NCBI GenBank assembly: GCA_003133325.1
Contig: PKXA01000052.1
Span: forward strand, 19,487-83,486
Origin: Acidimicrobiaceae bacterium
Lineage (GTDB): Bacteria > Actinomycetota > Acidimicrobiia > Acidimicrobiales > RAAP-2
DNA: 64,000 nucleotides
Direction: 5' to 3'
How positions within the stretch are numbered: the first letter of the stretch is position 1; every line of letters begins with the position of its first letter. The position numbers and the translations under genes are program-made. Below, one piece after another: positions 1 to 64,000 of the stretch. Below the pieces are notes generated by a model. The model made no database searches. It was given only the letters and a program-made list of their open reading frames with translations, and was not told the origin of the DNA.

Positions 1-258
1 TCCGACCAAGCGGTGGCCAACATCCGGGCCTCGATCACCCCGGGCGTTCCTGCGGTACTGCTGGCCAACCACGGGGTGTTGGTGTTTCACCGCACCCCTG
101 AGTTGGCCATCCTGGTCGGCGGAATCGTCGAGGAGGCCGCTCAGGCGGGGGTCAATGCCGGCAGCCTCGGCGGCCCGGTCGAGATCCCTGAGGAGCTCCG
201 GGCCGCGGCTCTCCAGCGCGCCATGATCTTTGAGGGCAAAGGAACCGCGCACGCCTAG
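1..258 (+). CDS. Class II aldolase/adducin-family protein, C-terminal fragment (cut by window edge)
   Basis: The frame is open from base 1, so the gene begins upstream and only about 85 C-terminal residues are present. The segment LLANHGVLVFHRTPELA followed by a helix rich in E and A matches the end of class II aldolase/adducin proteins, where ANHG lies near the zinc site of fuculose-phosphate-type aldolases. The usual substrates are sugar phosphates. The specific substrate cannot be judged from this fragment. Confidence 0.7.
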   Translation, partial: SDQAVANIRASITPGVPAVLLANHGVLVFHRTPELAILVGGIVEEAAQAGVNAGSLGGPVEIPEELRAAALQRAMIFEGKGTAHA

Positions 259-391
259 TCCCAGTCTCGGTCTTCGCGTTTCGGGTGGATGACCACTCAC
301 AAATGCCGGATACCGATTGGGTTGCCGTGACAACCGGGCCTATCCCACATGCCGGAGTGGGACATCTACCCGGCGTTCCGGGGCAGACTGG

Positions 392-1075
392 TCAACTACG
401 GAGAAGACCGAGCAGTTTCGTCGCCGCCGGAGCGGAAGATGCCGGGTTCTGGCCGGTGACAAGCTTGCCGTCAACGACGACATAGGGGGCGAAATCCTCG
501 TCGCCCTTCCGGTAGTTTCCCCCGTCGGCCTTGAGGACGTCTTCGAGCAACTCGGGGACCACGTCGGTAAGCCCGACAGCCGCTTCCTCGCTGTTGGAGA
601 AGCCGGTGACATCCCTTCCTTTGACCAGGAGCTCCCCATCGGTGGTCCGGACGTTCTTCAGGGCGATCGGCGCATGGCACACGGCGGCGACCGGCTTGTC
701 CGTCGCCACGAACGCCTCGATCAGGGCAATGGACGTGGCATTGTCGGGCATGTCCCACATAGGACCGTGACCGCCGGGATAGAACACGGCATCGAAGGAG
801 GCGGCTGACACGTCGATGAGCTTGGTGGTGTTGGCCAGGGCGGCTTGGGTCTCAGGGTCATCACGGAACCGCCTGGTGGCGTCGGTCTGCGCCTCGGTGG
901 CATCGCTGCGCGGGTCCAGCGGCGGCTGGCCGCCGGCGGGTGACGCCAGAGTGATCGTGGCGCCGGCATCAGCCAGTACGTAGTACGGGGCGGCGAACTC
1001 CTCAAGCCAGAAACCGGTTTTCTCGCCGGTGTCACCCAGCTGATCGTGGGAAGTAAGGACCATGAGAACGTTCAT
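392..1075 (-). CDS. DJ-1/PfpI family glutamine amidotransferase-like protein (Hsp31-type)
   Basis: This 227-residue protein has the DJ-1/PfpI fold. The nucleophile elbow AVCHAP places the catalytic Cys at about residue 133, and the conserved acidic residue lies in GFWLEE near residue 25. FYPGGHGPMWD is the family glycine loop. Hsp31-like members act as glyoxalase III, deglycase or holding chaperone. I chose the ATG at 1075 because GGAG sits 8 bases upstream; an in-frame GTG at 1093 would add six residues and has no ribosome site. It stands alone between an aldolase end and a VapBC module, and its role in this strain is inferred from the family only. Confidence 0.88.
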   Translation of the reverse strand: MNVLMVLTSHDQLGDTGEKTGFWLEEFAAPYYVLADAGATITLASPAGGQPPLDPRSDATEAQTDATRRFRDDPETQAALANTTKLIDVSAASFDAVFYPGGHGPMWDMPDNATSIALIEAFVATDKPVAAVCHAPIALKNVRTTDGELLVKGRDVTGFSNSEEAAVGLTDVVPELLEDVLKADGGNYRKGDEDFAPYVVVDGKLVTGQNPASSAPAATKLLGLLRS

Positions 1076-1093
1076 GTGAAGGACTCCAGACAC

Positions 1094-1474
1094 ACCAAGA
1101 GCTTGTCAGAGCAGGCTGCTCGACGAGCAAACCCACGCTACCGTCAAGTCAGTGCGAAGCGATCGGTAGCGTCCTCGTTGACAGTGCCGGGCGGATGTTC
1201 ACGATCGGGGCTGCAACCGCTCCCGATAGGTGCAAACTCGGTATGACTCGGGAGTACCCCAGAACGAGCGCCGAGGGAGTCCCAGGGAGTCGGTCCGATA
1301 TGCGGCACCGCCACCCCAGCGGGACGACACCTTCCCTGCGTATGGGGTCACCCTGGGTCGCCGTGGTCGAAGAACATCCGGGGACACCCGTGTCCAATGA
1401 AGCGGGTCAACTCCAGAGCATGGGAGGACCGCCGTTGCTGACGGGAAACTTTCGAATGATGCCGACACATGCGA
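1094..1474. other. Intergenic stretch, no gene seen
   Basis: About 380 bases between the start of the DJ-1 gene and the vapB promoter. Short frames exist on both strands but none resembles a known protein or has a ribosome site. I see no strong hairpin or repeat. Confidence 0.5.
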
Positions 1475-1504
1475 TTGCCATTCAAGTAGGACTCTGGTTA
1501 GAAT
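1475..1504 (+). promoter_or_regulatory. Putative promoter of vapBC giving a leaderless transcript
   Basis: TTGCCA (1475-1480) and TAGAAT (1499-1504) are separated by 18 bases, close to the -35/-10 consensus. The expected transcription start about 7 bases after the -10 box falls on the ATG at 1511, and no ribosome site precedes that ATG. The mRNA is therefore probably leaderless. Confidence 0.5.
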
Positions 1505-1510
1505 AACAGT

Positions 1511-1828
1511 ATGACTACCCGCAAAGAACGCCTCACGGTGACGGTAGACCCTGACCTTATTGAGGCTGGGAATCAGGCTGTGGCCGCCGGACTGGCCGAA
1601 TCGTTGAGCGGGTGGGTGAATGCCGCCCTGGTAGAGCGGGCCATCCGCGACCGGCGACTTCGATCACTCTCGGATGCCATCACCGCCTACGAGGCCGACC
1701 ACGGGCAGATCACCGCCGATGAGATGGCCACCCAGGCACGTCGTGATCGTGAGGAAGCCGTGGTGGTCCGAGGATCGAGGCGCACTTCGAAGGCGCCTGC
1801 CGGGCCTGTCGGGCGAGGGGCGGCATGA
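1511..1828 (+). CDS. vapB: VapB-like antitoxin
   Basis: A 105-residue protein whose first 50 residues (RLTVTVDPDLIEAGNQAVAAG) look like a ribbon-helix-helix type strand and helix, followed by a charged helix and a basic tail. It overlaps the PIN-domain gene downstream by 4 bases (ATGA), the usual layout of a type II toxin-antitoxin operon. The antitoxin is expected to bind the toxin through its C-terminal part and the operator through its N-terminal part. No palindromic operator is obvious. The assignment rests on position and weak N-terminal similarity. Confidence 0.75.
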   Translation: MTTRKERLTVTVDPDLIEAGNQAVAAGLAESLSGWVNAALVERAIRDRRLRSLSDAITAYEADHGQITADEMATQARRDREEAVVVRGSRRTSKAPAGPVGRGAA

Positions 1829-2202
1829 GCCTTGTACTCGACGCTGGCGCCCTCATTGCACTTGAGCGGGGCGAGCGGGCCAGTTGGGTCCGGCTGAAAG
1901 CGGCACACGTCCGAGGCGAAGTACCCCTGACCAACGCTGCCGTCCTGGGGCAGGTGTGGAGGAGTGGACCGCGCCAAGCTCGCTTGTCACAAGCCTTGGC
2001 AGGTATGGATGTCCGGCCGATCGACGAGGATCTGGGTAGGGCTGCCGGCGTGCTCCTCGGGGCAGCGCGAATGTCGGATCTGATCGATGCTTCGATTGTC
2101 CTCATCGCCCATGACGGCGACGAAATCATCACATCGGATATTGAAGATCTCAAACCTTTGGCGGCGGCAAGTGGGCGCCATGTAGAACTCGTTCATCCTT
2201 AG
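1825..2202 (+). CDS. vapC: PIN-domain toxin VapC
   Basis: A 125-residue PIN-domain ribonuclease. The acidic residues of the metal site are visible: Asp6 in LVLDAGALIALE, Asp in SDLIDASIVLIA and Asp in TSDIEDL. The segment AAVLGQVWR carries Q at the place where many VapC proteins have E, a variant common in actinobacterial VapC. Expected activity is Mg-dependent cleavage of structured RNA, with VapB as inhibitor. It is translationally coupled to vapB. Confidence 0.88.
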   Translation: MSLVLDAGALIALERGERASWVRLKAAHVRGEVPLTNAAVLGQVWRSGPRQARLSQALAGMDVRPIDEDLGRAAGVLLGAARMSDLIDASIVLIAHDGDEIITSDIEDLKPLAAASGRHVELVHP

Positions 2203-2434
2203 CCGAATGCGGGGTATGTGCTACGTCCCTGAGGTCCCGGGAGACCGCGAACGCGCACCAAGCCGGCGACGTTCGGCGCATGGGTAACCCTCTGTGCAGT
2301 CACTGCCCGTCCCGAAAGTGCCGGAGTGTCTCGCCTGTCAGAACCGGGCATCGAGACCGGAAACCGACTCCAAAGCCGGTTTTCTATCCGGGCGGAGGTC
2401 CGAGCCCTGTAGGAGGCTGCTACCGTCGGAACTG

Positions 2435-3316
2435 ATGATCAACTCCCAGCCGTTCGGCCGAACCGGACACCACAGCACCCGGGTCATCTTCGGCGCCGCC
2501 GCCCTCGCCACCATGCGCCAGGACCGCGCCGATCAGGTGCTCGACACCGTGCTCGCAGGTGGGCTCAATCACATCGACACCGCCGCGTCCTATGGCGACT
2601 CCGAGTTGCGCCTCGCGCCCTTCCTGGCCGATCACCGGGCCGAGTTCTTTTTGGCCACCAAGACCGATGGACGCACCGGCGACGCCGCCCGAGCCCAGCT
2701 CGAGCGATCGCTGACCCGGTTGGGTGTCGACCAGGTCGACCTCATCCAGCTCCACAACCTGGTCGAGCCGGACGAGTGGGAGACCGCCCACGCCCCGGGA
2801 GGAGCCGTCGAAGCCATGGCCAAGGCCCGTGACGAAGGTCTGGTGCGGGCCATCGGCGTGACCGGTCACGGGACCCGCATCGCCGACATGCACCTGGCCA
2901 GCCTCGAGCGCTTCGACTTCGACTCCGTGCTGCTTCCCTACAACTTCCTCATGCTCCAGAACCCGGACTACCGATCGTCGGTGGAACAACTGCTGGAGGT
3001 GTGCGCCAAACGCGAGGTCGCGGTCCAAACCATCAAGTCCATCGCTCGCCGACGCTGGACACCGGATTCCACCAAGCCGCACTACGCCTGGTACGAACCG
3101 CTGCCCGAAGGCGAGCCATTGGAGCGGGGAGTGGCATATGTGCTTTCCAACCCACAACTGTTCCTCAACACATCGAGCGATGCCACCTTGCTGGAGGCAA
3201 CCATCGCTGCTGCCCAAGGTGACCACGTGGCACCGAGCGACGCCGAAGTCCAAGCTGACGTCTCGGCATTGGACATGATGCCGCTGTTCGACGGGGCCGA
3301 GCTCGAACGCATCTGA
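2435..3316 (+). CDS. Aldo/keto reductase
   Basis: A 293-residue NAD(P)H-dependent oxidoreductase of the AKR superfamily. The catalytic tetrad is readable: Asp and Tyr in HIDTAASYGDSE, Lys in LATKTDGR and His in IQLHNLVE. The barrel continues to about residue 250. I chose ATG 2435 because the family begins with a short strand just before RTGHHSTRVIFG. The frame is open further upstream but that part is not conserved-looking, and an AGGAGG at 2411-2416 is rather far (18 bases) from the ATG. The gene is monocistronic and the substrate unknown. Confidence 0.87.
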   Translation: MINSQPFGRTGHHSTRVIFGAAALATMRQDRADQVLDTVLAGGLNHIDTAASYGDSELRLAPFLADHRAEFFLATKTDGRTGDAARAQLERSLTRLGVDQVDLIQLHNLVEPDEWETAHAPGGAVEAMAKARDEGLVRAIGVTGHGTRIADMHLASLERFDFDSVLLPYNFLMLQNPDYRSSVEQLLEVCAKREVAVQTIKSIARRRWTPDSTKPHYAWYEPLPEGEPLERGVAYVLSNPQLFLNTSSDATLLEATIAAAQGDHVAPSDAEVQADVSALDMMPLFDGAELERI

Positions 3317-3542
3317 GCAGGCCTCTTTCCGAACAGCGGCGGATGACGGAACGTTCACCGGGGCATCGGGAGGCGCAGGCGCCGGACGACCTGGGCCGGC
3401 GACTCGGCGAGGCCGGCACTGAGGAGTCTCTTGCCCGCACTGATCAGGGGCATTTCGAGGAGGCGTCTCGCAGCCACTTCGAGGACAGAACGAGTGGGGT
3501 TGGTCGATGGCCCTCGCCGAAAGGGAGCTCAGGCGACCGAGC

Positions 3543-4463
3543 TCAACCGGCTTCGGCGACCGCCTCGTCACCGGATCCGCCGCCACGGCTCTTGAGACGA
3601 TCAGCGAGGCTGCCTTCCTCCCCGAACAGTGTGGTCCGCCATCGTTCGACCAATTCGGTCGTATCCCGGTCGTCTGGATGGAAATCCGGCCGGTTGTAGT
3701 CGCGTAGGTGGCGCCAGACATCGGCATGGAGGAACGGTGAGCTGCGCAAGGCACCGAGGCTTCGACGTAGGCGTTTGAGGTCTCGAGTGGCCGGGTCGCC
3801 CAACAAGGAGAGGAAGGTTTCGAAGATGACCGCGGCGATGAAGGCAACGGTCACCACATTCATGACCCTGACCCGTATGCGATAGTTGCCCACCGCCTCT
3901 TGGTAGACATCGAAGGCCACCGACTTGTGCTCCGATTCCTCGAGGGCGTGCCACAGCAACAGAGAGCGGATCTCGTCGACGGAGAACATGTTGCGGGCCT
4001 CGGGGCTGCTCAGCAGAACTTCGGCCAGCGTGGCCGTATAGTGCTCGAGCGCTGCGGTTATCGCCAGCTGAACCCTCTTCGAGAGGTACTTGCCGCCCAG
4101 CCCCTTGAACAAGAGCCCAACCCCCTTGTCGATGCGGTGGGTGGGATAGCCGAGCTGGTGGAGCCTGTCGTTGAACGTGCGGTGCTCGCGGCCGTGAATG
4201 GCCTCTTGACCGATGAAGCCACCGACCTGCTTTTTGAGCTGGGGATCGACGATCTGGTCCCGGTAGTTGCGCACGGATTGCACAAAGAAGTCTTCCCCAT
4301 TGGGGAAGAGCGCCGACAGTACGGAGACGACATGGCTCATCACCAGGTCGTCATTCATGTAATGGCGCGGCAGGTCGGTGGTCGGGTACTCAAAGGCGAT
4401 CCGTCGGGTACGCACGGTGCGAAAGGGGATGGTTCGGGACTCCGCTGTTTCGGTGTCAGTCAT
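3543..4463 (-). CDS. Predicted metal-dependent hydrolase (PF10118 family)
   Basis: A 306-residue helical protein of the PF10118 family. The likely metal ligands are in GQEAIHGREH, ALEHYTATL and WHALEESEHKSVAFDVY, a pattern of E and H pairs like that of ferritin-type di-iron helix bundles. The reaction is not established for the family. Its ATG overlaps the stop of the TetR gene upstream by 4 bases, so the two genes form an operon and the regulator probably controls it. Frequent association with lipid genes is known for the family, and the neighbouring acyl-CoA ligases fit that. Confidence 0.75.
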   Translation of the reverse strand: MTDTETAESRTIPFRTVRTRRIAFEYPTTDLPRHYMNDDLVMSHVVSVLSALFPNGEDFFVQSVRNYRDQIVDPQLKKQVGGFIGQEAIHGREHRTFNDRLHQLGYPTHRIDKGVGLLFKGLGGKYLSKRVQLAITAALEHYTATLAEVLLSSPEARNMFSVDEIRSLLLWHALEESEHKSVAFDVYQEAVGNYRIRVRVMNVVTVAFIAAVIFETFLSLLGDPATRDLKRLRRSLGALRSSPFLHADVWRHLRDYNRPDFHPDDRDTTELVERWRTTLFGEEGSLADRLKSRGGGSGDEAVAEAG

Positions 4464-5194
4464 CTGGTGTCTCCTTGGATCATCGTTTGTTCGGTAGATG
4501 TCGTGGTGGCGGAAGAGTCGGTGGAGCCGACCAATGCCGGTGACAGCACGCTGCAGAGAATTTTGAATTGGGCAAAGACCTCGGCATGACGACCGAGCCG
4601 GTCACCGTCGATGGAGGTTTGCAGGGCCAATCCGGAAAGCAGGGCCACTGTCCCTCGGACAACTGTGGCGCCGATGGGATTATCGGCAAGGGTCGGAAAA
4701 TACTCACTGACGACCTCGATCACTATCTGGTCGACTCTTTCGGTGAATCCCCGGAAGCTGCTGGCGACGGTCGGATCGGTTCGGGAGGCCAGGCCCAGTT
4801 CGATCACCGCCGTCCAGGTGGGACTGCGCAGAATCCCCCAGAGCACGTCGATGGCCGCCTCGAGTGTGCGTTCCTCACGATCGAGGGCTTCAAAGGCGTC
4901 GATGAACTCTCGTCGGTGGCGAACGAGCAGATGCTCGCCGACCGCGGCCATCAGGGTGGCCTTGGTCGGGTAGTGGTGGACCTGGGCGCCCCGGCCGACA
5001 TCGGCGCGGGCCACGACCTCGGGCAGGGTGGTCTTGGCCCAGCCCACTTCGACCAGGCACTCGACGGTGGCATCGAGGAGCCGCTCTTGCATGGCGGCCC
5101 GGCGCTCGGGTTGCGGGCGTCGCCCCCGCGGTGCCACCCCGCTGATGCCGACGGTGACACTCTCACGGGTACCGGTGGGTTGGGCTGGGCTCAT
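4460..5194 (-). CDS. TetR-family transcriptional regulator
   Basis: A 244-residue regulator. After a 30-residue basic leader, the helix-turn-helix spans roughly residues 35-85 (ERLLDATVECLVEVGWAKTT, then VVARADVGRGAQVHHYPTK). A helical ligand-binding domain follows. It is translated in operon with the PF10118 hydrolase (4-base overlap). A 22-base palindrome at 5320-5341 upstream is a good candidate operator, so autoregulation is likely. The ligand is unknown; a lipid or acyl-CoA is a guess from the neighbours. Confidence 0.88.
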   Translation of the reverse strand: MSPAQPTGTRESVTVGISGVAPRGRRPQPERRAAMQERLLDATVECLVEVGWAKTTLPEVVARADVGRGAQVHHYPTKATLMAAVGEHLLVRHRREFIDAFEALDREERTLEAAIDVLWGILRSPTWTAVIELGLASRTDPTVASSFRGFTERVDQIVIEVVSEYFPTLADNPIGATVVRGTVALLSGLALQTSIDGDRLGRHAEVFAQFKILCSVLSPALVGSTDSSATTTSTEQTMIQGDTR

Positions 5195-5319
5195 CGAGCC
5201 GCCGCCGCAGAGATCTGCTGGGATGCGCCGATGATGGCGATCTCGTGAACGGCACGATCAAATGTCACGGCATTCCCCCGTTGACTGTGGCCCACCAGCC
5301 AACCGTACGCCGAAGCCCC

Positions 5320-5341
5320 ACTTGCGGTCAAGACCGCAAGT
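5320..5341. promoter_or_regulatory. Palindrome, probable TetR operator
   Basis: Perfect inverted repeat with 10-base arms ACTTGCGGTC and GACCGCAAGT separated by AA. It lies about 125 bases upstream of the TetR gene start, between that gene and the 3' end of the upstream acyl-CoA ligase. Size and symmetry fit a TetR dimer site. Confidence 0.55.
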
Positions 5342-5389
5342 AAATACAACTCCCTGGTCAGCGGCGGGTCATGCTCAGATTGTGGTAGA

Positions 5390-7063
5390 TCAGCGGGTGG
5401 CCACGGCCTGATCGAGATCGTCGGCCTCGGTCGGGGACAACATCCGGTAGGACAGGTCTCTCCCCGGCCGCCACCAGACAGTGTCGGTGCATCGCCAGGC
5501 TTCGTGTCGCAGCACCCGCTTCAATACCTTGCTAGTGGCCGTGAGGGGAAGGTCGGATGCCACCCGCACGAACTTCGGGGCGGCCTTGGTTCCGAGGTCG
5601 GTCTGATCCGACAGGAACAGGCCGAACGCCTCCGGATCGAATTCGGTCCCCGGGCGGAGCAACAGGGCGCCCATCACCTGGTCCCCGACGGCGATGTCGG
5701 GTACGGCGTAGACCGAGGCGAGGATCACGTCGGGGTGGCGGGTGAGGATCGCTTCCACCGGGGCGGCGGCGAAGTTCTCTCCGTCCACTCGCAACCAGTC
5801 GTAGTCACGGCCGGCGAAATAGAAGAAGTCGTCGTCGTCCCGATAGGCGAGGTCGCCGGTCCAGTACCACCCGTTCCGCAAGCGGGCCGCGTTGGCCTCG
5901 TCGTTGTGCCAGTAGCCCTCGAAGCCGGCACCCCCGGTCTTGGAGACCATTTCGCCGATGGCCTCTTCGGCATTGAGGAGTCGACCGTATCGGTCGAAGT
6001 GGGCGCGCGGGCACTCTTGGCCGGTCTCGGAGTCGAGGATCAAAGTGCCGGGCAGGGCCCGGCCCAGCGCCCCTCGGGGGGTGTCGGCCGTGCGGGTCAC
6101 CGCCGCGCCACCCTCGGTCGATCCGTACGCATCCTGCACGGTGCAGCCGAACCGCTGGGCGAATCGGGCGACGTCGGCCTCAGCGGCTTCGTTCCCGAAC
6201 GCCCGCCGCAGGGGATTGTCGGCATCGTCGGGAAGTTCGGGGGTGGCCAGCACATAGGAAAGCGGTTTGCCCACGTAGTTGAAGTAGGTGGCGCCGAAGG
6301 TGCGGACGTCGGAGAGGAATTGCGAGGCGGAAAAGCGCTCGCGGAGCGCCACGGCGGCCCCGGCGGCCAGGGCCGGCGCCCACCCGGTCATCAGGGCATT
6401 GGAGTGGAACAGAGGCATCGGGATGTAGCAGACGTCGTCGGCGGTCAGGTCGAACATCTGGGCCACGATGGAACCGATGCGGGCCAGTCGTCCCTGGGAG
6501 CACAGGCACGCCTTGGGGGCGCCCGAGGTACCCGAGGTGAAGAGGAGCAGGCCCAACGAGCTCTCGTCGACTCCGGCTTCGGCCGGGTCGGGGAGGGTTG
6601 CTCCGCCCGCACCGGTCAGCAAGGCTCCATAGGGGGAGAGGGAGCCCGAATCGCCACTGACGTCCCCCTCGGGGGAGTCGATGACCAGAATCCGCTCGGC
6701 GGGAAGGGCGGGCCCGAGGTCGTAGCCGTCGACCAGTTGGGAGTAGGTGGAGTCGGTGATCAACAGCTGGCACTCGGTGTGAGACAGGTCTCGGGCCAAC
6801 TCGTCGCCCCGGTGGGTGGGGTTACCGCCGACCACCACCGCACCACAGAGAGCCGCAGCTCCCATCCAGAAGACGTACTCGGGCACGTTGTCCAAGAGCA
6901 GGGCCACATGGAAGGGCCCGGGCTTCCGCATCCGAACCAGGATGTCCGCCCTCTCGGCCTGGGACGACACGACCTCGGCGTAGGTCCACGACCGGTCCCT
7001 GAACACCAGACCGGGGTGTTGATCGTCGGCCCGCTGTCGGATCAGTTCGTCGATTGTCAGCAC
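5390..7063 (-). CDS. Acyl-CoA synthetase, FadD17-like
   Basis: A 557-residue member of the ANL (AMP-forming) superfamily. The phosphate loop is LLLFTSGTSGAPKA, the adenine motif is DAYGSTEGG and the hinge region is WYWTGDLAYRDDDDFFYFAGRD. The N-terminal half (ALLLDNVPEYVFWMGAAALC) closely resembles mycobacterial FadD17, which is linked to steroid side-chain activation. The expected product is an acyl-CoA from a fatty or steroid carboxylate, with ATP going to AMP and PPi. It is divergent from an LLM oxidoreductase, and a KstR-like site lies between them. The exact substrate is inferred. Confidence 0.82.
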   Translation of the reverse strand: MLTIDELIRQRADDQHPGLVFRDRSWTYAEVVSSQAERADILVRMRKPGPFHVALLLDNVPEYVFWMGAAALCGAVVVGGNPTHRGDELARDLSHTECQLLITDSTYSQLVDGYDLGPALPAERILVIDSPEGDVSGDSGSLSPYGALLTGAGGATLPDPAEAGVDESSLGLLLFTSGTSGAPKACLCSQGRLARIGSIVAQMFDLTADDVCYIPMPLFHSNALMTGWAPALAAGAAVALRERFSASQFLSDVRTFGATYFNYVGKPLSYVLATPELPDDADNPLRRAFGNEAAEADVARFAQRFGCTVQDAYGSTEGGAAVTRTADTPRGALGRALPGTLILDSETGQECPRAHFDRYGRLLNAEEAIGEMVSKTGGAGFEGYWHNDEANAARLRNGWYWTGDLAYRDDDDFFYFAGRDYDWLRVDGENFAAAPVEAILTRHPDVILASVYAVPDIAVGDQVMGALLLRPGTEFDPEAFGLFLSDQTDLGTKAAPKFVRVASDLPLTATSKVLKRVLRHEAWRCTDTVWWRPGRDLSYRMLSPTEADDLDQAVATR

Positions 7064-7124
7064 CGGTCCCCCTCGTTCACAGTAGGCACATTAGGCTCCC
7101 GGGCGGGCTCTGTAGGCACAAATC

Positions 7125-7138
7125 TGTAACACGTTGCA
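7125..7138. promoter_or_regulatory. KstR-like operator between divergent genes
   Basis: TGTAACACGTTGCA fits the published mycobacterial KstR motif TnnAACnnGTTnnA at every fixed position. It is 61 bases upstream of the FadD17-like start and 95 bases upstream of the LLM oxidoreductase start, so one repressor dimer could control both. Confidence 0.55.
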
Positions 7139-7233
7139 ATTTAGTCGGCGCCCGTGTTACCGTGCCAATGCGCCCGGAGCGAGCATTCCCATCCCCGAGA
7201 GCGCCCCGTGGGACCGAGAGGAGCACCACCGCA

Positions 7234-8457
7234 ATGGAGTTCGGAGTCTTTCTCAACGGCTATCTGCCCGGCCCGGCGGCCCACGATCCCGCCGCCGAGC
7301 ACGAGATGTTCAAGCGAGAGATCGCCTATGTCATCGAGGCAGACAAGCACAACTGGAAGTATGCCTGGATCGGCGAGCACCACTCGCTGACCGAATACAG
7401 CCATATGTCGTCACCCGAAGTGGTGATGGGCTATCTGGCCCACGCTACCGAGCGCATCCATATCGGTACCGGCATCATGAACCTCTCCCCCCGGGTCAAC
7501 CACCCTGTTCGGGCGGCCGAGCGGGTGGCGCTGCTCGATCACGTCCTCGAGGGACGCTTCGAGTGGGGCACCGGCCGCGGAGCCGGCAGCCACGAGATCG
7601 CCGCCTTCAACATTCTCGACAAGAACTCCACGAAAGCCGAGTGGAACGAAGTCATCCGCGAGATCCCACGGATGTGGGAGCAGAAGGACTACATGTTCGA
7701 GGGGGAGCACTTCACCGTGCCGTACCCGCACAACATTCTGCCCAAGCCCTACCAGGGCAAGGGCCACCCGCCCATCTGGGTGGGTTGCGGTAACCCGGGT
7801 ACCTTCACCCAGGCCGGCGAGCTCGGCATCGGTGCCATTGCCTTCAACTTCGAGCCCATCTACAACCTCAAGGGTCGCATCGACGCCTACAAAGAGGGCG
7901 TGGCCAACTGCACCGAGCCATTGGGGCAGTTCAAGAACGACAACGTGATGATGACCAATGCGGTCATCTGCCTCAACGACCGGAAGAGGGCACGCGAGGT
8001 GGCTCTCCGGCGCGGCCGCGGGTACCTCTACTCGTTGGTGTGCAACTACCACGACACCATTCCTCACCAAGAGGGAGTCCCGATCTGGCCGGAACGCCCC
8101 AACACCATCACCGACGAGGCAATGCTCGACTACCTCATCGAGGAGGGATGGATGCTGTGTGGCGAGCCCGACGAGGTGGCCGAGCAGGCAGCCAAGTACC
8201 AGTCGGTGGGATGTGACCAGTTGGTGTTCGGGCTGCCGTCGGACTCCTTCATGGAGGACGAGGTCTACGAGATGCTCGAGGTGTTCGGGACCAAGGTGAT
8301 CCCCCAGTTCGATACCGATCCGGTCCATTCGACCACCCGGTACCGCGAAACGGCCAAGCGGAAGTACTCGGACTTCAACTTCCCGGTCCCCGACATCACC
8401 GTGGAAGAGCTGCCCACCAACGCCATGATTCAGCTGGACGGTACCCACACCTTCTGA
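7234..8457 (+). CDS. LLM class flavin-dependent oxidoreductase (luciferase-like)
   Basis: A 407-residue TIM-barrel protein of the bacterial luciferase-like superfamily. It starts with MEFGVFLNGYLPG, followed by AWIGEHHSLTEYS, GTGIMNLSPRVNHP and GRFEWGTGRGAGSHE, all typical of LuxA-like flavin or F420 monooxygenases. ATG 7234 is preceded by AGAGGAG at good spacing; the open frame upstream is not needed. It probably acts in oxidative breakdown of a lipid or steroid, since it shares a control region with a FadD17-like ligase. Whether it uses FMN or F420 cannot be told. cofC elsewhere in the window shows F420 is available. Confidence 0.85.
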   Translation: MEFGVFLNGYLPGPAAHDPAAEHEMFKREIAYVIEADKHNWKYAWIGEHHSLTEYSHMSSPEVVMGYLAHATERIHIGTGIMNLSPRVNHPVRAAERVALLDHVLEGRFEWGTGRGAGSHEIAAFNILDKNSTKAEWNEVIREIPRMWEQKDYMFEGEHFTVPYPHNILPKPYQGKGHPPIWVGCGNPGTFTQAGELGIGAIAFNFEPIYNLKGRIDAYKEGVANCTEPLGQFKNDNVMMTNAVICLNDRKRAREVALRRGRGYLYSLVCNYHDTIPHQEGVPIWPERPNTITDEAMLDYLIEEGWMLCGEPDEVAEQAAKYQSVGCDQLVFGLPSDSFMEDEVYEMLEVFGTKVIPQFDTDPVHSTTRYRETAKRKYSDFNFPVPDITVEELPTNAMIQLDGTHTF

Positions 8458-8473
8458 TCGACGGTCGTCCTGG

Positions 8474-9106
8474 TTACGCTGACGACGCTGACCACGCCGC
8501 CAGCAGTGCATCGACGGTTGTCAGCGTGGTGATCAGGGGGAAGGTGTTGTCCAACACCGCGTCGGCGTACGCCGCCGGAAGTCCGGCCACTGCGTCGCGG
8601 GGGACCACCACCTGGTAGCCGAGGTTGACGGCTTCGATGGCCAACCCGAGCACGCCGAGATTTACCGACACGCCGGTGGCGATGACGGTGGTGACCCCGA
8701 GGTTGCGCAGCCAGGTGTCGAGCGACGTGCCGTTGAAAGGGGAGACGCCCGATAGCCGGGGACAGATCAGATCGGTCGGCTCCGGGGCTAACTCGGGCAC
8801 GATCTCGGCTGAGGGGGTGCCGCTCAGCATATGGTCGGGATTGCGTAGGGCGGCGGCCACCAGTTGGCAGTTCACCGCCGTCCCGGCCCGGTCGGGTCGG
8901 AATTCGGCGGTGCAGTGGATGACCTTCACCCCGAGCGACCGGGCAGTCGAAACCAACCGGGCGGTGGCGGGTATGACCCCCACCCGGGCCGCGGCGTCAG
9001 CCAGTTGCGGAAAGGCACTCAGGTCGCCGACCACCCCCCGTTGGATCTCCATGGTCAGCACCGCGGTATGGGCGGGGCGGCAGAGGTCGGCGAGTTCGAT
9101 GGGCAT
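8474..9106 (-). CDS. Isochorismatase-fold protein lacking the catalytic triad
   Basis: A 210-residue protein with the cysteine-hydrolase (isochorismatase) fold. Comparison with family motifs shows key changes. The N-terminal Asp of the usual DMQ is replaced in LTMEIQRG. The Lys before the S-F-GT turn is not evident in ICPRLSGVSPFNGT. The nucleophile Cys is Gly in ATGVSVNLGVLG. It is probably not a classical amidohydrolase and may bind a ligand or have a different mechanism. It follows the FadD19-like gene on the same strand after 65 bases, so co-transcription is likely. Confidence 0.78.
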   Translation of the reverse strand: MPIELADLCRPAHTAVLTMEIQRGVVGDLSAFPQLADAAARVGVIPATARLVSTARSLGVKVIHCTAEFRPDRAGTAVNCQLVAAALRNPDHMLSGTPSAEIVPELAPEPTDLICPRLSGVSPFNGTSLDTWLRNLGVTTVIATGVSVNLGVLGLAIEAVNLGYQVVVPRDAVAGLPAAYADAVLDNTFPLITTLTTVDALLAAWSASSA

Positions 9107-9171
9107 CGGGCAGGTCTAGTCCGGTTCGGGGATCACCCGGGCACCGAAAAGGTGGGCGCCGGGCATCGGGC

Positions 9172-10824
9172 TCACGAGCCGGTCGAGGTCCTGGCGCCAC
9201 CACTGTCGGTCTCGTGGGGCACGCCCCTCACGATGTCGTCGGCCCACCGGTAGTCGGGCTTGCCACTCGGCGATCGCAGGATGGCATCCACCACATGGAG
9301 CTGGCGGGGGACCTTGAAGCCGGCGATGGCCTCCCGGCAGTGTTGCTGAATCTCTTCGAGGGTGGGACGCCGACCGGCTCTCGGACAGATGATGGCTGTC
9401 ACCCGCTGCCCCCACCGTTCGTCGACCGCACCGACCACGATGGCGTCGAGCACGTCGGGGTGAGAGCGCACGGCTGACTCGACCTCTTCGGGGAAGATCT
9501 TCTCGCCCCCGGAGTTGATGCACACCGAACCCCGCCCGAGAAGGGTGATGGAGCCGTCCTCTTCGATGGTGGCGAAGTCGCCCGGCATCGAATAGCGGGT
9601 GCCGTCCACGTTGATGAACACCTCGGCCGACTTCACCGGATCGTTGTAGTAGCCGAGAGGCACATCACCACTTCGGGCGATCTTCCCGATGGTGCCCGAA
9701 CCCGGGATCACCGGTTTGAAGTCGTCATCGAACACCACTGTGTTGCCGAGGGCTGTCACGGTCGGGCCGCTCTTCATAGCGGTGTTCCCCTTGCCCACGA
9801 TGGTCATGCCGTTGTTGCCCGACTCCGACGAGCCCACCGCGTCGGTGATCATGATGTTGGGAAGGCGATTGAAGAACTCATCCTTCACCGGGGCGGAGAA
9901 CAAGGCGGCCGACGACACCACTGCGTACAGCGAGGTGAGGTCGTAGGAGGCGCCGGGATCGTCGAGCGCCTCGACCAGGGGCTTGCCCATCGCATCGCCG
10001 GTGATCATCACCGAGTTCACCTTCTCGGTCTCCACCAGGCGCCATACCTCGTGGGGATCGAACTTGCCCATCAACACGATGCGGTTTCCGACGAAGCTCT
10101 GGCCCATCACCGCCCACTGGGTGGCGCCATGCATGAGGGGAGCAATGGGTAGAAAGACGATCTGGGCCCCGCCCTGGGCCCGACCCTTCTCGATCATGGC
10201 CTCAGGTCCCGAGACACGGGTATTGGTCAACGGGTCCACCCCACCACCGAGAGCGAAGAAGACGTCCTCGTGGCGCCACACCACGCCCTTGGGCATCCCG
10301 GTGGTTCCACCGGTGTAGAGGATGTACTGATCATCGTTGGAACGAGGTCCGAAGTCGCGCTCGGGCCCACCCGAGGCGAGGGCATCCTCGTACGGGACCG
10401 CTCCGGGGGGGAGGGGCTGATCGGAACCGTCGTCGACGGTGACGACGTGCCGGAGTTCGAGAAGGTCGGGGAGCAACTCGGTGACTCGGGGCCCGAATTC
10501 GGCCTGATGTACCAGTGCCACCAGATCCGCGTTGGTGAAGAGGTAGCGGAGCTCTTCTTTCACGTAGCGGTAGTTGATGTTGATCCACACCGCCCGGAGC
10601 TTGAACACCGCCCAGGCCGTCTCCACCCACTCCACGCTGTTGACCGAGTAGATGCCGACATGGTCTCCGGGACCTACCCCGTTGGCGGCCAGGTGATGGG
10701 CGAGGCGATTGGCCCGATCTTCCATCTCCGCGTAGGTGCGCCGTTTCCCGTCGGCCACCAGGTACTCATTGTCGCCGAAGGCATCTACGGCCGCCTCGAA
10801 CAGGTCAGCGAGGTTGAACGTCAT
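9172..10824 (-). CDS. Acyl-CoA synthetase, FadD19-like (steroid-CoA ligase type)
   Basis: A 550-residue ANL-superfamily ligase. The phosphate loop is YILYTGGTTGMPKGVVWRHE, then IAPLMHGATQW, SVMITGDAMGKPL and DAVGSSESG. These segments match mycobacterial FadD19, the steroid-24-oyl-CoA synthetase, better than generic fatty acid ligases. It would activate a branched or steroid side-chain acid with ATP and CoA. A KstR-like site lies 12-25 bases upstream of the start codon, so repression by a KstR homologue is expected. The isochorismatase-fold gene follows on the same strand. Confidence 0.85.
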   Translation of the reverse strand: MTFNLADLFEAAVDAFGDNEYLVADGKRRTYAEMEDRANRLAHHLAANGVGPGDHVGIYSVNSVEWVETAWAVFKLRAVWININYRYVKEELRYLFTNADLVALVHQAEFGPRVTELLPDLLELRHVVTVDDGSDQPLPPGAVPYEDALASGGPERDFGPRSNDDQYILYTGGTTGMPKGVVWRHEDVFFALGGGVDPLTNTRVSGPEAMIEKGRAQGGAQIVFLPIAPLMHGATQWAVMGQSFVGNRIVLMGKFDPHEVWRLVETEKVNSVMITGDAMGKPLVEALDDPGASYDLTSLYAVVSSAALFSAPVKDEFFNRLPNIMITDAVGSSESGNNGMTIVGKGNTAMKSGPTVTALGNTVVFDDDFKPVIPGSGTIGKIARSGDVPLGYYNDPVKSAEVFINVDGTRYSMPGDFATIEEDGSITLLGRGSVCINSGGEKIFPEEVESAVRSHPDVLDAIVVGAVDERWGQRVTAIICPRAGRRPTLEEIQQHCREAIAGFKVPRQLHVVDAILRSPSGKPDYRWADDIVRGVPHETDSGGARTSTGS

Positions 10825-10835
10825 CGGCCGATAAG

Positions 10836-10849
10836 TAGAACACGTTTCT
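10836..10849. promoter_or_regulatory. KstR-like operator upstream of the FadD19-like gene
   Basis: TAGAACACGTTTCT matches seven of the eight fixed positions of TnnAACnnGTTnnA; only the last base differs. It ends 11 bases before the start codon, where a bound repressor would block transcription or its start. Confidence 0.5.
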
Positions 10850-10913
10850 GTTCTGGCGGCAAGCAGAGCAGGTCGGCCAGGTACCGCTGAGGTCGGGGGG
10901 AATGGGTGCCGCC

Positions 10914-12902
10914 TCAGTCATCGGGGTCCGAGGTGGGAAGCACCGGCGTCGAGACAGCCTCGCGGATCGATTGCGCCAGGCCGGGGCCGTCCAGACCGAA
11001 CCGGGCCAGGATGCGGTCCGGTTTGTCCTGGGGGATGTAGGCACGGGGAATCCCGAGCACCGTTACCGGTGGCACCCCGGCGTCCCCGTCGTCGTCACCG
11101 GGGAGTAGGCGATCCCGGTGCAACGTGGCCATGGCGTCAGCCAAGAACATGCCGGCCCCGCCCTGGCGCATGCCGTCTTCGGCGGTGAAGACCTGTCGAT
11201 GGCGGGCCGCATCCACCAACATGTCGGGGTCGGGGGGGCTTACCACCCGCACATCCCACACGGTGACGTCGATACCCTCGACCCGAAGTTTGTCAGCGGC
11301 TTCCTCGGCGGCGGCGACCATCTTGCCGACGGCCAGGATGCATACCCCGCCGTCACCCTCCCGAAGCCGACGGGCATGGATGCCCGATCCGACCGTGCCG
11401 CCGGCCACCACCGGTGCCGGGGTCTTCGGGAAGCGGATCACCGACGGGCCTTCGAGAGACAGGGCCTCGTCGAGCATCACCTCCAGCTCGGGTGCAGATG
11501 AAGGCGCGAAGATCGTCATGCCCGGGATGGACAGCGCCAGGGTCATGTCGAGCACGCCATGGTGGCTCGGTCCGTCGTCGCCGGTGATGCCGGCTCGGTC
11601 GAGGGCGAAGACCACCGGGACGTTGTGGAGGCCGACGTCGAGATTGGCCTGGTCGAAGGCCCGGGAGAAGAACGTGGAGTAGATGGCCACCACTGGCCGC
11701 AATCCGGCCATGGCCATGCCGGCCGCCGCCGTCACCGCGTGCTGTTCGGCGATCCCCACGTCCACGAACCGGTCGGGGAAACGCGCCTTGAACGGGAGCA
11801 ACCCGGTAGGACCGGGCATGGCCGCGGTGATGGCCACGATGCGGGGATCGGATTCGGCGTTGCGGAGCAGCGCCCGGGTGAAGGCATCGGTGTAGGTCGC
11901 CGGCGGGATGACCGCCACGGGATCCAACTCGGTGGCCAGGCCCGAGCCTTTGGGCGCCCGGTCACTGGGCGACCGGTCACTGGGCGCGATGGGCTTCACC
12001 TTGAAGTCATGGAGACGCTGGATGTCGTCCTCTTCGGCCGGCGCATAGCCCCGGCCCTTTTGGGTGATCACGTGGATGAGGATCGGCCCTTCCCACTCCG
12101 AGGCGTTGGCCAGGGCCTGTTCGACCTCGGCGATGTCGTGGCCATCGATGGGACCCGCGTACCGGATGCCGAGTGCCTCGAAAAAGGTGTGGGGGGTGAC
12201 CACCTCTCGGACGGCACTGGTGAGCCCGTGCACACTGGAATAGGCCAACCCGCCGACCCCAGGGATCCCCTGGAGCAGATTCCTGATCCGTTGCCGGGCC
12301 TGGACGTAGGTGGGGTTGAGCCTGAGGTGGGTGAGGCCGACCGAAAGGCGCGACACGGTTGGTGCGTACGAGCGGCCGTTGTCGTTCATCACGATGAGAA
12401 CCGGCGTACCCGAGTGGCCGATGTTGTTGAGGGCTTCGTAGGCCATGCCGCCGGTCAGCGCCCCATCGCCCACCACCGCCACCACTTTGCGTTCGACCCC
12501 TTGGAGTTCGAAGGCACTGGCCAACCCATGGGCGTAGCTCAGGATGGTGGAGGCGTGGCTGTTCTCCACCCAGTCGTGTTCCGACTCGGCCCGGTTGGGG
12601 TAGCCCGAAAGCCCACCGGCCTGGCGAAGGCTGGTGAATGCCTCGCGTCGGCCGGTGACCAGTTTGTGGACGTAGGCCTGATGGCCGGTGTCCCACAGCA
12701 GGACGTCCCGGGGGGAGTCGAAGGTGCGGTGGAGGGCCAGTGTCAACTCCACCACACCGAGGTTGGACCCGAGGTGGCCACCGGTGGTGGTGACGGCACC
12801 CACAATGAACTGGCGGATCTCCGCGCAGAGTTCCGTCAACTCCTCGGCGGACAGGGTACGGAGGTCGGAAGGGCTGTCGATGCGATCGAGGATGTTGGGC
12901 AT
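10914..12902 (-). CDS. dxs: 1-deoxy-D-xylulose-5-phosphate synthase
   Basis: A 662-residue thiamine-diphosphate transketolase-like enzyme that condenses pyruvate and glyceraldehyde-3-phosphate, the first step of the MEP isoprenoid pathway. The ThDP motif is GDGALTGGMAYEALNN near residue 150. The pyrimidine domain carries VDVGIAEQHAVTAAAGMA and GITGDDGPSHHG. I chose ATG 12902 because the family starts with ILDRIDSPSDLRTL. The frame is open 19 codons further upstream but that part lacks similarity. It is flanked by a converging-strand ligase operator and an MFS gene on the same strand. Confidence 0.95.
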   Translation of the reverse strand: MPNILDRIDSPSDLRTLSAEELTELCAEIRQFIVGAVTTTGGHLGSNLGVVELTLALHRTFDSPRDVLLWDTGHQAYVHKLVTGRREAFTSLRQAGGLSGYPNRAESEHDWVENSHASTILSYAHGLASAFELQGVERKVVAVVGDGALTGGMAYEALNNIGHSGTPVLIVMNDNGRSYAPTVSRLSVGLTHLRLNPTYVQARQRIRNLLQGIPGVGGLAYSSVHGLTSAVREVVTPHTFFEALGIRYAGPIDGHDIAEVEQALANASEWEGPILIHVITQKGRGYAPAEEDDIQRLHDFKVKPIAPSDRSPSDRAPKGSGLATELDPVAVIPPATYTDAFTRALLRNAESDPRIVAITAAMPGPTGLLPFKARFPDRFVDVGIAEQHAVTAAAGMAMAGLRPVVAIYSTFFSRAFDQANLDVGLHNVPVVFALDRAGITGDDGPSHHGVLDMTLALSIPGMTIFAPSSAPELEVMLDEALSLEGPSVIRFPKTPAPVVAGGTVGSGIHARRLREGDGGVCILAVGKMVAAAEEAADKLRVEGIDVTVWDVRVVSPPDPDMLVDAARHRQVFTAEDGMRQGGAGMFLADAMATLHRDRLLPGDDDGDAGVPPVTVLGIPRAYIPQDKPDRILARFGLDGPGLAQSIREAVSTPVLPTSDPDD

Positions 12903-12995
12903 AGGCGTTCTGGCTTCCATAATACCAGTGACCGGATGCGGAAGTCTGGGCTGGCTCAACTCCCAAAAGTGGGTTGTTGCCCTATGAGTCCCAGG

Positions 12996-14198
12996 TCACA
13001 GGTGCCGTTTGACGGCCATGAGGGCCGCCACCAAACCTGCCAAGGCCGCGGTGACCCCCAGGCCCGCGCCGAGACCCCAGGTATCGGCGAGCAGACCGAT
13101 GATCGGGGCACCGGCCACCCATCCGAGGTAGCCGGCTGCGGTGAATGCGCTGACGGTGGCGGTGGGCCGACTGGCAACGGTGGAGACGTGGGCCATCAAC
13201 AGTGGCCAGAAGATGGACGAGGCCCCGGCGGCCAGGGCCAGGCCGAATCCGGCCAGCAGCGGTGTGGAAGCGAGTGCTTCGAGGGCCAGTCCCGCACAGG
13301 CGCCACCGGCCCCGGCGATCACGCCCAGCCGCGGCCCGATACGGCCCAGGCTGGGACCGCCCAACCCGCGGGTGACGATGGCAATGCCTTGTCCGAGGCC
13401 GTAGGCCGACGCACCGACCAGGGCGGTAGCGGCCAGGTGGGTCCGGAGAAAGAGGACCCCCCAGGTATCCACCCCACCCTCGACGATCTCGGCGGCGGCG
13501 AAGACAATGAGCAACATGACGAGGCCATCGGCCCGCAGCAGGGCCAGGGAGCGGAGAAAAGGGACATGGGAGTCGTGATCGGCATCGAGGTGGTCAGCAT
13601 CCGCCGCAGAGGCATCCGATCGGCGTGGGTCCGATCCTCGGACATGAACCCAGGCGGCGATGGGCAGGGCGACCACCGCCACCGTTGGCCAGACCCACCG
13701 CCACGACACCTGTGCTTGCACCAGCGAGCCCAACGCAACCGCACCGAGGAGGGCACCGACGTTGAAGATGCCGTGGAACCGGACGAGGCCACCGGGCCGG
13801 TTCCCCAAGCGAGCCGCCGAGGCCGCATTCATGGTCATGTCCACGCAACCCCCGGCGGCCATGGTGGCGATGAACACCGCGATGAACTCAGTGCGGGTGC
13901 GAGCTGCGCCGGTGAGGGCCAGAAGCACAGCCCACACCAGTAGCGACCGGACCAGGGTGGGGACCGCCCCCCACCGTTCGGCCCGGTTGCCGACGATGGC
14001 CCCGACGATGCCGCTCACGGTGACGGCCACGGCCAACAGGGTGCCGAGTTGAGCGTCCGACAAGCCGTACGAGGAACGGATGTCGGCGGTAGCCACCGCC
14101 CAACTCCCCCAGAACATACCGAAGACGACGAAGGTGCCACCGATGGGAAGGAGCGCTCTACGCTCCTCGCTTCGCACCGTGGAGACCGGGGTATGCAT
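12996..14198 (-). CDS. Major facilitator superfamily transporter
   Basis: A 400-residue membrane protein with about 12 hydrophobic segments. A basic cytoplasmic loop GNRAERWGAVP lies after the second segment, a degenerate form of the MFS signature. A longer charged loop, rich in D and H, in the middle (SDASAADADHLDADHDSH) separates the two six-helix halves. It most resembles drug or sugar efflux MFS proteins, but the substrate cannot be predicted. It is monocistronic upstream of dxs with a 93-base gap. Confidence 0.85.
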   Translation of the reverse strand: MHTPVSTVRSEERRALLPIGGTFVVFGMFWGSWAVATADIRSSYGLSDAQLGTLLAVAVTVSGIVGAIVGNRAERWGAVPTLVRSLLVWAVLLALTGAARTRTEFIAVFIATMAAGGCVDMTMNAASAARLGNRPGGLVRFHGIFNVGALLGAVALGSLVQAQVSWRWVWPTVAVVALPIAAWVHVRGSDPRRSDASAADADHLDADHDSHVPFLRSLALLRADGLVMLLIVFAAAEIVEGGVDTWGVLFLRTHLAATALVGASAYGLGQGIAIVTRGLGGPSLGRIGPRLGVIAGAGGACAGLALEALASTPLLAGFGLALAAGASSIFWPLLMAHVSTVASRPTATVSAFTAAGYLGWVAGAPIIGLLADTWGLGAGLGVTAALAGLVAALMAVKRHL

Positions 14199-14225
14199 AG
14201 GAATGAAGCCTTAGGTGGGGACTGC

Positions 14226-14663
14226 TCACCCGGACCGAGGGTGGTCCGGGTGAGGGACCTCCACCACATCGAGGTCATCGATGCCGGCAAAGTCTGAGGG
14301 ATTGCAGGTGTACACCGGAAGGTCATTGGCTATCGCGGTGGCCGCGATCATTGCATCCAAGGCGCGGGCGTTGGCCTTGCGGCCGGAACGCCGCAGCGAT
14401 GATGCCACCCGCCCAAAGGCGCGAGCCGCGTCACTATCGAACGGGAGCGGATCGAAGTCGGACTCGGCTTGCTGCAGGTGTGCTTGTCGATCAGCCCGGG
14501 TTGCCTCTTGCTTTGCCAACAAGGGACCGACCGTAAGTTCCGCCAAGGTGACAGCGGTGATGAGAGGTTCCGCCGGGAGCTGGGTTGCGTCGGTGATCCT
14601 GGCAAGAAGGATGACTGTCGATGTATCGAGAATTCCACGGTCGCAGCGGTTCGACTGCATCAA
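14226..14663 (-). CDS. vapC: PIN-domain toxin VapC
   Basis: A 145-residue PIN ribonuclease. The acidic site residues are Asp in GILDTSTVILLA, Glu in VTLAEL, Asp in ALDAMIAATAI and Asp in CNPSDFAGI. It overlaps the upstream Phd-type antitoxin by 4 bases. This is the second VapC in the window and belongs to a different subfamily from the one at 1825, having the standard Glu in the second motif. Confidence 0.9.
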   Translation of the reverse strand: MMQSNRCDRGILDTSTVILLARITDATQLPAEPLITAVTLAELTVGPLLAKQEATRADRQAHLQQAESDFDPLPFDSDAARAFGRVASSLRRSGRKANARALDAMIAATAIANDLPVYTCNPSDFAGIDDLDVVEVPHPDHPRSG

Positions 14664-14890
14664 AGCGTGTTGTCCACCACGGCGTCGATGTCTTCCCGAA
14701 GGTCATTCGGATCGATGGATGGGAGCCGATGCCAGCGGACGAGTAGTGCGGCCGCGGTCAAACCCGGGCGAGCGACGGGACGAAGTTCGGCGACCGGCTT
14801 GCCCCCGCGGGTGATGATCACCGCCTCTCCCTGTGCGGCACGATCTACAACCTCACCACCGTGATTACGGAGGTCTCGGATGGTTACCAT
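14660..14890 (-). CDS. vapB: Phd/YefM-type antitoxin
   Basis: A 76-residue antitoxin. TIRDLRNHGGEVVDRAAQGE and VIITRGGKPVAEL are the Phd/YefM fold signature, and the C-terminal half (DPNDLREDIDAVVDNTL) is the toxin-binding tail. Two in-frame ATGs (14896 and 14890) lie side by side; I use the second because MVTIRD is the usual family start. No ribosome site precedes either, and the operator palindrome lies 16-31 bases upstream, which suggests a leaderless, autoregulated transcript. Confidence 0.88.
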   Translation of the reverse strand: MVTIRDLRNHGGEVVDRAAQGEAVIITRGGKPVAELRPVARPGLTAAALLVRWHRLPSIDPNDLREDIDAVVDNTL

Positions 14891-14905
14891 GGCCATGGTA
14901 ACAGT

Positions 14906-14921
14906 GTATCACCCGTGATAC
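14906..14921. promoter_or_regulatory. Palindromic operator of the Phd-VapC operon
   Basis: GTATCAC and GTGATAC form perfect 7-base arms around a CC spacer. It sits directly upstream of the antitoxin start, overlapping the likely -10 region, the standard place for autorepression by an antitoxin-toxin complex. Confidence 0.6.
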
Positions 14922-15212
14922 GCGGTCAGCCCTTAGCTCAACGGTTGTTCGACAATGGCTGGAGAAGGCGACGTGCACGTTGCCACCTCGGCCACCCTTC
15001 TCCGGCGAGCGGGAGGGCCCATCCCATGGCGACGATGCCTACGTCGATGAGGTGGCAGCCTTCACATCCTCCGGCGGCCATGCAGGTGTCCGGCGCGGCT
15101 ACGAGACTGCCGCGACCTCCGGGTTCCACCGCGTGTCGTCAGCTTCTCGACGTCTGTTGGGCCCGTCGAGGTTCACAGAGCCGAGTCGATCTGAACAAAA
15201 GAACTGGCGGGC
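14922..15212. other. Intergenic stretch, no gene seen
   Basis: About 290 bases between the Phd-VapC operator and the 3' end of the thioesterase gene. Short frames on both strands show no family resemblance, and no hairpin stands out. Confidence 0.4.
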
Positions 15213-15590
15213 TCAGCGGGCGTTGGCCAGGAAGGTGTCACGATCCACCACTACCCGGGACACCTTTCCTGCCGCCACCAACCCCGACGCGTCGGAGACC
15301 GACACAGTGAAGGTGAGCCGGCGTCCGTCGATGCGGTCGAGCGAGGCTTCGGCCCGGACGTCGCCGCCCACGCCCACCGGGACCAGGTGGTCGAATTGCA
15401 CCCGCTTTCCCACGCTGGTGCTCCCCTCGGGGAGGTGCCCCTCCAAGGCCAGGCACGAGGCTTCCTCGCACAGCGCCAACAGCCGGGGAGTGGCCAGCAC
15501 CGGGACGTCACCGGCGTGGAATGCCTCGGCCGTGTCTTCTTCGGTCACATGAAGCTCGACTCGGGCGGACAAACCGGTGCGCAAGGCCAC
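15213..15590 (-). CDS. FlK-like hotdog thioesterase
   Basis: A protein of about 125 residues with the hotdog fold of fluoroacetyl-CoA thioesterase-like enzymes. The pattern is EDTAEAF, then PVLATPRLLALCEEAS, TSVGKRVQFDHLVPV and RVVVDRDTF. FlK uses Thr, Glu and His; here the Glu of ALCEEA and the His of FDHLVPV are visible. It would hydrolyse a short acyl-CoA. The start is uncertain: I use GTG 15590 because GLSARVELHVTEED is the family beginning. The frame continues upstream into the start of tldD, which is unlikely to be coding. Confidence 0.72.
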   Translation of the reverse strand: MALRTGLSARVELHVTEEDTAEAFHAGDVPVLATPRLLALCEEASCLALEGHLPEGSTSVGKRVQFDHLVPVGVGGDVRAEASLDRIDGRRLTFTVSVSDASGLVAAGKVSRVVVDRDTFLANAR

Positions 15591-15659
15591 GCCGGTACCA
15601 TACGGGAGACAGCCCGGGGTCGGCCACCAGACCCGGGTTGGCCCAGTGAGGAGGCAGTG

Positions 15660-17054
15660 GTGATCGACACACCTGTATTGGAGCGCGTGCTCGGAGCCGC
15701 GCTCCACCACGGCGGGGAATTTGCCGAGGTATTCGCGGAAGACCGCTCGATCTCATCGGCGTTGCTCGATGACGGACGGGTGGAGGAACTGTCCTCGGGA
15801 CGGGAGAGGGGTGCTGGTATCAGGGTGGTCACCGGCGACACCACCGGGTTCGCCCACACCGCCGACCTCAGCGAGGAAGGTCTGCTCAGAGCGGCCGAAG
15901 CCGCCTCGGCGGTGGCCCGTAGTGGAGGTGGAGGCACCCACACGGTGGCGGTCGGGTCCCTGCACGCCGTGGAGGGAGTCCGTCGGATCGGATCGGATCG
16001 GGCACCCACGGTGCCCAAGGCCGACACTCTCGATCTGTTGCGCCGGGCGGACGAGGCCGCCCGGGCCTCCGGTGGCGCCATTTCCCAGGTGCAGGCCGGT
16101 TACGGCGGTTCGAGACGCGACGTGCTGATCGCCAATTCGGAAGGGTTGCTGGCCACGGACCAGCAACGCCGGACCCGGTTCTCCGTTTCGTGCGTGGCCG
16201 AGGGGGACACAGGCCTCCAGACCGGTTCGGAGACCACCGCCCGCACCCTCGGCTACGAACTGTTCGACGAAGTATCGGTGGAGGAACTGGCTCGCATGGC
16301 TGCGGGTCGAGCCCTGTCCAAGTTGTCGGCTCGCCCGGCGCCGTCCGGTGAGGTGCCGGTGGTGCTGGCCGGCGGCAGTGGCGGCATCCTCTTCCATGAG
16401 GCCTGCGGGCACGGCCTCGAGGCCGATCACATTGCCAAGAATGCCTCGGTGTATGTGGGCCAGGTGGGAAAACAAGTGGCCAGTCCGTTGGTCACCCTGG
16501 TCGATGACGGCACGGTGGGCTCCGAGTGGGGAACCTTCGGCTTCGATGACGAAGGCCGGCCGGCCCAACGCAACGTGCTGATCGAGGACGGCATCCTCAC
16601 CGAGTACCTATGGGACTACCTCCGGGCCCGCAAAGAGGGCCGGAAGTCGTCAGGCAACGGTCGGCGCCAGACCTATCAACACCTGCCCATGGTGCGGATG
16701 ACCAACACATTTCTGTTGCCGGGCAACGACGACGCCGACGAGATCGTGGCGCAGACCCCCCATGGCGTCTACGTGGCAAAACTGGGCGGCGGGCAGGTCA
16801 ACACCACCACCGGCGACTTCGTGTTCGGTACCACGGAGGCCTATCTGATCGAGGGAGGACGGATCACCGAACCGCTCCGCGACGCCAACCTCATCGGGAA
16901 CGGGCCCGAAATCCTGAAGCGGGTGGACGCGGTGGCCACCGACTTCGCCATGACCCCGGGAACCTGTGGCAAGGACGGCCAGAGTGTGCCGGTGGGGTGT
17001 GGCCAGGCCACGCTCCGGATCACCGGCGTGACCATTGGGGGTACCACGGAATGA
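15660..17054 (+). CDS. tldD: Metalloprotease TldD
   Basis: A 464-residue subunit of the TldD-TldE zinc protease, which trims modified peptides and acts on unfolded substrates in bacteria. The zinc motif is HEACGHGLEADH near residue 255, the family HExxxH. GAGIRVVTGDTTGFAHT is the N-terminal domain signature. GTG 15660 has GAGGAGG five bases upstream. It overlaps tldE by 4 bases (ATGA), so the two subunits are co-translated. No RiPP precursor gene is visible nearby. Confidence 0.93.
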   Translation: MIDTPVLERVLGAALHHGGEFAEVFAEDRSISSALLDDGRVEELSSGRERGAGIRVVTGDTTGFAHTADLSEEGLLRAAEAASAVARSGGGGTHTVAVGSLHAVEGVRRIGSDRAPTVPKADTLDLLRRADEAARASGGAISQVQAGYGGSRRDVLIANSEGLLATDQQRRTRFSVSCVAEGDTGLQTGSETTARTLGYELFDEVSVEELARMAAGRALSKLSARPAPSGEVPVVLAGGSGGILFHEACGHGLEADHIAKNASVYVGQVGKQVASPLVTLVDDGTVGSEWGTFGFDDEGRPAQRNVLIEDGILTEYLWDYLRARKEGRKSSGNGRRQTYQHLPMVRMTNTFLLPGNDDADEIVAQTPHGVYVAKLGGGQVNTTTGDFVFGTTEAYLIEGGRITEPLRDANLIGNGPEILKRVDAVATDFAMTPGTCGKDGQSVPVGCGQATLRITGVTIGGTTE

Positions 17055-18454
17055 CGACTGCCACTGAGACCACATCGGCCACCGCCGGCCCCCACCCGGA
17101 CGGTCCCGACGACCTCCTGGCCCTGGCGGATCGGGTGGCCGGTTGGGCGCGATCGGGTGAGGACGTCGAGGTCTACGTGGCCCGGGGTGACGAGACGGAG
17201 ATCCGCGCCTATGACGGTGAGGTCGAATCCCTGACCTCTGCCACCTCGGCCGGCATCGGGGTTCGGGTGGTGGTCGATCACAAACTCGGTTTCGCCTGGG
17301 CCGGCTCTCTTCACGAATCTGTGCTGGCGGAGACGTTGGATGAGGCTCGTGACAATGCCACCTTCGCCACCCCCGACGATCACGTTCAGTTGGCGGCGCC
17401 CGATGGCGTGGGCGCGGTGCCGTTCGACCTGTGGGACGAAGCCCTGTCAACCATTCCGACCTCACGGAAGGTGGCCCTTGCCCTGGCGCTGGAAGCGCAG
17501 GCCCGAGGGGCGGATCCCCGTATCCGACAGGTGTCGTCGGCTGACTACGGAGACACCTCGGTGGAGGTCGCCCTGGTATCGACCACCGGCATTCGGTCGT
17601 CGAATCGCAAGACGCAGGGCTTCATTTCGGTCGGGGTGATCGCCGGGGACGGCGATGCCAGCCAGACCGGTGGTGGATTCGATACAGCCCGCGGGTTCGA
17701 TGGGCTCGACCCCGACAAGGTCACCGCCGACGCGGTGGGGCGAGCGGTGCGCATGCTGGGAGCCACCAAAGGCCCGTCGGGACGCTCAGTGGTGGTCTTC
17801 GACCGGAGGGCGGCATCCACGTTGCTGTCGGTGATCTCCACCGCGCTGTCGGGAGAGGCCGTAGCCAAGGGCCGTTCGTTCTTCGCCGGAAGGATCGGTG
17901 AACAGGTGGGGGACACCGGGCTCACCCTGGTCGACGATCCCACCAATCCGCTGGCCTACGGGGCGGCGTCCTACGACGCCGAGGGCCTGGCCTGCCGGCG
18001 TAACGAGCTCATCGTGGCGGGGCTCTTGAAGGGCTTCTTGTATGACACGGTGGCCGGGTCACGGGCCGGAGTGGCCTCGACCGGCTCGGCGGTGCGGGGA
18101 GGCTTCGCCGGAACCCCGGGGCCGGGCTGCCGGGCACTGGCCTTGACGCCGGGTCCCGAGGGATTCGACGAGGATGGGGTGCTGGCCGCGGTGGGCGGGG
18201 GGCTCTTCGTCCAGTCGATGACCGGGGTCCATTCGGGTGTGAATCCGATCAGTGGTGACTTCTCGGTTGGTGCCGAGGGACTCATGATCCGCGACGGAAG
18301 GCTCGCTGAGCCGGTTCGGGAGATCACCGTGGCATCGACCCTCCAGAGAATTCTGCATTCGCTGGTCGCGGTGGGTGCCGACGTCGAGTGGCTTCCCGGG
18401 ATCGCCGCCGGTCAGACCTTGGCCGTAGGTGACATGCAGATCAGCGGGGTATAG
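17051..18454 (+). CDS. tldE: TldE/PmbA family protein
   Basis: A 467-residue partner of TldD. It has the same fold (GIGVRVVVDHKLGFAWAGS, then VVVFDRRAASTLLSVIS) but lacks the HExxxH motif, as TldE does. The C-terminal NPISGDFSVGAEGLMI segment is typical. Starts within the tldD stop (ATGA). The heterodimer degrades peptides in a channel with the zinc site contributed by TldD. Confidence 0.92.
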   Translation: MTTATETTSATAGPHPDGPDDLLALADRVAGWARSGEDVEVYVARGDETEIRAYDGEVESLTSATSAGIGVRVVVDHKLGFAWAGSLHESVLAETLDEARDNATFATPDDHVQLAAPDGVGAVPFDLWDEALSTIPTSRKVALALALEAQARGADPRIRQVSSADYGDTSVEVALVSTTGIRSSNRKTQGFISVGVIAGDGDASQTGGGFDTARGFDGLDPDKVTADAVGRAVRMLGATKGPSGRSVVVFDRRAASTLLSVISTALSGEAVAKGRSFFAGRIGEQVGDTGLTLVDDPTNPLAYGAASYDAEGLACRRNELIVAGLLKGFLYDTVAGSRAGVASTGSAVRGGFAGTPGPGCRALALTPGPEGFDEDGVLAAVGGGLFVQSMTGVHSGVNPISGDFSVGAEGLMIRDGRLAEPVREITVASTLQRILHSLVAVGADVEWLPGIAAGQTLAVGDMQISGV

Positions 18455-18465
18455 AGGAGCTCGCT

Positions 18466-18482
18466 ATATCAGGTGATATTAT
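18466..18482 (+). promoter_or_regulatory. Palindrome overlapping a -10 box of the MNT-HEPN operon
   Basis: ATATCA and TGATAT (18466-18479) are perfect 6-base arms around GG. A -10-like TATTAT (18477-18482) overlaps the right arm, and the GTG at 18489 is where transcription would begin. This looks like an autoregulated, leaderless toxin-antitoxin promoter. Confidence 0.5.
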
Positions 18483-18488
18483 TTGGGA

Positions 18489-18938
18489 GTGGATTTCGCC
18501 CCCCGATTGAGAACTGCCAGAATTGCAGCCCGGTTGAGTCAGACCGAGTTGGCCAAGCTGGCCGGAACCAGCCAGTCGAGAGTTTCGTCATACGAGCAGG
18601 GCAAAGTGACTCCGGCCCGGGCCACCAGAGACCGACTTATTCGTGCGACCCGATCAACTCCTTCTCATGTGCTGTTCCAACAACGAGAGCGAGTGGTGGA
18701 ATTGGCGGAGGGTCGCCATGCCTCCAATGTCCGGGTGTTCGGCTCGTGTGCCCGGGGTGAAGACACGACACAGAGTGACATCGATTTGGTAGTCACCTTT
18801 GGCCCCGAAGCCTCGCTGTTTGATCAGGTGGGTCTTGAAATGGACCTTTCGGAGTTGCTCGACTATCCGGTCCAGGTCATTTCGGAACGCTCAGTAAGGC
18901 CGGGATCGTCCATCGCTCGGGATACCGTCCGTTTGTGA
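18489..18938 (+). CDS. XRE helix-turn-helix fused to MNT nucleotidyltransferase (antitoxin)
   Basis: A protein of about 149 residues. Residues 7-60 are an XRE-type HTH (LSQTELAKLAGTSQSRVSSY). Residues about 75-149 are a minimal nucleotidyltransferase with VFGSCARGEDTTQSDIDLVV, the GSxARG...SDxD motif of MNT proteins. In MNT-HEPN modules the MNT enzyme adenylylates the HEPN toxin and silences it; the fused HTH would add operon control. I favour GTG 18489 over TTG 18483 because it coincides with the expected transcription start. It overlaps the HEPN gene by 4 bases (GTGA). Confidence 0.82.
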   Translation: MDFAPRLRTARIAARLSQTELAKLAGTSQSRVSSYEQGKVTPARATRDRLIRATRSTPSHVLFQQRERVVELAEGRHASNVRVFGSCARGEDTTQSDIDLVVTFGPEASLFDQVGLEMDLSELLDYPVQVISERSVRPGSSIARDTVRL

Positions 18939-19339
18939 AGAAGCGCACCGATGGGGAGCCGAACGGTGAACGGATTACTCCGGGCCGGAGCATGGATTCC
19001 GGGCTCCACATGTCGTCGCCGGGTGAAAGGTTGGCAGAGCAACTCGGAAGTCTCCGGAGATGCATGGATGACGCCGGTGTGTTGGTAGCCGACGGCAAAG
19101 AACTCTATGACTCGAATTGGATGGCCAAACGGGCGGCAAAGAACATCGTGACCGAGTTCGCGGGGACGGCCAACCGGCTCCCTGACCATTTCAAGGAAAC
19201 ACATCCGACAGTGCCTTGGTCGGAGGTTCGTGGATTGAGAAACCGAGTTGTCCACGACTATGAAGCCACCGACACCGAGATCGTCTGGAGGGCACTTGCT
19301 GTCGAGTTCGTCGTTATCCGCAATCAACTCGGGTTGTAG
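18935..19339 (+). CDS. HEPN-domain toxin (DUF86-like)
   Basis: A 134-residue all-helical protein. GLRNRVVHDYEATDTEIVW contains the HEPN RNase motif Rx4-6H (R-N-R-V-V-H), and the Tyr two residues after His is the residue usually AMPylated by the partner MNT. The GTG start overlaps the MNT stop. The first 25 residues are unusually basic and could be non-native if translation starts at the later ATG in SMDSG. Expected to cleave RNA when not modified. Confidence 0.83.
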   Translation: MKKRTDGEPNGERITPGRSMDSGLHMSSPGERLAEQLGSLRRCMDDAGVLVADGKELYDSNWMAKRAAKNIVTEFAGTANRLPDHFKETHPTVPWSEVRGLRNRVVHDYEATDTEIVWRALAVEFVVIRNQLGL

Positions 19340-19361
19340 GCGCGTATAAGCGGGCGCACTG

Positions 19362-20108
19362 CTACTTGGCGGTGGCGGCTTGGGTGCAGGCGGCCAGGGC
19401 GCTGGGAGTGCCTGTGTAGTAGATCGACCCGGCGATATCCAACCCGTAGGGCCCACCGGTAGGAGCGGTCGGGGTCTGGCCCACCCACAGCGGGGTGGCT
19501 CCGGCAGCAGCTGAGGCTCCGCTCGTGACACCGGCGGCGCTCGTGACACCGGCGCCGGCCCCCACCGTCAGGGTGAATGTCTGGACCACGAACAGCCGGG
19601 GAAACGAATCGAGGCCGCCGATGAATGCGGACATCTGGGCGTAGTCGCCGGTGATGTGCATTTTGACGGGGATCGGGACCACCCCACTGGAGACGGGTGC
19701 TTGGCCCGCTACCGGAGGAGCGGTGGTGGCGGTGGCTCCGGAGGCGCTGTTGCTGGTCCAAGAGAAGGAGGGGATCGAGGTCCCCGACGAACCCACCAGG
19801 GCGGTGAGCTGGTCGTAGAAGGACGACTGCTCAGCGGCAAGGTCTCCCGGGTTCTGAACGCTCGGAATCTGCACCGAGATCTTCTGCAGGACCGCGCACT
19901 TGGCTGGAAGCGTATGCTTTTCCGACTGCAGCCCGGTCAACGTGGCCTGCAGTTGCTGTTGTTGACTCGCCAGCTGTGTCTTTTGCGCGTTCAGGTTGGA
20001 GAGCTTTGAACTCTGAGGTGAGATCAACAGGGCGTACAACAAGATGGCGGCGACGATTCCCACCCCGGCAACCAACAGTGGCCTCTGGTACTCCTTGACG
20101 GTGTTCAT
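19362..20108 (-). CDS. pilO: Type IV pilus inner-membrane protein PilO-like
   Basis: A 248-residue bitopic protein. A single membrane helix spans about residues 11-30 (LLVAGVGIVAAILLYALLIS), followed by a Q-rich coiled coil (residues 35-70) and a C-terminal alpha/beta domain split by an Ala/Thr/Gly-rich low-complexity loop. Size, topology and position directly after the PilM-PilN gene (4-base overlap) identify it as PilO of the pilus alignment complex. VKMHITGDYAQMSAFIGGLD is the PilO core strand-helix. No PilP follows. Confidence 0.82.
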   Translation of the reverse strand: MNTVKEYQRPLLVAGVGIVAAILLYALLISPQSSKLSNLNAQKTQLASQQQQLQATLTGLQSEKHTLPAKCAVLQKISVQIPSVQNPGDLAAEQSSFYDQLTALVGSSGTSIPSFSWTSNSASGATATTAPPVAGQAPVSSGVVPIPVKMHITGDYAQMSAFIGGLDSFPRLFVVQTFTLTVGAGAGVTSAAGVTSGASAAAGATPLWVGQTPTAPTGGPYGLDIAGSIYYTGTPSALAACTQAATAK

Positions 20109-21796
20109 TGCAGGCTCGCATTCTTGGCCAAGCTGGCGAAGGGGGTAACCGAGATCGTGAAGGGGAACGATACGGAACCGTCGGGGTTGGTGGTGATCGA
20201 AGTGGGGACAGGGTTGGCAAACATCTTGGCTGGATCATTGGCGATGGCCTGAGTCCATAGGGAGGGGCTGGTGAGCCCGGGCCCGGGCCCGGTGAGGGCG
20301 GTGGCCACAAAACCGATGGAAGCCGACACGGATGGAGTGGTCGGGGTGGTAACCGGGGTAGTGGCCGGGGTGGTAGCCGTCCCGTTCCCGCTGGTTCCCA
20401 CGAACGACTGCACCTGTAGCCGGGCCGGTGTGATCGAGATCAGGTTGCTGAGGGCCTGGGGCCAGTCGATGGATTGGCCCAGTACATTGGTCCGCCGTGC
20501 CTTCCCCTGGGTGTAGGCGGCGTTGGCGGCCACCACCAAGTTGTATTTGGGTATCTGCGCATTCAGTGTGCCGATGCTGGAGTTGAGAGCGTTCACATCG
20601 TTCTGAGCACTGTGCACTTGGAAGATCTTCCACCCGCCGAAGACGGCGAGCAGTACCACGATGACCGCGGCCACCTGCATCGTTCGCTGTTGGATGTTGT
20701 GGAGCCGGGTTCGCCTGATAATTTCGGGGGGAAGCAGATTGAACTGCTTCACCGCCGGATTGGACTCGGGGAGGGCCAGGCCTATCGGCGTCGAGAGGAC
20801 GGGGCTGACCTCGGCTGCCTGGTCGGGGGTGAGGTCGACCTTGGTGATGTCCAGCCGGTCCAATGGGGAGACCGAATGGACCGGAAGATGGATCTGAGCG
20901 CCCAGCATGGGAATGAAACCGTGGAGAGACGACCCGCCTCCGGTCACCAGGATGCGGGAGACGGGGAGACGACCGGGCAACGACGCGAAGTACTGGATCG
21001 AGTTGCGGATTTCGTTGATCAGATCATCGACAGTCACTTGGATTGACTGCATTGCGGCTTGCACCTGAGGGGTGGAATCCCCCAGGCGGCGTTTGAGCGC
21101 CTCGGCATCGGCCAGGGGCAGGTCGAGAGCGGAGGCGATGGCGGCGGTGGTGGCATTGCCACCTGACCCGATGGTGCGGACGAACTGCGGGCGCCCGTTC
21201 TGATGGATGACCACCACCGTGAGGCCGGCGCCGACCGACACGATGGCTTCGGGTTGGTCGCCGGCCGCACCGTCAAAGATCGCTCGGACCAGAGCGGAGG
21301 ACACCAGGTCCACGCCCTCGACGACCAGCCCGGCGTTCTCGGCCACAGCGACGACTCCTTCGACCAGATCGGCGTGGGCCGCGGCCACCAGTACCCGGCG
21401 CATTTTGGCGCCTTCGGGAGAGGTGTAATCGGAGAGGACCTGCGATGAGAGGATGGTCTTGTCGGGAGGGAAGGGGATGACCTCCTCGGAGTGGAAACGG
21501 ACGGCGCTGTCCACTTCGTTGTCCGGAACGAACGGAAGGTCGATTTCGCGGGTGATGGCCCGAAGTCCGGCAATCCCGACGATCACCGAGGTGGCGGAGA
21601 ACCGACCGTTCTTCCACAGGCGACGCACCGCTTCTGACACAGCGGTGGCATCGTGGATCTCTCCATTGACAACCGAATCCGGCGGCAGTCCGATCTGGCC
21701 GTAGTTGAGGAGTTTGGGTGGCTTCGAACTGACATCGAGCTCAGCAGCGCGGACCGCGCTGGTGCCGATGTCGAGGCCCACGATCAGATCCGCCAT
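20105..21796 (-). CDS. pilM: PilM-PilN fusion protein of the type IV pilus alignment complex
   Basis: A 563-residue protein. Residues 1-345 are PilM: the actin-like ATPase fold with GLDIGTSAVRAAELD as the phosphate 1 motif and LVTGGGSSLHGF as the adenosine motif. From about residue 358 it reads FNLLPPEIIRRTRL, the usual N-terminus of PilN that binds PilM. A membrane helix (about 375-393) and a periplasmic coiled coil and ferredoxin-like domain with a Thr/Pro-rich loop follow. In most species PilM and PilN are separate. Here they are one chain, fixing a 1:1 ratio. PilO overlaps by 4 bases. Confidence 0.88.
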   Translation of the reverse strand: MADLIVGLDIGTSAVRAAELDVSSKPPKLLNYGQIGLPPDSVVNGEIHDATAVSEAVRRLWKNGRFSATSVIVGIAGLRAITREIDLPFVPDNEVDSAVRFHSEEVIPFPPDKTILSSQVLSDYTSPEGAKMRRVLVAAAHADLVEGVVAVAENAGLVVEGVDLVSSALVRAIFDGAAGDQPEAIVSVGAGLTVVVIHQNGRPQFVRTIGSGGNATTAAIASALDLPLADAEALKRRLGDSTPQVQAAMQSIQVTVDDLINEIRNSIQYFASLPGRLPVSRILVTGGGSSLHGFIPMLGAQIHLPVHSVSPLDRLDITKVDLTPDQAAEVSPVLSTPIGLALPESNPAVKQFNLLPPEIIRRTRLHNIQQRTMQVAAVIVVLLAVFGGWKIFQVHSAQNDVNALNSSIGTLNAQIPKYNLVVAANAAYTQGKARRTNVLGQSIDWPQALSNLISITPARLQVQSFVGTSGNGTATTPATTPVTTPTTPSVSASIGFVATALTGPGPGLTSPSLWTQAIANDPAKMFANPVPTSITTNPDGSVSFPFTISVTPFASLAKNASLQ

Positions 21797-22139
21797 GGAT
21801 AAGCTCCCTTCTCAGCGCGCAGGGCCACTTCAGTGGCCAGCTGCGGATCGGCGCCCAACCCACGCCCTTCCGGCTGATTGAACTCGCCGTGCGTCTCACC
21901 ATGTCGTTGTGACACCTGGGGATACCTGATTTCTGTTGATGCCTGCTCAGTTGTGCACACGAACCGTACCCGCTCATCCGCTCTGCAGGGAGTATCGGAA
22001 CGAAGGGGGCTCAGCTTGAACGAGCGGGGACAATCTGGAACAACCCGGATGGATGGAAGGACCTGAGAACAGGCATCACCGTCGACGCCTCCGATCTGGT
22101 CCATCTCACCAGCGGTCCTCTGGCCTATCCCTCGCCTGA
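21797..22139. other. Intergenic region upstream of pilMN-pilO
   Basis: 343 bases between pilT (ending at 22140) and the pilM start. Both flanking genes are read leftward. A short leftward frame lies here but has no family resemblance and overlaps the pilM start. The region probably carries the promoter of pilMN-pilO. I see no clear -35/-10 pair. Confidence 0.4.
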
Positions 22140-23240
22140 TCACGGGCGCTGCCCGGTTTGGACGACACCCCGGCGCTCCAGCAGCACCTTGAGGTCGTGG
22201 GGGTTGGTGGCGCTGATCATGGCTTCGCGGACATTGATCACTCCCTCGGCTACCAAGCCGGCCAGAGACTGATCGAATGTCATCATCCCGTAGTACTCCC
22301 CATCAGCGATGATGGCCTCGATATCCGATGTCTGGATCGAATCGATGATGGCCTGTTGGATGCGCCCGTTGGAGACCAGCAGCTCGAGTGCGGGGACCCG
22401 ACCCTTTCCGTCGGCGGTGGGAACCAGTCTCTGACAGATGATCCCCCTTATCGAACCGGCCAGGCTGACCCGGATCTGGTTCTGCTGGTGAGGAGGGAAG
22501 AAGTCGACGATACGGTTTATGGTTTCGGTGGCGTTGATGGTATGCAGGGTCGAGAGCACCAGGTGGCCTGTCTCCGCAGCGGTGAGGGCGGCCGACACTG
22601 TCTCCAGGTCACGCATTTCACCGACGAGGATGACATCAGGGTCTTGACGGAGCACCACCCGCATGGCCGATGAGAAACTGTCGGTGTCGAATCCGACCTC
22701 ACGCTGGTCGATGGTGGCCAGGTCATCAGCATGGTAAAACTCGACCGGATCTTCAATGGTCACCACGTGACAGGCCCGGGTGTGATTGATGTGATCGACC
22801 ATGGCGGCCAGCGTCGTGGTCTTTCCGGATCCCGTCGGACCGGTGACCAACACCAGGCCCCGGTGCTCTTCGGCCAGCCTGGTAATTGTCTCGGGCAGGC
22901 CGAGTTCGGACACGGTAGCCGCATTGGCTCGCACCAGGCGCATGGCCATGGCGACTGACGATCGTTGATAGTAGGCGTTGACCCGAAATCGACCGAGACC
23001 GGGCACGCTGTAGGCAAAGTCGACTTCGTGATGCTTACGGAAGTGCTCGAGAATGCCGGGCTGCATCATCGACTCGGCGAGCGCCAATGTCTCTTCCGCA
23101 GTGAACCGCTGCTCATCGATGAGCGGCCGCAGCGCCCCGGAAATCCGCATGCGGGGCACCGCGCCTGCTTTGACATGAAGGTCTGAACCGTCAAGTTCAG
23201 CAAGCAGAACCAGCAGTCGATCGAGGTCCGCTCTGTCCAC
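22140..23240 (-). CDS. pilT: Type IV pilus retraction ATPase PilT
   Basis: A 366-residue hexameric ATPase. The N-terminal PAS-like domain has DGSDLHVKAG. Walker A is GPTGSGKTTT near residue 130, the Asp box VTIEDPVEF, Walker B ILVGEMRDLETVSAALTAAE, and the His box GHLVLSTLHT. AIRNLI-type C-terminal motif is replaced by NGRIQQAI. PilT drives pilus retraction. GTG 23240 fits the family start; a TTG at 23285 in frame would add 15 residues. Transcribed towards pilMN-pilO. Confidence 0.93.
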   Translation of the reverse strand: MDRADLDRLLVLLAELDGSDLHVKAGAVPRMRISGALRPLIDEQRFTAEETLALAESMMQPGILEHFRKHHEVDFAYSVPGLGRFRVNAYYQRSSVAMAMRLVRANAATVSELGLPETITRLAEEHRGLVLVTGPTGSGKTTTLAAMVDHINHTRACHVVTIEDPVEFYHADDLATIDQREVGFDTDSFSSAMRVVLRQDPDVILVGEMRDLETVSAALTAAETGHLVLSTLHTINATETINRIVDFFPPHQQNQIRVSLAGSIRGIICQRLVPTADGKGRVPALELLVSNGRIQQAIIDSIQTSDIEAIIADGEYYGMMTFDQSLAGLVAEGVINVREAMISATNPHDLKVLLERRGVVQTGQRP

Positions 23241-23341
23241 GTCGGCAGTGTACGGCTGAAACACCCACCGTGCGAGGAGAATCAACGAAGCCGATGGTTC
23301 CCAACGTTTGCGAGACTCACAGTCGTGGTCGGCGAGGACCT

Positions 23342-23686
23342 TCAGTCCGACGGCTTGGGTGAGCTGCTCGAGGTGGAGGCACCATCGGATCCACCCGAAG
23401 ATTTGGAACTGTCCGAAACCGGAGCCTTCGCCGCAGTGGCAGTCGAACTCGTGCTGGACGATTCCTTCGACGACGAGCTGCTTTCAGACGAAGATTTCGA
23501 TGATTCCTTGGGACGGCTGTCGTTCTTGTAGAAGCCGCTTCCCTTGAACACCACGCCCACGTTGCCGAACACCTTGCGCACGGGATTGCCACAAGTGGGG
23601 CACTCGGTGAGGGGATCGTCGTGGAATGACCGGACGACGTCGAAGATCTTATCGCAGTGTGCACAACTATATTCATAAGTGGGCAC
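23342..23686 (-). CDS. FmdB-family zinc ribbon protein
   Basis: A 114-residue protein. The first 50 residues are the FmdB regulatory zinc ribbon: MPTYEYSCAHCDKIFDV and ECPTCGNPVRKVF give the two CxxC pairs, and GVVFKGSGFYKNDSR ends the domain. Residues 65-114 are a Ser-rich, disordered tail. The family is often found next to pilus or molybdenum cofactor genes; its role is unknown. Its start lies next to that of moaC on the other strand. Confidence 0.88.
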   Translation of the reverse strand: MPTYEYSCAHCDKIFDVVRSFHDDPLTECPTCGNPVRKVFGNVGVVFKGSGFYKNDSRPKESSKSSSESSSSSKESSSTSSTATAAKAPVSDSSKSSGGSDGASTSSSSPKPSD

Positions 23687-23807
23687 GCCGGCTGATCCCT
23701 TCGATGTTTTCGCTGCTCCGATTAGCAGTCTAGTGCAGCGAGTGCCAATACTGATTCGGAATCGGGTTGTCCTCTACACTGTCGTCCGTGATCGATCTGA
23801 CCTTGAT

Positions 23808-24293
23808 ATGACCGACCGGAGTCTCAGTCATCTGGACCCTTTGGGTGGGGCCCGCATGGTGGACGTTTCCCCCAAGGAACCCACCCACCGGCGAGCGCTG
23901 GCCCGGTGCCGGGTGGCGATGAAGCCCGAGACCACCTCCAAGGTGGCCAACAACGCCATCACCAAGGGCGACGTACTTGCGGCGGCCCGGGTGGCCGGCA
24001 TTCAGGCAGCAAAACGGACGGCTGACCTGGTGCCCATGTGTCACCCGCTGCTGGTGGGGGCTGTGCACGTCGACTTCACCATCGGTGACGACTACGTCGA
24101 GGTCGAGGCCAAGGTGGAGACAGTCGACCGCACCGGGGTCGAGATGGAGGCCATGACGGCCTGTGCCATCGCCGCCCTCACCGTCTACGACATGTGCAAG
24201 ACCACCGATCGTACGATGAGCATCGGGGAGCTGATGCTGTGGGAGAAGACCGGCGGCAGTTCAGGGATGTGGAAGAGGGAACCTACGGCTTGA
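23808..24293 (+). CDS. moaC: Cyclic pyranopterin monophosphate synthase MoaC
   Basis: A 161-residue enzyme of molybdenum cofactor synthesis that rearranges the MoaA product to cyclic pyranopterin monophosphate. Family motifs: MVDVSPKEPTHRRALA, NAITKGDVLAAARVAGIQAAK, DLVPMCHPLLV (Cys-His-Pro) and DMCKTTDRTMSI near the C-terminus. ATG 23808 agrees with the family start, although the frame is open upstream. moaA and moaE are not in the window. Confidence 0.94.
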   Translation: MTDRSLSHLDPLGGARMVDVSPKEPTHRRALARCRVAMKPETTSKVANNAITKGDVLAAARVAGIQAAKRTADLVPMCHPLLVGAVHVDFTIGDDYVEVEAKVETVDRTGVEMEAMTACAIAALTVYDMCKTTDRTMSIGELMLWEKTGGSSGMWKREPTA

Positions 24294-24329
24294 AGCTGGG
24301 ATGCAGGCGAGATGATCATTGCCCCGCGC

Positions 24330-25541
24330 TCAACGGCGGAACTTGAATCTCTTTCGGGGGTGAGCGGTGAAGAAGTCGGGCGTGATCGGCACCTCGGATG
24401 TGTTCGGCTCATCGGCGGACCGAGCGGCCGTGGCCTCGGATCCGACAGGACCAGATTCCGGCGCGGCATCGGGTGCGGCGGCGAGAATATCGCTCATCAG
24501 AGCCGCGGCGGAAGCGAATGACTGTCCCGACGAACGGAAGAAGTCGGGTTCAAGAAGGTCGGCCGCCGGTTCATCTACCGGCGGGGCTAATGGAGTGGTC
24601 GCGTCTTTGCCCCCAATGGTGATCTTCGCCGTCGGTGTGGGCGCGGTGAGCGGCGCCGGTGGAATTTTCGACTGACCGTCTCCGGTGAGGTCATCAGCCT
24701 TCAATTTGTCCAACGTGGCGTTGAACGAGAACGGAGTTACCGGTTTGGTGACTGGTTGGGATTGAGGTTGAGGATTGACCGGAGCCTTCGGAGCGGCCGG
24801 CGCCTTGTCGTCGAGGAGCGGCGGTACGTAGAAGATCGGTTCGGGTACGAGAGAGGCGGCCAGCTCATTTGCGGCGGCGGCGGCGGCGATATCGATATCG
24901 GCGGTTTCGGTTTCGGCAATCGGGCTGGTGACGTTGGGGGCGCTCGGTGAAACGGCCGGAGACGGAGTCTGGATGGACTCAGCCGGTCGCGGTCGGCCAA
25001 ATTCTTCCCCGAGGAGCCGGTCGAGGGGGCTGAGCGAAGAGCTCGGTCTATTCGAGAGAGATGTATCACCCGACGTGGGGGATACAGGTCCAACTCCACC
25101 TTTTGAAGGTGGAGTTGGAGGTGGCGGAGGCGGGGTTCCCGTCCGAATGGCGGGTCCCGGGGGAGGAGGGGGGGGTGGCGGGGTTCCCGTCCGAAGGGCG
25201 AATCCCGGCGGAGGTGGTGGCGGTGGCGCATCAGCCGGGGGCGAAAGTGCAGTGTGGATCCCGAATCCCGGGGGAGGCGGTGGCGGTGCGGAGCCGGCGA
25301 ATTCAGCGAATCTGGATTGGGCCTGAATCGGCGGCGGCGCTGACGTTGTGGTTGCAGGTGGATGGTCCGAGGAGTCCTTCTGCAACGAGTCGATCTGATC
25401 GGAGAGCACGTCGATGGTGCGAGCAAGCTCACTCTGAGAATTCTTTACCGCCGCCAACTTGGTGGCCAGAGCTTTGGGGGATAGCTCTTCATCCGAAGAG
25501 GTCGTTCGGTCGTCCCCCGAGGCGCGTCCTTTGGTCTTCAT
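24330..25541 (-). CDS. Proline-rich, low-complexity protein in the pilus locus
   Basis: A 403-residue protein with no recognised fold. Residues 20-60 form a coiled coil (LAAVKNSQSELARTIDVLSDQIDSL style heptads). Residues about 70-140 contain three imperfect proline-rich units with runs of 6-8 Pro joined by GF..RTGTP. The rest is acidic with repeated ADLLEPDFF and TPDFFTAHP, both ending in D-F-F, and a basic C-terminus RKRFKFRR. No signal peptide or membrane helix is seen, so it is probably cytoplasmic. GGAGGAG five bases before ATG 25541 sets the start. It could be a hub or scaffold of the pilus machine; that is only a guess from position. Confidence 0.6.
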   Translation of the reverse strand: MKTKGRASGDDRTTSSDEELSPKALATKLAAVKNSQSELARTIDVLSDQIDSLQKDSSDHPPATTTSAPPPIQAQSRFAEFAGSAPPPPPPGFGIHTALSPPADAPPPPPPPGFALRTGTPPPPPPPPGPAIRTGTPPPPPPTPPSKGGVGPVSPTSGDTSLSNRPSSSLSPLDRLLGEEFGRPRPAESIQTPSPAVSPSAPNVTSPIAETETADIDIAAAAAANELAASLVPEPIFYVPPLLDDKAPAAPKAPVNPQPQSQPVTKPVTPFSFNATLDKLKADDLTGDGQSKIPPAPLTAPTPTAKITIGGKDATTPLAPPVDEPAADLLEPDFFRSSGQSFASAAALMSDILAAAPDAAPESGPVGSEATAARSADEPNTSEVPITPDFFTAHPRKRFKFRR

Positions 25542-25702
25542 GAACTCCTCCCCGCTGTGCTCAGCGCCGATCGCAATGAACACCGCCGATACGGGAACAA
25601 CGCACGATCTGCCGAGCCAGTGTATCCGACGTGCCGGCGTGGCACTTATCGCGGAGCGGGCCGAGAAACGAGTTCAATCGAGGCGATACCAGACTGGGAT
25701 TC

Positions 25703-25999
25703 CTAACCCAAGGCGGCGGATCTCAGTTCGTCGAGCGTGAGCTCTGTTGTTGCCTCACCACCACACTGAGCGCAATGTTCCACGTGGCGCCAGCTTCTGA
25801 GGAGACGGGTCCCCTCCGCATTGAGCAGAACCACGAACGATTCCGACATGGGGTCAATCTCCAAACCGAAGCATGGCCTCCACGCCGTCGAGGCCTGTCC
25901 GGCACTCGTATTGAACCCCTTCAGGATTCGCCTGAACCTCGAGTTCTCGAGGTCGACGACCCACGTGCTGTGGCACGACTCAATGACCATGGGTTCCAT
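25703..25999 (-). CDS. Small conserved-looking protein, function unknown
   Basis: A 98-residue protein. IESCHSTWVVDLENSRFRRI at the N-terminus, LLNAEGTRLLRSWRHVEHC in the middle and a CAQCGG pair near the end suggest a small domain. The frame is open far upstream, but the upstream part is low in quality, so I start at ATG 25999 (or 25990). It lies between the proline-rich gene and the prepilin peptidase on the same strand. I do not recognise its function. Confidence 0.5.
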   Translation of the reverse strand: MEPMVIESCHSTWVVDLENSRFRRILKGFNTSAGQASTAWRPCFGLEIDPMSESFVVLLNAEGTRLLRSWRHVEHCAQCGGEATTELTLDELRSAALG

Positions 26000-26225
26000 A
26001 CAGTGATTGTGCCACCCAAATGCCGGATTCAAACTGCAGAATGATTGCGGTCGTGTGACAGTTGCCACCGGGCACAAAGACCAACGGCCGGACCGTTTGT
26101 GGTCATTGAGACAAAACCGACGCTGACCAGGGAACTGTCTACGGCGACGAGACATGCGACCCGCACCCCGACCCCAAAGCGCAATAGCCGTACAACCGCT
26201 ATGAATCTGCTGGTCAGTGGGCTGA

Positions 26226-27035
26226 TCAGGCGAACACAGCGAGACCCACTGCCGTCCCCAGTCCCACCGACACAACCATCGGTAGACCGATCAGGAGTCG
26301 TAGGACTCCCGGGAAAGAGGAAATGGCTGAGTTCTCATGACTTCGGGGGGCAATCTCTCCCGATTTCCGGTTGAGAACGAGGCCAAAGAGGAACACGGCG
26401 AGAAAGACCCCTGCCCCGGTGGCGGCGGGCACGAGTCCGAGCCCTCCGAGCCAACAGCCTGCGGCAATCAGGGCGCTACGGCCGAAACCCTCCCGGCGGC
26501 GGCACTCCGGATCCATTCGTCGCAACGCACTGAAGCCGACGATTCCGGCGAGCGTGCCGGCCTGAGTGCCTATGAGCACCGACCAGTGGCTGCCGGCGGC
26601 GGAAATGATGACGAGGACAACGTCGGCAATGCCTGTTCCCAAGGCCGCCACCAACAACGGTGATCGCAGTTCGCCGGCGTCGATGAGAAGAATCGTGATG
26701 ATGGTGGCGGCCAACAGGCAGTAGGGAATGGTCATCACGGAACCATGCCTGGCCCATGCGATGAGGACAAAGGTCCCAGCGGTGCCCGCTTCCACCAGGG
26801 GGTATCGAACGGAAATTGGCTCATGACAGGTGCGGCACCGACCTCGTAGAGCTATCCACGAGACGATTGGCACGTTTTCCCACCAGGCCAGCTGCCGCTG
26901 ACAGGTCGTACAGAATGATCGGGGTCTGGAGACCGAGAGTCCCCTCGGAACCCGGTAGACGACGACATTGAGGAACGAACCCACCAGCAGCCCAACCACC
27001 AACGCCATTCCGAATATCACTGACAGTGGCACCAT
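26226..27035 (-). CDS. pilD: Prepilin peptidase-like membrane protein (A24 family), second catalytic Asp missing
   Basis: A 269-residue protein with about 7 membrane helices. Two Cys pairs, CTTC and CRTC, flank PIVSWIALRGR, as in the cytoplasmic loop of PilD that also methylates pilins. The first catalytic Asp is in LLIDAGELRS. The second, normally the D of GxGD, is Arg here: EGFGRSALIAAG. Both Asp are needed for cleavage in the family, so this copy may be inactive or the true peptidase may lie elsewhere. Start GTG/ATG at 27035. Divergent from pilB. Confidence 0.8.
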   Translation of the reverse strand: MVPLSVIFGMALVVGLLVGSFLNVVVYRVPRGLSVSRPRSFCTTCQRQLAWWENVPIVSWIALRGRCRTCHEPISVRYPLVEAGTAGTFVLIAWARHGSVMTIPYCLLAATIITILLIDAGELRSPLLVAALGTGIADVVLVIISAAGSHWSVLIGTQAGTLAGIVGFSALRRMDPECRRREGFGRSALIAAGCWLGGLGLVPAATGAGVFLAVFLFGLVLNRKSGEIAPRSHENSAISSFPGVLRLLIGLPMVVSVGLGTAVGLAVFA

Positions 27036-27244
27036 CACGGTGGTTGAGGAGGCGGTTTGAGCGGTCACGATCGGTGTTGGATCCCGAAATTGGCTCTTGA
27101 GCAGGCGGAAGAGAGGTGGCAAGGTGGGGTGCCGCAGAGATGGACCAAGGCCCGCGTAGGGTAGCACTGGGCGCAATCGGTACGTGGGGACATAGGATCC
27201 GAAAACTCCATCTCCGTGGCTCCATCCCTCCGGATGAGGAGGCG

Positions 27245-29746
27245 ATGACAGAACTGGAGGGCAGATTCAATGTTGGCAGCGAGTGTGTCGATGATGAAGT
27301 CATGAGCGATGTCGACGCCATACGCACCCTGGCACGCGAGCGCGACCTCGAGTTTGTCGATCTCGACGCCCAGGTGGTTGATCACGGCGCGGCCGAGATT
27401 CTCCCTGAAGGGGTAGCTCGGCGGCTCCATGTGGTTGCCATCAGCCAGAAGTTCGGGATCCCGGTGATTGCGGTCACCAACCCCGATGACATCTTTATCC
27501 TCGACAACATCCGCGATTCCGTGGGTAGGAACTTCACCCTGGTTGTCGCCCCCCGTGAGCAGATCGTCAGGTACATCGACCGACTCTACGGTGCGTCCCA
27601 TTCGTCCGGACCGGCAACGCCGACGGGTGCCGTTTCCGTTGAGCCCCCGACCCCGCCGACGCCGGCCCCGCTCCCGGCAATCCCGACCCCGTCAGTCGTC
27701 TCGGCAGGCCAGATCGGAACCCCAGCAGTCGAAGGTGCATCGGAATTCTCATTGTACGGATCGGCATTTCTCCCGGAAGAGGGTTCGCCAAGTCAAGAGC
27801 CGCCGAACAATGGACCTGGAGCCCAGTCGATTCCGCCGGCATCAATTGAGATCGGCACCGATCTGACACCATCTCCTGATGCCCTGGCGACCAGTGCCTC
27901 CGAGTTGGCGGAGTTGACGCGCAAGGCATGGTCGGCGGAGCCCACCGAGGGGGTCGATTCGGCAGCGGAGACTGCCGATCTGGTTGACGAGGCGGTGGCA
28001 ACCTTCGAGGGCCAGCATGCCGAACGGGAGTTGATCGCAGGTCTCGGGTCGACGTTGCCGCCGATGGCCAAGGCGCTGATCGAGGGGAATCGGGTGTCCT
28101 TGGCCGACATGCAGCTGGTCCTCGAGGAACACGATCGAAGTGGCCGGAGCATTGCCCGCATCCTGACGGCCAAAAAGCTGGTGACCGAGGCCGACCTCAT
28201 GTGGGGAATGGCTCACGAGATGGGCCTCGAGTTTGTCGATCTCGACATGGCCGGGATCAAATTCGCCGAGTCGGAGATCATCCCCGAGGCAACGGCCCGC
28301 TATCACAACGTGCTGGTCATCTCCGATGACGCCAATGGTCTGGTCGTGGCCGCCTCCAATCCTACCGACGTGTTCGCCATGGACGACCTCCGCACCATCA
28401 TCGGCCGGAGTTTCACAATCGTGGTTGCCACCCGCGGCCAGATCAGCACCTACATCGACCGTGCCTATGGTGCCGGCGACGCCGCGGGCATCGCCGAAAC
28501 AGCCTCACTCCAGTTCGACCGGGAGGAACCCGGTGCCGCCATGGACGACATCCAGGCGGTTACCGAGGACGCCCCGATTGTCCGGTACGTGAACCTTCTG
28601 ATGGTCCAGGCGATCAACGAGCGAGCGTCCGACATCCATGTGGAACCCACCGCCAGCAACCTTCGGATCCGCTATCGCATCGACGGGGTCCTCCATGACA
28701 TGTCGACCGCACCCCGGTCCATCGCTGCCGCAGTTACGACCCGCTTGAAGGTGATGGCCGACATGAACATCGCCGAACACCGGATTCCCCAGGACGGTCG
28801 GATTTCGGTGACGATCGGGAACAAGGAGATCGACCTACGCATGGCGACGTTGCCCACCATCAACGGAGAAAAAATCGTGATGAGGGTACTGGACAAATCG
28901 AGCGTCGTCCTCGGATTTCCCGATCTCGGTTTCGACGACGATCTGTTGGCCACCTACGCGGGGATCTACACCAAGCCCTACGGGACCATTCTGGTCACCG
29001 GCCCCACCGGATCGGGCAAGTCCACCACCCTCTATGCGACGCTCATCGCACTGAACTCACCGGAGAAGAACATCATCACCGTCGAGGACCCGGTGGAGCT
29101 CCAACTGCCGGGGGTCAATCAGATCCAGCTCAATGTGAAGGCCGGCCTGACCTTCGCCTCGGCGCTGAGGTCGATTCTGCGATCCGATCCGGACATTGTG
29201 CTGGTCGGCGAAATCCGGGACAAGGAGACTGCGGTCATCGCCGTCGAGGCCTCCCTCACCGGCCACCTGGTGCTGGCGACCTTGCACACCAATAGCGCTG
29301 CAGCTACGCCGATGCGTCTGGTGGAGATGGGCCTCCAACCCTTCTTGGTCACCTCCTCGCTTACCGGGGTGTTGGCTCAGCGCCTGGCCCGCCGACTCTG
29401 CATCCACTGCAAAGAGGGTTACAACGTCACCGAAGCCGAAATCGCGGTGACAGGATGGAAGGTGGAGGAGATGAAGGCCATTGAGGAGATCAGTGGGAGA
29501 CCTCACTTCTACCGGGCAAAAGGATGCTCCGCCTGTTCGAATACGGGTTACCGGGGCCGGAAGGCCTTGGCGGAGTTGATGCCGATGACCGAAGAGATCA
29601 ACCGCATGATTATTGAAGGAGGATCCGTGGAAGACATTCATCGGTTGGCCGTCTCACAGGGGATGGTCACCTTACGCGAGAGTGGCCTACGTAAAGCAAT
29701 CGAGGGCGAGACGACCCTCGAGGAAGTACTCCGGGTGGTGACATGA
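27245..29746 (+). CDS. pilB: Type IV pilus extension ATPase PilB
   Basis: An 833-residue GspE/PilB ATPase. It has two MshEN-type N-terminal domains: one near residues 20-115 (LEFVDLDAQVVD, VAVTNPDDIF) and one near 295-430 (LEFVDLDMAGIKF, VAASNPTDVF). A Pro/Thr-rich linker joins them. MshEN domains can bind cyclic di-GMP. The ATPase core has GPTGSGKSTTLYA, ITVEDPVE, LVGEIRDKETA and LVLATLHTN. A zinc-binding set follows: CIHC and CSAC. The start is uncertain: ATG 27245 has GAGGAGG only two bases away, and ATG 27302 is the alternative. Confidence 0.9.
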   Translation: MTELEGRFNVGSECVDDEVMSDVDAIRTLARERDLEFVDLDAQVVDHGAAEILPEGVARRLHVVAISQKFGIPVIAVTNPDDIFILDNIRDSVGRNFTLVVAPREQIVRYIDRLYGASHSSGPATPTGAVSVEPPTPPTPAPLPAIPTPSVVSAGQIGTPAVEGASEFSLYGSAFLPEEGSPSQEPPNNGPGAQSIPPASIEIGTDLTPSPDALATSASELAELTRKAWSAEPTEGVDSAAETADLVDEAVATFEGQHAERELIAGLGSTLPPMAKALIEGNRVSLADMQLVLEEHDRSGRSIARILTAKKLVTEADLMWGMAHEMGLEFVDLDMAGIKFAESEIIPEATARYHNVLVISDDANGLVVAASNPTDVFAMDDLRTIIGRSFTIVVATRGQISTYIDRAYGAGDAAGIAETASLQFDREEPGAAMDDIQAVTEDAPIVRYVNLLMVQAINERASDIHVEPTASNLRIRYRIDGVLHDMSTAPRSIAAAVTTRLKVMADMNIAEHRIPQDGRISVTIGNKEIDLRMATLPTINGEKIVMRVLDKSSVVLGFPDLGFDDDLLATYAGIYTKPYGTILVTGPTGSGKSTTLYATLIALNSPEKNIITVEDPVELQLPGVNQIQLNVKAGLTFASALRSILRSDPDIVLVGEIRDKETAVIAVEASLTGHLVLATLHTNSAAATPMRLVEMGLQPFLVTSSLTGVLAQRLARRLCIHCKEGYNVTEAEIAVTGWKVEEMKAIEEISGRPHFYRAKGCSACSNTGYRGRKALAELMPMTEEINRMIIEGGSVEDIHRLAVSQGMVTLRESGLRKAIEGETTLEEVLRVVT

Positions 29747-31353
29747 GCCCCGTCTCGTCGGACGTCCGGGTCGAATGGTCGACCAGATTGGCAGAAGCGC
29801 TGGTTGGCGGTGGCTATGCCGCCGAGTCGGACTTGTCGCCGCTGTTGGCCGAAGCGGAGCTAACGGGCCGACCTTTGGCCACCATCCTGATTGAAAGGCA
29901 GGTGGCAACCCCGGGAGTGGTGGTGGGTGCCCTGGCCCAACTGGCCCATCTGCCGGCGGTCGATCTGTTGTCGGCGGCACCCGAGTCGCATGTATTCGCC
30001 CTCATTCCCGAGGCTGTCGGGCGCAAGTACGAAGCGGTGGCGCTCAAGCGAGATGGGACCCAGTTGGTCGTCGGCTTTGCCGAGCCCCCGACGCCGGAGA
30101 CCGTCGATGCCCTCTCGACCCTCATCGGCTATCGGGTCATGCCGATGCTGGCCGATCCGACCGTTATCGCCCGGGTGTTGTCATCGGGCCCTCTTCGGGT
30201 AGCCACCGATAGCGGAATCTCAGGGGTGAAGGCGGATGAGGAAGATGAGCCGGCCCGGGCGATGCTTCCGATGGCGGCCGATAACGGAATGCCCCTTCAC
30301 ATCGATGACCTGTTGCGCTACGCGGTCTCGGTGGGAGCGTCGGATCTTCACCTGACCGCCGCAATGCCCGGCTGCATCCGACTGAATGGTGCCATCCGCC
30401 AGATCGAGGGCTGTCCAACGTTGGGGAGCGAAACCATTCGAGACATGGCGTTTGGGATCCTCCCGGCAGCGCAGCGCGAGCGATTCGAAGCTGAGCACGA
30501 GTTGGATACCTCACATTCGATCGCCGGCGTTGGCCGCTTCCGGATGAACGTCTCGATGCAACGAGGCACGGTGGCCGTCGCCATGCGCCCGATCCCCCAC
30601 GAAATACCGGTATTCGATTCTCTTGGGATTCCCGAATCGGTCCGGGCCTTCGCTGAACTTCGGAGAGGTCTGGTGCTGGTCACCGGGCCCACCGGTTCAG
30701 GAAAGTCCACCACCCTGGCGTCCTTGGTCGACATCATCAACCGCAGCAAGCCGTTGCACATTGTCACCATCGAGGACCCGATCGAGTTTCTCCATTCCCA
30801 CAAGCGGTCGATCATTGACCAGCGGGAGATCGGCGAGGACACCAGTTCCTTCTCCGAGGCCCTTCGTCGGGTATTGCGTCAGGACCCCGACGTCATTCTG
30901 GTGGGGGAGCTCCGTGACCTCGAGACCATTTCGACGGCCCTGACGGCGGCGGAAACCGGCCACCTGGTGTTCGCCACCCTCCACACCCAAGATGCCGCTT
31001 CGACGGTGGACCGGATCATCGACGTGTTCCCCACGTCTCAACAAGAGCAGATCCGGGTGATGTTGGCATCAACCCTCGAGGGTGTCGTCACTCAGCAGCT
31101 CCTGGTGAACAAAGAGGGGACGGGACGGACAGCCTGCTGTGAGGTTTTGGTCTGCACCACCGGGATCCGGAACCTCATCCGCACGGTCAAGACACATCAG
31201 ATCTACTCGCTGATGCAGACGGGTAGTACGTATGGGATGCAGACGATGGACCAGGGCCTGGCCAAATCGGTACGGGACGGGCTGATCTCCGAGAGTGTGG
31301 CGTTTGATCGCTCTCATAACGAAGACGACCTTCGGGCGCATCTCAACGCCTGA
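29743..31353 (+). CDS. pilT: PilT-like ATPase with N-terminal MshEN domain
   Basis: A 536-residue protein. Residues 1-150 are an MshEN-like domain (LATILIERQVATPGVVVGAL, VVGFAEPPTPETVDAL) not usually present in PilT. Residues 190-536 are a PilT ATPase: GASDLHLTAAMPG, Walker A GPTGSGKSTTLAS, VTIEDPIEFLHS, LVGELRDLETISTALTAAE, HLVFATLHTQDAAST and GIRNLIRTVK, a form of the AIRNLIRE PilT motif. The ATG overlaps the pilB stop. Extension and retraction motors are thus coupled in one operon, and this second PilT could receive a nucleotide signal. Confidence 0.85.
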   Translation: MSPVSSDVRVEWSTRLAEALVGGGYAAESDLSPLLAEAELTGRPLATILIERQVATPGVVVGALAQLAHLPAVDLLSAAPESHVFALIPEAVGRKYEAVALKRDGTQLVVGFAEPPTPETVDALSTLIGYRVMPMLADPTVIARVLSSGPLRVATDSGISGVKADEEDEPARAMLPMAADNGMPLHIDDLLRYAVSVGASDLHLTAAMPGCIRLNGAIRQIEGCPTLGSETIRDMAFGILPAAQRERFEAEHELDTSHSIAGVGRFRMNVSMQRGTVAVAMRPIPHEIPVFDSLGIPESVRAFAELRRGLVLVTGPTGSGKSTTLASLVDIINRSKPLHIVTIEDPIEFLHSHKRSIIDQREIGEDTSSFSEALRRVLRQDPDVILVGELRDLETISTALTAAETGHLVFATLHTQDAASTVDRIIDVFPTSQQEQIRVMLASTLEGVVTQQLLVNKEGTGRTACCEVLVCTTGIRNLIRTVKTHQIYSLMQTGSTYGMQTMDQGLAKSVRDGLISESVAFDRSHNEDDLRAHLNA

Positions 31354-31385
31354 TCCGAAGCAATAACCCTACGGAATGGGGAACT

Positions 31386-32612
31386 GTGTCACTCACGTTC
31401 GAATACAAGGTTCGGGACCAATCGGGAAGCCTGGTCGAGGGGCAGCTCGAGGGCGACAGCATGGCGTTGGTGGTTCGGAAACTGCGCGAGATGGGCTACA
31501 TGCCCATCTCTGTCACTCCGAAGTCCAACGTCAACTTGAGAACCGAGATCAAGATCCCGGGGATCACCGACCGGGTCAAGCTGAAGGAAGTGGCGGTCAT
31601 CACCCGCCAGCTGTCGACCATGGTCGATTCGGGACTGTCGGTGGTTCGCTCCCTCGGGATTTTGGGCGGCCAGGTGGAGAACAAGGAACTGGCCCGGATC
31701 CTTTTGGCGGTGCGCCTCGACGTCGAGCACGGCTCCGCTCTTTCAGTGGCATGTGCCCAACACCCCAAGGTGTTCTCTGAACTGTTCTGCACCCTTGTCC
31801 ACGCCGGCGAAGTCGGAGGCAATCTCGATGAGGTGTTGGGCAACTTGGCCACCACCATCGAGAAGCAGGCCAATCTCAATCGCACGATCCGCTCGGCGAT
31901 GACCTACCCGGCGGTGGTGCTGTCAGTGATGGTCGTCATCTTCACCGCCATGATCCTCTTCATCGTTCCGGTGTTCCAGAATCTCTTCAAGAGCCTGGGC
32001 GGTCAGCTGCCTTTGCCGACCCAGGTCCTCATCGATGTGTCGAAGATCATCTCCAGCCCGTGGGTACTGGTGATCATCGCTGTCATCATCGGGGGCATCT
32101 ACGGTCTGCGGAAGTGGATCGCCACAGACGAGGGAAGAGTCAAGTGGGACCGGCTGATGTTGCGCCCTCCGATCTTCGGGCCGCTGTTCCACAAGGTGGC
32201 CCTGGCTCGAGTCACCTCGACACTCGCCTCGCTGATGAGCTCAGGAGTGCCCATTCTCGAATCCTTGGACATCTGTGCCGACACGGCCGGGAACCGCACG
32301 GTCGGCGATGTACTCCGTCAGGCGAAGGACGGAGTCCGCGAGGGGCGCCCCCTGGCCGATCCACTTCGTGAACACGAGGACGTCATCCCTTCGCTTGTCG
32401 TCCAGATGATCGAAGTGGGGGAACAGACAGGTGCACTCGACTCCATGCTGAACAAGGTGGCCGAATTCTACGACCAAGAGGTCGAGTCGACCGTGAACAA
32501 CATGACGGCTCTGCTCGAGCCGCTGCTCACAGTCGTTATGGGTGCCGGCGTGGGCACCATGGTCATCTGTCTCTATCTACCCATGTTCAGCTACATCAAG
32601 CTGGTCCATTAG
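31386..32612 (+). CDS. pilC: Type IV pilus inner-membrane platform protein PilC
   Basis: A 408-residue protein with two T2SSF domains (FTRQL-like VAVITRQLSTMVDSG at about residue 70, and LARVTSTLASLMSSGVPILE at about 265) and three hydrophobic stretches (near 175-195, 215-235 and 380-400). GTG 31386 is 32 bases after the second PilT. PilC links the motors to pilin assembly. ILEPLLTVVMGAGVG near the end matches the family's last helix. Confidence 0.93.
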   Translation: MSLTFEYKVRDQSGSLVEGQLEGDSMALVVRKLREMGYMPISVTPKSNVNLRTEIKIPGITDRVKLKEVAVITRQLSTMVDSGLSVVRSLGILGGQVENKELARILLAVRLDVEHGSALSVACAQHPKVFSELFCTLVHAGEVGGNLDEVLGNLATTIEKQANLNRTIRSAMTYPAVVLSVMVVIFTAMILFIVPVFQNLFKSLGGQLPLPTQVLIDVSKIISSPWVLVIIAVIIGGIYGLRKWIATDEGRVKWDRLMLRPPIFGPLFHKVALARVTSTLASLMSSGVPILESLDICADTAGNRTVGDVLRQAKDGVREGRPLADPLREHEDVIPSLVVQMIEVGEQTGALDSMLNKVAEFYDQEVESTVNNMTALLEPLLTVVMGAGVGTMVICLYLPMFSYIKLVH

Positions 32613-32833
32613 CCCGGGAGCTGTCGGCGGGGTGGAGATCACCGGTTGCATGGGCAGCTGTCGCGTTTCGTCAGCAGATTTCTACGAAAATGCTGGCAGG
32701 AGCGTTGAACTTCTCCTAAAGTTCTGACATGTAAGTGCCGAAGGTATGGATAGAACCAAAATGAATTGCCCCCGTGGCCAACTCGGATGCGGGGCTCAGG
32801 TCCATTGACCGAAAACCAACATAGGAGGACATC
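32613..32833 (+). other. Long pilA leader region
   Basis: 220 bases between pilC and pilA, more AT-rich than the neighbours. This suggests pilA has its own promoter for high expression, as in other pilus loci. AGGAGG lies just before the pilA ATG. No clear hairpin or known riboswitch motif was found. Confidence 0.4.
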
Positions 32834-33514
32834 ATGTTGTCAAGCCTTATGCGGCGCTTGAACGAGCGGCGTGCCGCTGAGTTCGAGGCAGAAGGATCGG
32901 CTGAAGCCGGTTTCACCCTCATCGAGTTGATGGTCGTGCTGCTCATTCTGGCCATTCTGCTTGCCATCGCCATTCCTACGTTCCTCGGTGTGACGGGTTC
33001 GGCGAATGACCGGGCGGCCCAGTCCAACCTGAACACGGCGCTCACCAATGCGAAGAGCATCTATGAGCAGAACAGCCAGGCGTACCCAACGGGGACTGCG
33101 ACCACGACCTGTGCGGCCGCGGCGACCATCACCAATCTCGCGCTTGCCGTCAGCATTGGATGCAATGAGCCATCGCTCTCCATGAACACAGCCATTACCG
33201 CCGGTGACACCGTCGGGCTTGCGGCTGGGGCCACCGCCGCAATCTCGTCTAACGACGGCAATGGGGCTGTTGTCTATACATTGGCGAAAGCCACCGGTGA
33301 ATGCTGGTGGGTCTCGGACAACCCCGCGACGATCACGGCGAACGGTCCTTGGACCGCCGCAGTTGCCGGCCTCCCCGCCACAGTTGCCGGCGTCCCCGAG
33401 GCCCAAGGGGTGTACTTCGGCGTTTTCAAGGTAGGAACCAACCTGTGCAACCAGGCGGGTCTCCTTGCTGCTCATTCGAACATCGCCACACCGGGATTCC
33501 CCAAGGCAGCGTGA
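32834..33514 (+). CDS. pilA: Type IV major pilin PilA-like
   Basis: A 226-residue prepilin. The 26-residue leader ends in SAEAG, then FTLIELMVVLLILAILLAIA: cleavage after Gly, N-terminal Phe and Glu5 for pilus packing. Four or more Cys in the globular part (TTCAAA, IGCNE, GECWW, NLCNQ) could form two disulfides. ATAGGAGGACATC is a strong ribosome site. Its 3' end is followed by a 14-bp terminator hairpin. Position after pilC and the strong signals suggest it is the main subunit. Confidence 0.93.
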   Translation: MLSSLMRRLNERRAAEFEAEGSAEAGFTLIELMVVLLILAILLAIAIPTFLGVTGSANDRAAQSNLNTALTNAKSIYEQNSQAYPTGTATTTCAAAATITNLALAVSIGCNEPSLSMNTAITAGDTVGLAAGATAAISSNDGNGAVVYTLAKATGECWWVSDNPATITANGPWTAAVAGLPATVAGVPEAQGVYFGVFKVGTNLCNQAGLLAAHSNIATPGFPKAA

Positions 33515-33584
33515 CCCCCGGGTGAATCGGGCAGCGTGGCTCGATTCACTACCGAAGTCACCGGCCGGCTTGGTGTAAACCAAT

Positions 33585-33616
33585 CGACAGTGCCCCTCTT
33601 CGGAGGGGCACTGTCG
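33585..33616 (+). terminator. Strong hairpin after pilA
   Basis: Stem of 14 perfect base pairs (CGACAGTGCCCCTC paired with GAGGGGCACTGTCG) closed by a very stable TTCG tetraloop. No T-run follows, as is common for actinobacterial terminators. It may also protect the pilA mRNA 3' end. Confidence 0.8.
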
Positions 33617-33667
33617 CGGACGGGTTGAACATCACTGGCACTCGGATTGGATGTGCTCAGTTGAGAG

Positions 33668-35152
33668 ATGGAGAGAGGATGTGGCGTGGTGTTGACGGGA
33701 TCTACCCTGACTGACGAAGATGCCGAGGCGGATCCGGCAAGCATCCTCGTCTGTGTAACGAGCGAACGATTGAAAAGTGGGAGCGGCCCAATTCGCTCTC
33801 GTTGGATTCCGCTGGCGTGGAGTGTCGTGTTGGTCGCGTTTGGGATCGCGTATCTCTTGGGTTGGGGTCCGCTTGTCCTCCATCACTTGCAATGGACGAC
33901 TGGCGGCGATCTGTGGGGGATATTCCGCGCCGCTCACTATGTGGGGTGGGGCTTCTTCGGCGGTATCTACTCTTCATCGACTGGTGTCAACACGTTTCCG
34001 GGGATATCCCTGTTGCTGGCACCGCTGGCCATGGTGAGTGGAGCATTGGATCTTTCCGAGTCAGTTCCAGGAATTATGATTTCCCACCCCACTGCGGCTC
34101 TGCTGCTCCAACCGTTTGAACTACTTCTGACATGCTCCGCGTTGTTCGCGGCCGACGCTGTGGCAGTGCGTCTGGCGGTCCGCACGTCTCTCCGGGTCTG
34201 GCTCATCGGGGTAATCGCCGTCGTCGCCTGGCCGGTGGCGGCGGTTTGGGGGCATGCCGAGGACGTGCTGGCTGTCACCTTCGCCTTGCTCGCCATCCGG
34301 TTGCTCATCGATGGGAAGAGTCGCCGTAGCGGGTGGTTGATGGGCATCGGTATCGCCTTCCAACCGCTGGTCGGTTTCATACTTCCCATCGCGATGGGCA
34401 TATCTCCAGCGGGCCGGCGGGTGAAATTCTTCTTCCAGGCCGCCCTCCCGTCAGTGGTGCTGATCGGTATTGCCTTGGCCAGCGATTGGTCTGACGCCTT
34501 CCGAGCATTGGTCAAGCAGCCCACTCCACCGGCGCTCAATCACGCCACCCCATGGGTGTCATTTGCTCCTCACATCGGTCATTTCTCGGTTCCGAAGACA
34601 CAGACCGCGCTTCGGTTAGGTCAACTGCACGGTCACTTTCACACGTTTACCAGTACGGTTAATTCCAGCTCGTTGATCCTTGTCTCGGGTGGCCCGGTCC
34701 GCACCATCGGGTTGTTATTCGCGGTGCTGATCGGGTTGTTCGTGTGGCGGATGCGCCCCGACCCCATTGGAATCATGTGGCTGTGCGGTGTGGCGCTCGC
34801 TTTACGGTGCTACTTCGAGCCGGTGATGACACCGTACTACCTGGCACCTCCGCTGATTGTGGCTCTGATCGCCGCCGCCCGTATGGGCCGTCTGCGATTC
34901 GGGATTGCCGCCGCCGTCGGTCTGGCCGACACCGTATTCGCCTACTACCGGTTCTCGCCTTGGGTCTGGTGGCTTCCCGTGGTGGGCATGCTGACGATCG
35001 TTCTGGCCTGTGGATACCCGGGCCGAACGCACCTCCTGGCCGATGGGGTTGCAAGCGGCGATAACGCGAATGAGGACATCGATCCACCGATGTCCTCCGA
35101 ATTGGTCGTGAGCGTCGGGAACGCATTGGATCAGGCGATTCCACCCCGGTAG
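33668..35152 (+). CDS. Polytopic membrane protein, glycosyltransferase-like topology
   Basis: A 494-residue protein with about 10-12 hydrophobic segments and no clear catalytic motif. Features: WGPLVLHHLQWTTGGDLWG near residue 65, GWGFFGGIYSS, and ALLAIRLLIDGKSRRSGWLMG. The shape is like GT-C or GT87-type lipid-linked sugar transferases, but no DxD or similar motif is evident. It follows pilA and its terminator, so a pilin glycosylation role is conceivable but unproven. The ATG start is the first in frame and the first 40 residues could be extra. Confidence 0.55.
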   Translation: MERGCGVVLTGSTLTDEDAEADPASILVCVTSERLKSGSGPIRSRWIPLAWSVVLVAFGIAYLLGWGPLVLHHLQWTTGGDLWGIFRAAHYVGWGFFGGIYSSSTGVNTFPGISLLLAPLAMVSGALDLSESVPGIMISHPTAALLLQPFELLLTCSALFAADAVAVRLAVRTSLRVWLIGVIAVVAWPVAAVWGHAEDVLAVTFALLAIRLLIDGKSRRSGWLMGIGIAFQPLVGFILPIAMGISPAGRRVKFFFQAALPSVVLIGIALASDWSDAFRALVKQPTPPALNHATPWVSFAPHIGHFSVPKTQTALRLGQLHGHFHTFTSTVNSSSLILVSGGPVRTIGLLFAVLIGLFVWRMRPDPIGIMWLCGVALALRCYFEPVMTPYYLAPPLIVALIAAARMGRLRFGIAAAVGLADTVFAYYRFSPWVWWLPVVGMLTIVLACGYPGRTHLLADGVASGDNANEDIDPPMSSELVVSVGNALDQAIPPR

Positions 35153-35256
35153 CGGTCGTTGTTGCCGACCAATGGCACTTTCTGGCCGCCACCAGCGGCC
35201 GGGGCAGCGGTACGGAATTGGCGCTCCGCACATTGGTGCGCCGGCAACCTCCGGGC

Positions 35257-35736
35257 ATGGCCAGCACGACCAGGACCGAGTCGATCCAAACAGCCGAAGG
35301 TGAGCAGTTCGACGGCACCGCCGTCATTCCCGACGGTGGCGGCCCGGGGATCTTGTTGCTTCAAGAGATTCTCGGAGTCGGCGGATTCATGTTGGCGAAG
35401 GCAAACGATCTGGCCTCGGAGGGCCATGTCGTCTGCTGCCCTGACGTCTTCTGGCGAGTGGAGCGCGGCGTAGCGCTACCCCATGACGAGTCAACCATGG
35501 CACAGGCGTTTTCCTACGTGGAGCGCTTTGGAGCGCTCGAACCGGGCCTCACCGGGGGGGATCTGCTCGTCGGCTTGGCCCATCTCCGGGCCATGCCCGA
35601 GGTGACCGGCCCATCGACGGTCATGGGGTACTGCCTCGATGGTCGTCTCGCCTACGAAGTGGCGGTGGCCGTTGACCCCGACTGCTGTGTCTCGTACTAC
35701 GGCTCGGGTATTGCAGGTCCACATTCACGACGGTGC
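35257..35736 (+). pseudogene. Dienelactone hydrolase family gene, 3' truncated
   Basis: The first ~155 residues are a dienelactone hydrolase: GILLLQEILGVGGFM, AKANDLASEGHVVCCPD and the nucleophile elbow VMGYCLDGRLAYEV with Cys. The match ends with CCVSYYGSGIAG. The remaining ~80 residues, which should carry the catalytic Asp and His, are absent. The frame runs on across the antisense of the carboxylase gene, which is not coding. Truncation coincides with an inverted repeat at 35705-35752. The start ATG 35257 is the second in the frame. Confidence 0.65.
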
Positions 35737-35752
35737 GGACCTGCAATACCCG
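35705..35752. repeat. 16-bp perfect inverted repeat at the end of the truncated hydrolase
   Basis: CGGGTATTGCAGGTCC (35705-35720) and GGACCTGCAATACCCG (35737-35752) are exact reverse complements with a 16-base spacer. The left arm lies inside the hydrolase reading frame. It may act as a terminator between two convergent genes or mark a foldback rearrangement. Confidence 0.7.
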
Positions 35753-35762
35753 TCTCCAACCC

Positions 35763-37112
35763 TTACAGCGGCCCGATGGTGTGCTTTCGCCCGGGCAGGT
35801 GCTCTCGTGACGACTCCAGGGCGTCGAGGGCCCGGGCCACCTTCGACCGGGTATCGGCAGGGTCGATGACCTCGTCGACGAACCCCCGTTCGGCCGCTTG
35901 CCACGGGGTGAGGAATCGCTCGGTGTACTCGGCTTGGAGCTCGCCACGCTTCTCAGGTGCCGCCCGGCGGTGGAGGATCTGCACGGCGCCCTCGGCTCCC
36001 ATCACCGCGATCTCCGCACACGGCCAGGCGAAACACAGATCGTTACCCAACCCGCGGGAGTCCATCACGATGTAGGCCCCGCCGAAGGCTTTGCGGAGGA
36101 TCACGCAGACCCGGGGCACGGTGGCTTCGGCGTAGGCGAAGGCGAGCTCGGCACCGTGGCGGATCATCCCTCTCCACTCGAGGTCTTTGCCCGGCAGAAA
36201 CCCCGGCGTGTCCACCAGTGTCACCAGGGGCAGATTGAAGGCATCGCAGAACCGTACGAACCTCGCCCCCTTTTGGGAAGCAGCGATGTCGAGGGTTCCG
36301 GCCAGCGCTTGGGGTTGGTTGGCGATGAAGCCCACCGACCGGCCACCGATCCTCCCGATGGCGGTGACCAATTGGGGCGACCACCGTGACCAAAGTTCAG
36401 TGACGTCGTGATCGTCAGCCAGGGCGGCGGCCACGTTCCGGACGTCATATGAGCTTGTGGTCCGCGAGGGGATCACTTCGCGCAGGGCGGGAACCTCCCG
36501 GTCTGGCGGATCATCGAGCGGGCCCAATGGGGCCACCTCGTCGGCATTGGCCGGGAGGAGGCTGAGCAAGTTGTGGACGTGGGCCATGGCGTCGTCCTCG
36601 GTGTTGGCCTCGATGGCGCACAGCCCACTGGAACGGGCATGCATGGCGGTGCCCCCCAACTGGCGAAGCCCCAAGCGCACCCCGGTGAACTCTTCGACCA
36701 TGGCCGGCCCGGAGACGAAGGCAAACGCCTCCGATGTCATGACTACGATGTCGGCGATCCCCAACATGAGTGCCGGGCCCGAAATAGCCGGTCCGGTCAC
36801 CACCGCGATGATCGGCACCATTCCCGAACATGCGGCGATGGCCCGTGCGCCCTGTCCCCAACCGTGGAGCGAGTCGATCCCTTCGGAGACGTCAGCCCCG
36901 CTGGATGCGAGCACCAGCACCAGCGGGATCCGAAGACTCAGCGCCGCATCCGCTCCTTCTTTGATGGTGATGCCGTCCTCCAACGAGAGGGCACCCCGGC
37001 GCAGAGCCGACACCGATCGGACAACGATGGCAGGACTATTGCCCATCTCTTCGACGCCGGCTTTGACAGTTCCTCTCACCAGGGTGCGGAGAGCGGGAGC
37101 GGCGGTGGGCAC
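35763..37112 (-). CDS. Acyl-CoA carboxylase beta (carboxyltransferase) subunit
   Basis: A 449-residue carboxyltransferase of the AccD/PccB family, shorter than the usual 510-540 residues at the N-terminus. The two crotonase-like halves are visible: GGALSLEDG-like GALSLEDGITIKEG and SSGADVSEG in the first, then DTPGFLPGKDLEWRGMIRHGAE and RKAFGGAYIVMDSR in the second. It transfers CO2 from biotin to an acyl-CoA. The biotin carboxylase partner is not in the window. GTG start at 37112. Confidence 0.85.
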   Translation of the reverse strand: MPTAAPALRTLVRGTVKAGVEEMGNSPAIVVRSVSALRRGALSLEDGITIKEGADAALSLRIPLVLVLASSGADVSEGIDSLHGWGQGARAIAACSGMVPIIAVVTGPAISGPALMLGIADIVVMTSEAFAFVSGPAMVEEFTGVRLGLRQLGGTAMHARSSGLCAIEANTEDDAMAHVHNLLSLLPANADEVAPLGPLDDPPDREVPALREVIPSRTTSSYDVRNVAAALADDHDVTELWSRWSPQLVTAIGRIGGRSVGFIANQPQALAGTLDIAASQKGARFVRFCDAFNLPLVTLVDTPGFLPGKDLEWRGMIRHGAELAFAYAEATVPRVCVILRKAFGGAYIVMDSRGLGNDLCFAWPCAEIAVMGAEGAVQILHRRAAPEKRGELQAEYTERFLTPWQAAERGFVDEVIDPADTRSKVARALDALESSREHLPGRKHTIGPL

Positions 37113-37583
37113 TGACCCATGCTACGGACATGGGGTGGACTGTGCTGCGATCGGGGCGAGGTTTTGTTGATCGGTGTCGCCGGGTTGCGGAGAGGTGAGA
37201 TAGCGGTCGTGCCTGGCGTTCCGCTCGCTGCTGCCCGCTGCCCGCTGCCCGCTGCCCGCTGCCCGCTGCCCGCTGCCCGCTCCGACTCCCGTTCCACGTC
37301 GGTCCACGCCAGCGGCTCGTCCTCCCCTGTTCTCCTCATCAATCCCCAGGGCCGGGTAGAGGACCACAGATCCACACTGAACAGGGTGAACGACATGGTG
37401 AGCATGGAGGCGAATTCTGCAATTCGTTGGTCGTTCGACGGTCGGAGGCCGACGGGCAGGTGTGAATGACCAAAGGTGGAGTACGGCGGCCGGCCGCTAC
37501 GAGCACCAGACCCATCAACCCCTGCATAACCGGCGCCGAGGCTTCTGCCTCCACCACGGGAGTGGCCATCGAGCCCACCACCG
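37113..37583. other. Intergenic region with a heptamer tandem repeat
   Basis: 470 bases upstream of the carboxylase gene. It contains seven exact tandem copies of CTGCCCG (37231-37279). A leftward frame at 37430-37583 reads hydrophobic (SMATPVVEAEASAPVMQGLM) and could be the remnant of the CtaG-like gene next to it, but I see no convincing gene. Confidence 0.4.
37231..37279. repeat. Seven tandem copies of the heptamer CTGCCCG
   Basis: Exact copies with no variation over 49 bases. The lack of drift and the unit length not divisible by three suggest a variable-number repeat in non-coding DNA. It lies 120 bases upstream of the carboxylase start. Confidence 0.85.
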
Positions 37584-37952
37584 TCAGGGTGAACCGCCCG
37601 ACCGCGGTCGGCGGTCACCGCTCATACCCATCAACACCGACACCAACACCAACGGCGGCACCGTCAGGGTGAGGATGAGCCGCTGGATCACCAGGGCGGT
37701 TTGCGATCCGTGGGCGGCCAAATTGGCCAAAGGCCAGGTGAAGGCCACCGCCGCAGCCATCCCCGCACCCGCCAATGCCGGCATCTGCTCGGGTGTCCAC
37801 GGCGTGGCCCATTTGTTCGAGTGCCACACAACCCGGTGGCCGACGACGATGGCGAGGGCGGCCAACCACAACACCGCCCATGACGTGAGGTGTGGTTCCC
37901 GGGCACAGGGGCAGCCGGTGTCCATGGGTCCCATTTCCAATAGGGGTGGCAC
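37584..37952 (-). pseudogene. CtaG-like membrane protein fragment
   Basis: A 122-residue frame with two or three hydrophobic segments. WPLANLAAHGSQTALVIQRLILTL followed by VPPLVLVS recalls the cytochrome c oxidase assembly protein CtaG (caa3 type), in which a similar QHLLL..APPLL segment occurs early. The protein then stops, far short of the usual 250+ residues. A 14-base direct repeat (37579-37592 and 37659-37672) flanks the stop, so a deletion or duplication may have truncated it. It faces pafB divergently. Confidence 0.4.
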
Positions 37953-37978
37953 CGGGCGTGGGCCGCCCTAGATTGGCG

Positions 37979-38947
37979 ATGATGGCACGTCTCGATCGGC
38001 TCGAACGGGTGACCGACCTTTTGTTGGTATTGCTCGATACCCCCCGCCCGCTGAGCCTCCGAGAGATTGCCGATCGGGTACCGGGCTATCCCGATGGCCA
38101 CGCTGCCCGGCGTCAGGCCTTCGAACGCGACAAGCGCCTGTTGCGCGACGAAGGCGTGCCGGTGCTGGCCGAAGCGCTCGAGGGGCACGACCAGGTGGGC
38201 TACCGGGCCGACCCCGATGCTTACTTTCTGCCTGACCTGGGCCTCGACCATGACGAGCAGGCTGCTCTCAACTTGGCCGTCGCCGGCGTCCATCTCGGCG
38301 CGCCCACCGGCCGGACCGCCCTTTCCAAATTGGGCGCCACCGGGGAGCCCCCACTTCTCGCAGCCCCTTCGATGCCGGTGGTCGATCTGCCGTCGATGAT
38401 CGAACTTCCGGCCCTCCCCGTGCTGTTCGACGCGGTGCGCCAATCGGCCACCGTGACCTTTTTGTACCGCGGCAACGCCCGGCACGTCGATGTGGGTGCT
38501 ATCCGCTTCCGCCGGGGGTACTGGTACATGGTGGGATTCGACCGCGATCGGGGTGAGGCCCGCACGTTCCGTGTGGACCGGGTGGAGTCAGTGCCCGAGG
38601 TGGGCCCACCCTCCTCGGGCCAACTCCCCGACGGGTTCGACCCCGCCGATACCTTCTCGGTCGACCCATGGCGGTTCGGTAGTGGCGAGGAGACCGATGT
38701 CGACGTGCTGGTCGACGCGGCTGAAGCCGGACGGGTCATCGGTGAGTTGGGCGAAGGCGCGGTGGTCGAACGACGGGACGATGGGACGGTGGTGGTGAGG
38801 TTGGCGGTTACCGACCGACAAGCGCTGGTGACCTGGGTGCTCGATTGGTTGGATCACGCCGAGGTGCTGGGGCCACCCGAGGTGAGAACGGCGGTCATCG
38901 ATCGGCTGACCTCGATCGTCGCCTCCGGTGGATCGGTCGGCTCGTGA
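37979..38947 (+). CDS. pafB: WYL-domain regulator PafB
   Basis: A 322-residue regulator. An N-terminal winged helix (residues 1-60: ERVTDLLLVLLDTPRPLSLREI) is followed by a WYL domain, with VTFLYRGNARHVDVGAIRFRRGYWYMVGFD as the WYL core, and a C-terminal extension. PafB and PafC form a heterodimer that activates the LexA/RecA-independent DNA-damage response in actinobacteria and is linked to the Pup-proteasome. The start is either ATG 37979 or 37982. It overlaps pafC by 4 bases (GTGA). No Pup or proteasome gene is in the window. Confidence 0.85.
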   Translation: MMARLDRLERVTDLLLVLLDTPRPLSLREIADRVPGYPDGHAARRQAFERDKRLLRDEGVPVLAEALEGHDQVGYRADPDAYFLPDLGLDHDEQAALNLAVAGVHLGAPTGRTALSKLGATGEPPLLAAPSMPVVDLPSMIELPALPVLFDAVRQSATVTFLYRGNARHVDVGAIRFRRGYWYMVGFDRDRGEARTFRVDRVESVPEVGPPSSGQLPDGFDPADTFSVDPWRFGSGEETDVDVLVDAAEAGRVIGELGEGAVVERRDDGTVVVRLAVTDRQALVTWVLDWLDHAEVLGPPEVRTAVIDRLTSIVASGGSVGS

Positions 38948-39912
38948 GCATCCCCACAGACACCGCCGGTCGGCTGCGACAACTGCTGGCCATCCTGGCC
39001 TGGCTGGCCCAGGTGGGCGAGGCGCCGGTCGATGAGTTGGCCACCCGGTTCGACCTGACTCCCAAGGCCCTCGTCACCGAACTCGAGTTGGCCGCGTGTT
39101 GTGGACTCCCCCCGTATACCCCTGACCAATTGATGGAGATAGTCGTCACCGACACCACCGTGTCGACCCGGCTCGGAAGCGCGCTGTCCCGGCCCCGGCG
39201 GTTGAGCCCGGTCGAGGGGTTCGCCCTGGCGGCATCGGCCCGTGGGCTGTTGGCCGTCCCGGGCAGTGACGAGGACGGCGCCCTCTCCCGTGCACTCGGG
39301 AAGCTCGAGACGGCACTGGGGGCTGAGCGCCTGGTAATCGACCTCGACACTCCGCCGATGCTGGCCATCGTCAGTGACGCGGCCGCGGCGGGAGAGAGTC
39401 TGGATATCCATTACTACTCGGCGTCGAGCGACCGTCAGAGTGAACGGGAGATCACCCCTTTGCGGGTCTTTGCCTCCGAGGGGCACTGGTATGTGGACGC
39501 CACCTGCGCCCAGGCCGGCGACGTCCGCCGGTTCCGCATCGATCGGATCGATGGGGCCCGGGTCATCGAGGGGTCGGGTGGGGCGGGAGATCGCGCGGCG
39601 ATGGACGGCAAGCCCGGTGGGTTCGAAGTCTTCGTCCCCGGGCCGGATACCCGCCGGGTCCGGCTCTCACTCGACCCGGTGTTGGCCTGGATGGTGGAGT
39701 CGATCCCCACCGTGGCCCCGGTCGAACGGGTGGACGACCGCCTGGTGGTGGAGGTGGTGGTGGGAGGGGATGCCTGGCTCGAGCGGTTACTGCTCCGCTT
39801 GGGAACCGGGGCCACCGTGGTCGATCCCTCCGAGGACGCCGGGCTGGCCGCCGACGCCGCTGCCCGCATTCTGCTCAGATATCGTGTGGATATCAAAAAT
39901 AAAGAAAAATAA
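38944..39912 (+). CDS. pafC: WYL-domain regulator PafC
   Basis: A 322-residue partner of PafB with the same layout: HTH (residues 5-60), a WYL domain (SLDIHYYSASSDRQSEREITPLRVFASEGHWYVDA) and a WCX-like tail. GTG 38944 overlaps the pafB stop. In many actinobacteria tatA and tatC follow; here they do not, and an AT-rich gap leads into a relaxase gene instead, suggesting a junction. Confidence 0.85.
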   Translation: MSIPTDTAGRLRQLLAILAWLAQVGEAPVDELATRFDLTPKALVTELELAACCGLPPYTPDQLMEIVVTDTTVSTRLGSALSRPRRLSPVEGFALAASARGLLAVPGSDEDGALSRALGKLETALGAERLVIDLDTPPMLAIVSDAAAAGESLDIHYYSASSDRQSEREITPLRVFASEGHWYVDATCAQAGDVRRFRIDRIDGARVIEGSGGAGDRAAMDGKPGGFEVFVPGPDTRRVRLSLDPVLAWMVESIPTVAPVERVDDRLVVEVVVGGDAWLERLLLRLGTGATVVDPSEDAGLAADAAARILLRYRVDIKNKEK

Positions 39913-39967
39913 CAAGATGGTATAGAAAGACTTGAAACAGTACGGTTCGGGATGTGAGGATCCCGCC

Positions 39968-41296
39968 GTGCTGAAGCTCCATGTCGTCCATGTGGGCCAC
40001 CACGGGTACTACGTCGAGGGCCGCCGGCTTGGACACGGCGACGACTTGGATGTGGCCATCGAGTCCCCGGGGGCATGGACAGGGCCCGGGGCCCCGTCGC
40101 TCGGCCTGGGTGGGGTGGTGCATCCCGAGACATTTGGACGGGTGATGGAGGGTTTCGACCCGGAATCAGGACGCCGGCTCCGGTTGGGCCGGGGTGCTGC
40201 CAGCGTGGCCGGGTTCGATCTCACCTTCTGTGCTCCGAAGTCGGTGAGCCTGTTGGAGGCGCTGGCCCCTAAAGAGATCGCCACCGAAGTGGGCGCCGGC
40301 CATGATGCCGCCGTGTCCGAGGCCGGCGCCTATCTCTCCCGCACCGCAGTGGGCGTCCGCCGGGGGAGCGGCCGGTCACTGCAGCTGCTGCCGTCGACCG
40401 GCATGGTGGCCGGCGACTTCCGCCACCTGACCAGTCGGGCCCTCGATCCCCATCTCCATACCCATGTGGTGGCGGCCAACCTGGCCCAAGGGGTCGATGG
40501 CATCTGGTCAGCGGCCGACGGCCGGCGGGTCTTCGCCCACGCTCGGGCGGCCGGGTCGATCTATCAGGCGAGGCTCCGTTTCGAACTGTCGGACAGGCTG
40601 GGTGTGGAGTGGGAGGTCCGGCCTTCGGGGCTTGGCGATGTGGTGGGTGTCGACCGGGGCCTGCGGCGGCTCTTCTCGCAGCGATCAGCAGACATCGAAG
40701 AGTTTGTGGCGGTTCGCCACGGAGGTGCCTCTGGCCGTCACCCCGGCGCCTTCTATGCCACCCGACCGGACAAGGACCTCACCCGATCCCTCGAGTCACT
40801 GGTCTCGTCGTGGAAACGCCGCGCCGCAGACTTCGGGTTCGACATTGGCGATCTCTCCCAGGTGGTGGGGCGGGGTGCTCGGTTGGGGCGAGAGGTCGAC
40901 GGCGGTGTTGACCCACAACGCATGGTCGACCGACTGGAGGGAGCCGGACGACCGGAGGGCACGATGGCCCGCCGTGATCTGGTGGCGTTGGTGGCCTCGG
41001 CGTCACTGCGAGGAGCCACCGTGGCCGGCATCGACTCCACGGTGGAGCGCATCGTCACTTCGGTGGGGTCGAGAGCTGAAACAGGTAAGGGCCACGAGCC
41101 GAGGTGGCGGAGGGGAGATGTGTTGTCGGTGGCTCGCGAGCGGGGGAGTGAGTTGACGGTTCGATCCGAGCGGGTGGTCGCGCCCTCGGCTGCAGTCGGT
41201 CGACGGGCCGGGAGGGAAAGGGAGACGGCTCGCCACCTGGCCCGCACCGGAGAGCGGCGTCGTGACCGTGGCCACGACCACGGGTTGGGATTGTGA
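39968..41296 (+). CDS. MobF-family relaxase, TrwC domain only
   Basis: A 442-residue relaxase. GYYVEGRRLGHGDDL carries the candidate catalytic Tyr near residue 15, FDLTFCAPKSVSLLEALAP is the TrwC signature, and DPHLHTHVVAAN the three-His metal motif. Full MobF relaxases add a 500+ residue helicase; here it is absent. GTG 39968 is chosen because GAGG lies 8 bases upstream and TrwC proteins start just before this point; the frame is open from 39932. The tail (370-442) is basic and poorly conserved. Expected role: nicking oriT and leading DNA transfer. Confidence 0.85.
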   Translation: MLKLHVVHVGHHGYYVEGRRLGHGDDLDVAIESPGAWTGPGAPSLGLGGVVHPETFGRVMEGFDPESGRRLRLGRGAASVAGFDLTFCAPKSVSLLEALAPKEIATEVGAGHDAAVSEAGAYLSRTAVGVRRGSGRSLQLLPSTGMVAGDFRHLTSRALDPHLHTHVVAANLAQGVDGIWSAADGRRVFAHARAAGSIYQARLRFELSDRLGVEWEVRPSGLGDVVGVDRGLRRLFSQRSADIEEFVAVRHGGASGRHPGAFYATRPDKDLTRSLESLVSSWKRRAADFGFDIGDLSQVVGRGARLGREVDGGVDPQRMVDRLEGAGRPEGTMARRDLVALVASASLRGATVAGIDSTVERIVTSVGSRAETGKGHEPRWRRGDVLSVARERGSELTVRSERVVAPSAAVGRRAGRERETARHLARTGERRRDRGHDHGLGL

Positions 41297-41322
41297 TCGG
41301 GATTGTGAACTGTCCGTATCGG

Positions 41323-42795
41323 CTATCGCTCGACGCCGGGGTCGGCCCGTCGGAGCTGTTGGCGACGATGGGCCCGCCCGGAATCGCTCAACATCTTCCA
41401 CGGCTCGACCGAGTGGGCCGGTGCCAGCCGAACCCATGTCGGCTGATTCCGCTCATCGAAGGCCAGCGCCATGCCCGCCGATCCTCGGGTGATGAGGTCA
41501 GGGGGCAGCCGTCGACGCCACTGGGTGGAGGCCGACTCGCCCACGTGGGGACGGCCACCGGTGACCATGTCGGAGAACGGATGACCCGAGGGCGCCCGTC
41601 CCGAGGACACCGACCGGGTGGCGATCTCTTCGTCACCGGCCATGGTGGAGAGCGCTTCGAGTGTCCGCACGTCTCCGATGCCGGGCAGCACCACGGTGGT
41701 ACCGAACAGCGAAGGAAATCCGTCGGCCTCATCGGGCCAACGCCGTCGGGCCTGGGAGAGATCCTGCAGGCTGGCCAATGTCACCACCCCCTGTCCTCCG
41801 CCTTCGCTGATCATCGACGGCAGGTTGGGAAGGGGGGCGATGTTGGCCACCTCGTCGAGCGCAAGCAGCACCGGTGGATCCCGGCGAGTTTCACCGAAGG
41901 TCGGCTCGGAGGCGCGTTGGTAGGCCGCGGTACGCACGTCTTCGACCAGTCCGACCACCATGGGAGCGACAAGGGCCTGACGATGAGCCGGGGCACAGAT
42001 GAAGATGGTGTCGGCCGACTCCACGAAGTGGCCGGCATCGAAATCGGGGCCGGCGGTGACCGCCAGCGCCCGTTCGGTCCGGAAACCGGTAAGGGCACCC
42101 GACGCGGTGGACCAGATGCCACTCAGTTCCCGTTCATCGGTGGCGGCCATGCCTTCCAGGGCGTTGGTGGCCAGTTCTGCGATCCCTCCGGGGGTGCTGG
42201 CCAGGATTGTCTGGGCCGGAAGCGACTTTCGACGGTCCACCCAGGTCAGGACGGTCCGCATATCGGCGCCGTCGAGTGCCGCGGCGTAGAGAAGTGGTGC
42301 CAGCAACGACTGTGCCCGCTCATTCCAGTGGGTGCTGTCGTTCTGCGCCGTCCCCCGTGATCCCGCCGCGGCGGCAACCTGCACCAGAGACCGGGCCGAG
42401 CCCATGGCCCCGTCCCACGTTCCACATGCCTGCAGTGGGGACCAACGCAATGGTTCGAGATCTCCACTCGAGGCGGTCGAACCGGTGGGGTCGAAGAGAA
42501 GACATCTCCCCGATTGGGACCGTGCTGCCGCGGTGGCGTCGAGCACGTCCGGTTTGGTCGAGGTGGAGACAACCGGACCGTTGGCGGCCAACACGTTGGG
42601 AATGATCAACGAAGACGTCTTTCCAGAGCGCGGTGGACCCAACATCATCACCGACATTTCGGGTGGGGCGAAGTGCCAATCATCGCCGTCGTGTCCGAGA
42701 TAGATGCCGAACTCAGCAGAGGCCGATGCTGCGCGCGCGGCGAGCAGGTACTTCGTTTCGCGCTGTTTATCGGTCGAATGCGAAAAAAATGTCAT
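41323..42795 (-). CDS. VirD4/TraG-type coupling protein without membrane domain
   Basis: A 490-residue ATPase. Walker A is LGPPRSGKTSSLIIP near residue 55, Walker B PVLLALDEVANIAPLP, and a GTTVVLPGIGD-type segment follows, as in TraG/VirD4 coupling proteins. They bring relaxase-DNA to a type IV secretion channel. The N-terminal membrane helices are missing; it starts only about 45 residues before the nucleotide fold. It converges with the relaxase gene (26 bases between stops). No other transfer gene is in the window. Confidence 0.85.
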   Translation of the reverse strand: MTFFSHSTDKQRETKYLLAARAASASAEFGIYLGHDGDDWHFAPPEMSVMMLGPPRSGKTSSLIIPNVLAANGPVVSTSTKPDVLDATAAARSQSGRCLLFDPTGSTASSGDLEPLRWSPLQACGTWDGAMGSARSLVQVAAAAGSRGTAQNDSTHWNERAQSLLAPLLYAAALDGADMRTVLTWVDRRKSLPAQTILASTPGGIAELATNALEGMAATDERELSGIWSTASGALTGFRTERALAVTAGPDFDAGHFVESADTIFICAPAHRQALVAPMVVGLVEDVRTAAYQRASEPTFGETRRDPPVLLALDEVANIAPLPNLPSMISEGGGQGVVTLASLQDLSQARRRWPDEADGFPSLFGTTVVLPGIGDVRTLEALSTMAGDEEIATRSVSSGRAPSGHPFSDMVTGGRPHVGESASTQWRRRLPPDLITRGSAGMALAFDERNQPTWVRLAPAHSVEPWKMLSDSGRAHRRQQLRRADPGVER

Positions 42796-42801
42796 ATCCA
42801 C

Positions 42802-43087
42802 CTAACGCCGCAATCGCGGTTGGCAATGCCTTGTTGTGTCGGCGAACGTCAAGTGTTCGCAACTCGACCGCGTGTCTCGCGTAGGTAAATAATCCTTGCA
42901 AACAAACAGGTTTTTGTCCATGGTCAATTGTGAGCGGCGTGTAGTGACGCTGTTGACGCGCGCAGTCGTGGCCGAACATGGACTTCTCTGCGGAGTGCGG
43001 ACGCGCGTCAATACACGCGAGGGTCCTTGATCTGAGCCCGAAAAACCATAAAGATATTTATGATTGCAATTCGCTGAGGAGGTGATC
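42802..43087. other. AT-richer divergent region with inverted repeats, possible origin of transfer
   Basis: 286 bases between the coupling protein and HU genes, clearly less GC-rich than the flanks. It contains a 10-bp perfect inverted repeat (TTGACGCGCG at 42953-42962 and CGCGCGTCAA at 43002-43011, 39-base spacer) and a 6-bp one (GCGAAC 42842, GTTCGC 42855). Both could be operators or an oriT. No direct evidence. Confidence 0.4.
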
Positions 43088-43471
43088 GTGAACAAATCGC
43101 AACTAGTCCGAGCAGTCAGTGAGACAACATCGTTGGGTCGCCGAACTGTCGAGGATGTGGTTGATGCTTTGTTCGATTCGGTCGTCACCGCGGTTCAGTC
43201 TGGACGGAAGGTGACGGTGATCGGTTTCGGGACATTCAACCCGACCACCCGTTCCGCTCGTTTGGGTCGAAATCCGCGGACCGGTGCAGCGGTACCAATC
43301 CCGGCGTCGAAAGGTGTCCGGTTCGCCACCAGTTCAGCGTTCAAATCCGCGTTGAACTCCAAGGAGGGAGCACCCATGGCAGTGAAGAAAGCTGCGAAGA
43401 AGGCAGTGCGTAAGGCTCCGGCCCGTAAGGCGGCAGCTCGTAAGGCTGTGAAGAAGGCCGTCCGCAAGTAG
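43088..43471 (+). CDS. hup: HU-family DNA-binding protein with short Lys/Ala-rich tail
   Basis: A 127-residue nucleoid protein. Residues 1-90 are the HU fold: SQLVRAVSETTSLGRRTVEDVV, then the DNA arm GFGTFNPTTRSARLGRNPRTG. Residues 95-127 are a tail of KKAAKKAVRKAPARK type, like mycobacterial HupB/Hlp but shorter. GTG 43088 has a full GAGGAGGTGAT ribosome site. A 17-bp terminator follows. It may aid compaction or help relaxase-type DNA processing; the first is more likely. Confidence 0.92.
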   Translation: MNKSQLVRAVSETTSLGRRTVEDVVDALFDSVVTAVQSGRKVTVIGFGTFNPTTRSARLGRNPRTGAAVPIPASKGVRFATSSAFKSALNSKEGAPMAVKKAAKKAVRKAPARKAAARKAVKKAVRK

Positions 43472-43499
43472 TAGATCGACGGCTCTGCCGTCATCAGAC

Positions 43500-43537
43500 G
43501 ACGAACAGCAGGGGCCTGCGGGCCCCTGCTGTTCGTC
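43500..43537. terminator. Bidirectional terminator between HU and the deacetylase gene
   Basis: 17-bp perfect stem (GACGAACAGCAGGGGCC with GGCCCCTGCTGTTCGTC) around a TGCG loop. It lies between convergent genes and so can serve both. Confidence 0.85.
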
Positions 43538-43538
43538 T

Positions 43539-44375
43539 CTACAGGTTGCTGATCAGGTGGAAGGCTTCGCCGACCGGAAGGGTGGCCAGGGCCCCATGGG
43601 CGGCCAACTGGTGATGGACCTTGGCCGCGAAAGGATCGACGTCGGGGTGCGGTGCCAGGTCGGACAGTCGACCCGGATCAATCCCCATGGTGGTGACCTG
43701 TTGGCTGGCGTGACACAGCAGGGCGTCGATCTTCGCCGCCTCGAACCCGGCCGCATCTTCGACGTGGTTGGGTAGGTCTGCCTCCCACAGCAACAGAGAC
43801 GTGGGCCGATGAGGGGCCGGGCCGATGTCGGGGAAGAAGTGGGGGTCTCGGGCGGCCACCAACGCGTCGAGGCTGAGGAAGCCGGCGTTGCGATGGTCGG
43901 GATGGAGTCGGTATCGCCTCCACGGGTCGTGAGCGAGCACCACGGCCGGACGGAGCGAACGGATGACACGAGCCACCTTTTGCCGTTCTTCTTCTCCGTT
44001 GACGAGTTCGCCATCCACTTGACCCAGGAACAGCACCCGGTCGTCGGAGGACGGGCCTGACGCTGCCCCGTCGATAACCACGGCCGCAGCTCGACACTCA
44101 ATCTCTCGGGCCGCCACCAGGGCGGCCAGGTCTTCGTCGGGATCCCAACTTCCCTTGGACCCATCGGTCAGCACCAGGTGATGTACCCGGCATCCGGCAT
44201 CAGCCCACTTGGCCAGCGTGGCACCGCACCCGAATTCAATGTCGTCGGGGTGCGCACCGATAGCCAAGGCACTCGACGGGATGGGGAGATCAATGGTCAC
44301 CGGTCCATCGACGAGCAGGTCGCCCACCGGGAGCCCGCTCGGCTGCGACCATCGTTCGTCGCCGGGACGGTTCAT
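43539..44375 (-). CDS. PIG-L family deacetylase
   Basis: A 278-residue LmbE/PIG-L protein. Zinc motif AHPDDIEFGCGATLAKW near residue 40 and HPDHRNAGFLSLDALVAARD later, where the His is the third ligand. Such enzymes remove acetyl from GlcNAc-linked compounds, for example in mycothiol synthesis (MshB) or mycothiol conjugates (Mca). The specific substrate is not clear. It overlaps cofC by 4 bases, so it is the second gene of that operon. Confidence 0.88.
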   Translation of the reverse strand: MNRPGDERWSQPSGLPVGDLLVDGPVTIDLPIPSSALAIGAHPDDIEFGCGATLAKWADAGCRVHHLVLTDGSKGSWDPDEDLAALVAAREIECRAAAVVIDGAASGPSSDDRVLFLGQVDGELVNGEEERQKVARVIRSLRPAVVLAHDPWRRYRLHPDHRNAGFLSLDALVAARDPHFFPDIGPAPHRPTSLLLWEADLPNHVEDAAGFEAAKIDALLCHASQQVTTMGIDPGRLSDLAPHPDVDPFAAKVHHQLAAHGALATLPVGEAFHLISNL

Positions 44376-44980
44376 GAGAACGCGGAGGCGGGCGTGGTGG
44401 AGACGGGGATGACATCAGCGGGTTCGTCGATGTCCCAGGCGAGGTCAGGGCGATCGAGGACCCGGACGGGGAGACCGGTGCGGGCAGCTTCGGTCCGGTG
44501 GCGGGCGAAGGAGCCGGGCCCGTAGGAGAACCGGAACCCGGCGTCGGCCGGGATCACAATGACATTGGTGCCGTTTCCGAATCGATCGGGCACCAGGGTC
44601 ACCCCGGGAGCGTCTCCAACCGAGAAGAGGTCCGAAGCCCGGGGGAGATCGGCGTGGGCCACCGTCACCTGTTCGACCCCCCGCCGAGATAGGAGCTCCA
44701 CGCCCGCCTCCACCGCGCCGTTGAGGCCCCGTCCTGGTTCCCACACGACCAACGCACCCCGCGACCGGGCCCAGGCGGCTACTTCGTTGTTGTCGCAGAC
44801 CACTGCGACCGGCAATGGGAACGCCGCCGCCAATACCCGATCGGCCATGGCAGCGGCCAGCGCGGCCCGCTCGTCTTCACTCAACGCGGTATCGAGGCGA
44901 CCCTTGGCCTCTCTGAATGCCTTGACCGGCACCAGCACGGCTCGGGGGCCGAAAGGCAATGCGTCGCCCGGGAACTGCAT
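44372..44980 (-). CDS. cofC: 2-phospho-L-lactate guanylyltransferase CofC
   Basis: A 202-residue enzyme of coenzyme F420 synthesis that activates 2-phospholactate (or phosphoenolpyruvate in actinobacteria) with GTP. Motifs: VPVKAFREAKGRLD, VTVAHADLPRASDLF with the metal-binding D and FGNGTNVIVI. I chose ATG 44980; the upstream 25 codons are open but unconserved. Divergent from gpsA with a short gap. Confidence 0.85.
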   Translation of the reverse strand: MQFPGDALPFGPRAVLVPVKAFREAKGRLDTALSEDERAALAAAMADRVLAAAFPLPVAVVCDNNEVAAWARSRGALVVWEPGRGLNGAVEAGVELLSRRGVEQVTVAHADLPRASDLFSVGDAPGVTLVPDRFGNGTNVIVIPADAGFRFSYGPGSFARHRTEAARTGLPVRVLDRPDLAWDIDEPADVIPVSTTPASAFS

Positions 44981-45066
44981 CCGTTGGTCGGCGCCTTCCA
45001 CTCCGTCAGTGTAGGGGGGTCCCGACGGGGCAACCGTCCGGCCGGCGTGGCGCATAGTGTGGCCCC

Positions 45067-46074
45067 GTGTCAGAAAAAGTTGCCGTCATCGGCGCAGGTT
45101 CGTGGGGAACAACCGTGGCGGCACTGGCAGCGGGCAATTCCCCCACCGTGCTGTGGGCACGGGATCCGGTGGTGGCGGAGACCCTTCGCACCGAGCACCG
45201 CAATCCGTCCTACCTCCCCGAGTTCCGCCTGCCCGACCGGCTCGATGCCACCGCTGACATCGAAGCCGCGGTGGCGGGGGCTTCATTGGTGATCATGGCG
45301 GTTCCGTCCCATGGTTTCCGCGCCGTGGCCGCCGATCTGGCCGAGGTGCTCGCCGACGGCACTCCGGTCCTAAGTCTCACCAAGGGATTGGAACAGGGGA
45401 GCCACCTTCGCATGACCGAACTGTTGGCCGAGGTGGTGCCGCACAGCCCGGCCGGCGTGCTCACCGGGCCCAACCTGGCTTCCGAGGTAGCGGCCGGCCA
45501 ACCGACAGCCGGTGTGGTTGCCCTGGCCGACGGGGACCAGGCGCGCTGGGTCCAGGGCCTGTTGGTGTCGGATACGTTCCGCGTTTACACCAACGGAGAC
45601 GTCGTCGGGTGCGAGATCGCCGGGGCCCTCAAGAACGTGCTGGCGGTGGCGGCCGGCATCTCGGACGGACTGGGGTTCGGCGATAACACCCGAGCGGCAA
45701 TGATCACCCGCGGCCTGGCCGAGATGGCTCGGTTGGGCCAGAAACTGGGCGGGGACGTCATCACCTTCAGCGGTTTGGCCGGGGTGGGAGATCTGGTCGC
45801 CACCTGCACCAGTTCGAAGAGTCGGAACCATACCGTCGGGGTGGCTCTCGGCCAGGGGCGGTCACTGGCCGATGTGATGGGCGAGATGCGGATGGTGGCC
45901 GAGGGAGTGAAGACCGCCCGGCCCATGGTCGAGTTGGCTGCCTCCGTCGACGTGGAGGTTCCAATCGCCTCGCAAGTGGCCGACATGATCGATGGGATCC
46001 AGAGTCCGGCAGAGGCAATCGCCGCTCTCATGCAGCGTCCGGCCACCTCCGAGTTCGGGAATCTTCGACCATGA
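45067..46074 (+). CDS. gpsA: Glycerol-3-phosphate dehydrogenase (NAD(P)+)
   Basis: A 335-residue enzyme that reduces dihydroxyacetone phosphate to sn-glycerol-3-phosphate for phospholipids. The nucleotide fold is VAVIGAGSWGTTVAA. The substrate-binding catalytic Lys is in EIAGALKNVLAVAAGISDG, and FGDNTRAAMITRGLAEMARLG follows. GTG 45067. Overlaps the adenylate cyclase gene by 4 bases. Confidence 0.95.
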   Translation: MSEKVAVIGAGSWGTTVAALAAGNSPTVLWARDPVVAETLRTEHRNPSYLPEFRLPDRLDATADIEAAVAGASLVIMAVPSHGFRAVAADLAEVLADGTPVLSLTKGLEQGSHLRMTELLAEVVPHSPAGVLTGPNLASEVAAGQPTAGVVALADGDQARWVQGLLVSDTFRVYTNGDVVGCEIAGALKNVLAVAAGISDGLGFGDNTRAAMITRGLAEMARLGQKLGGDVITFSGLAGVGDLVATCTSSKSRNHTVGVALGQGRSLADVMGEMRMVAEGVKTARPMVELAASVDVEVPIASQVADMIDGIQSPAEAIAALMQRPATSEFGNLRP

Positions 46075-47447
46075 GCGCCGGTGGCACGACCGGAGGCGGC
46101 CCCGACGGGCCGCCCGGCTCCGGGAATTCGTCCTTGGATGACGAGGCCAAGGTTCCCGATCCGGAACGGCGGGCCGAAGCCCTGGCCCGGGTCCGCTCGC
46201 TCCTCATCGATCTGGGCACCACCGAAGAAGAAATCGACGCGGCGGTGGCCGACGATGTCGTCGATCTGTTGGTGGTGGATCGGATGCTGGTGCCGGCGGA
46301 GCGTCGATTGACCCTGGCACAGGTCTTGGCCCGCACCGGGATCGGGATGGAGCAGGCCCGACGAATCTGGAGGGCCCTGGGGTTTCTGGATGTCGACGAA
46401 GACGAACTCGCCTTCACCGAAATGGATGTCGAGGCGCTTCAACTGTTCGAGGCCCTGACCAGTATGGGAGTGGCCGATTTCGATTCGTCATTGCAAATGG
46501 TCAGGGTCATCGGCTATTCCATGGCACGCATTGCTGAGGCCACCACCGCCCGTGGCATCACTCCGGCCATCGAACCGTCAGGAGACAGCGTCGTTGACGC
46601 CGACGTGTACTCGCGGGTGCTCAGTATGTCGCTTCCGACCATGGCCCGGTTGCTCGAGTTCATATGGCGTCGCCACCTTCAAGCTGCCACCCGGCGCGAA
46701 ATGCTGATTCGTACTCGTGGGGCGGTGGAGGGGATCAGCCCGGTCATGGCCGTCGGGTTCGCCGACATGGTGGGTTTCACCATGCTCAGCCAACATCTGG
46801 CTGACAATGAGCTGGCGGCCGTGGTCGCCAGGTTCGAAGAACTGGCCCACGACACTGTGACGTCGTTGGGTGGCCGGGTGGTGAAGATGATCGGCGACGA
46901 GGCCATGTTCGTGGTGCCGACCGCCGCCGATGCCGCCCGGATCGGGCTGAGCCTGGCCGAGGCGTACTCCGACGATGAGCTCCTGTCCGATGTGCGGGTG
47001 GCGCTGGCGGTGGGCCCGGTGCTGCTCCAGGACGGTGACTACTACGGCCCGGTCGTCAATCTGGCCAGTCGCCTGGTCGGGATCGCCAATCCCGGCACCG
47101 TGTTGATGTCCGATGAGTTCCACACGGCCATCGTGTTGGAGACCGAGGGGGAGTTTGTCGGACGGGCGCTCCGGCTACGCAGCCTGAAAGGCATCGGTTG
47201 GGTACAAGTCTGGAAACTGTCACGGTTGGGGACCGAGCCCGGGGCCGAAGGTCCACGCAACGTGCGGTGGGAACGGTTCGGCGAGGTTGTACGCGAAATC
47301 GACGAACTGCGCAACCGGGGGGAGAAATTGATAGTGGAGCGTCTCCGCCGTTCTGCTGCGGATTCATCTGCCGGGGACCCTGACCTGCCGGGCGGGGACG
47401 CCAACCTGTCAGCCGGAGCGGATCATGGCGATCCGGTTACCCCGTAG
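46071..47447 (+). CDS. Class III adenylate cyclase, Rv1264-like
   Basis: A 458-residue cyclase. Residues 40-215 form a helical regulatory domain (ERRLTLAQVLARTGIGMEQARRIW) as in Rv1264, where it acts as a pH sensor. Residues 225-370 are the catalytic domain: metal Asp in FADMVGFT and in GDEAMFV, substrate-setting Lys in VVKMIGDE, and transition-state N and R in VNLASRL. All residues for ATP use are present. The tail (400-458) is charged and may bind a partner. Start overlaps gpsA (ATGA). It makes cAMP. Confidence 0.9.
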   Translation: MSAGGTTGGGPDGPPGSGNSSLDDEAKVPDPERRAEALARVRSLLIDLGTTEEEIDAAVADDVVDLLVVDRMLVPAERRLTLAQVLARTGIGMEQARRIWRALGFLDVDEDELAFTEMDVEALQLFEALTSMGVADFDSSLQMVRVIGYSMARIAEATTARGITPAIEPSGDSVVDADVYSRVLSMSLPTMARLLEFIWRRHLQAATRREMLIRTRGAVEGISPVMAVGFADMVGFTMLSQHLADNELAAVVARFEELAHDTVTSLGGRVVKMIGDEAMFVVPTAADAARIGLSLAEAYSDDELLSDVRVALAVGPVLLQDGDYYGPVVNLASRLVGIANPGTVLMSDEFHTAIVLETEGEFVGRALRLRSLKGIGWVQVWKLSRLGTEPGAEGPRNVRWERFGEVVREIDELRNRGEKLIVERLRRSAADSSAGDPDLPGGDANLSAGADHGDPVTP

Positions 47448-47656
47448 GTCCACCCGTCAAGCTCGCCTCCTCCTGACGGCCCACGACCCAGCCGGCTATC
47501 GGCAGAGAATCCTGTTGCCACCTATCGCCATGGGCGAACCTTGACCCGGCACGCGGGTGCTGGCAGTGATTCGCCGTCGCCCGCCCACCGGGGGAGTATG
47601 GCGTCGATGCCAAGTTCTCCAATGTTCGTGTGTGCTGTGCCACGGCAGGAGGCGCG

Positions 47657-49165
47657 ATGACCGGGGGACTGCTGGTCGCCGGCACCACCTCGGATGCCGG
47701 CAAGTCATTGGTCACCGCCGGCATCTGCCGATGGTTGACCCGCCGAGGGGTGCGGGTCGCCCCGTTCAAAGCCCAAAACATGTCCAACAATTCAATGGTG
47801 TGTCCGGACGGGTCGGAGATCGGACGTGCCCAGTGGTTGCAGGCCCTGGCCGCCCGGGTCGTGCCGGAGGCAGCCATGAATCCGGTACTCCTGAAGCCCG
47901 GAGGCGACAACCGGTCCCATGTGGTGCTGATGGGCCGGCCGTATGGGGAACTGTCGTCCTCGGACTGGACGACCGGCCGGTCCGCCCTGGCCGAGGCCGC
48001 CTTCGCCGCCTTCGCCGATCTGGCTTCTCGCTATGACGTGGTGATCGCCGAGGGTGCCGGCAGTCCCACCGAGGTGAATCTGCGAGCCGGCGACTTTGTC
48101 AACATGGGGTTGGCCCAGCGGGTCGGTCTGCCCGTATTGGTGGTCGGTGACATCGACCGTGGCGGGGTGCTGGCTGCCATGTTCGGCACCTTGGCCCTGC
48201 TGTCGGCCGCCGACCAGGCGCTGGTTGCAGGTTGGGTGGTCAACAAATTCCGCGGTCGGCAGAGCTTGCTCGATCCGGGCCTCCAATCGCTGCAGCGGGT
48301 CACCGGGCGTCCGGTGCTTGGCGTGATTCCGTGGTTGGAAGACGTGTGGATAGATGCAGAGGACGCGCTGGCCGTCGCCGGTTGGTCCTCGCCGGCGCCA
48401 GTCGCAGGTCCCACACTGCGGATAGCCGTCATCCGCCTTCCACGGGCATCCAACGCCACCGACGTCGACGCCCTGGCCGCCGAACCGGGAATCGCTGTCA
48501 CTGTCACTGCCGATCCCGACACGGTGGTGTCCGCCGACCTGGCTGTGTTGCCGGGCAGCCGCGCAACCGTGGACGACCTCGATTGGCTTCGCCGACGCGG
48601 TCTCTCCGACGCCCTCGCCGTTCGGGCCGGTGCCGGTCGGCCGGTGCTGGGCATCTGCGGCGGCTACCAGATGCTGGCCAAGTCGATCGATGATCCGATC
48701 GAGTCCCGGCGGGGACGGGTGGCGGGCCTCGGTCTGTTGCCCACCCTGGTCACCTTCGACAACGCCAAGCATCTTGGAACGACGTCGGGGGAGTGGCGGG
48801 GCAGGTTCGTAAGCGGCTACCAGATCCACCACGGTGTGGCCATTCTCGATGCCGAAGATCCCGAGGCGGCGGACGTGGAGCCGTTCCTCGAGGGCTTCAG
48901 ACGCCGAGCCGTGTGGGGATCCACCTGGCACGGCGCATTCGAACATGACGAGTTCCGCCGCGCCTGGTTGACCGAGGTAGCTGCCCAAGCCCAGGTCGCC
49001 TGGCATGCCTCCGAGCACTCGCCGGGTTTCTCTGTGTTGCGGGACTCCATGCTCGACCGACTGGCCGACTCCATCGAGCAGCACCTCGATACCGACTACC
49101 TGTTCCGCATCATCGAGCACGGACCCGACCCGGACCTCCCATTCATTCCGCCCGGTGCACCCTGA
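47657..49165 (+). CDS. cobQ: Cobyric acid synthase CobQ
   Basis: A 502-residue amidase of cobalamin synthesis that adds four amides to adenosylcobyrinate diamide using glutamine and ATP. N-terminal dethiobiotin synthetase-like ATPase (VAGTTSDAGKSLVTAG, FKAQNMSNNS) and a C-terminal glutaminase with the nucleophile in LGICGGYQML and His in YQIHHG. ATG 47657 follows AGGAGG at good spacing. Complete; no other cobalamin gene in the window. Confidence 0.95.
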   Translation: MTGGLLVAGTTSDAGKSLVTAGICRWLTRRGVRVAPFKAQNMSNNSMVCPDGSEIGRAQWLQALAARVVPEAAMNPVLLKPGGDNRSHVVLMGRPYGELSSSDWTTGRSALAEAAFAAFADLASRYDVVIAEGAGSPTEVNLRAGDFVNMGLAQRVGLPVLVVGDIDRGGVLAAMFGTLALLSAADQALVAGWVVNKFRGRQSLLDPGLQSLQRVTGRPVLGVIPWLEDVWIDAEDALAVAGWSSPAPVAGPTLRIAVIRLPRASNATDVDALAAEPGIAVTVTADPDTVVSADLAVLPGSRATVDDLDWLRRRGLSDALAVRAGAGRPVLGICGGYQMLAKSIDDPIESRRGRVAGLGLLPTLVTFDNAKHLGTTSGEWRGRFVSGYQIHHGVAILDAEDPEAADVEPFLEGFRRRAVWGSTWHGAFEHDEFRRAWLTEVAAQAQVAWHASEHSPGFSVLRDSMLDRLADSIEQHLDTDYLFRIIEHGPDPDLPFIPPGAP

Positions 49166-49174
49166 CCGGCGGGG

Positions 49175-49384
49175 TCAGGTGACGATGTGAACGGCGATGC
49201 CGAGATCGTCGGCCGCAGTGGCGAGCAGCCGGCCGACACTGCGCTCCGTGCCGAACCAAAGTGCCTGTCCCCAGATGAGGCCGGCGGCGAGGGTCTCGGC
49301 GGTGAGCCATCCGGTGCCGCCGTAGCGGGCGGCAATCTGTGCAGCCTCGTCGAGCAAGGGCCGGGGGTTGCCAACCGAAAGTCA
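49175..49384 (-). pseudogene. C-terminal fragment of a PIN-like toxin, cut by an IS element
   Basis: A leftward frame reading SVGNPRPLLDEAAQIAARY and ending with DDLGIAVHIVT. It has no start of its own and begins where the TnpB element starts. The matching N-terminal part lies on the far side of the element at about 50858-51059. Together they would make a ~135-residue toxin encoded after an antitoxin (51081-51281). Confidence 0.55.
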
Positions 49385-49408
49385 CAGCCACCGGGCAGGA
49401 TGGCGACG

Positions 49409-50783
49409 ATGGCTAACTCGACGGTGCTGGAGGTGAAGAAGAAGCGGGAGCCGTTCGTCCCGCCGGACGGCTGGGTGGTCCAGGCATTCCAGTTCGCCCT
49501 CGATCTCACCGACGACCAGCGCCGTATCTGTGCCCGCCAATGGGGCGGCCGGCGCTACGCCTACAACTGGACGTTGCGGACGATCAAGACCGGGGTGGAC
49601 AATTACAACGCCACCGGCGTGGAGTCGGAGCCGCCCTCGTTCTACCGCCTTCGCAAGCAGTGGAACGCCGCCAAGGACACCTTGTGTGTTGACTCGGAGA
49701 CGGGCGAAATGTGGTGGCCGGAGGTCGGGAAAGAGGCGTTCGCCGACGGGGTGCGGGGTGCAGTCGAGGGCTACTGGAACTGGCAGAGGTCCAAGTCCGG
49801 GAACCGCAAGGGCCGAAAGATGGGGTTCCCCCGTTTCAAGAAGAAGGGCCGTGACCAGGACCGATTTACCATCACCACCGGAGTCATGCGCCTGGAGCCC
49901 GACCGGCGCCACCTCTCGATCTCGAAGCTCGGGTGCGTGCGGACCCACGAGAACACCCGGAAGATCGAGCGGCTGGTCACAAGTGGTCGTGCCCGTATCC
50001 TGGCGGTCACCGTGCGGCGGTCGGGCTCCAGGGCCATCGCCTCGCTCCGGGTCATTGTCGCCCGTCCCCAGCAGCCGTCGAGCGGGGCCACGTCGGTCGT
50101 CGGCGTCGACGTCGGGGTGCGCACGTTGGCGACGGTGGCCAACGCTGAGGGACGAGTCCTCGAACGAGTGGCCAATCCGACTCCGCTGGCCAATGAGCTC
50201 TCCGCCCTCCGCCCTCCGCCGTCTTAACCGCCAACGGTCACGCCGACAGAAGGGATCCCGCCAATACCGAGCATCGAATGAACAGATCACCCGGCTCCAC
50301 CGCCGGATCAGAGACATCCGGGTACACCACATCCACAACCTGACCACGAGGCTTGCCAAGACCCACGGCACGATCGTGGTCGAAGGTTTGGACGCGGCCG
50401 GGATGCTCTGCCAGAAGGAGCTCAACGGCGCCCGTGCCCGCAGACGCGGGCTCGCCGACGCAGCCCTCGCAGAACCCCGCCGCCAGCTGCGCTACAAGTG
50501 CAGCTGGTACGGAAGCCAGTTGATCGAGGCCGACCGGTTCTTCCCCTCGTCGAAGACGTGCCACACCTGTGGCCACGTCCAAGACATCGGGTGGGAGCGG
50601 TCGTGGACATGCGACGAATGTCGAGCCATCCACGACCGGGACGACAATGCTGCGATCAACCTCGCCCGCTGGCCGAAGTGCCAGTCGGACGACCTGGGTG
50701 GAGTTGCCGCCCCGGTCAAGCATGGAGCCGTGCATAAGACCGGGCCTCGTCCGGCAGCTGGCGTGGACATGCGAAAGTCCTGA
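49409..50783 (+). pseudogene. tnpB: RNA-guided nuclease TnpB, frameshifted by a 7-bp duplication
   Basis: In two frames, 49409-50227 and from about 50221 to 50783. All key parts are present: the RuvC-I Asp in GVDVGVRTLAT, RuvC-II Glu in TIVVEGLDAAG, the zinc finger CHTC...CDEC and the RuvC-III Asp in HDRDDNAAINL. The first frame ends at TAA 50225. CCGCCCT is present twice in tandem (50202-50208, 50209-50215). Removing one copy joins ELSAL to RRLNRQRSRRQKGS in frame, giving a ~455-residue TnpB. So the gene was recently disabled. Confidence 0.85.
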
Positions 50784-50820
50784 AGGACCGAGCGTCTGAC
50801 TGGGGCAACCCCGTGAGGGG

Positions 50821-50856
50821 TGCAGGTGAATGATCACCATTGATCATTCACCTGCA
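50821..50856 (+). ncRNA. Hairpin at the right end of the TnpB element, probable part of its guide RNA
   Basis: TGCAGGTGAATGATCA and TGATCATTCACCTGCA form a 16-bp perfect stem around CCAT. TnpB elements express a right-end RNA overlapping the 3' end of tnpB, and its 3' flank supplies the guide. The hairpin sits at that place. GGGGCAACCCC just upstream (about 50802) could be a second stem. The RNA limits are not determined. Confidence 0.5.
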
Positions 50857-50857
50857 A

Positions 50858-51059
50858 CGGTAGCGGATGGTGTCCCGGTCTGTCGGGCCCAACGTGGCAA
50901 GCAGCTGGGAGATCTACCCGGCACACCGGGTCGGTGGATGCGCTGTAGAAGTCGCCAGTGGCGGCTGGCCGGGAGCACCAGGTCTTCTGTGTCGGGTAGA
51001 CCATCCGGCTATCTGCCGCCCACCACGCGCGCTGCCAGGTATTCGTCGACGACGATCAC
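50858..51059 (-). pseudogene. N-terminal part of the PIN-like toxin, with nonsense codon and frameshift
   Basis: The leftward frame from GTG 51059 reads VIVVDEYLAARVVGGR, an amber codon (51009-51011), then PDGLPDTEDLVLPASRHWRL. TAG replaces what is a Trp codon in related sequences (TGG to TAG, one change). Downstream, a different frame gives ISQLLATLGPTDRDTIRYR, so one more frameshift is present. It ends at the TnpB element. Confidence 0.55.
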
Positions 51060-51080
51060 CGCCGGTTGTTTGCCGTCCGG

Positions 51081-51281
51081 TCAGTCGGTGTCGTCGTGGT
51101 GGCCACCGAGGATCGGGTCGGCCTCCAAGTAGGCATCGAGGGCGGCCTGAAACTCGTCGACCAGGTCACCGGTCGTGATCCGGGCCAGCACCTCCCGGCC
51201 GGCCGCCGACAGGCGCGGATTGCCCGCCCGGCGCCGCCTGCGGCGCTCTTCTGAGACATCGAGGACCACCATCTGTTCCAT
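51081..51281 (-). CDS. Small antitoxin-like protein
   Basis: A 66-residue protein (VVLDVSEERRRRRRAGNPRLS at the start, DEFQAALDAYLEADPILGG at the end). A basic N-terminal cluster and an acidic C-terminus fit an antitoxin. It precedes the broken PIN-like toxin by about 20 bases on the same strand. With the toxin gone it is probably a leftover antitoxin, still intact. Confidence 0.55.
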   Translation of the reverse strand: MEQMVVLDVSEERRRRRRAGNPRLSAAGREVLARITTGDLVDEFQAALDAYLEADPILGGHHDDTD

Positions 51282-51623
51282 TGTGCCGCCTCCCGCCAGC
51301 GAAGGAACAGCAGCTGACGGAAGAACCAGGACCGGTTGTGCTCGGCCCGGCCACGCTCCTCGTTTCGGCCCCCTCTGGATTGATCGAGGTCAACTTGCCA
51401 ACTGACAACTCGCGCAGGTCGGTGGTTTGCGACTTGACGCTGGCGCGACCGGAGGAACCTCAGAACTGACGTTGGCAATGGCAGTGGAAACAACTGACAA
51501 GGGCAGCCCGGTCGGCGTCTGCCTGTGAGAACATCTTGGGTGCAGGCGAACGATGGCTCAGGGGAACTCACACCGAGTTCGACAGCCGGTGCGCGGGTCC
51601 GAGAAGAGAACCGAGGATTGGGC
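51282..51623. other. Intergenic region, no gene seen
   Basis: About 340 bases between the start of the antitoxin gene and the next rightward gene. It should contain promoters for both. No hairpin or clear repeat stands out. Confidence 0.4.
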
Positions 51624-52040
51624 ATGAACTGGACATGGAACATCCGCAGCCGGGATGGTGGAATGAACGGGCTCGAGTTCACCCGGGCAACCACCGCCGG
51701 AGGTTTCACCCGGGTCCTGGTTCACGCCGCCCCCGGCCAGGCGTCAGTGGAAGTGTTCGCCGACGATGGTGGGGTCGTGGTGCGAGGTGACGTTGACCGC
51801 GCCGGTGAGTACTCCCCGATCACCCTGCTGACCCTCGAGGGTGGGCTCACCCGAAAAGAGGTCTGGCCCGATGACAGCCTGCTGGGCCTCCCCGTGCTGA
51901 TCGCCGGCGGCGAAGTCGGGATACTGACCGAGTGGCACCATGCAGAAGACCACAGTTGGTGGAAGTGGTCGGTGGAGTTCTCCAACCACACCGGAAGGCC
52001 GGCTGATTGGGCACCACCGGACCCGAAGGTGAAGCACTGA
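51624..52040 (+). CDS. Conserved-looking protein, function unknown
   Basis: A 138-residue protein without membrane segments. It reads GLEFTRATTAGGFTRVLVHA, then YSPITLLTLEGG, RKEVWPDDSLLGLPVL and HHAEDHSWWKWSVEFSNHTG. The aromatic run WWKWSVEF and the compact beta-rich pattern suggest a small beta domain. ATG 51624 is preceded by GAGG. I do not recognise its function. It lies between two decayed toxin-antitoxin loci. Confidence 0.6.
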   Translation: MNWTWNIRSRDGGMNGLEFTRATTAGGFTRVLVHAAPGQASVEVFADDGGVVVRGDVDRAGEYSPITLLTLEGGLTRKEVWPDDSLLGLPVLIAGGEVGILTEWHHAEDHSWWKWSVEFSNHTGRPADWAPPDPKVKH

Positions 52041-52119
52041 GGGCGGGCTGCTCTGGGGACGCCCGCTTGCAGACGGACCGGCGGCCGGCAGGTCACACAC
52101 TTTGGTCGACCGTTGGTCC

Positions 52120-52575
52120 CTACTGATCTCCGTCGATGACATGGCGCACGACGTTCCGTAGTCGGACCATGAGCCCGGCAGACGGGACCACCTTCCCGGC
52201 CACATAGGTCGAAAAGCGCGAGGGTGACGTCCCGATCCTTTGCGCCAGAGCCGCTTGAGTGAGTCCGGATTGCCGAAGCAGACCCCGAACCTCGACGGCG
52301 ACTTCGGAGCGTTCGAAGTCAGGGGCGTCGGATCGGGCTTTGGCAATCACCATCTCCATGAGATCGGCTGTTCCATACGGACGCGAGATGGAAACCGCCT
52401 CTTCGACCTGACGGGCCACTGGACCCCACGGGTCGTTGACAATGGCGGCACTCAACCGCTGCCAGTCAGGTAACGATCCTCGCTCCAACGCTGCGAGTAC
52501 CCCCGCGAATGGCCAGGTGTCGACCGGATCGTCGGGAGTGGACGCGAGATTACGGAACTTGAGACCGGTGTTCAT
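52120..52575 (-). CDS. XRE-type helix-turn-helix antitoxin
   Basis: A 151-residue protein. The C-terminal half contains an XRE HTH (LLRQSGLTQAALAQRIGTSP then RFSTYVAGKVVPS). The N-terminal half (LASTPDDPVDTWPFAGVL, ISRPYGTADLMEMV) is specific to regulators paired with nucleotidyltransferase-like toxins. Its ATG overlaps the TGA of the upstream frameshifted gene, so the pair is a toxin-antitoxin operon. Confidence 0.75.
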   Translation of the reverse strand: MNTGLKFRNLASTPDDPVDTWPFAGVLAALERGSLPDWQRLSAAIVNDPWGPVARQVEEAVSISRPYGTADLMEMVIAKARSDAPDFERSEVAVEVRGLLRQSGLTQAALAQRIGTSPSRFSTYVAGKVVPSAGLMVRLRNVVRHVIDGDQ

Positions 52576-53155
52576 TTGTCACCAGATGAGGGCTGGGGAG
52601 GCTGTCCCACCGCCATCTCGACAGCGACCGCTTGACATACACCGGTAACTGTTTTCCATTCGGTCCAACGCGAGTCGAGATCTTTGTATCGGGACAGTTG
52701 CTCGGCCGTGCGGCGATCTTTTGCTGAGGGCTGGCCAATTGTCGGATGAGCTGGGTGGCCACTCCAACAGCTTCCGGACCGCGTTGATCTGCGTAGTACC
52801 TGTCCATGTTGGCCAGCACTTTGCCCGCATGAGCGATGCCGTATCGATCAGACAACGCGGCTACGTCGAGGTAATCCCGGGCTTGATTTCGCCGGACGAT
52901 GAGATTTCCCTTGACCCGCAGTGCCTCGTCGGGGGTCGGGACCCGAAGTGTGTGGCCGGATGGAAGTTCCACCTCGGCAACTTCCAGTGGAACCTTGCGA
53001 ATGAGCTGACGGACGCCGGTTTCAGTTCCTCCTAGTTCTCCGAGGATGACCTTTCCGGGTGTCAGCCGATTGGTCACCCAACCGTCAGTCGCCTCGATCG
53101 CTTCCAAGACAGCGTCGTACCGTTCGGCCAGATCGTTCAGCACATGGTCGTGCAC
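52573..53155 (-). pseudogene. Nucleotidyltransferase-like (AbiEii-type) toxin gene, frameshifted
   Basis: The leftward frame from GTG 53155 reads LTPGKVILGELGGTETGVRQLI and EALRVKGNLIVRRNQARDYLDVAAL, like AbiEii-type toxins. After LASP (about 52735) the frame leaves the family. A one-base shift restores SAKDRRTAEQLSRYKDLDSRW and EWKTVTGVCQAVAVEMA, ending in a TGA that overlaps the antitoxin ATG. So the true C-terminus lies in the other frame. The usual N-terminal GS...D catalytic motif is not evident; the 5' part may be missing at the mannosidase gene end. Confidence 0.55.
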
Positions 53156-53199
53156 AGAGGACGCGCGGTGATCGCCATAGAGGGCAGCAGCACCCTCTG

Positions 53200-55914
53200 T
53201 CAGTCGAGGCGGAGGGTGGCGATCCCGTGGGCTCGGAGTTCGAACCGACCGTCGAAGGGCAGGAGGGGCCGGCCTCGTAGGTCGACCAACCAACCCGATC
53301 GACCGTCGACCTCCACCACGGTGGGGAGGTCGCCCGGGTTGAACACCCGCAGCTCGAGGGCACCGGCCTCTCGTCGTATCGAGGACACCTCCGCACCCCG
53401 GATGGTGAGCGGCGACCCCGAGGCGGGTCGTGCGCCACCGCCGAAGGAGCCCACCGTCAGCAGGGGTACGAGGACGTCATCGGCCAATCGGTAGGGATTG
53501 GTGTCGTCGACCGACAGCGCATACCTGGCCTCGACCGGGCCGATCATCTGGGGGCCCTCGATGGGGGTCATGGGGCCAGCCGGGAGGGGACGGGTGCTCA
53601 TCCCGAATCGGGACAGCATTCCGGTGGACCGGAGCAAGGTGAGGGCCAGGCCGGTTGCCCGCGGCTCGGAGTCGCCAACGCTCACGATGTCGACGAGTTC
53701 GTACTCGAGGAGCCCCTCGTGGATCACCGTCAACCCCCCGGCCGACACGAAGCGGCGCGAAGGAAAGGTGGGGGTGCCGAACTCGTCTTGTCGGCCCTCG
53801 GCCTTCAATCCGCGTTCGACGACGGTGAATGCGCACTCGGCTCGTGAGGCCATGGCCGGTTCGGGTAGCGGGAAGTGAGCACGCAGCCGGTGGTCTCTCG
53901 AAGGATTGTCGAAGGTGGTGTGCACCCTTGTCATCGTTTCGTCGGCCCGGAGCTCCAAGGTGGTGGTGACTTCGGTGGTGCGTGATCCGACCCGGGCCCG
54001 CCGGTCGCCATCCACCCGTTCGGGCCAGGTGTAGGTGGAGGTCACGATCACGGTGCCCCGCACCGGGCCCCGGTCTCCAATGGCGACGCTCACCGAGTCG
54101 GGAGTGTCCACCGTGGTGTCGTTGGCCGGCGGAGAGTAGTTGTAGGTATCCCCATGGTCACCCCCGTCGACCAACCGGCCGTAGCCGGGCACCCCATCGA
54201 GGGAGAAGGTGCCGTCGCCGGGATTGACCACCACCGTCATCAGGCCGTTGGAAAGGGTCACACCAGAATCCGAGTCACCGGCGACGGAGACCGGGCAGGC
54301 GAGACGGGCGGGCACAAACCCGGCCCACCCGAACCCCGGGACCGACTCCTGGCGAGCGAGGATCCGCCGCATCGCCGGTTGGTCGATCGTCACTCGGACT
54401 TCGGTGTCGGGGTAGGCGGTGAGCCGGGTGAACAACTCCCGTTTGATCTCTTCGATGGGCACCCCCTCGGCAGCCTCGGGCCCGATGGTGAGGGTGATGC
54501 CGAGACCGGTGTCGTCTTCGGTCAGCGACACCCCGGTCACGTAGGTGTCGTCGTCGATGCGCGACCCCTGAATCAGTCCGAGCATGCTGACGACCGTGGC
54601 GCCACTGAGGGTGATGGTGCCGGGGAGACTGGCCCGCTGGGAGATCACCTGGACATCCGGCCCCGGGTCGCCGACGGCCGGTACCACCAGTTCCACCATG
54701 CCCGCCCGGTCGCCGGCGGCCGGATTGACCACGGCGGTCCCCGGTTCGGTGAGCGAGGCGCCGATGGCAGCCAGTGCTTCACCGGTGAGGCCGTCACCTA
54801 CATTGCGAGCCTCGGCGTAGCGGTGGAGCACGGCGTCGACCACCTCGTCCACCGAGCAGGCGCAGATCGAGTCGTGGGCGGCGTTGCGGATCATCAGCTT
54901 CCACGCCACATCGAGAAATGCCCCCGGCCAGCCGGCCCCGGGGAGGTAGAGGGCACTGAGCGGTTCGGCCAGCCGTTCGAGCGACCGTTCGGATCGCGCC
55001 GCCGCCTGTTTCACGTCGACCCGGTTCGACCCTACGCCCATCAACAGATTCGAGCGGTATCCCGAGCGGAGCTCTCCCTTCCACTCGGGCAGGTCATCGC
55101 TGGTGAAGTCACTGAGGTAGTCGGGCAGTGAGCTGATACAGAGTTCGAACTCATCCTGCATCTCATTGACCTCGGCGACCACCCGGCCCAGCCAGGGCTG
55201 GGGACGTTGGTGATCGGTGCCGTTCATGAACAGCACCGGTGCATCGTCGGCCAGGAACGACCCGATCTCATCCATGTGGGACCGGAGCCGACGGACGAGG
55301 GCCTTGGCATCGTCGGGCACGGCCGCACCGTTCCCGTATCCGGCAATGAGGTACTCGGCCCTGACCCGCGTCCGGTCGGGCGCCTCCCAGACGAACGCCG
55401 AGGTGTCGATGGCCGACGGGACCCCTCGCCACACCACTGCATGGTGCAGCCCGGCCAACGAAAGAATCTGTGGCATCTGGGCGATGTGTCCGAACATGTC
55501 GGGGAGGTAGCCCACATCCATCACCCCTCCGAAGGCGGTGCCCCGTCTGATGCCGGCCTGCAGGTCGCGGACGATGGTTTCGCCCGAGATGAGGAACTCG
55601 TCCATCAGGATGTACCACGGACCCAGGGTGAGCCGTCCGGCGGTTGCCAGCGCGTTCAAGCGCTCCTCGTTCTCGGGGCGGATCTCGAGATAGTCGTCGA
55701 TGACCGCCAGTTGGCCATCGAGGAGGAAGGTCTTGTAGGAGGGATCCCGTTCCAGAAGGTCAATCAGGCCATCGATCAGATGAACCAGCTTCAACCGGAA
55801 CGTCTGGAACGGGTCATACCACTCCCGGTCCCAGTGGGTGTGGGGGACGACGGCGATGCGTCGGGGCGCCGATGGCCGCCCCCCAGCTTCAGAGGCTGAC
55901 GTCGAAGAGGTCAT
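53200..55914 (-). CDS. Alpha-mannosidase, glycoside hydrolase family 38
   Basis: A 904-residue enzyme. The GH38 catalytic domain covers residues 20-280 with VPHTHWDREWYDPFQTFR (zinc His and Asp) and GYLPDMFGHIAQMPQIL (nucleophile Asp). The middle helical domain and the C-terminal beta-sandwich follow. It removes alpha-linked mannose, perhaps from glycans or mannosylated lipids. No signal peptide, so it is cytoplasmic. It starts 4 bases before the end of an 84-residue helical protein gene, so the two are translated together. Confidence 0.9.
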   Translation of the reverse strand: MTSSTSASEAGGRPSAPRRIAVVPHTHWDREWYDPFQTFRLKLVHLIDGLIDLLERDPSYKTFLLDGQLAVIDDYLEIRPENEERLNALATAGRLTLGPWYILMDEFLISGETIVRDLQAGIRRGTAFGGVMDVGYLPDMFGHIAQMPQILSLAGLHHAVVWRGVPSAIDTSAFVWEAPDRTRVRAEYLIAGYGNGAAVPDDAKALVRRLRSHMDEIGSFLADDAPVLFMNGTDHQRPQPWLGRVVAEVNEMQDEFELCISSLPDYLSDFTSDDLPEWKGELRSGYRSNLLMGVGSNRVDVKQAAARSERSLERLAEPLSALYLPGAGWPGAFLDVAWKLMIRNAAHDSICACSVDEVVDAVLHRYAEARNVGDGLTGEALAAIGASLTEPGTAVVNPAAGDRAGMVELVVPAVGDPGPDVQVISQRASLPGTITLSGATVVSMLGLIQGSRIDDDTYVTGVSLTEDDTGLGITLTIGPEAAEGVPIEEIKRELFTRLTAYPDTEVRVTIDQPAMRRILARQESVPGFGWAGFVPARLACPVSVAGDSDSGVTLSNGLMTVVVNPGDGTFSLDGVPGYGRLVDGGDHGDTYNYSPPANDTTVDTPDSVSVAIGDRGPVRGTVIVTSTYTWPERVDGDRRARVGSRTTEVTTTLELRADETMTRVHTTFDNPSRDHRLRAHFPLPEPAMASRAECAFTVVERGLKAEGRQDEFGTPTFPSRRFVSAGGLTVIHEGLLEYELVDIVSVGDSEPRATGLALTLLRSTGMLSRFGMSTRPLPAGPMTPIEGPQMIGPVEARYALSVDDTNPYRLADDVLVPLLTVGSFGGGARPASGSPLTIRGAEVSSIRREAGALELRVFNPGDLPTVVEVDGRSGWLVDLRGRPLLPFDGRFELRAHGIATLRLD

Positions 55915-56165
55915 GGGGCGAGGGGGCCGTGCTCCGCTTCGTATTTTTCGAGTTCGCCGACGATGCGCGCCGCATCGGCCGTGGTCTGGTCGGTGGAGCG
56001 GCCCTCGTGATCGGCGTACGCGGCGGCCCCCAGTTGACGCAGGAGGTCGTCGGCGTTGCGCTTGGCCTGGACGGCATCGAGCTTGGCCTGGCCGGCCTTC
56101 CCTGCCTCGCTGGCTTTGGCCAGCCCGACTTCCGCCTGTGCCTTTACCTTGTCCATGAACCCCAT
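55911..56165 (-). CDS. Small helical protein upstream of the mannosidase
   Basis: An 84-residue protein, almost wholly helical and Ala/Lys/Glu-rich: MDKVKAQAEVGLAKASEAGK, then RQLGAAAYADHEGRSTDQ. ATG 56165 has GGAGGATCC as ribosome site. It overlaps the mannosidase gene by 4 bases. Probably a membrane-associated or scaffold-like helix bundle; the function is unknown. Confidence 0.65.
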   Translation of the reverse strand: MGFMDKVKAQAEVGLAKASEAGKAGQAKLDAVQAKRNADDLLRQLGAAAYADHEGRSTDQTTADAARIVGELEKYEAEHGPLAP

Positions 56166-56387
56166 GGATCCTCCTCTCCGCCGCCCGCGCTTGCCGCTGG
56201 CGTTCGACCGAATCGTAGAACGTCGGAGGGGTGCCGTGCTCCCTGGGGCCCTGTTGGGCCAGGACAACCCCGACGGGTCCGGCGCGCTAGACATCCACCC
56301 ATGGGTCCGGGCCGGGAAGGTGGGGGGCAACTGCGTACGTGGAGGGATCACCTGCCGTCGGGGAGCCGGCTCCAAGCCTCTGACCTG

Positions 56388-57878
56388 GTGACTTCGGGGA
56401 CGTTGGTCCGGGCGTGGGCGGACCGGTGGGGGGCCGATCCCGAGGCGCCGGTACTGATGGACGCGGCGCCGACGGCCGGGCCCTCCTCACCGGCCGGGCT
56501 GGCTCATCGGCCCGGCACCTGGTGGTCGGCGGAGGAGTTCGACGCGGCGACCCGCCGGGCGGCCGGGCGGCTGGTGGCGGCCGGCCTTCGGCCTGGCGAC
56601 CGTGTGTTGTGGTCCACCGGATCATCGGTGTCCTCGATCATCTGCCATGTGGCCGCGCTGCGGGTCGGGCTGGTGGTGGTGCCGGCCAACACCGCCTACA
56701 CCCAACCTGAGATCGCCTACATCGTGTCCGACACCGGTCCGGCGGCTGTCATCGTCGATGACCCGAAGCGAGGGCGATGGGCCAGGGATGCCTCCGAGCG
56801 GGACCTGATCGTGACGGGACCCGATCTCGACCTTCCCGACGGGGAGCCGGGCCGGCTCGACGCTGCCCTCCCCGACGACCCGGCGCTCATCTGTTTCACC
56901 TCCGGCACCACCGGAGCTCCCAAAGGGGCGGTCCTGTCCCACCGCAACCTGTTGGCGGCCACCCGGGCCGTGTGCTTGGCATGGAGATGGACCCCCGCCG
57001 ATCGCCTCATCCATTGCCTTCCGGTCTTCCACGCCCATGGTCTGTGCGTCGGTATCTACGGGACCTTGGTGTCGGGAGGGTCGGCATTGCTTCTTCCGGG
57101 TTTTGATCCCGATGCGGTCGTCGATGCCGCTTCGATCCACCACGCCTCCCTGTTCTTCGGGGTTCCGACCATGTACCACCGCCTGGTCCGCTCGGCCCGG
57201 GCAGCCGAGATGGGTCGGCTCCGACTCTGCGTCTCCGGCTCTGCTCCGTTGGCGGCCGATCTGCACCGTGAGATATCGGCCGCCATCGGCATGTCCGTGC
57301 TCGAGCGGTACGGGATGACCGAGACCCTGATGAACGCGTCCAATCCGTATGACGGGGAACGCCGTCCCGGATCCGTGGGCTTCCCGCTCCCGGGGGTAGA
57401 GGTGAAGCTGGCCGGGGATGGGGAAATCGGCGTACGAGGGGCCAACGTGTTCGATGGCTATTGGGAGCGCCCTGCCGCCACCACCGACGCCTTCGAAGAC
57501 TCCTCCGATGGTGGGGGACGATGGTTTCGTACCGGCGATCTCGGTACCATCGATGATGGCTACCTCACCATTCGCGGTCGATCCAAGGAGCTGATCATCA
57601 CCGGCGGCTTCAATGTGTATCCGAGCGAAGTCGAAGAAGTTGTACTCACTCATCCCGGGGTGGCCGAAGTGGCAGTGACCGGCACACCGTCCGACGAGTG
57701 GGGAGAGGTGGTCACCGCCTGGATTGTCGGCAACGGGCGCGCCCCGTCGGCGGAAGAACTATCCGCCTACACCGCCGACCGGCTGGCTGGCTACAAGCGA
57801 CCCCGGATCGTTCATGTCATAGACGCCCTGCCCCGGAATGCTCTGGGCAAGGTGGTCCGGAGCGAACTCGGGCGATGA
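56388..57878 (+). CDS. Acyl-CoA synthetase, malonyl-CoA synthetase (MatB)-like
   Basis: A ~496-residue ANL ligase. Phosphate loop ICFTSGTTGAPKGAVLSHRN, then LPVFHAHGLCVG, ERYGMTETLMN and FRTGDLGTIDDGYLTIRGR. GSVGFPLPGVEVKL and the short N-terminus are like MatB/ACSF3, which make malonyl- or methylmalonyl-CoA. GTG 56388 is a tentative start; no strong ribosome site. It overlaps rnhB by 4 bases. Confidence 0.82.
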   Translation: MTSGTLVRAWADRWGADPEAPVLMDAAPTAGPSSPAGLAHRPGTWWSAEEFDAATRRAAGRLVAAGLRPGDRVLWSTGSSVSSIICHVAALRVGLVVVPANTAYTQPEIAYIVSDTGPAAVIVDDPKRGRWARDASERDLIVTGPDLDLPDGEPGRLDAALPDDPALICFTSGTTGAPKGAVLSHRNLLAATRAVCLAWRWTPADRLIHCLPVFHAHGLCVGIYGTLVSGGSALLLPGFDPDAVVDAASIHHASLFFGVPTMYHRLVRSARAAEMGRLRLCVSGSAPLAADLHREISAAIGMSVLERYGMTETLMNASNPYDGERRPGSVGFPLPGVEVKLAGDGEIGVRGANVFDGYWERPAATTDAFEDSSDGGGRWFRTGDLGTIDDGYLTIRGRSKELIITGGFNVYPSEVEEVVLTHPGVAEVAVTGTPSDEWGEVVTAWIVGNGRAPSAEELSAYTADRLAGYKRPRIVHVIDALPRNALGKVVRSELGR

Positions 57879-58534
57879 GTGCCATGGCCCGCCCCTCCAC
57901 CGAGGCCGAACTGTCGCTGGTGAATGAAGGGTTCGACATTATTGTCGGCCTCGATGAGGTCGGCCGGGGTGCCTGGGCCGGTCCGGTGTCGGTGGGGGTG
58001 GCGCTCATTCCCATGGAGGTGCCTCCACCCGAAGGCCTGCGGGATTCGAAGTTGGTCGCCGAGCACCATCGCGAGGCCTTGTTCCCGCTGGTAGCAGCCT
58101 GGTGCATGGACTGGTCGGTAGGCCACGCCGGACCCGAAGAGTGTGATCAATGGGGGATGACCATCGCCCTGAGGTTGGCGGCGCGACGGGCATTGGCCGG
58201 GCTGTCGTGCATTCCCGACGTGGTGCTTGTCGACGGCGGCTTCGACTACGTGACCGAACCCGGCAGCGGAGATGCCGGGGTTGGTTTGAAGCCGGAGGTT
58301 CGAACCCTGGTCCGGGGCGACGCCACCTGCACCTCGATTGCCGCCGCATCGATCGTGGCCAAGGTGACCCGGGATCGGATGATGCGCGACCTGTCCGAAA
58401 GCTTTCCGGCCTTCGACTTCGATCGGAACAAGGGATATCCATCTCCGACCCATCGAACCGCGTTGGCCGGACGCGGATTGACGGCTATCCATCGCCGGTC
58501 CTGGTCCTACGTGGAGAACCTGCCGTACCGCTGA
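57875..58534 (+). CDS. rnhB: Ribonuclease HII
   Basis: A 219-residue enzyme that cuts RNA embedded in DNA hybrids and removes misincorporated ribonucleotides. The active-site residues are in GLDEVGRGAWAGPV (Asp, Glu), VVLVDGGFDY (Asp) and the IAAASIVAKVTRDRMM segment (Asp). RDSKLV is the primer-junction-sensing loop. Start ATG 57875 overlaps the synthetase stop. Confidence 0.93.
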   Translation: MSAMARPSTEAELSLVNEGFDIIVGLDEVGRGAWAGPVSVGVALIPMEVPPPEGLRDSKLVAEHHREALFPLVAAWCMDWSVGHAGPEECDQWGMTIALRLAARRALAGLSCIPDVVLVDGGFDYVTEPGSGDAGVGLKPEVRTLVRGDATCTSIAAASIVAKVTRDRMMRDLSESFPAFDFDRNKGYPSPTHRTALAGRGLTAIHRRSWSYVENLPYR

Positions 58535-58894
58535 GAGGGAAGTGGTTGCATGCCGGCCGCCCACGGTATTGGACGGTATCGAACAGACCGGAAGATGGTG
58601 CCATCGGGAGATCAGGAGGGAACCGGAACCTTCATCGGTTCGACGGGCTCACGGTGAAGGTGGCCGTGCAGGGGGTGCAGTCGTTGACAAAGGGAATCGG
58701 TCCCGACGGCGAATACGCCGGCGTGAAGTCGTGGAGCAACCCGGCCGCCCAATACCGGCGCGGCTACAAGGATTGACATCGGAGGAGCCCGTGCCGATCG
58801 CAAGGACTCGGGGTGGTCGGTCATTTCCTCACCACGCCCCAGTGCACTGCACTGCAACTGCACTGCGCCGCTTGGTGGAACGAAGGAACAGTCT
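58535..58894. other. Intergenic stretch between rnhB and the acyl-CoA dehydrogenase gene
   Basis: 360 bases between convergent genes. A rightward frame ends with GIGPDGEYAGVKSWSNPAAQ and then YRRGYKD at about 58776. It has no start and no recognised family; it could be the tail of a lost gene. No strong terminator was seen. Confidence 0.35.
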
Positions 58895-60130
58895 CTATTT
58901 CGGGATTGGTTCTTTCGGCAGACCGAGCACCCGTTCGCCGATGATGTTGTGCAATACCTCATCGGTGCCACCGGCCACCCGCATCCCCGGTACGCCCAGA
59001 AAGAACTCGGACCATGCGTAGGTGCCCCATCGTCCGTTGTCGGCGATCAGTTCGGGTCCGAGAACCGATGAGAGCAGTTCGTAGGTGCGAACCATGTTGG
59101 CGGTGAGCGACAACTTGCCCAGGGACATTTCCGGCCCCGGCAGTTGGCCGGCCGCGACCTTGGCCATGGAGCGGAGGTTGGTATACGCCGCCACCCGATC
59201 GTGGATGATCACGTCGGCAAGCTGCTGACGAATGAGGGGATCGTTGGCCCGTCCCTGGGCCCGGGCCAGTTCGATGAGGCGCTGTGAGGAGTGCAGTCCG
59301 ACACCACCGCCCCCTCCGCCGATGGCGGCCCGTTCATTCATCAGGGTGGTGAGAGCGACAGTCCAGCCTCCGTTCACATCGCCCAGTCGATGGGTATCGG
59401 GGATTCTCACATCGGTGAAGAAGACCTCGTTGAACGACGCCCCACCTGTCATCTGGCGCAAGGGTCGCACCTCGACGCCGGGCGCATGCATGTCGACGAC
59501 AAAACCGGTCAGTCCTCGGTGCTTGGGCTGATCGGGGTCGGTGCGACAGATGATCTCCCCGATATCGGAGTACTGCGCGCCGGAGGTCCAGACCTTCTGC
59601 CCATTCACGATCCATTCGTCCCCATCGCGGACTGCCCGGGTCTGAAGGGATGCCAGGTCGGAACCGGCCGCCGGCTCGCTGAAGAGCTGGCAGCCCACGA
59701 TGTCGCTCCGGTGCATTTGGCGGAGGTAGGCCTCTTTCACCTCTTCGGTGGCGTGAGCCAGAATGGTGGGGGCCACCATCCCCAGCCCGATCCCGAACGG
59801 AGCCTGTGACGGAGCCCGGTAATCGGCGGCCACCGAGTTGTAGATGCGTTGGTAGGAGCGGGGAAGTCCCCGGCCCCCATAGGTCTCGGGACCGGTGATC
59901 CATCCGAATCCGCCGTCGAAGACAGTTCGTGCCCACTCTTTGGCATTGGCGACGTCAGAGGCCTCCTCCTCGGGGGTGCGCTCGGGGAACAGACCCACAT
60001 AGTCGGACCCTTGGCCCCACACGAAGTTCTCGGCCGTCCGGCGCGGGAGATGAGCGTCGAGGAAGGTACGGACTTCGCCTTCGAACTGCTCTTCGGTGAT
60101 CTGGGTCGTGTCAGCGGCAGTAGTGGTCAT
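58895..60130 (-). CDS. Acyl-CoA dehydrogenase
   Basis: A 411-residue FAD-dependent enzyme of the ACAD family. GCQLFSEPAAGSDLASLQTRA and VNGQKVWTSGAQYSD are the FAD/substrate-binding motifs; VGGTDEVLHNIIGERVLGLP is replaced here by AGGTDEVLHNIIGERVLGLP at the C-terminus. It forms a 2,3-double bond in an acyl-CoA. ATG 60130 follows GGGGAT. It may serve the steroid/lipid block at 5-11 kb, but no KstR-like site lies in its upstream region. Confidence 0.9.
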   Translation of the reverse strand: MTTTAADTTQITEEQFEGEVRTFLDAHLPRRTAENFVWGQGSDYVGLFPERTPEEEASDVANAKEWARTVFDGGFGWITGPETYGGRGLPRSYQRIYNSVAADYRAPSQAPFGIGLGMVAPTILAHATEEVKEAYLRQMHRSDIVGCQLFSEPAAGSDLASLQTRAVRDGDEWIVNGQKVWTSGAQYSDIGEIICRTDPDQPKHRGLTGFVVDMHAPGVEVRPLRQMTGGASFNEVFFTDVRIPDTHRLGDVNGGWTVALTTLMNERAAIGGGGGGVGLHSSQRLIELARAQGRANDPLIRQQLADVIIHDRVAAYTNLRSMAKVAAGQLPGPEMSLGKLSLTANMVRTYELLSSVLGPELIADNGRWGTYAWSEFFLGVPGMRVAGGTDEVLHNIIGERVLGLPKEPIPK

Positions 60131-60458
60131 ATCGGCAGATCCCCTTTGTTTCGGTCGATTTCTTGACCGTTCAGTCCAGACGCACGTCAGCGTATCGGTA
60201 GGACCGTCGGAGGGGTAACGACCCCGATCCGATCGATCGACACAGGGGGGACCCTCCTTGTGCAGCCGAGATATCGGATGCGTCGGCGGATATCCCCTCG
60301 AGTACTCTGTCTGGCCCGAGCTATACAATTCGATAGCCAAATTGAAGACGACCACCGGCGAGCAGGCACGGGGAGCGAGCCACCCTGCTCGCGCCCCCCC
60401 CGCCCGGGGACGGGTTCGAGAATGGCGGGTTCAATGGTTGCTGGTCGGTGAGGGAACC
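60131..60458. promoter_or_regulatory. Divergent promoter region of the dehydrogenase and the minor-pilin operon
   Basis: 328 bases between divergent genes. It holds a short inverted repeat CGGTC/GACCG around 60148-60165 that could bind a TetR-type repressor of the dehydrogenase. I found no clear -35/-10 pair for the pilin operon. Confidence 0.35.
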
Positions 60459-61058
60459 ATGGAGCCATGGCGCCAGGTGTTCGAGGGGGCGAAACTGCTC
60501 CGTTTGTTGCTAAAGCTGACGCTCTCATCAGCCGATAACCCACTGGTGCGCACCGGCCAAAAGTTTGTGAGGCATGAAATTTCGGATGCCGGGGTGTCAC
60601 TCATCGAAGTGATGGTGGCCATCACTGTTCTGGTCATCGTCCTTGTGCCCGCATTGTTGCTGGTCACAAGATCGACCAGAGCCGTCTACAACAATCAGTT
60701 CAAAGTGACCGCAGCCAGCCTCGCGAGCGGCCAGCTCGAAGCGGACCGCGCCTTGGCAGTCGAACGGACATTGCCCACACCGGCGTCATCCCCGCCGCAG
60801 GCTATCGGCGGGCCGACTATCGGCTCAGAGACCTACTCGATCACCCAGACGGCCGGTTGGTGCGTGCCACCCACCACCTCCAACGGGTCCTGGGCATCCT
60901 TCACGTCCACAGGTAGTTCGTACGCCTACGGCGTCGTGGTGAAGGTGACGTGGAAGGAAGACTCCACTGGAGTCCAAGTAGCCGGCGTGCTCACCACCCC
61001 GCAAGGGATGTTCGCCCCAGGGGCATACCCACCGTTCACAACGAACTGCCCACTATGA
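60459..61058 (+). CDS. Minor prepilin, PilV-like
   Basis: A 199-residue prepilin. A long 48-residue leader ends in ISDAG, followed by VSLIEVMVAITVLVIVLVPA: cleavage after Gly, Glu5 present. The globular part is beta-rich and short. ATG 60459 is preceded by GAGGG. It is the first gene of a three-gene operon; its stop overlaps the next start (ATGA). PilV-type proteins prime pilus assembly. Confidence 0.85.
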   Translation: MEPWRQVFEGAKLLRLLLKLTLSSADNPLVRTGQKFVRHEISDAGVSLIEVMVAITVLVIVLVPALLLVTRSTRAVYNNQFKVTAASLASGQLEADRALAVERTLPTPASSPPQAIGGPTIGSETYSITQTAGWCVPPTTSNGSWASFTSTGSSYAYGVVVKVTWKEDSTGVQVAGVLTTPQGMFAPGAYPPFTTNCPL

Positions 61059-61711
61059 CCAAGGCTCCCTCTACGCGGTGCGCAACACGTGACGACTCGG
61101 GCATGTCGCTTGTCGAGTTGATGGTCGCCATGACGTTGTTCGTCGTGGTGATGACAATCGGTTTTGTTGTGACGAGCACCGTGGTGAGAGTTACCTACAG
61201 CACTCAACGCAGCGGGTTTCTCACCGGTCCGGCTCAAAACGGGATGGAGACACTCCAGGGGTTCTTTTCCGGAGCGGTTCCCAACCAGACGATCTCCACT
61301 CCAAGTGGGCCAAACCTCTATGTCAATCAGTGCTCGGTCACGGCTCTCACCAGCACCGCAACCGACGTCTGGCTATGTGCCGTGCGCTCTGGCTCCAACA
61401 CCGCGTACAGCTACGAGATCCACTTCCCGAGTTCGACCTGTACTCCCAACGGCATCTGCACCCTGCAAATCGACCAGCAAGGTTCGGCCCAGCCGGTCGC
61501 GCAAATCGACAACGTGTGTGCACATTGTGCCAACGCGACAAATACGTCGTTCGGATTCACGCCCACGCCCGCCGATCTGTCCGTAATCCCTTTGGTGGCC
61601 ATCACGCTCACCATTGCCGCCCCAACTACTAACGGGAACGCCAATCCGTCCACGACCACCACGGTTGTTCGTCAAGTCATGTTGTCCAACTCTTTGGGAG
61701 GACTCCTATGA
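61055..61711 (+). CDS. Minor prepilin, PilW-like
   Basis: A 218-residue prepilin with leader ending DDSG and MSLVELMVAMTLFVVVMTIG after it (Glu5 present). It has Cys residues in NQCSVTALTS, LCAVRSG, STCTPNGICT and NVCAHCAN, suggesting disulfide-linked loops. It overlaps the upstream prepilin and the downstream glycine-rich protein by 4 bases each, so the three are translated as a unit. Confidence 0.85.
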   Translation: MTKAPSTRCATRDDSGMSLVELMVAMTLFVVVMTIGFVVTSTVVRVTYSTQRSGFLTGPAQNGMETLQGFFSGAVPNQTISTPSGPNLYVNQCSVTALTSTATDVWLCAVRSGSNTAYSYEIHFPSSTCTPNGICTLQIDQQGSAQPVAQIDNVCAHCANATNTSFGFTPTPADLSVIPLVAITLTIAAPTTNGNANPSTTTTVVRQVMLSNSLGGLL

Positions 61712-63288
61712 CGCGGCACACCTGGCGCACCATGCCGATGAAAGAGAGTATGAGGCAGCAGGCCACCGACCTGGGCCAGGCCATGCTCTTGGTCATCGCT
61801 CTGATCGCGATACTCGTCGCAGTGCCGGTTGCGATCAGCGTCCTGGCTGTGGGCCAGGTATCTACCAGCGAGAATGCTGCCTTGATGGTTCAGGCCAAGC
61901 AGGCCGCCCAGGCCGGGATCAGCGACTACATAAATTACGTCCAGGCTGACTCGACGTACACCAAGTACTGCAGTAGTGGAATGACCAGCGGAGCAACACA
62001 GTGGGCATGCCCTGGATCGACGTCGCCCGCGCCGACGCTGACCAATCCCGCGTTCGTCAATTCGCCCACCTTGGCAGGAAAGTGGTATTCCGACGGTTCG
62101 ACGATGCGAGGTGTCGCAAATGGGACCCCGTCGTACCGTTACGTAGTCAATTCTCCCAATACGGCCAATCCGGCCCTGGTCCTCATCTACTCCATCGGCC
62201 AGGCAGGGACGGCCGCAGGCCAGCACGTGTCTGCCACCGAGGCAGCCGCTCTGACCGTCTGCGCCTCCGGCTGCTTGACTCCGACAGCCGGAGTGTCGTG
62301 CATCAAAGTTCCCAACAGAGCGGTGAGCGCCAAAATTGTCGCCTACGGGGCACAAGGTGGGGGTGGTGGGTCGGATGCAGCGGGAGGTGTTGGCGCACTA
62401 TTGACCGCCACGGTGCTGGTGACCGCGGGGCACACGCTGGACACCTATCCGGGTCAACCCGGGCAGGCCGGCAACCCGCAGCTACTCAATCTTCTCGACC
62501 TGTTGGCCGGCGCCGGTGGTGCCGGCGGAGTGCCACTATCGGGAGCGTGTCCATTACCCCAGACTTATTCGCCGCCGGACCTGGGTGGAGGCAACGGTGC
62601 CCTGCCTGGCGGCCTTGCCGACGTCCTCACTGACGGCGGCGGTGGGGGGGGAGGGGCAACGATGGTCTTCGACGCCACCGCCACAACCAACAATATGGTC
62701 GCGGTAGCCGGCGGCGGTGGCGGGGGAGGAGCCGGGGACCTCTTGCAATTTCTGGGCGGCCCGCCCGGTGCCGGTGGCTCAGCCGGTAGCAGCCCACCGG
62801 GATCGGGCGGAACGGCCGCCGGTCTCCTCTTGGTGTTTCCCGCCGCACCGGGAGGAACGGGCGGTACCTGGGCAGTTCCGCCAGGTCCGGGGCTGTGCGC
62901 ATCGACGACCGTTGCCGGTGGAACAGGAACGGCGCCTGGCAATGCCTGCGGTCAAAACGGGTATCTCCCCACCAATCTCCTCGGTGCGCTCACCGGTGGA
63001 GGAGGAGGAGGAGGTGGTGGCTATAGCGCCTCGTCACTCGGCGGAGGCGGCGGCGGGACCACTGGTGGCCTCCTTGGCATTGCCGTCGGCTCGGGAGGCG
63101 GCGGCGGCGCCGGCTATTCCTATGCGAACAATGGGCCATGTCCCGCGCCCACGATTGTTCCCGCTGCCTACCCGACGGGCGACACCACTGGAGCCGGCCA
63201 GATCTCGATCACCTTCTTTGCCGGAGCTTGCGGCACCAACCCGCTCACCACGGTCACCGGGACTATTCGTGCCGCCGCGGCTCCGTAG
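61708..63288 (+). CDS. Pilin-like protein with a large glycine-rich domain (ALK/LTK-type), probable pilus tip protein
   Basis: A 526-residue protein. Near the N-terminus (ATDLGQAMLLVIALIAILVA) it has a pilin-like hydrophobic helix after a Gly, but no Glu at position 5, as in PilX/GspK. Residues 40-200 resemble PilX. From about 205 a glycine-rich domain begins: AYGAQGGGGGSDAAGG, then GHTLDTYPGQPGQAG, TDGGGGGGGATMVFD, VAVAGGGGGGG and GSGGGGGAGYSY. This pattern matches the ALK/LTK glycine-rich domain (PF12810-like) with alternating VxGAqGG, VGqkG and GGGGGATd elements. It is the last gene of the minor-pilin operon, and its 3' end overlaps the convergent hydrolase gene by 26 bases. Confidence 0.75.
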   Translation: MTRHTWRTMPMKESMRQQATDLGQAMLLVIALIAILVAVPVAISVLAVGQVSTSENAALMVQAKQAAQAGISDYINYVQADSTYTKYCSSGMTSGATQWACPGSTSPAPTLTNPAFVNSPTLAGKWYSDGSTMRGVANGTPSYRYVVNSPNTANPALVLIYSIGQAGTAAGQHVSATEAAALTVCASGCLTPTAGVSCIKVPNRAVSAKIVAYGAQGGGGGSDAAGGVGALLTATVLVTAGHTLDTYPGQPGQAGNPQLLNLLDLLAGAGGAGGVPLSGACPLPQTYSPPDLGGGNGALPGGLADVLTDGGGGGGGATMVFDATATTNNMVAVAGGGGGGGAGDLLQFLGGPPGAGGSAGSSPPGSGGTAAGLLLVFPAAPGGTGGTWAVPPGPGLCASTTVAGGTGTAPGNACGQNGYLPTNLLGALTGGGGGGGGGYSASSLGGGGGGTTGGLLGIAVGSGGGGGAGYSYANNGPCPAPTIVPAAYPTGDTTGAGQISITFFAGACGTNPLTTVTGTIRAAAAP

Positions 63289-64000
63289 CCGCCGCCACCT
63301 CTCCGGCCCGCTCGACGGCTCGGCGGACGAACGAGGCGAACCCGTCAGGGTGAGACAAGTGGGCCCCGTGGAAAGCACCCGGAATGTCGAAGAGTTCGGC
63401 GTTCGGGGTGTGCTCGACCAGCCACGCCACACCGGCCCGGTGGTGGGGGACCGACCGGCCACCGCGGCCGAAGAGGGCGGGGATCCGCATGGACGTGACA
63501 TCGAACGGTGGATCACTGACCCGGATGGCGTTCAGTTCCGCCACCAGAGCCGGCCCGTCGGCCCGCCGTTCGGCCTGGGAGGATTCGGACAGCCGGTCCC
63601 AGGCACCGTCCCCGACGACCCGTCGGAAGAATCGCTCGGCTTCGGTATCGGGATCGTCGCGGAGTTTCTGCCTTCGCGCCGAGCCACTGCCACTCGTCCA
63701 AAGCGGTAGCCACGGAAGGGGAGGCTCGTAGGCGGCCACCGAGGTGATGGAGTTGGTGGGGTCACCGCGAAGGGCGGCCCCGATGGCAATCGTCCCGCCG
63801 TAGCTGTGTCCGATCACCACCGCCGGTCGCCCACCGATCACGCTCACCAGATCGTCGATCTGTCCATCGATGCTGGTGTGCAGTGGAAAGGCGCTACGAG
63901 AGCGGTGGTAGCCGCGCCGGTCATAGACGACTGTATGGAGATCGCCGAGCCGACGCAGTACCCGGGCGAAGCTGGTGGACCTGTCGAGAGACCCGTGGAC
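63263..64000 (-). CDS. Alpha/beta hydrolase (cut by window edge)
   Basis: 246 residues are visible, reading in frame from the right edge. Nucleophile elbow IGHSYGG gives the catalytic Ser; VYDRRGYHRSRSAF is the loop before it. The last His of the triad is likely in AFHGAHLSHPDG. The start lies beyond 64000. Substrate unknown. Its 3' end overlaps the pilin-like gene tail, so the two genes converge. Confidence 0.85.
   Translation of the reverse strand, partial: VHGSLDRSTSFARVLRRLGDLHTVVYDRRGYHRSRSAFPLHTSIDGQIDDLVSVIGGRPAVVIGHSYGGTIAIGAALRGDPTNSITSVAAYEPPLPWLPLWTSGSGSARRQKLRDDPDTEAERFFRRVVGDGAWDRLSESSQAERRADGPALVAELNAIRVSDPPFDVTSMRIPALFGRGGRSVPHHRAGVAWLVEHTPNAELFDIPGAFHGAHLSHPDGFASFVRRAVERAGEVAAATEPRRHE

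Follow-up and report, generated by a model that had tools for sequence, protein, structure and literature searches.

The window, a stretch of 64,000 nucleotides from an Acidimicrobiaceae genome, contains a short relaxase gene and, facing it, a gene for a soluble coupling ATPase. Our reading, held with moderate confidence, is that the pair makes up half of a chromosomal machine for DNA transfer that a large clade of Acidimicrobiales has domesticated and passes on vertically, and that the type IV secretion system (T4SS) encoded at a second locus belongs to it. This reading draws on predicted folds and catalytic residues, on vertical inheritance and purifying selection, on the fixed positions of the loci and on the co-occurrence with the T4SS. 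The nicking activity, the cooperation with the T4SS, and the direction and destination of the DNA are predictions from the sequences. Bacterial conjugation systems are portrayed in PMC9905601 as belonging to mobile elements, with hyperthermophilic archaea having domesticated one of them for cellular DNA. Across the bacterial clade described here, which includes Aciditerrimonas ferrireducens MV1, the relaxase, the coupling ATPases and the secretion channel are passed on alongside housekeeping genes.

A convergent gene pair at a fixed chromosomal position

The relaxase gene (39968..41296, + strand) encodes 442 amino acids from GTG 39968, within a reading frame that is open from TTG 39932. In alignments the orthologues open with 'ML..' at the position equivalent to GTG 39968, making this start, also chosen in the first-pass annotation, better supported than TTG 39932. 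The gene of the coupling ATPase (41323..42795, - strand; 490 amino acids from ATG 42795, reading frame from GTG 42801) converges with it, and the coordinates confirm the 26 bases between the two stops (41297-41322) that had been reported. Upstream lie pafB (37892..38947, + strand; a WYL protein matching PF13280 and PF25583) and pafC (38845..39912, + strand; HTH_PafC and WYL, PF19187 at 4.3e-25), the latter separated from the relaxase start by 55 bp, a spacing that makes co-transcription possible. Downstream, a gene for an HU-like DNA-binding protein with a Lys/Ala-rich tail (43064..43471, + strand; PF00216 at 7.1e-27, probable start GTG 43088) precedes a housekeeping block of PIG-L deacetylase (-), cofC (-) and gpsA (+) at 43539..46074, assigned by profiles. 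All of these neighbours are conserved in synteny.

Similarity searches covered one family with 61 genomes and, from the rest of its order, 39 more, 100 related genomes in all. Throughout the family the order is pafB, pafC, relaxase, the oppositely oriented coupling ATPase, HU, (PIG-L), cofC and gpsA, as mapped in 60 fetched stretches, apart from single neighbours that drop out at contig ends or for want of similarity. The relaxase occupies the pafC site in 58 of the 61 family genomes, which bears out conservation at this position, the check that had been proposed. This count comprises 55 fetched family stretches (in L085 the relaxase escaped tblastn and was recognised by eye in the three-frame translation), the window, G059, and G025, in which only the relaxase start is assembled behind pafC. 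For the other three genomes (G035, G037 and G058) the search gave no match to pafC in the assembly, and for that reason their pair locus is probably unassembled. In G055 pafC went undetected, yet the relaxase-ATPase pair is present. The named loci come mostly from Acidimicrobiaceae or Acidimicrobiales metagenome genomes, many with isolate names that point to palsa, bog, fen or lake, and the pair is also found in genomes of 1.5-2 Mb. The cultured Aciditerrimonas ferrireducens MV1 carries pafB, pafC and a short relaxase (L211), with the ATPase-HU-PIG-L-cofC-gpsA block on a separate contig (L174) and a T4SS cluster at L212.

AT-rich flanks and the absence of tat genes after pafC had been taken as marks of acquisition in the first-pass annotation. 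The pair has a GC content of 67-69%, similar to its neighbours, and the AT content rises only in short stretches between genes and around the HU promoter; AT-rich flanks are thus not supported as a mark of acquisition, and we reject a foreign composition. Directly behind pafC a tat-like ORF was, by eye, also unseen in 16 genomes from families without a core-type hit in the coupling-protein search, about seven of which have a signal-peptidase-I-like ORF; the missing tat genes are not supported as such a mark. The further statement that no mating-pair, integrase or replication gene lies near holds among the nine scanned genes at 35763-46074, but a T4SS cluster is present on another contig (L110). 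Elsewhere in the window, a short tandem repeat of GCTGCCC units fills part of the gap between a carboxyltransferase gene and pafB (37230-37300), and strong AT-skew excursions at 13000-14500 and 33500-35500 (+0.31 and -0.33) differ from the remaining sequence.

Both genes show the signature of ordinary purifying selection. Comparison of three close genomes gave dN/dS values of 0.13-0.22 for the relaxase, the second proposed check, and of 0.16-0.24 for the ATPase, in the same range as for pafB, pafC, cofC and gpsA; ratios for HU, a short gene, were unstable. The refuting pattern named beforehand, a sporadic presence with disrupted frames, was not what we found: the family's relaxase rows at this locus contain no internal stops, and two ATPase rows (G022 and G059) contain one each. 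Rank correlations of patristic distances reach 0.86 for relaxase and pafC, 0.86 for relaxase and VirB4, and 0.84 for ATPase and gpsA, values reached by none of 300 permutations. The correlations of relaxase with pafC and of ATPase with gpsA are as strong as those of the housekeeping genes among themselves.

No oriT or nic site was recognised, and an intergenic scan gave no shared candidate. The window has inverted repeats, and over 14 intergenic stretches the mean longest hairpin stem was 5.9 versus 4.2 in mononucleotide shuffles of these few sequences, with nothing specific among them; nor were the words shared between the 14 stretches oriT-specific. Two of these words, GCTTGACCT and TTGTTTGCA, stand upstream of HU in about half of the stretches (L031-L042, L045 and the window) and are probably promoter elements. 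The conserved words between ATPase and HU resemble translation and promoter signals of HU.

Conserved residues and missing domains

The window relaxase matches the TrwC profile PF08751 at 6.6e-65 and the MobF profile NF041492 at 1.4e-58. Its AlphaFold model (pLDDT 84, pTM 0.84) finds TrwC structures 1qx0 and 1osb as best Foldseek matches, with an E value of 1e-19 and a TMt of 0.85-0.88 (0.87 for 1qx0). Profiles, alignment and predicted fold agree on a TrwC-type HUH domain with three metal-binding histidines. These residues, H165, H176 and H178 in the numbering of the 454-aa frame, lie in FRHLTSRALDPHLHTHV (40424..40465, + strand), are invariant in alignment A2, and read H/H/H in every family frame that is legible there (55 of 56, the last one having a run of N). 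The first nicking tyrosine, predicted from residue conservation (40007..40009, + strand; Y14 from the GTG start, Y26 from the TTG start), is invariant in the 44-row alignment A3 and stands in every family frame with an assembled N-terminus. It is visible in 53 of 55 readable frames, the other two (L058 and L083) being truncated N-terminally. The mis-picked frames L114 and L165 were excluded; script-set starts were wrong in L082, L083 and L084, with the tyrosine read upstream by eye in L082 and L084; and L065 contains an N run. The catalytic residues are thus kept wherever they are readable, down to about 26-30% identity.

Two other hallmarks of MobF relaxases are missing from the window protein, namely the second tyrosine pair of motif I and the C-terminal helicase with its Walker A motif. 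A profile search of the protein gave no helicase domain, in line with the first-pass description of a relaxase without helicase facing a coupling protein without membrane part. The same losses extend through the core lineage: pattern searches, with inspection of the segments, found a helicase Walker A in 0 of 73 relaxases and a second tyrosine pair in 0 of 73, a set that includes a few genes twice (L148 and L195, with identical printed segments and length, are apparently the same gene). The G091 relaxase (L192) has one extra lone Tyr. In sister families the relaxase gene on the pafC side is long (766-1063 aa), and its helicase is nonetheless without Walker A; the helicase region of L090 still matches AAA_30 at 1e-23. 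Among the other MobFs of the same order, Walker A is present in 23 of 25, and both tyrosine pairs are plain in 11, with variant forms in 5 and 9 that the pattern could not score. In a distance tree built for core and mobile relaxases, just three mobile rows remained, and the tree was left unused.

The roles proposed for TrwC in PMC10359608 are strand carriage for Y18 and rejoining of the ends in the recipient for Y26. A 2025 review (PMC12857230), where it treats MobF, reports up to four tyrosines, of which two are required for efficient transfer, as is the helicase; this requirement counts against a transfer role for the core protein. Since the second tyrosine pair and the helicase are lost and the nicking residues are kept, the pattern suggests that the core relaxase would initiate without recircularisation.

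The coupling ATPase is of the VirD4/TraG type and matches PF02534 at 1.7e-23 and PF12696 at 1e-19. Sequence, alignment and predicted fold (pLDDT 86) support a RecA-like ATPase, with Foldseek matches to Cag-beta (8dol) and TrwB-deltaN70 (1e9s), and to HerA-type translocases at lower rank. Its Walker A motif (GPPRSGKT; 42616..42639, - strand) is intact as GPxR[SA]GKT in 57 of 57 loci, and the Walker B region (LDE; 41851..41859, - strand) in 56 of 57. The N-terminal membrane anchor of VirD4-type proteins is missing: the window protein has no TM-like stretch, and the same holds for 56 of the 57 loci.

A T4SS cluster at a second chromosomal site

Most family genomes encode a second coupling protein, a VirD4 with an N-terminal TM-like stretch. 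The cluster around it encodes a VirB2-like two-TM protein (DUF6112), a polytopic VirB6-like protein, a PrgI/EccE-like protein and VirB4 (PF19044), VirB labels here being based on topology, gene order and weak profile matches. In the window's genome it is located on another contig (G000:C18, locus L110). The cluster adjoins senX3-regX3, and often serS and ppgK too, in 15 of the 20 family stretches fetched for the second coupling protein; the remaining five comprise three incomplete stretches (L092, L096 and L098), L105, where ppgK is present with senX3 not nearby, and L091, a different element. A VirB4 relative was found in 57 of the 61 family genomes, not in every case placed at the senX3-regX3 site. 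In G025 and G043 the cluster begins at this site and runs off the contig end, G050 has a fragmentary cluster, G015 gave no VirB4 match, and G028 has lost the T4SS and retained both genes of the pair. At the G028 site (L216:8255-10584, G028:C1) a Phd/VapC-like antitoxin-toxin pair replaces the T4SS, and a truncated VirB2 stub is left between ppgK and senX3. The PF03135 profile, the wrong model for this type of T4SS, gave 0 of 62 family genomes, and the system was located instead via VirB4 and the second coupling protein. The PF19044 profile yielded no more than 2 of 7 weak matches, and therefore absence by this profile means little.

The senX3-side arrangement recurs in other families (L194, L198, L200, L202, L203, L205 and L207) and in Aciditerrimonas (L212). 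In G075 the relaxase itself adjoins, divergently, a VirB2-VirB6-EccE-VirB4 run (L191), the only case among the mapped stretches in which relaxase and T4SS are neighbours. A core-type coupling ATPase (E<=1e-60) is found in 10 of the 39 non-family genomes of the order. All ten have a MobF-derived relaxase without Walker A and all ten have VirB4, nine at E<=1e-100 and one, G091 (a single contig of 2,158,157 bases), as a divergent copy inside a cluster beside senX3. None of the other 29 reaches E<=1e-100 for VirB4. In a wider sample of the order (148), the core ATPase, at 336 bits or more, is present in about 19 families, in most of them in every listed genome, the listing of non-matching genomes being incomplete. 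A sample of 198 from the phylum yielded none outside the order at this score (best 312 bits). The window's genome has further T4SS-like clusters of mobile-element type (L091 at G000:C49:49000-67000, and G000:C63 and C66), one of which encodes a 1249-aa SNF2-like protein.

Possible roles and related systems

If the two loci work together, the relaxase would nick one strand at some chromosomal site via its single tyrosine pair and stay on the 5' end. Displacement of the strand would fall to a host helicase or to replication, because the unwinding motor of the relaxase is gone. The soluble coupling ATPase may then escort or pump the nucleoprotein to the T4SS of the second locus, whose VirB2-, VirB6- and PrgI/EccE-like proteins, VirB4 and anchored VirD4 would export the strand, with an adjacent cell as the most likely destination. 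With the second tyrosine pair and the motor both lost, the process would look like one-way donation of chromosomal segments, Hfr-like and for recombination, rather than self-transfer of a circle; a single-tyrosine, motor-less relaxase predicts such donation without recircularisation. These soil and water actinobacteria may be equipped by nature to donate their own DNA. Were chromosomal DNA export confirmed, gene exchange would be a cellular trait in these bacteria and not a plasmid side effect, and the old question of whether bacteria keep conjugation for themselves would become testable.

Because no oriT was found, and because G028 lost its T4SS and kept the pair, this function is one that we infer. 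Other observations also pull against it: the T4SS has its own anchored VirD4, leaving a second, soluble coupling ATPase unexplained; adjacency of relaxase and T4SS is confined to G075; G015 and G050 lack a VirB4 match and a complete cluster, respectively; and vertical descent alone suffices for the co-variation of distances. A serious rival, which we nonetheless consider unlikely, is that the relaxase and the soluble ATPase have a joint intracellular task (repair, replication restart or chromosome processing) that is tied to PafBC and independent of a T4SS that forms a separate core system. The retention of both genes in G028 fits such a role, as do the anchorless ATPase with its lower-ranking HerA-type matches, the loss of motor and second tyrosine, and the constant place of the relaxase 55 bp behind pafC. 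It fits poorly with the co-occurrence of core ATPase and core-type VirB4 among the 39 non-family genomes and with the gene arrangement in G075. A PafBC-type promoter motif is moreover at chance level in the window (5 matches versus 3.0 expected); in L110 it gave 3 versus 0.64 expected, none of them placed as a promoter. The chromosomal DNA-processing pair with a new function, offered in the first-pass annotation, came closest to the evidence but is incomplete, as a chromosomal T4SS cluster co-occurs.

The sequences do not decide in which direction DNA moves. Release of ssDNA to the medium, as by the gonococcal genetic island (GGI; PMC12857230), or import, as by the archaeal Ced system (PMC9905601), seems to us a less probable alternative still to cell-to-cell donation. 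Both precedents exist, the T4SS is of a small monoderm type, and no adhesin or pilus genes were identified; however, Ced appears without a relaxase in the pertinent passages of PMC9905601, and the GGI relaxase is given as MobH in PMC12857230. Very improbable, in our view, is an integrated mobilisable element or a decaying relic, the minimal mobilisation unit or relic of the first-pass annotation. The proteins do derive from conjugation families, the helicase has decayed and G028 has lost its T4SS. Against this stand the occurrence at one site between constant neighbours (58 of 61 family genomes) and no integrase among the nine scanned genes, unlike integrative mobilisable or conjugative elements, the housekeeping-like dN/dS and congruent distances, the catalytic residues kept at low identity, and the presence in small genomes. 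We rejected a mobile unit or relic on synteny, selection and catalytic conservation.

Returning to chromosomal DNA transfer, the core relaxase shares its predicted fold, HUH histidines and first nicking tyrosine with the MobF proteins TrwC and TraI of R388 and F, but differs in lacking the second tyrosine pair, in a helicase that is missing or without Walker A, and in its fixed clade-wide chromosomal locus at which no oriT was found. The coupling ATPase resembles TrwB/VirD4 in fold and Walker motifs, but is anchorless and encoded opposite the relaxase, with a second, anchored VirD4 in the T4SS cluster. The closest parallel in organisation is Ced/Ted, described in PMC9905601 as a chromosomal, lineage-wide T4SS derivative with VirB2, VirB4 and VirB6 homologues; VirB4 spread, fixed site and congruent distances give the same picture of a vertically inherited T4SS here. 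In contrast to that archaeal system, the Acidimicrobiales one is bacterial and has coupling ATPases and a relaxase with conserved catalytic residues. The Patescibacteria T4SS is likewise lineage-wide, chromosomal and of monoderm type, but the relaxase, part of the conserved set in Acidimicrobiales, is mostly missing there according to PMC12102498. GGI, as presented in PMC12857230, combines a chromosomal T4SS with a relaxase and is an island, whereas the Acidimicrobiales genes occupy two fixed loci among housekeeping genes. Our literature search, with limited terms, found no description of a relaxase or T4SS conserved in Acidimicrobiia or Acidimicrobiales. We tentatively propose, as a broader claim held with less than even confidence, a permanent housekeeping-like conjugation apparatus in about 19 Acidimicrobiales families, with a relaxase free of recircularisation and unwinding. 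It would serve to export the chromosome of the cell itself, and among bacterial counterparts of Ced it would be the first to keep a relaxase.

Two canonical MobFs of the searched genomes, L029 (G058:C293) and L219 (G052:C193), have Walker A and, in the segments seen, two tyrosine pairs. The coupling ATPases near them are 48-51% identical to the core ATPase, and mobile genes of this type are possibly the source of the core pair.

Follow-up and report, generated by a model that had tools for sequence, protein, structure and literature searches.

A PilX-like minor pilin fused to a predicted ALK/LTK-type glycine-rich domain in Acidimicrobiales

Introduction

PilX and GspK lack the glutamate at position 5 (Glu5) and have been assigned the topmost position in the minor pilin complex (PMC7541494). 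Modular pilins, in which grafted binding modules are established and likely tip-exposed, include PilB of Streptococcus sanguinis, with a vWA module, and PilC of the same species, with a lectin module; GspK, likewise without Glu5, was treated as a modular case, and the published census counted a protein as a modular pilin only if it bore the IPR012902 signature (PMC8179133). A further parallel comes from phage fibres: gp24 of phage Pam3 combines a conserved glycine-rich stem, whose domain resembles the ALK ectodomain, with a hypervariable tip for which host-receptor recognition has been proposed (PMC9608196).

Here we describe a gene in a window of 64,000 nucleotides (the whole stretch of DNA analysed, from an Acidimicrobiaceae genome of the order Acidimicrobiales) whose product joins a PilX-like N-terminus to a C-terminal domain of predicted ALK/LTK type. 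The modular-pilin idea is already known; a pilin carrying an ALK/LTK-type module was not found in the literature searched (exclusive of preprints, most subscription journals and supplements), in agreement with a sequence-only reading of the locus that knew of no such pilin.

Results

The sequence-only reading had placed the fusion frame last in a PilV-PilW-type operon, and it is indeed the third gene, ATGA-coupled to two prepilins that possess Glu5 (Table 1). The overlaps, read in the sequence at 61055-61058 and 61708-61711, join all three genes, the fusion's ATG lying within the ATGA shared with the stop of the pilW-like gene, so that the pilV-pilW-X genes are probably co-translated. The pilV-like product also matches the PilV model TIGR02523 (E 3.4e-5, below the cut-off). 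The fusion protein begins ...TDLG/QAMLLVIALIAILVAVPVA, the putative leader ending at G23 before QAMLL, and because residue +5 is Leu it lacks Glu5; the pilin-like helix of GspK/PilX character proposed from the letters is thereby borne out, PilX_N being the best Pfam match of its family. Pfam and TIGR profile searches found no N_methyl, TIGR02532 or IPR012902 signature in the protein. The same reading had some 320 glycine-rich residues follow the helix; the domain is there, TNF-like strands included, but about 130 residues of pilin-type headgroup intervene. Two Cys, one Trp and a G-x-A/S-G element are conserved in this headgroup across the fusion clade, with C72, C85, W110, G148 and G151 invariant (numbering of alignment A8).

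Table 1. Features of the fusion gene, its operon and the type IV pilus core in the window. A slash marks the end of the prepilin-type leader.
Feature	Position	Strand	Basis
PilX-like/glycine-rich fusion gene, 526 aa, third in operon	61708..63288	+	ORF reading
Fusion leader, prepilin-type, 23 aa, last residue Gly23	61708..61776	+	read in sequence
Hydrophobic long N-terminal helix, residues 24-68, PilX/GspK-like, without Glu5	61777..61911	+	family alignment A1, PilX_N, AF2
Headgroup and linker, pilin-type, residues 69-190	61912..62277	+	alignment A8; structure low-confidence
Predicted ALK/LTK-type TNF-like + glycine-rich domain, residues about 197-508	62296..63231	+	profiles, shuffles, AF2 model
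pilV-like minor prepilin, DAG/VSLIE, Glu5 present	60459..61058	+	N_methyl 23.8 bits, above cut-off
pilW-like minor prepilin, DSG/MSLVE, Glu5 present	61055..61711	+	N_methyl 26.4 bits, above cut-off
PilO	19362..20108	-	PF04350
PilM	20105..21796	-	PF11104
PilT-type ATPase	22140..23285	-	PF00437
Prepilin peptidase	26226..27176	-	PF06750
PilB-type extension ATPase (MshEN + T2SSE)	27116..29746	+	domain profiles
Second T2SSE/MshEN ATPase	29743..31353	+	domain profiles
PilC platform protein	31386..32612	+	PF00482
Major pilin, classical, AG/FTLIELMVVLLILAILLAIAIPTFLG	32834..33514	+	N_methyl 32 bits

A full type IVa pilus core (19362-33514) lies within the same window, about 30 kb from the fusion gene. 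Two adjoining MshEN/T2SSE ATPases (27116-31353; 876 and 536 aa) stand there besides the separate PilT-type ATPase. The fusion-bearing genome (G000) also encodes another pilV-pilW-X operon, on contig 77, whose third protein (1137 aa) carries bacterial Ig-like repeats (PF16640) and no glycine-rich domain. PilV-like proteins (920-1025 aa) that contain numerous SCPSxxxCxAxG repeats in tandem are encoded on that contig (L146:505-3273, G000:C77) and in the sister species G004 (L114:8982-12056, G004:C110), and similar repeats follow the glycine-rich domain of a secreted protein at locus L005; such PilV-like proteins appear to represent a second modular pilin kind, invisible to Pfam.

Queried with residues 1-189, 30 of the 298 genomes of the order gave matches, and in most loci read pilV/pilW-type prepilin genes adjoin the match on the same strand. 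The frames of this family vary in length between about 350 and 2000 residues. A profile built from 26 members (A1), with the consensus E-x-G-Q-A-M ... A-L-x-A-A-x-A-G-x-x-D-Y, finds the family in 105/395 genomes of the class. More members match PilX_N (PF14341) than any other Pfam family (8/26, best E 3.9e-7); the fusion itself scores 10.5 bits (E 0.61, against a curated cut-off of 25.5 bits) and a clade sibling 22.5 bits. On this sequence evidence, the N-terminus of the fusion belongs to a large PilX-like family found after pilV/pilW in relatives, and the homologue survey suggested by the sequence-only reading came out in its favour, with pilV/pilW genes usually upstream where flanks were read. 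That the fusion works outside the pilus, as a surface protein, secreted or anchored in the membrane, that simply happens to begin with a helix, is distinctly improbable: the N_methyl/IPR012902 signature is absent and the order's glycine-rich domain proteins are mostly ordinary secreted ones, including one (C108) in the same genome, but the fusion is the ATGA-coupled third gene behind two clear prepilins, its PilX_N-like N-terminal family tracks pilV/pilW-like genes in many genera, and its pilin-type headgroup is conserved within the fusion clade.

Many PilX-like third-gene proteins (at L056, L060, L067, L071, L114:12883-15204 and L146:4043-7453) share another large C-terminal domain, with the motif LGLIAQNxV ... 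IDAAILAL ... GSIAQNFRGPVG. Inserted Ig-like repeats aside, the members tested matched no Pfam family at E<=0.01, and this domain is possibly an undescribed pilus domain.

Of the 74 PilX-like proteins of which 250 residues or more were read, eight have a glycine-rich C-terminus, and they come from seven genomes (G000, G020, G122, G156 with two, G187, G237 and G257). In a tree of the N-terminal parts they form one group (support 99/93), and a single change suffices for the fusion trait in 98% of bootstrap trees. Profile A8, made from the clade's pilin part and the start of the domain, retrieved full-length matches (E<1e-58) in five further genomes that took no part in building it: G605, G619, G634, G648 and G667. 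Where the flanks were read, pilV- and pilW-like genes accompany the fusion in G605, G634 and G648, the glycine-rich part in G634 being assigned from the A8 match and not seen in the flank reading; in G619 and G667 the flanks are cut off or the motif scan recognised no such genes. The fusions thus occur in 12 genomes, spread over four of the order's families (f1, f16, f43, f45), and 396 genomes sampled from the phylum yielded no other full-length A8 match. By sequence, the combination of pilin and glycine-rich domain is a distinct, recurrent clade. At L076:1809-5786 (G156:C98), the fusion frame apparently shifts in the second glycine-rich part and is arginine-rich afterwards, as would follow from a frameshift or an assembly error.

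Closer to home, the operon is patchy. In the sister species G004, the genes on either side share 86-91% identity with those of the window, and the roughly 3 kb between them has shrunk to about 0.55 kb that retains a 69% identical trace of the domain end, with two in-frame TAG codons; comparison of the two loci indicates that the operon is deleted there, leaving a remnant. G004 retains an operon of the other (non-glycine-rich) kind about 16 kb away. The G001 contig starts inside the domain's end, and G002 and G003, whose genomes are less complete, gave no operon match. Largely deleted in one relative and not found in two others, the operon is therefore dispensable. This loss of about 3 kb, the missing matches and a consensus promoter scan with no sites beyond chance could point to a decaying or rarely used relic. 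That reading is nevertheless very improbable, as the three genes of the window are intact and overlapping with normal codon use, and the second operon, of another kind (C77), persists together with the first.

We next consider the C-terminal part, whose composition (29% Gly, 15% Ala and 10% Thr over residues 200-526) calls for controls. PF12810 matches residues 209-475 with 24.3 bits (E 3.6e-5), 0.2 bits short of the curated cut-off of 24.5, and eight decoys (residue shuffles, shuffles preserving glycine runs, reversal) gave no Pfam match at E<=10, so that the PF12810 check proposed beforehand spoke for the domain. Pfam scores of such proteins are strongly lowered by composition correction, and the cut-off is insensitive here, because the textbook secreted glycine-rich domain of C108 likewise reaches 12.8 bits with Pfam, against 91.9 with a local profile. 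This profile, whose only members are 14 secreted glycine-rich proteins from the order, is independent of the fusion domain, which scores 33.1 bits against it after composition correction; the best of 200 shuffles preserving glycine runs scored -1.8 (0/200 reach the native score), and a repeat gave 32.9 for the native sequence and -7.2 for the best shuffle. Finally, a profile of the fusion domain with five bacterial domains matches LTK/ALK crystal chains at E 5.5e-9 to 1.1e-7, a result that, with already recognised members dominating the profile, speaks for the family as a whole.

Strand motifs flank the domain (VPxxxVxAxIxAYGAQGG at its start, GxGQIxIT at its end), and both align with bacterial and phage domains. 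The alternating pattern reported from the letters was partly right: VxGAqGG (as VAYGAQGG) and GGGGGAT are present, but 'VGqkG' is absent, the equivalent stretch reading YPGQPG. Single domains from G020, G619, G648 and G667 each scored better than 200/200 shuffles, and the first local-profile test was not significant for two fusions (L055, L061). PF12810 gave no match for six other fusions, an insensitivity of the model that the local-profile tests bring out. A quick PF12810 search of the fusion's own genome likewise returned nothing, though the fusion and C108 carry the domain, so that order-wide PF12810 counts are lower bounds; by these, relatives in the order that have the domain alone are mostly secreted and have no pilin helix. 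C108 itself (L218:4343-5236, G000:C108, at a contig end) is a secreted non-pilin protein, and a possible source of the fusion's glycine-rich module.

Wider searches added little. A PDB sequence search with a single fusion domain gave one chance match only, PHROGs nothing useful, tblastn against plasmids no match and profile A2 no viral contig. Profile A5 found 21 relatives in viral contigs, used only as alignment rows for structure prediction, and scanning genome contigs with the whole fusion protein returned one secreted Crocinitomix protein. Alignment A3, out of register in its central region, was excluded from folding.

AlphaFold2 was run without templates on residues 191-515 with 17 aligned bacterial and phage relatives, giving a model (mean pLDDT 58.5, pTM 0.64) in which confidence is good for the TNF-like strands but not for the glycine-rich loops (pLDDT mostly below 60). 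The first 21 PDB matches returned by Foldseek are all ALK or LTK. VIA-align gave Z 11.9 over 192 residues to ALK (7NX3), followed by the Pam3 phage fibre and the Bxb1 tail tip at about 9, and the model also matches many viral glycine-rich proteins. The alignment rows, being other glycine-rich domains, may have steered the model; the sequence tests are independent of it. A full-length model has one helix at residues 12-68, a weakly predicted headgroup and then the same domain. Structure prediction thus favours the earlier proposal, with TNF-like strands whose best matches are ALK/LTK and a low-confidence glycine part.

Together, the profile scores, the LTK/ALK chain matches and the structural alignment agree with the ALK/LTK assignment made by the sequence-only reading, and residues of about 197-508 are predicted to form a TNF-like plus glycine-rich (TG) domain of that type. 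A disordered, PE_PGRS-like stretch of glycine low complexity, resembling ALK in composition and not in fold, would fit the 29% glycine and the low AlphaFold2 confidence in the glycine-rich part. Shuffles retaining every glycine run nevertheless fail completely, the flanking strand motifs align with those of bacterial and phage domains, the predicted strands match ALK/LTK, and Pfam found no PE domain where TNF-like strand motifs are present; we give this explanation almost no credence. The further argument that the domain binds ligands in ALK/LTK was too simple. The binding unit of these receptors is the combined TNF-like and glycine-rich module, so homology to it does not on its own imply that a protein ligand is recognised.

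Discussion

Judged from sequence and model, the fusion appears to be a pilus-tip-type subunit whose outer half is a glycine-rich domain as in ALK/LTK and phage tail-fibre tips. It resembles PilX/GspK (PF14341) in its gene position behind pilV and pilW, its lack of Glu5 and its long helix followed by A-x-x-A-A-x-A-G, but differs in having no significant PilX_N match of its own and a large foreign C-terminal domain. Like modular pilins (PMC8179133), it has a pilin module followed by a bulky C-terminal module that is not pilus-specific, here a helix and headgroup and then a separate glycine-rich domain; unlike S. sanguinis PilB and PilC, its module is of ALK/LTK type and its N-terminus is PilX/GspK-like, without Glu5 or IPR012902. 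Since the published survey required that signature, the fusion could not be listed in it. The missing signature weakens its membership by the survey definition, not the case that it works like a modular pilin. The ALK/LTK TG ectodomain (PF12810; 7NX1, 7NX3, 7LRZ) provides the best structural matches and a significant profile match, although the fusion is bacterial, sits on a pilin and has no kinase, EGF-like or MAM parts. Phage fibre tips (Pam3 gp24, PMC9608196; S16 gp38) share the glycine-rich stem, the variable loops and, presumably, a place at the far end of a thin appendage; unlike the fusion as known from sequence, they are trimeric virion proteins assembled with chaperones.

These comparisons lead us to favour, with reasonable though not high confidence, a modular minor pilin of PilX/GspK type that presents a binding module like those of phage fibres at, or close to, the end of the pilus. 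Tip placement follows by analogy with PilX/GspK (PMC7541494), and an adhesive role by analogy with modular pilins (PMC8179133) and phage fibre tips (PMC9608196); leader processing, tip position, binding and the class of ligand are all features that we infer. The prepilin peptidase of the window would cut the leader after Gly23, and the helix would pack into the type IVa pilus core with the co-translated PilV- and PilW-like subunits. Because it lacks Glu5 and carries a bulky C-terminal module, the subunit would fit most easily at the tip or close to it, and there it may help to start the filament. The module would form a stiff bundle of glycine-rich stretches with variable loops at its outer end, and these loops would bind a surface or cell partner, allowing the pilus to attach and pull.

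Alternatively, the domain could be a structural spacer or assembly platform, a rigid cap that raises or shields the tip complex or aids wall crossing and has no specific ligand. In the other branch of the family this N-terminus is joined to large C-terminal domains of quite another sort, so bulk may outweigh the particular module, and several fusions have two or three tandem domain copies, as expected of a spacer. We nonetheless consider this unlikely: the grafted pilin modules known so far mostly bind ligands (PMC8179133), receptor binding has been proposed for this fold at the tips of phage fibres (PMC9608196), and the loops between the glycine stretches vary in length and sequence, as expected of a binding surface. 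The fusion is thus probably a pilus adhesin, by analogy with these systems, of a kind not described in the literature searched.

A broader scenario, which we regard as speculative and rather doubtful, is that a pilus lineage adopted the receptor-binding architecture seen in phage tail-fibre tips and in ALK/LTK, so that an exchangeable tip subunit with a rigid stem and diversifying loops sets attachment. No PilY1 was found by a search in which no control gave a signal either, and specificity might change as the module is duplicated in tandem and the operon is gained or lost.

Collectively, the fusion connects work on type IV pilus tip subunits, on the host-range domains of phages and on the ALK/LTK ectodomain, three separate fields. 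The census demanded a classical prepilin signature that the fusion lacks, and may therefore have overlooked a class of modular pilins. The protein offers a direct test of whether the glycine-rich fold serves as a general tip-mounted recognition module, and it is a bacterial relative of a medically interesting receptor domain. For the organisms themselves, it predicts what members of this uncultured lineage may use for attachment.
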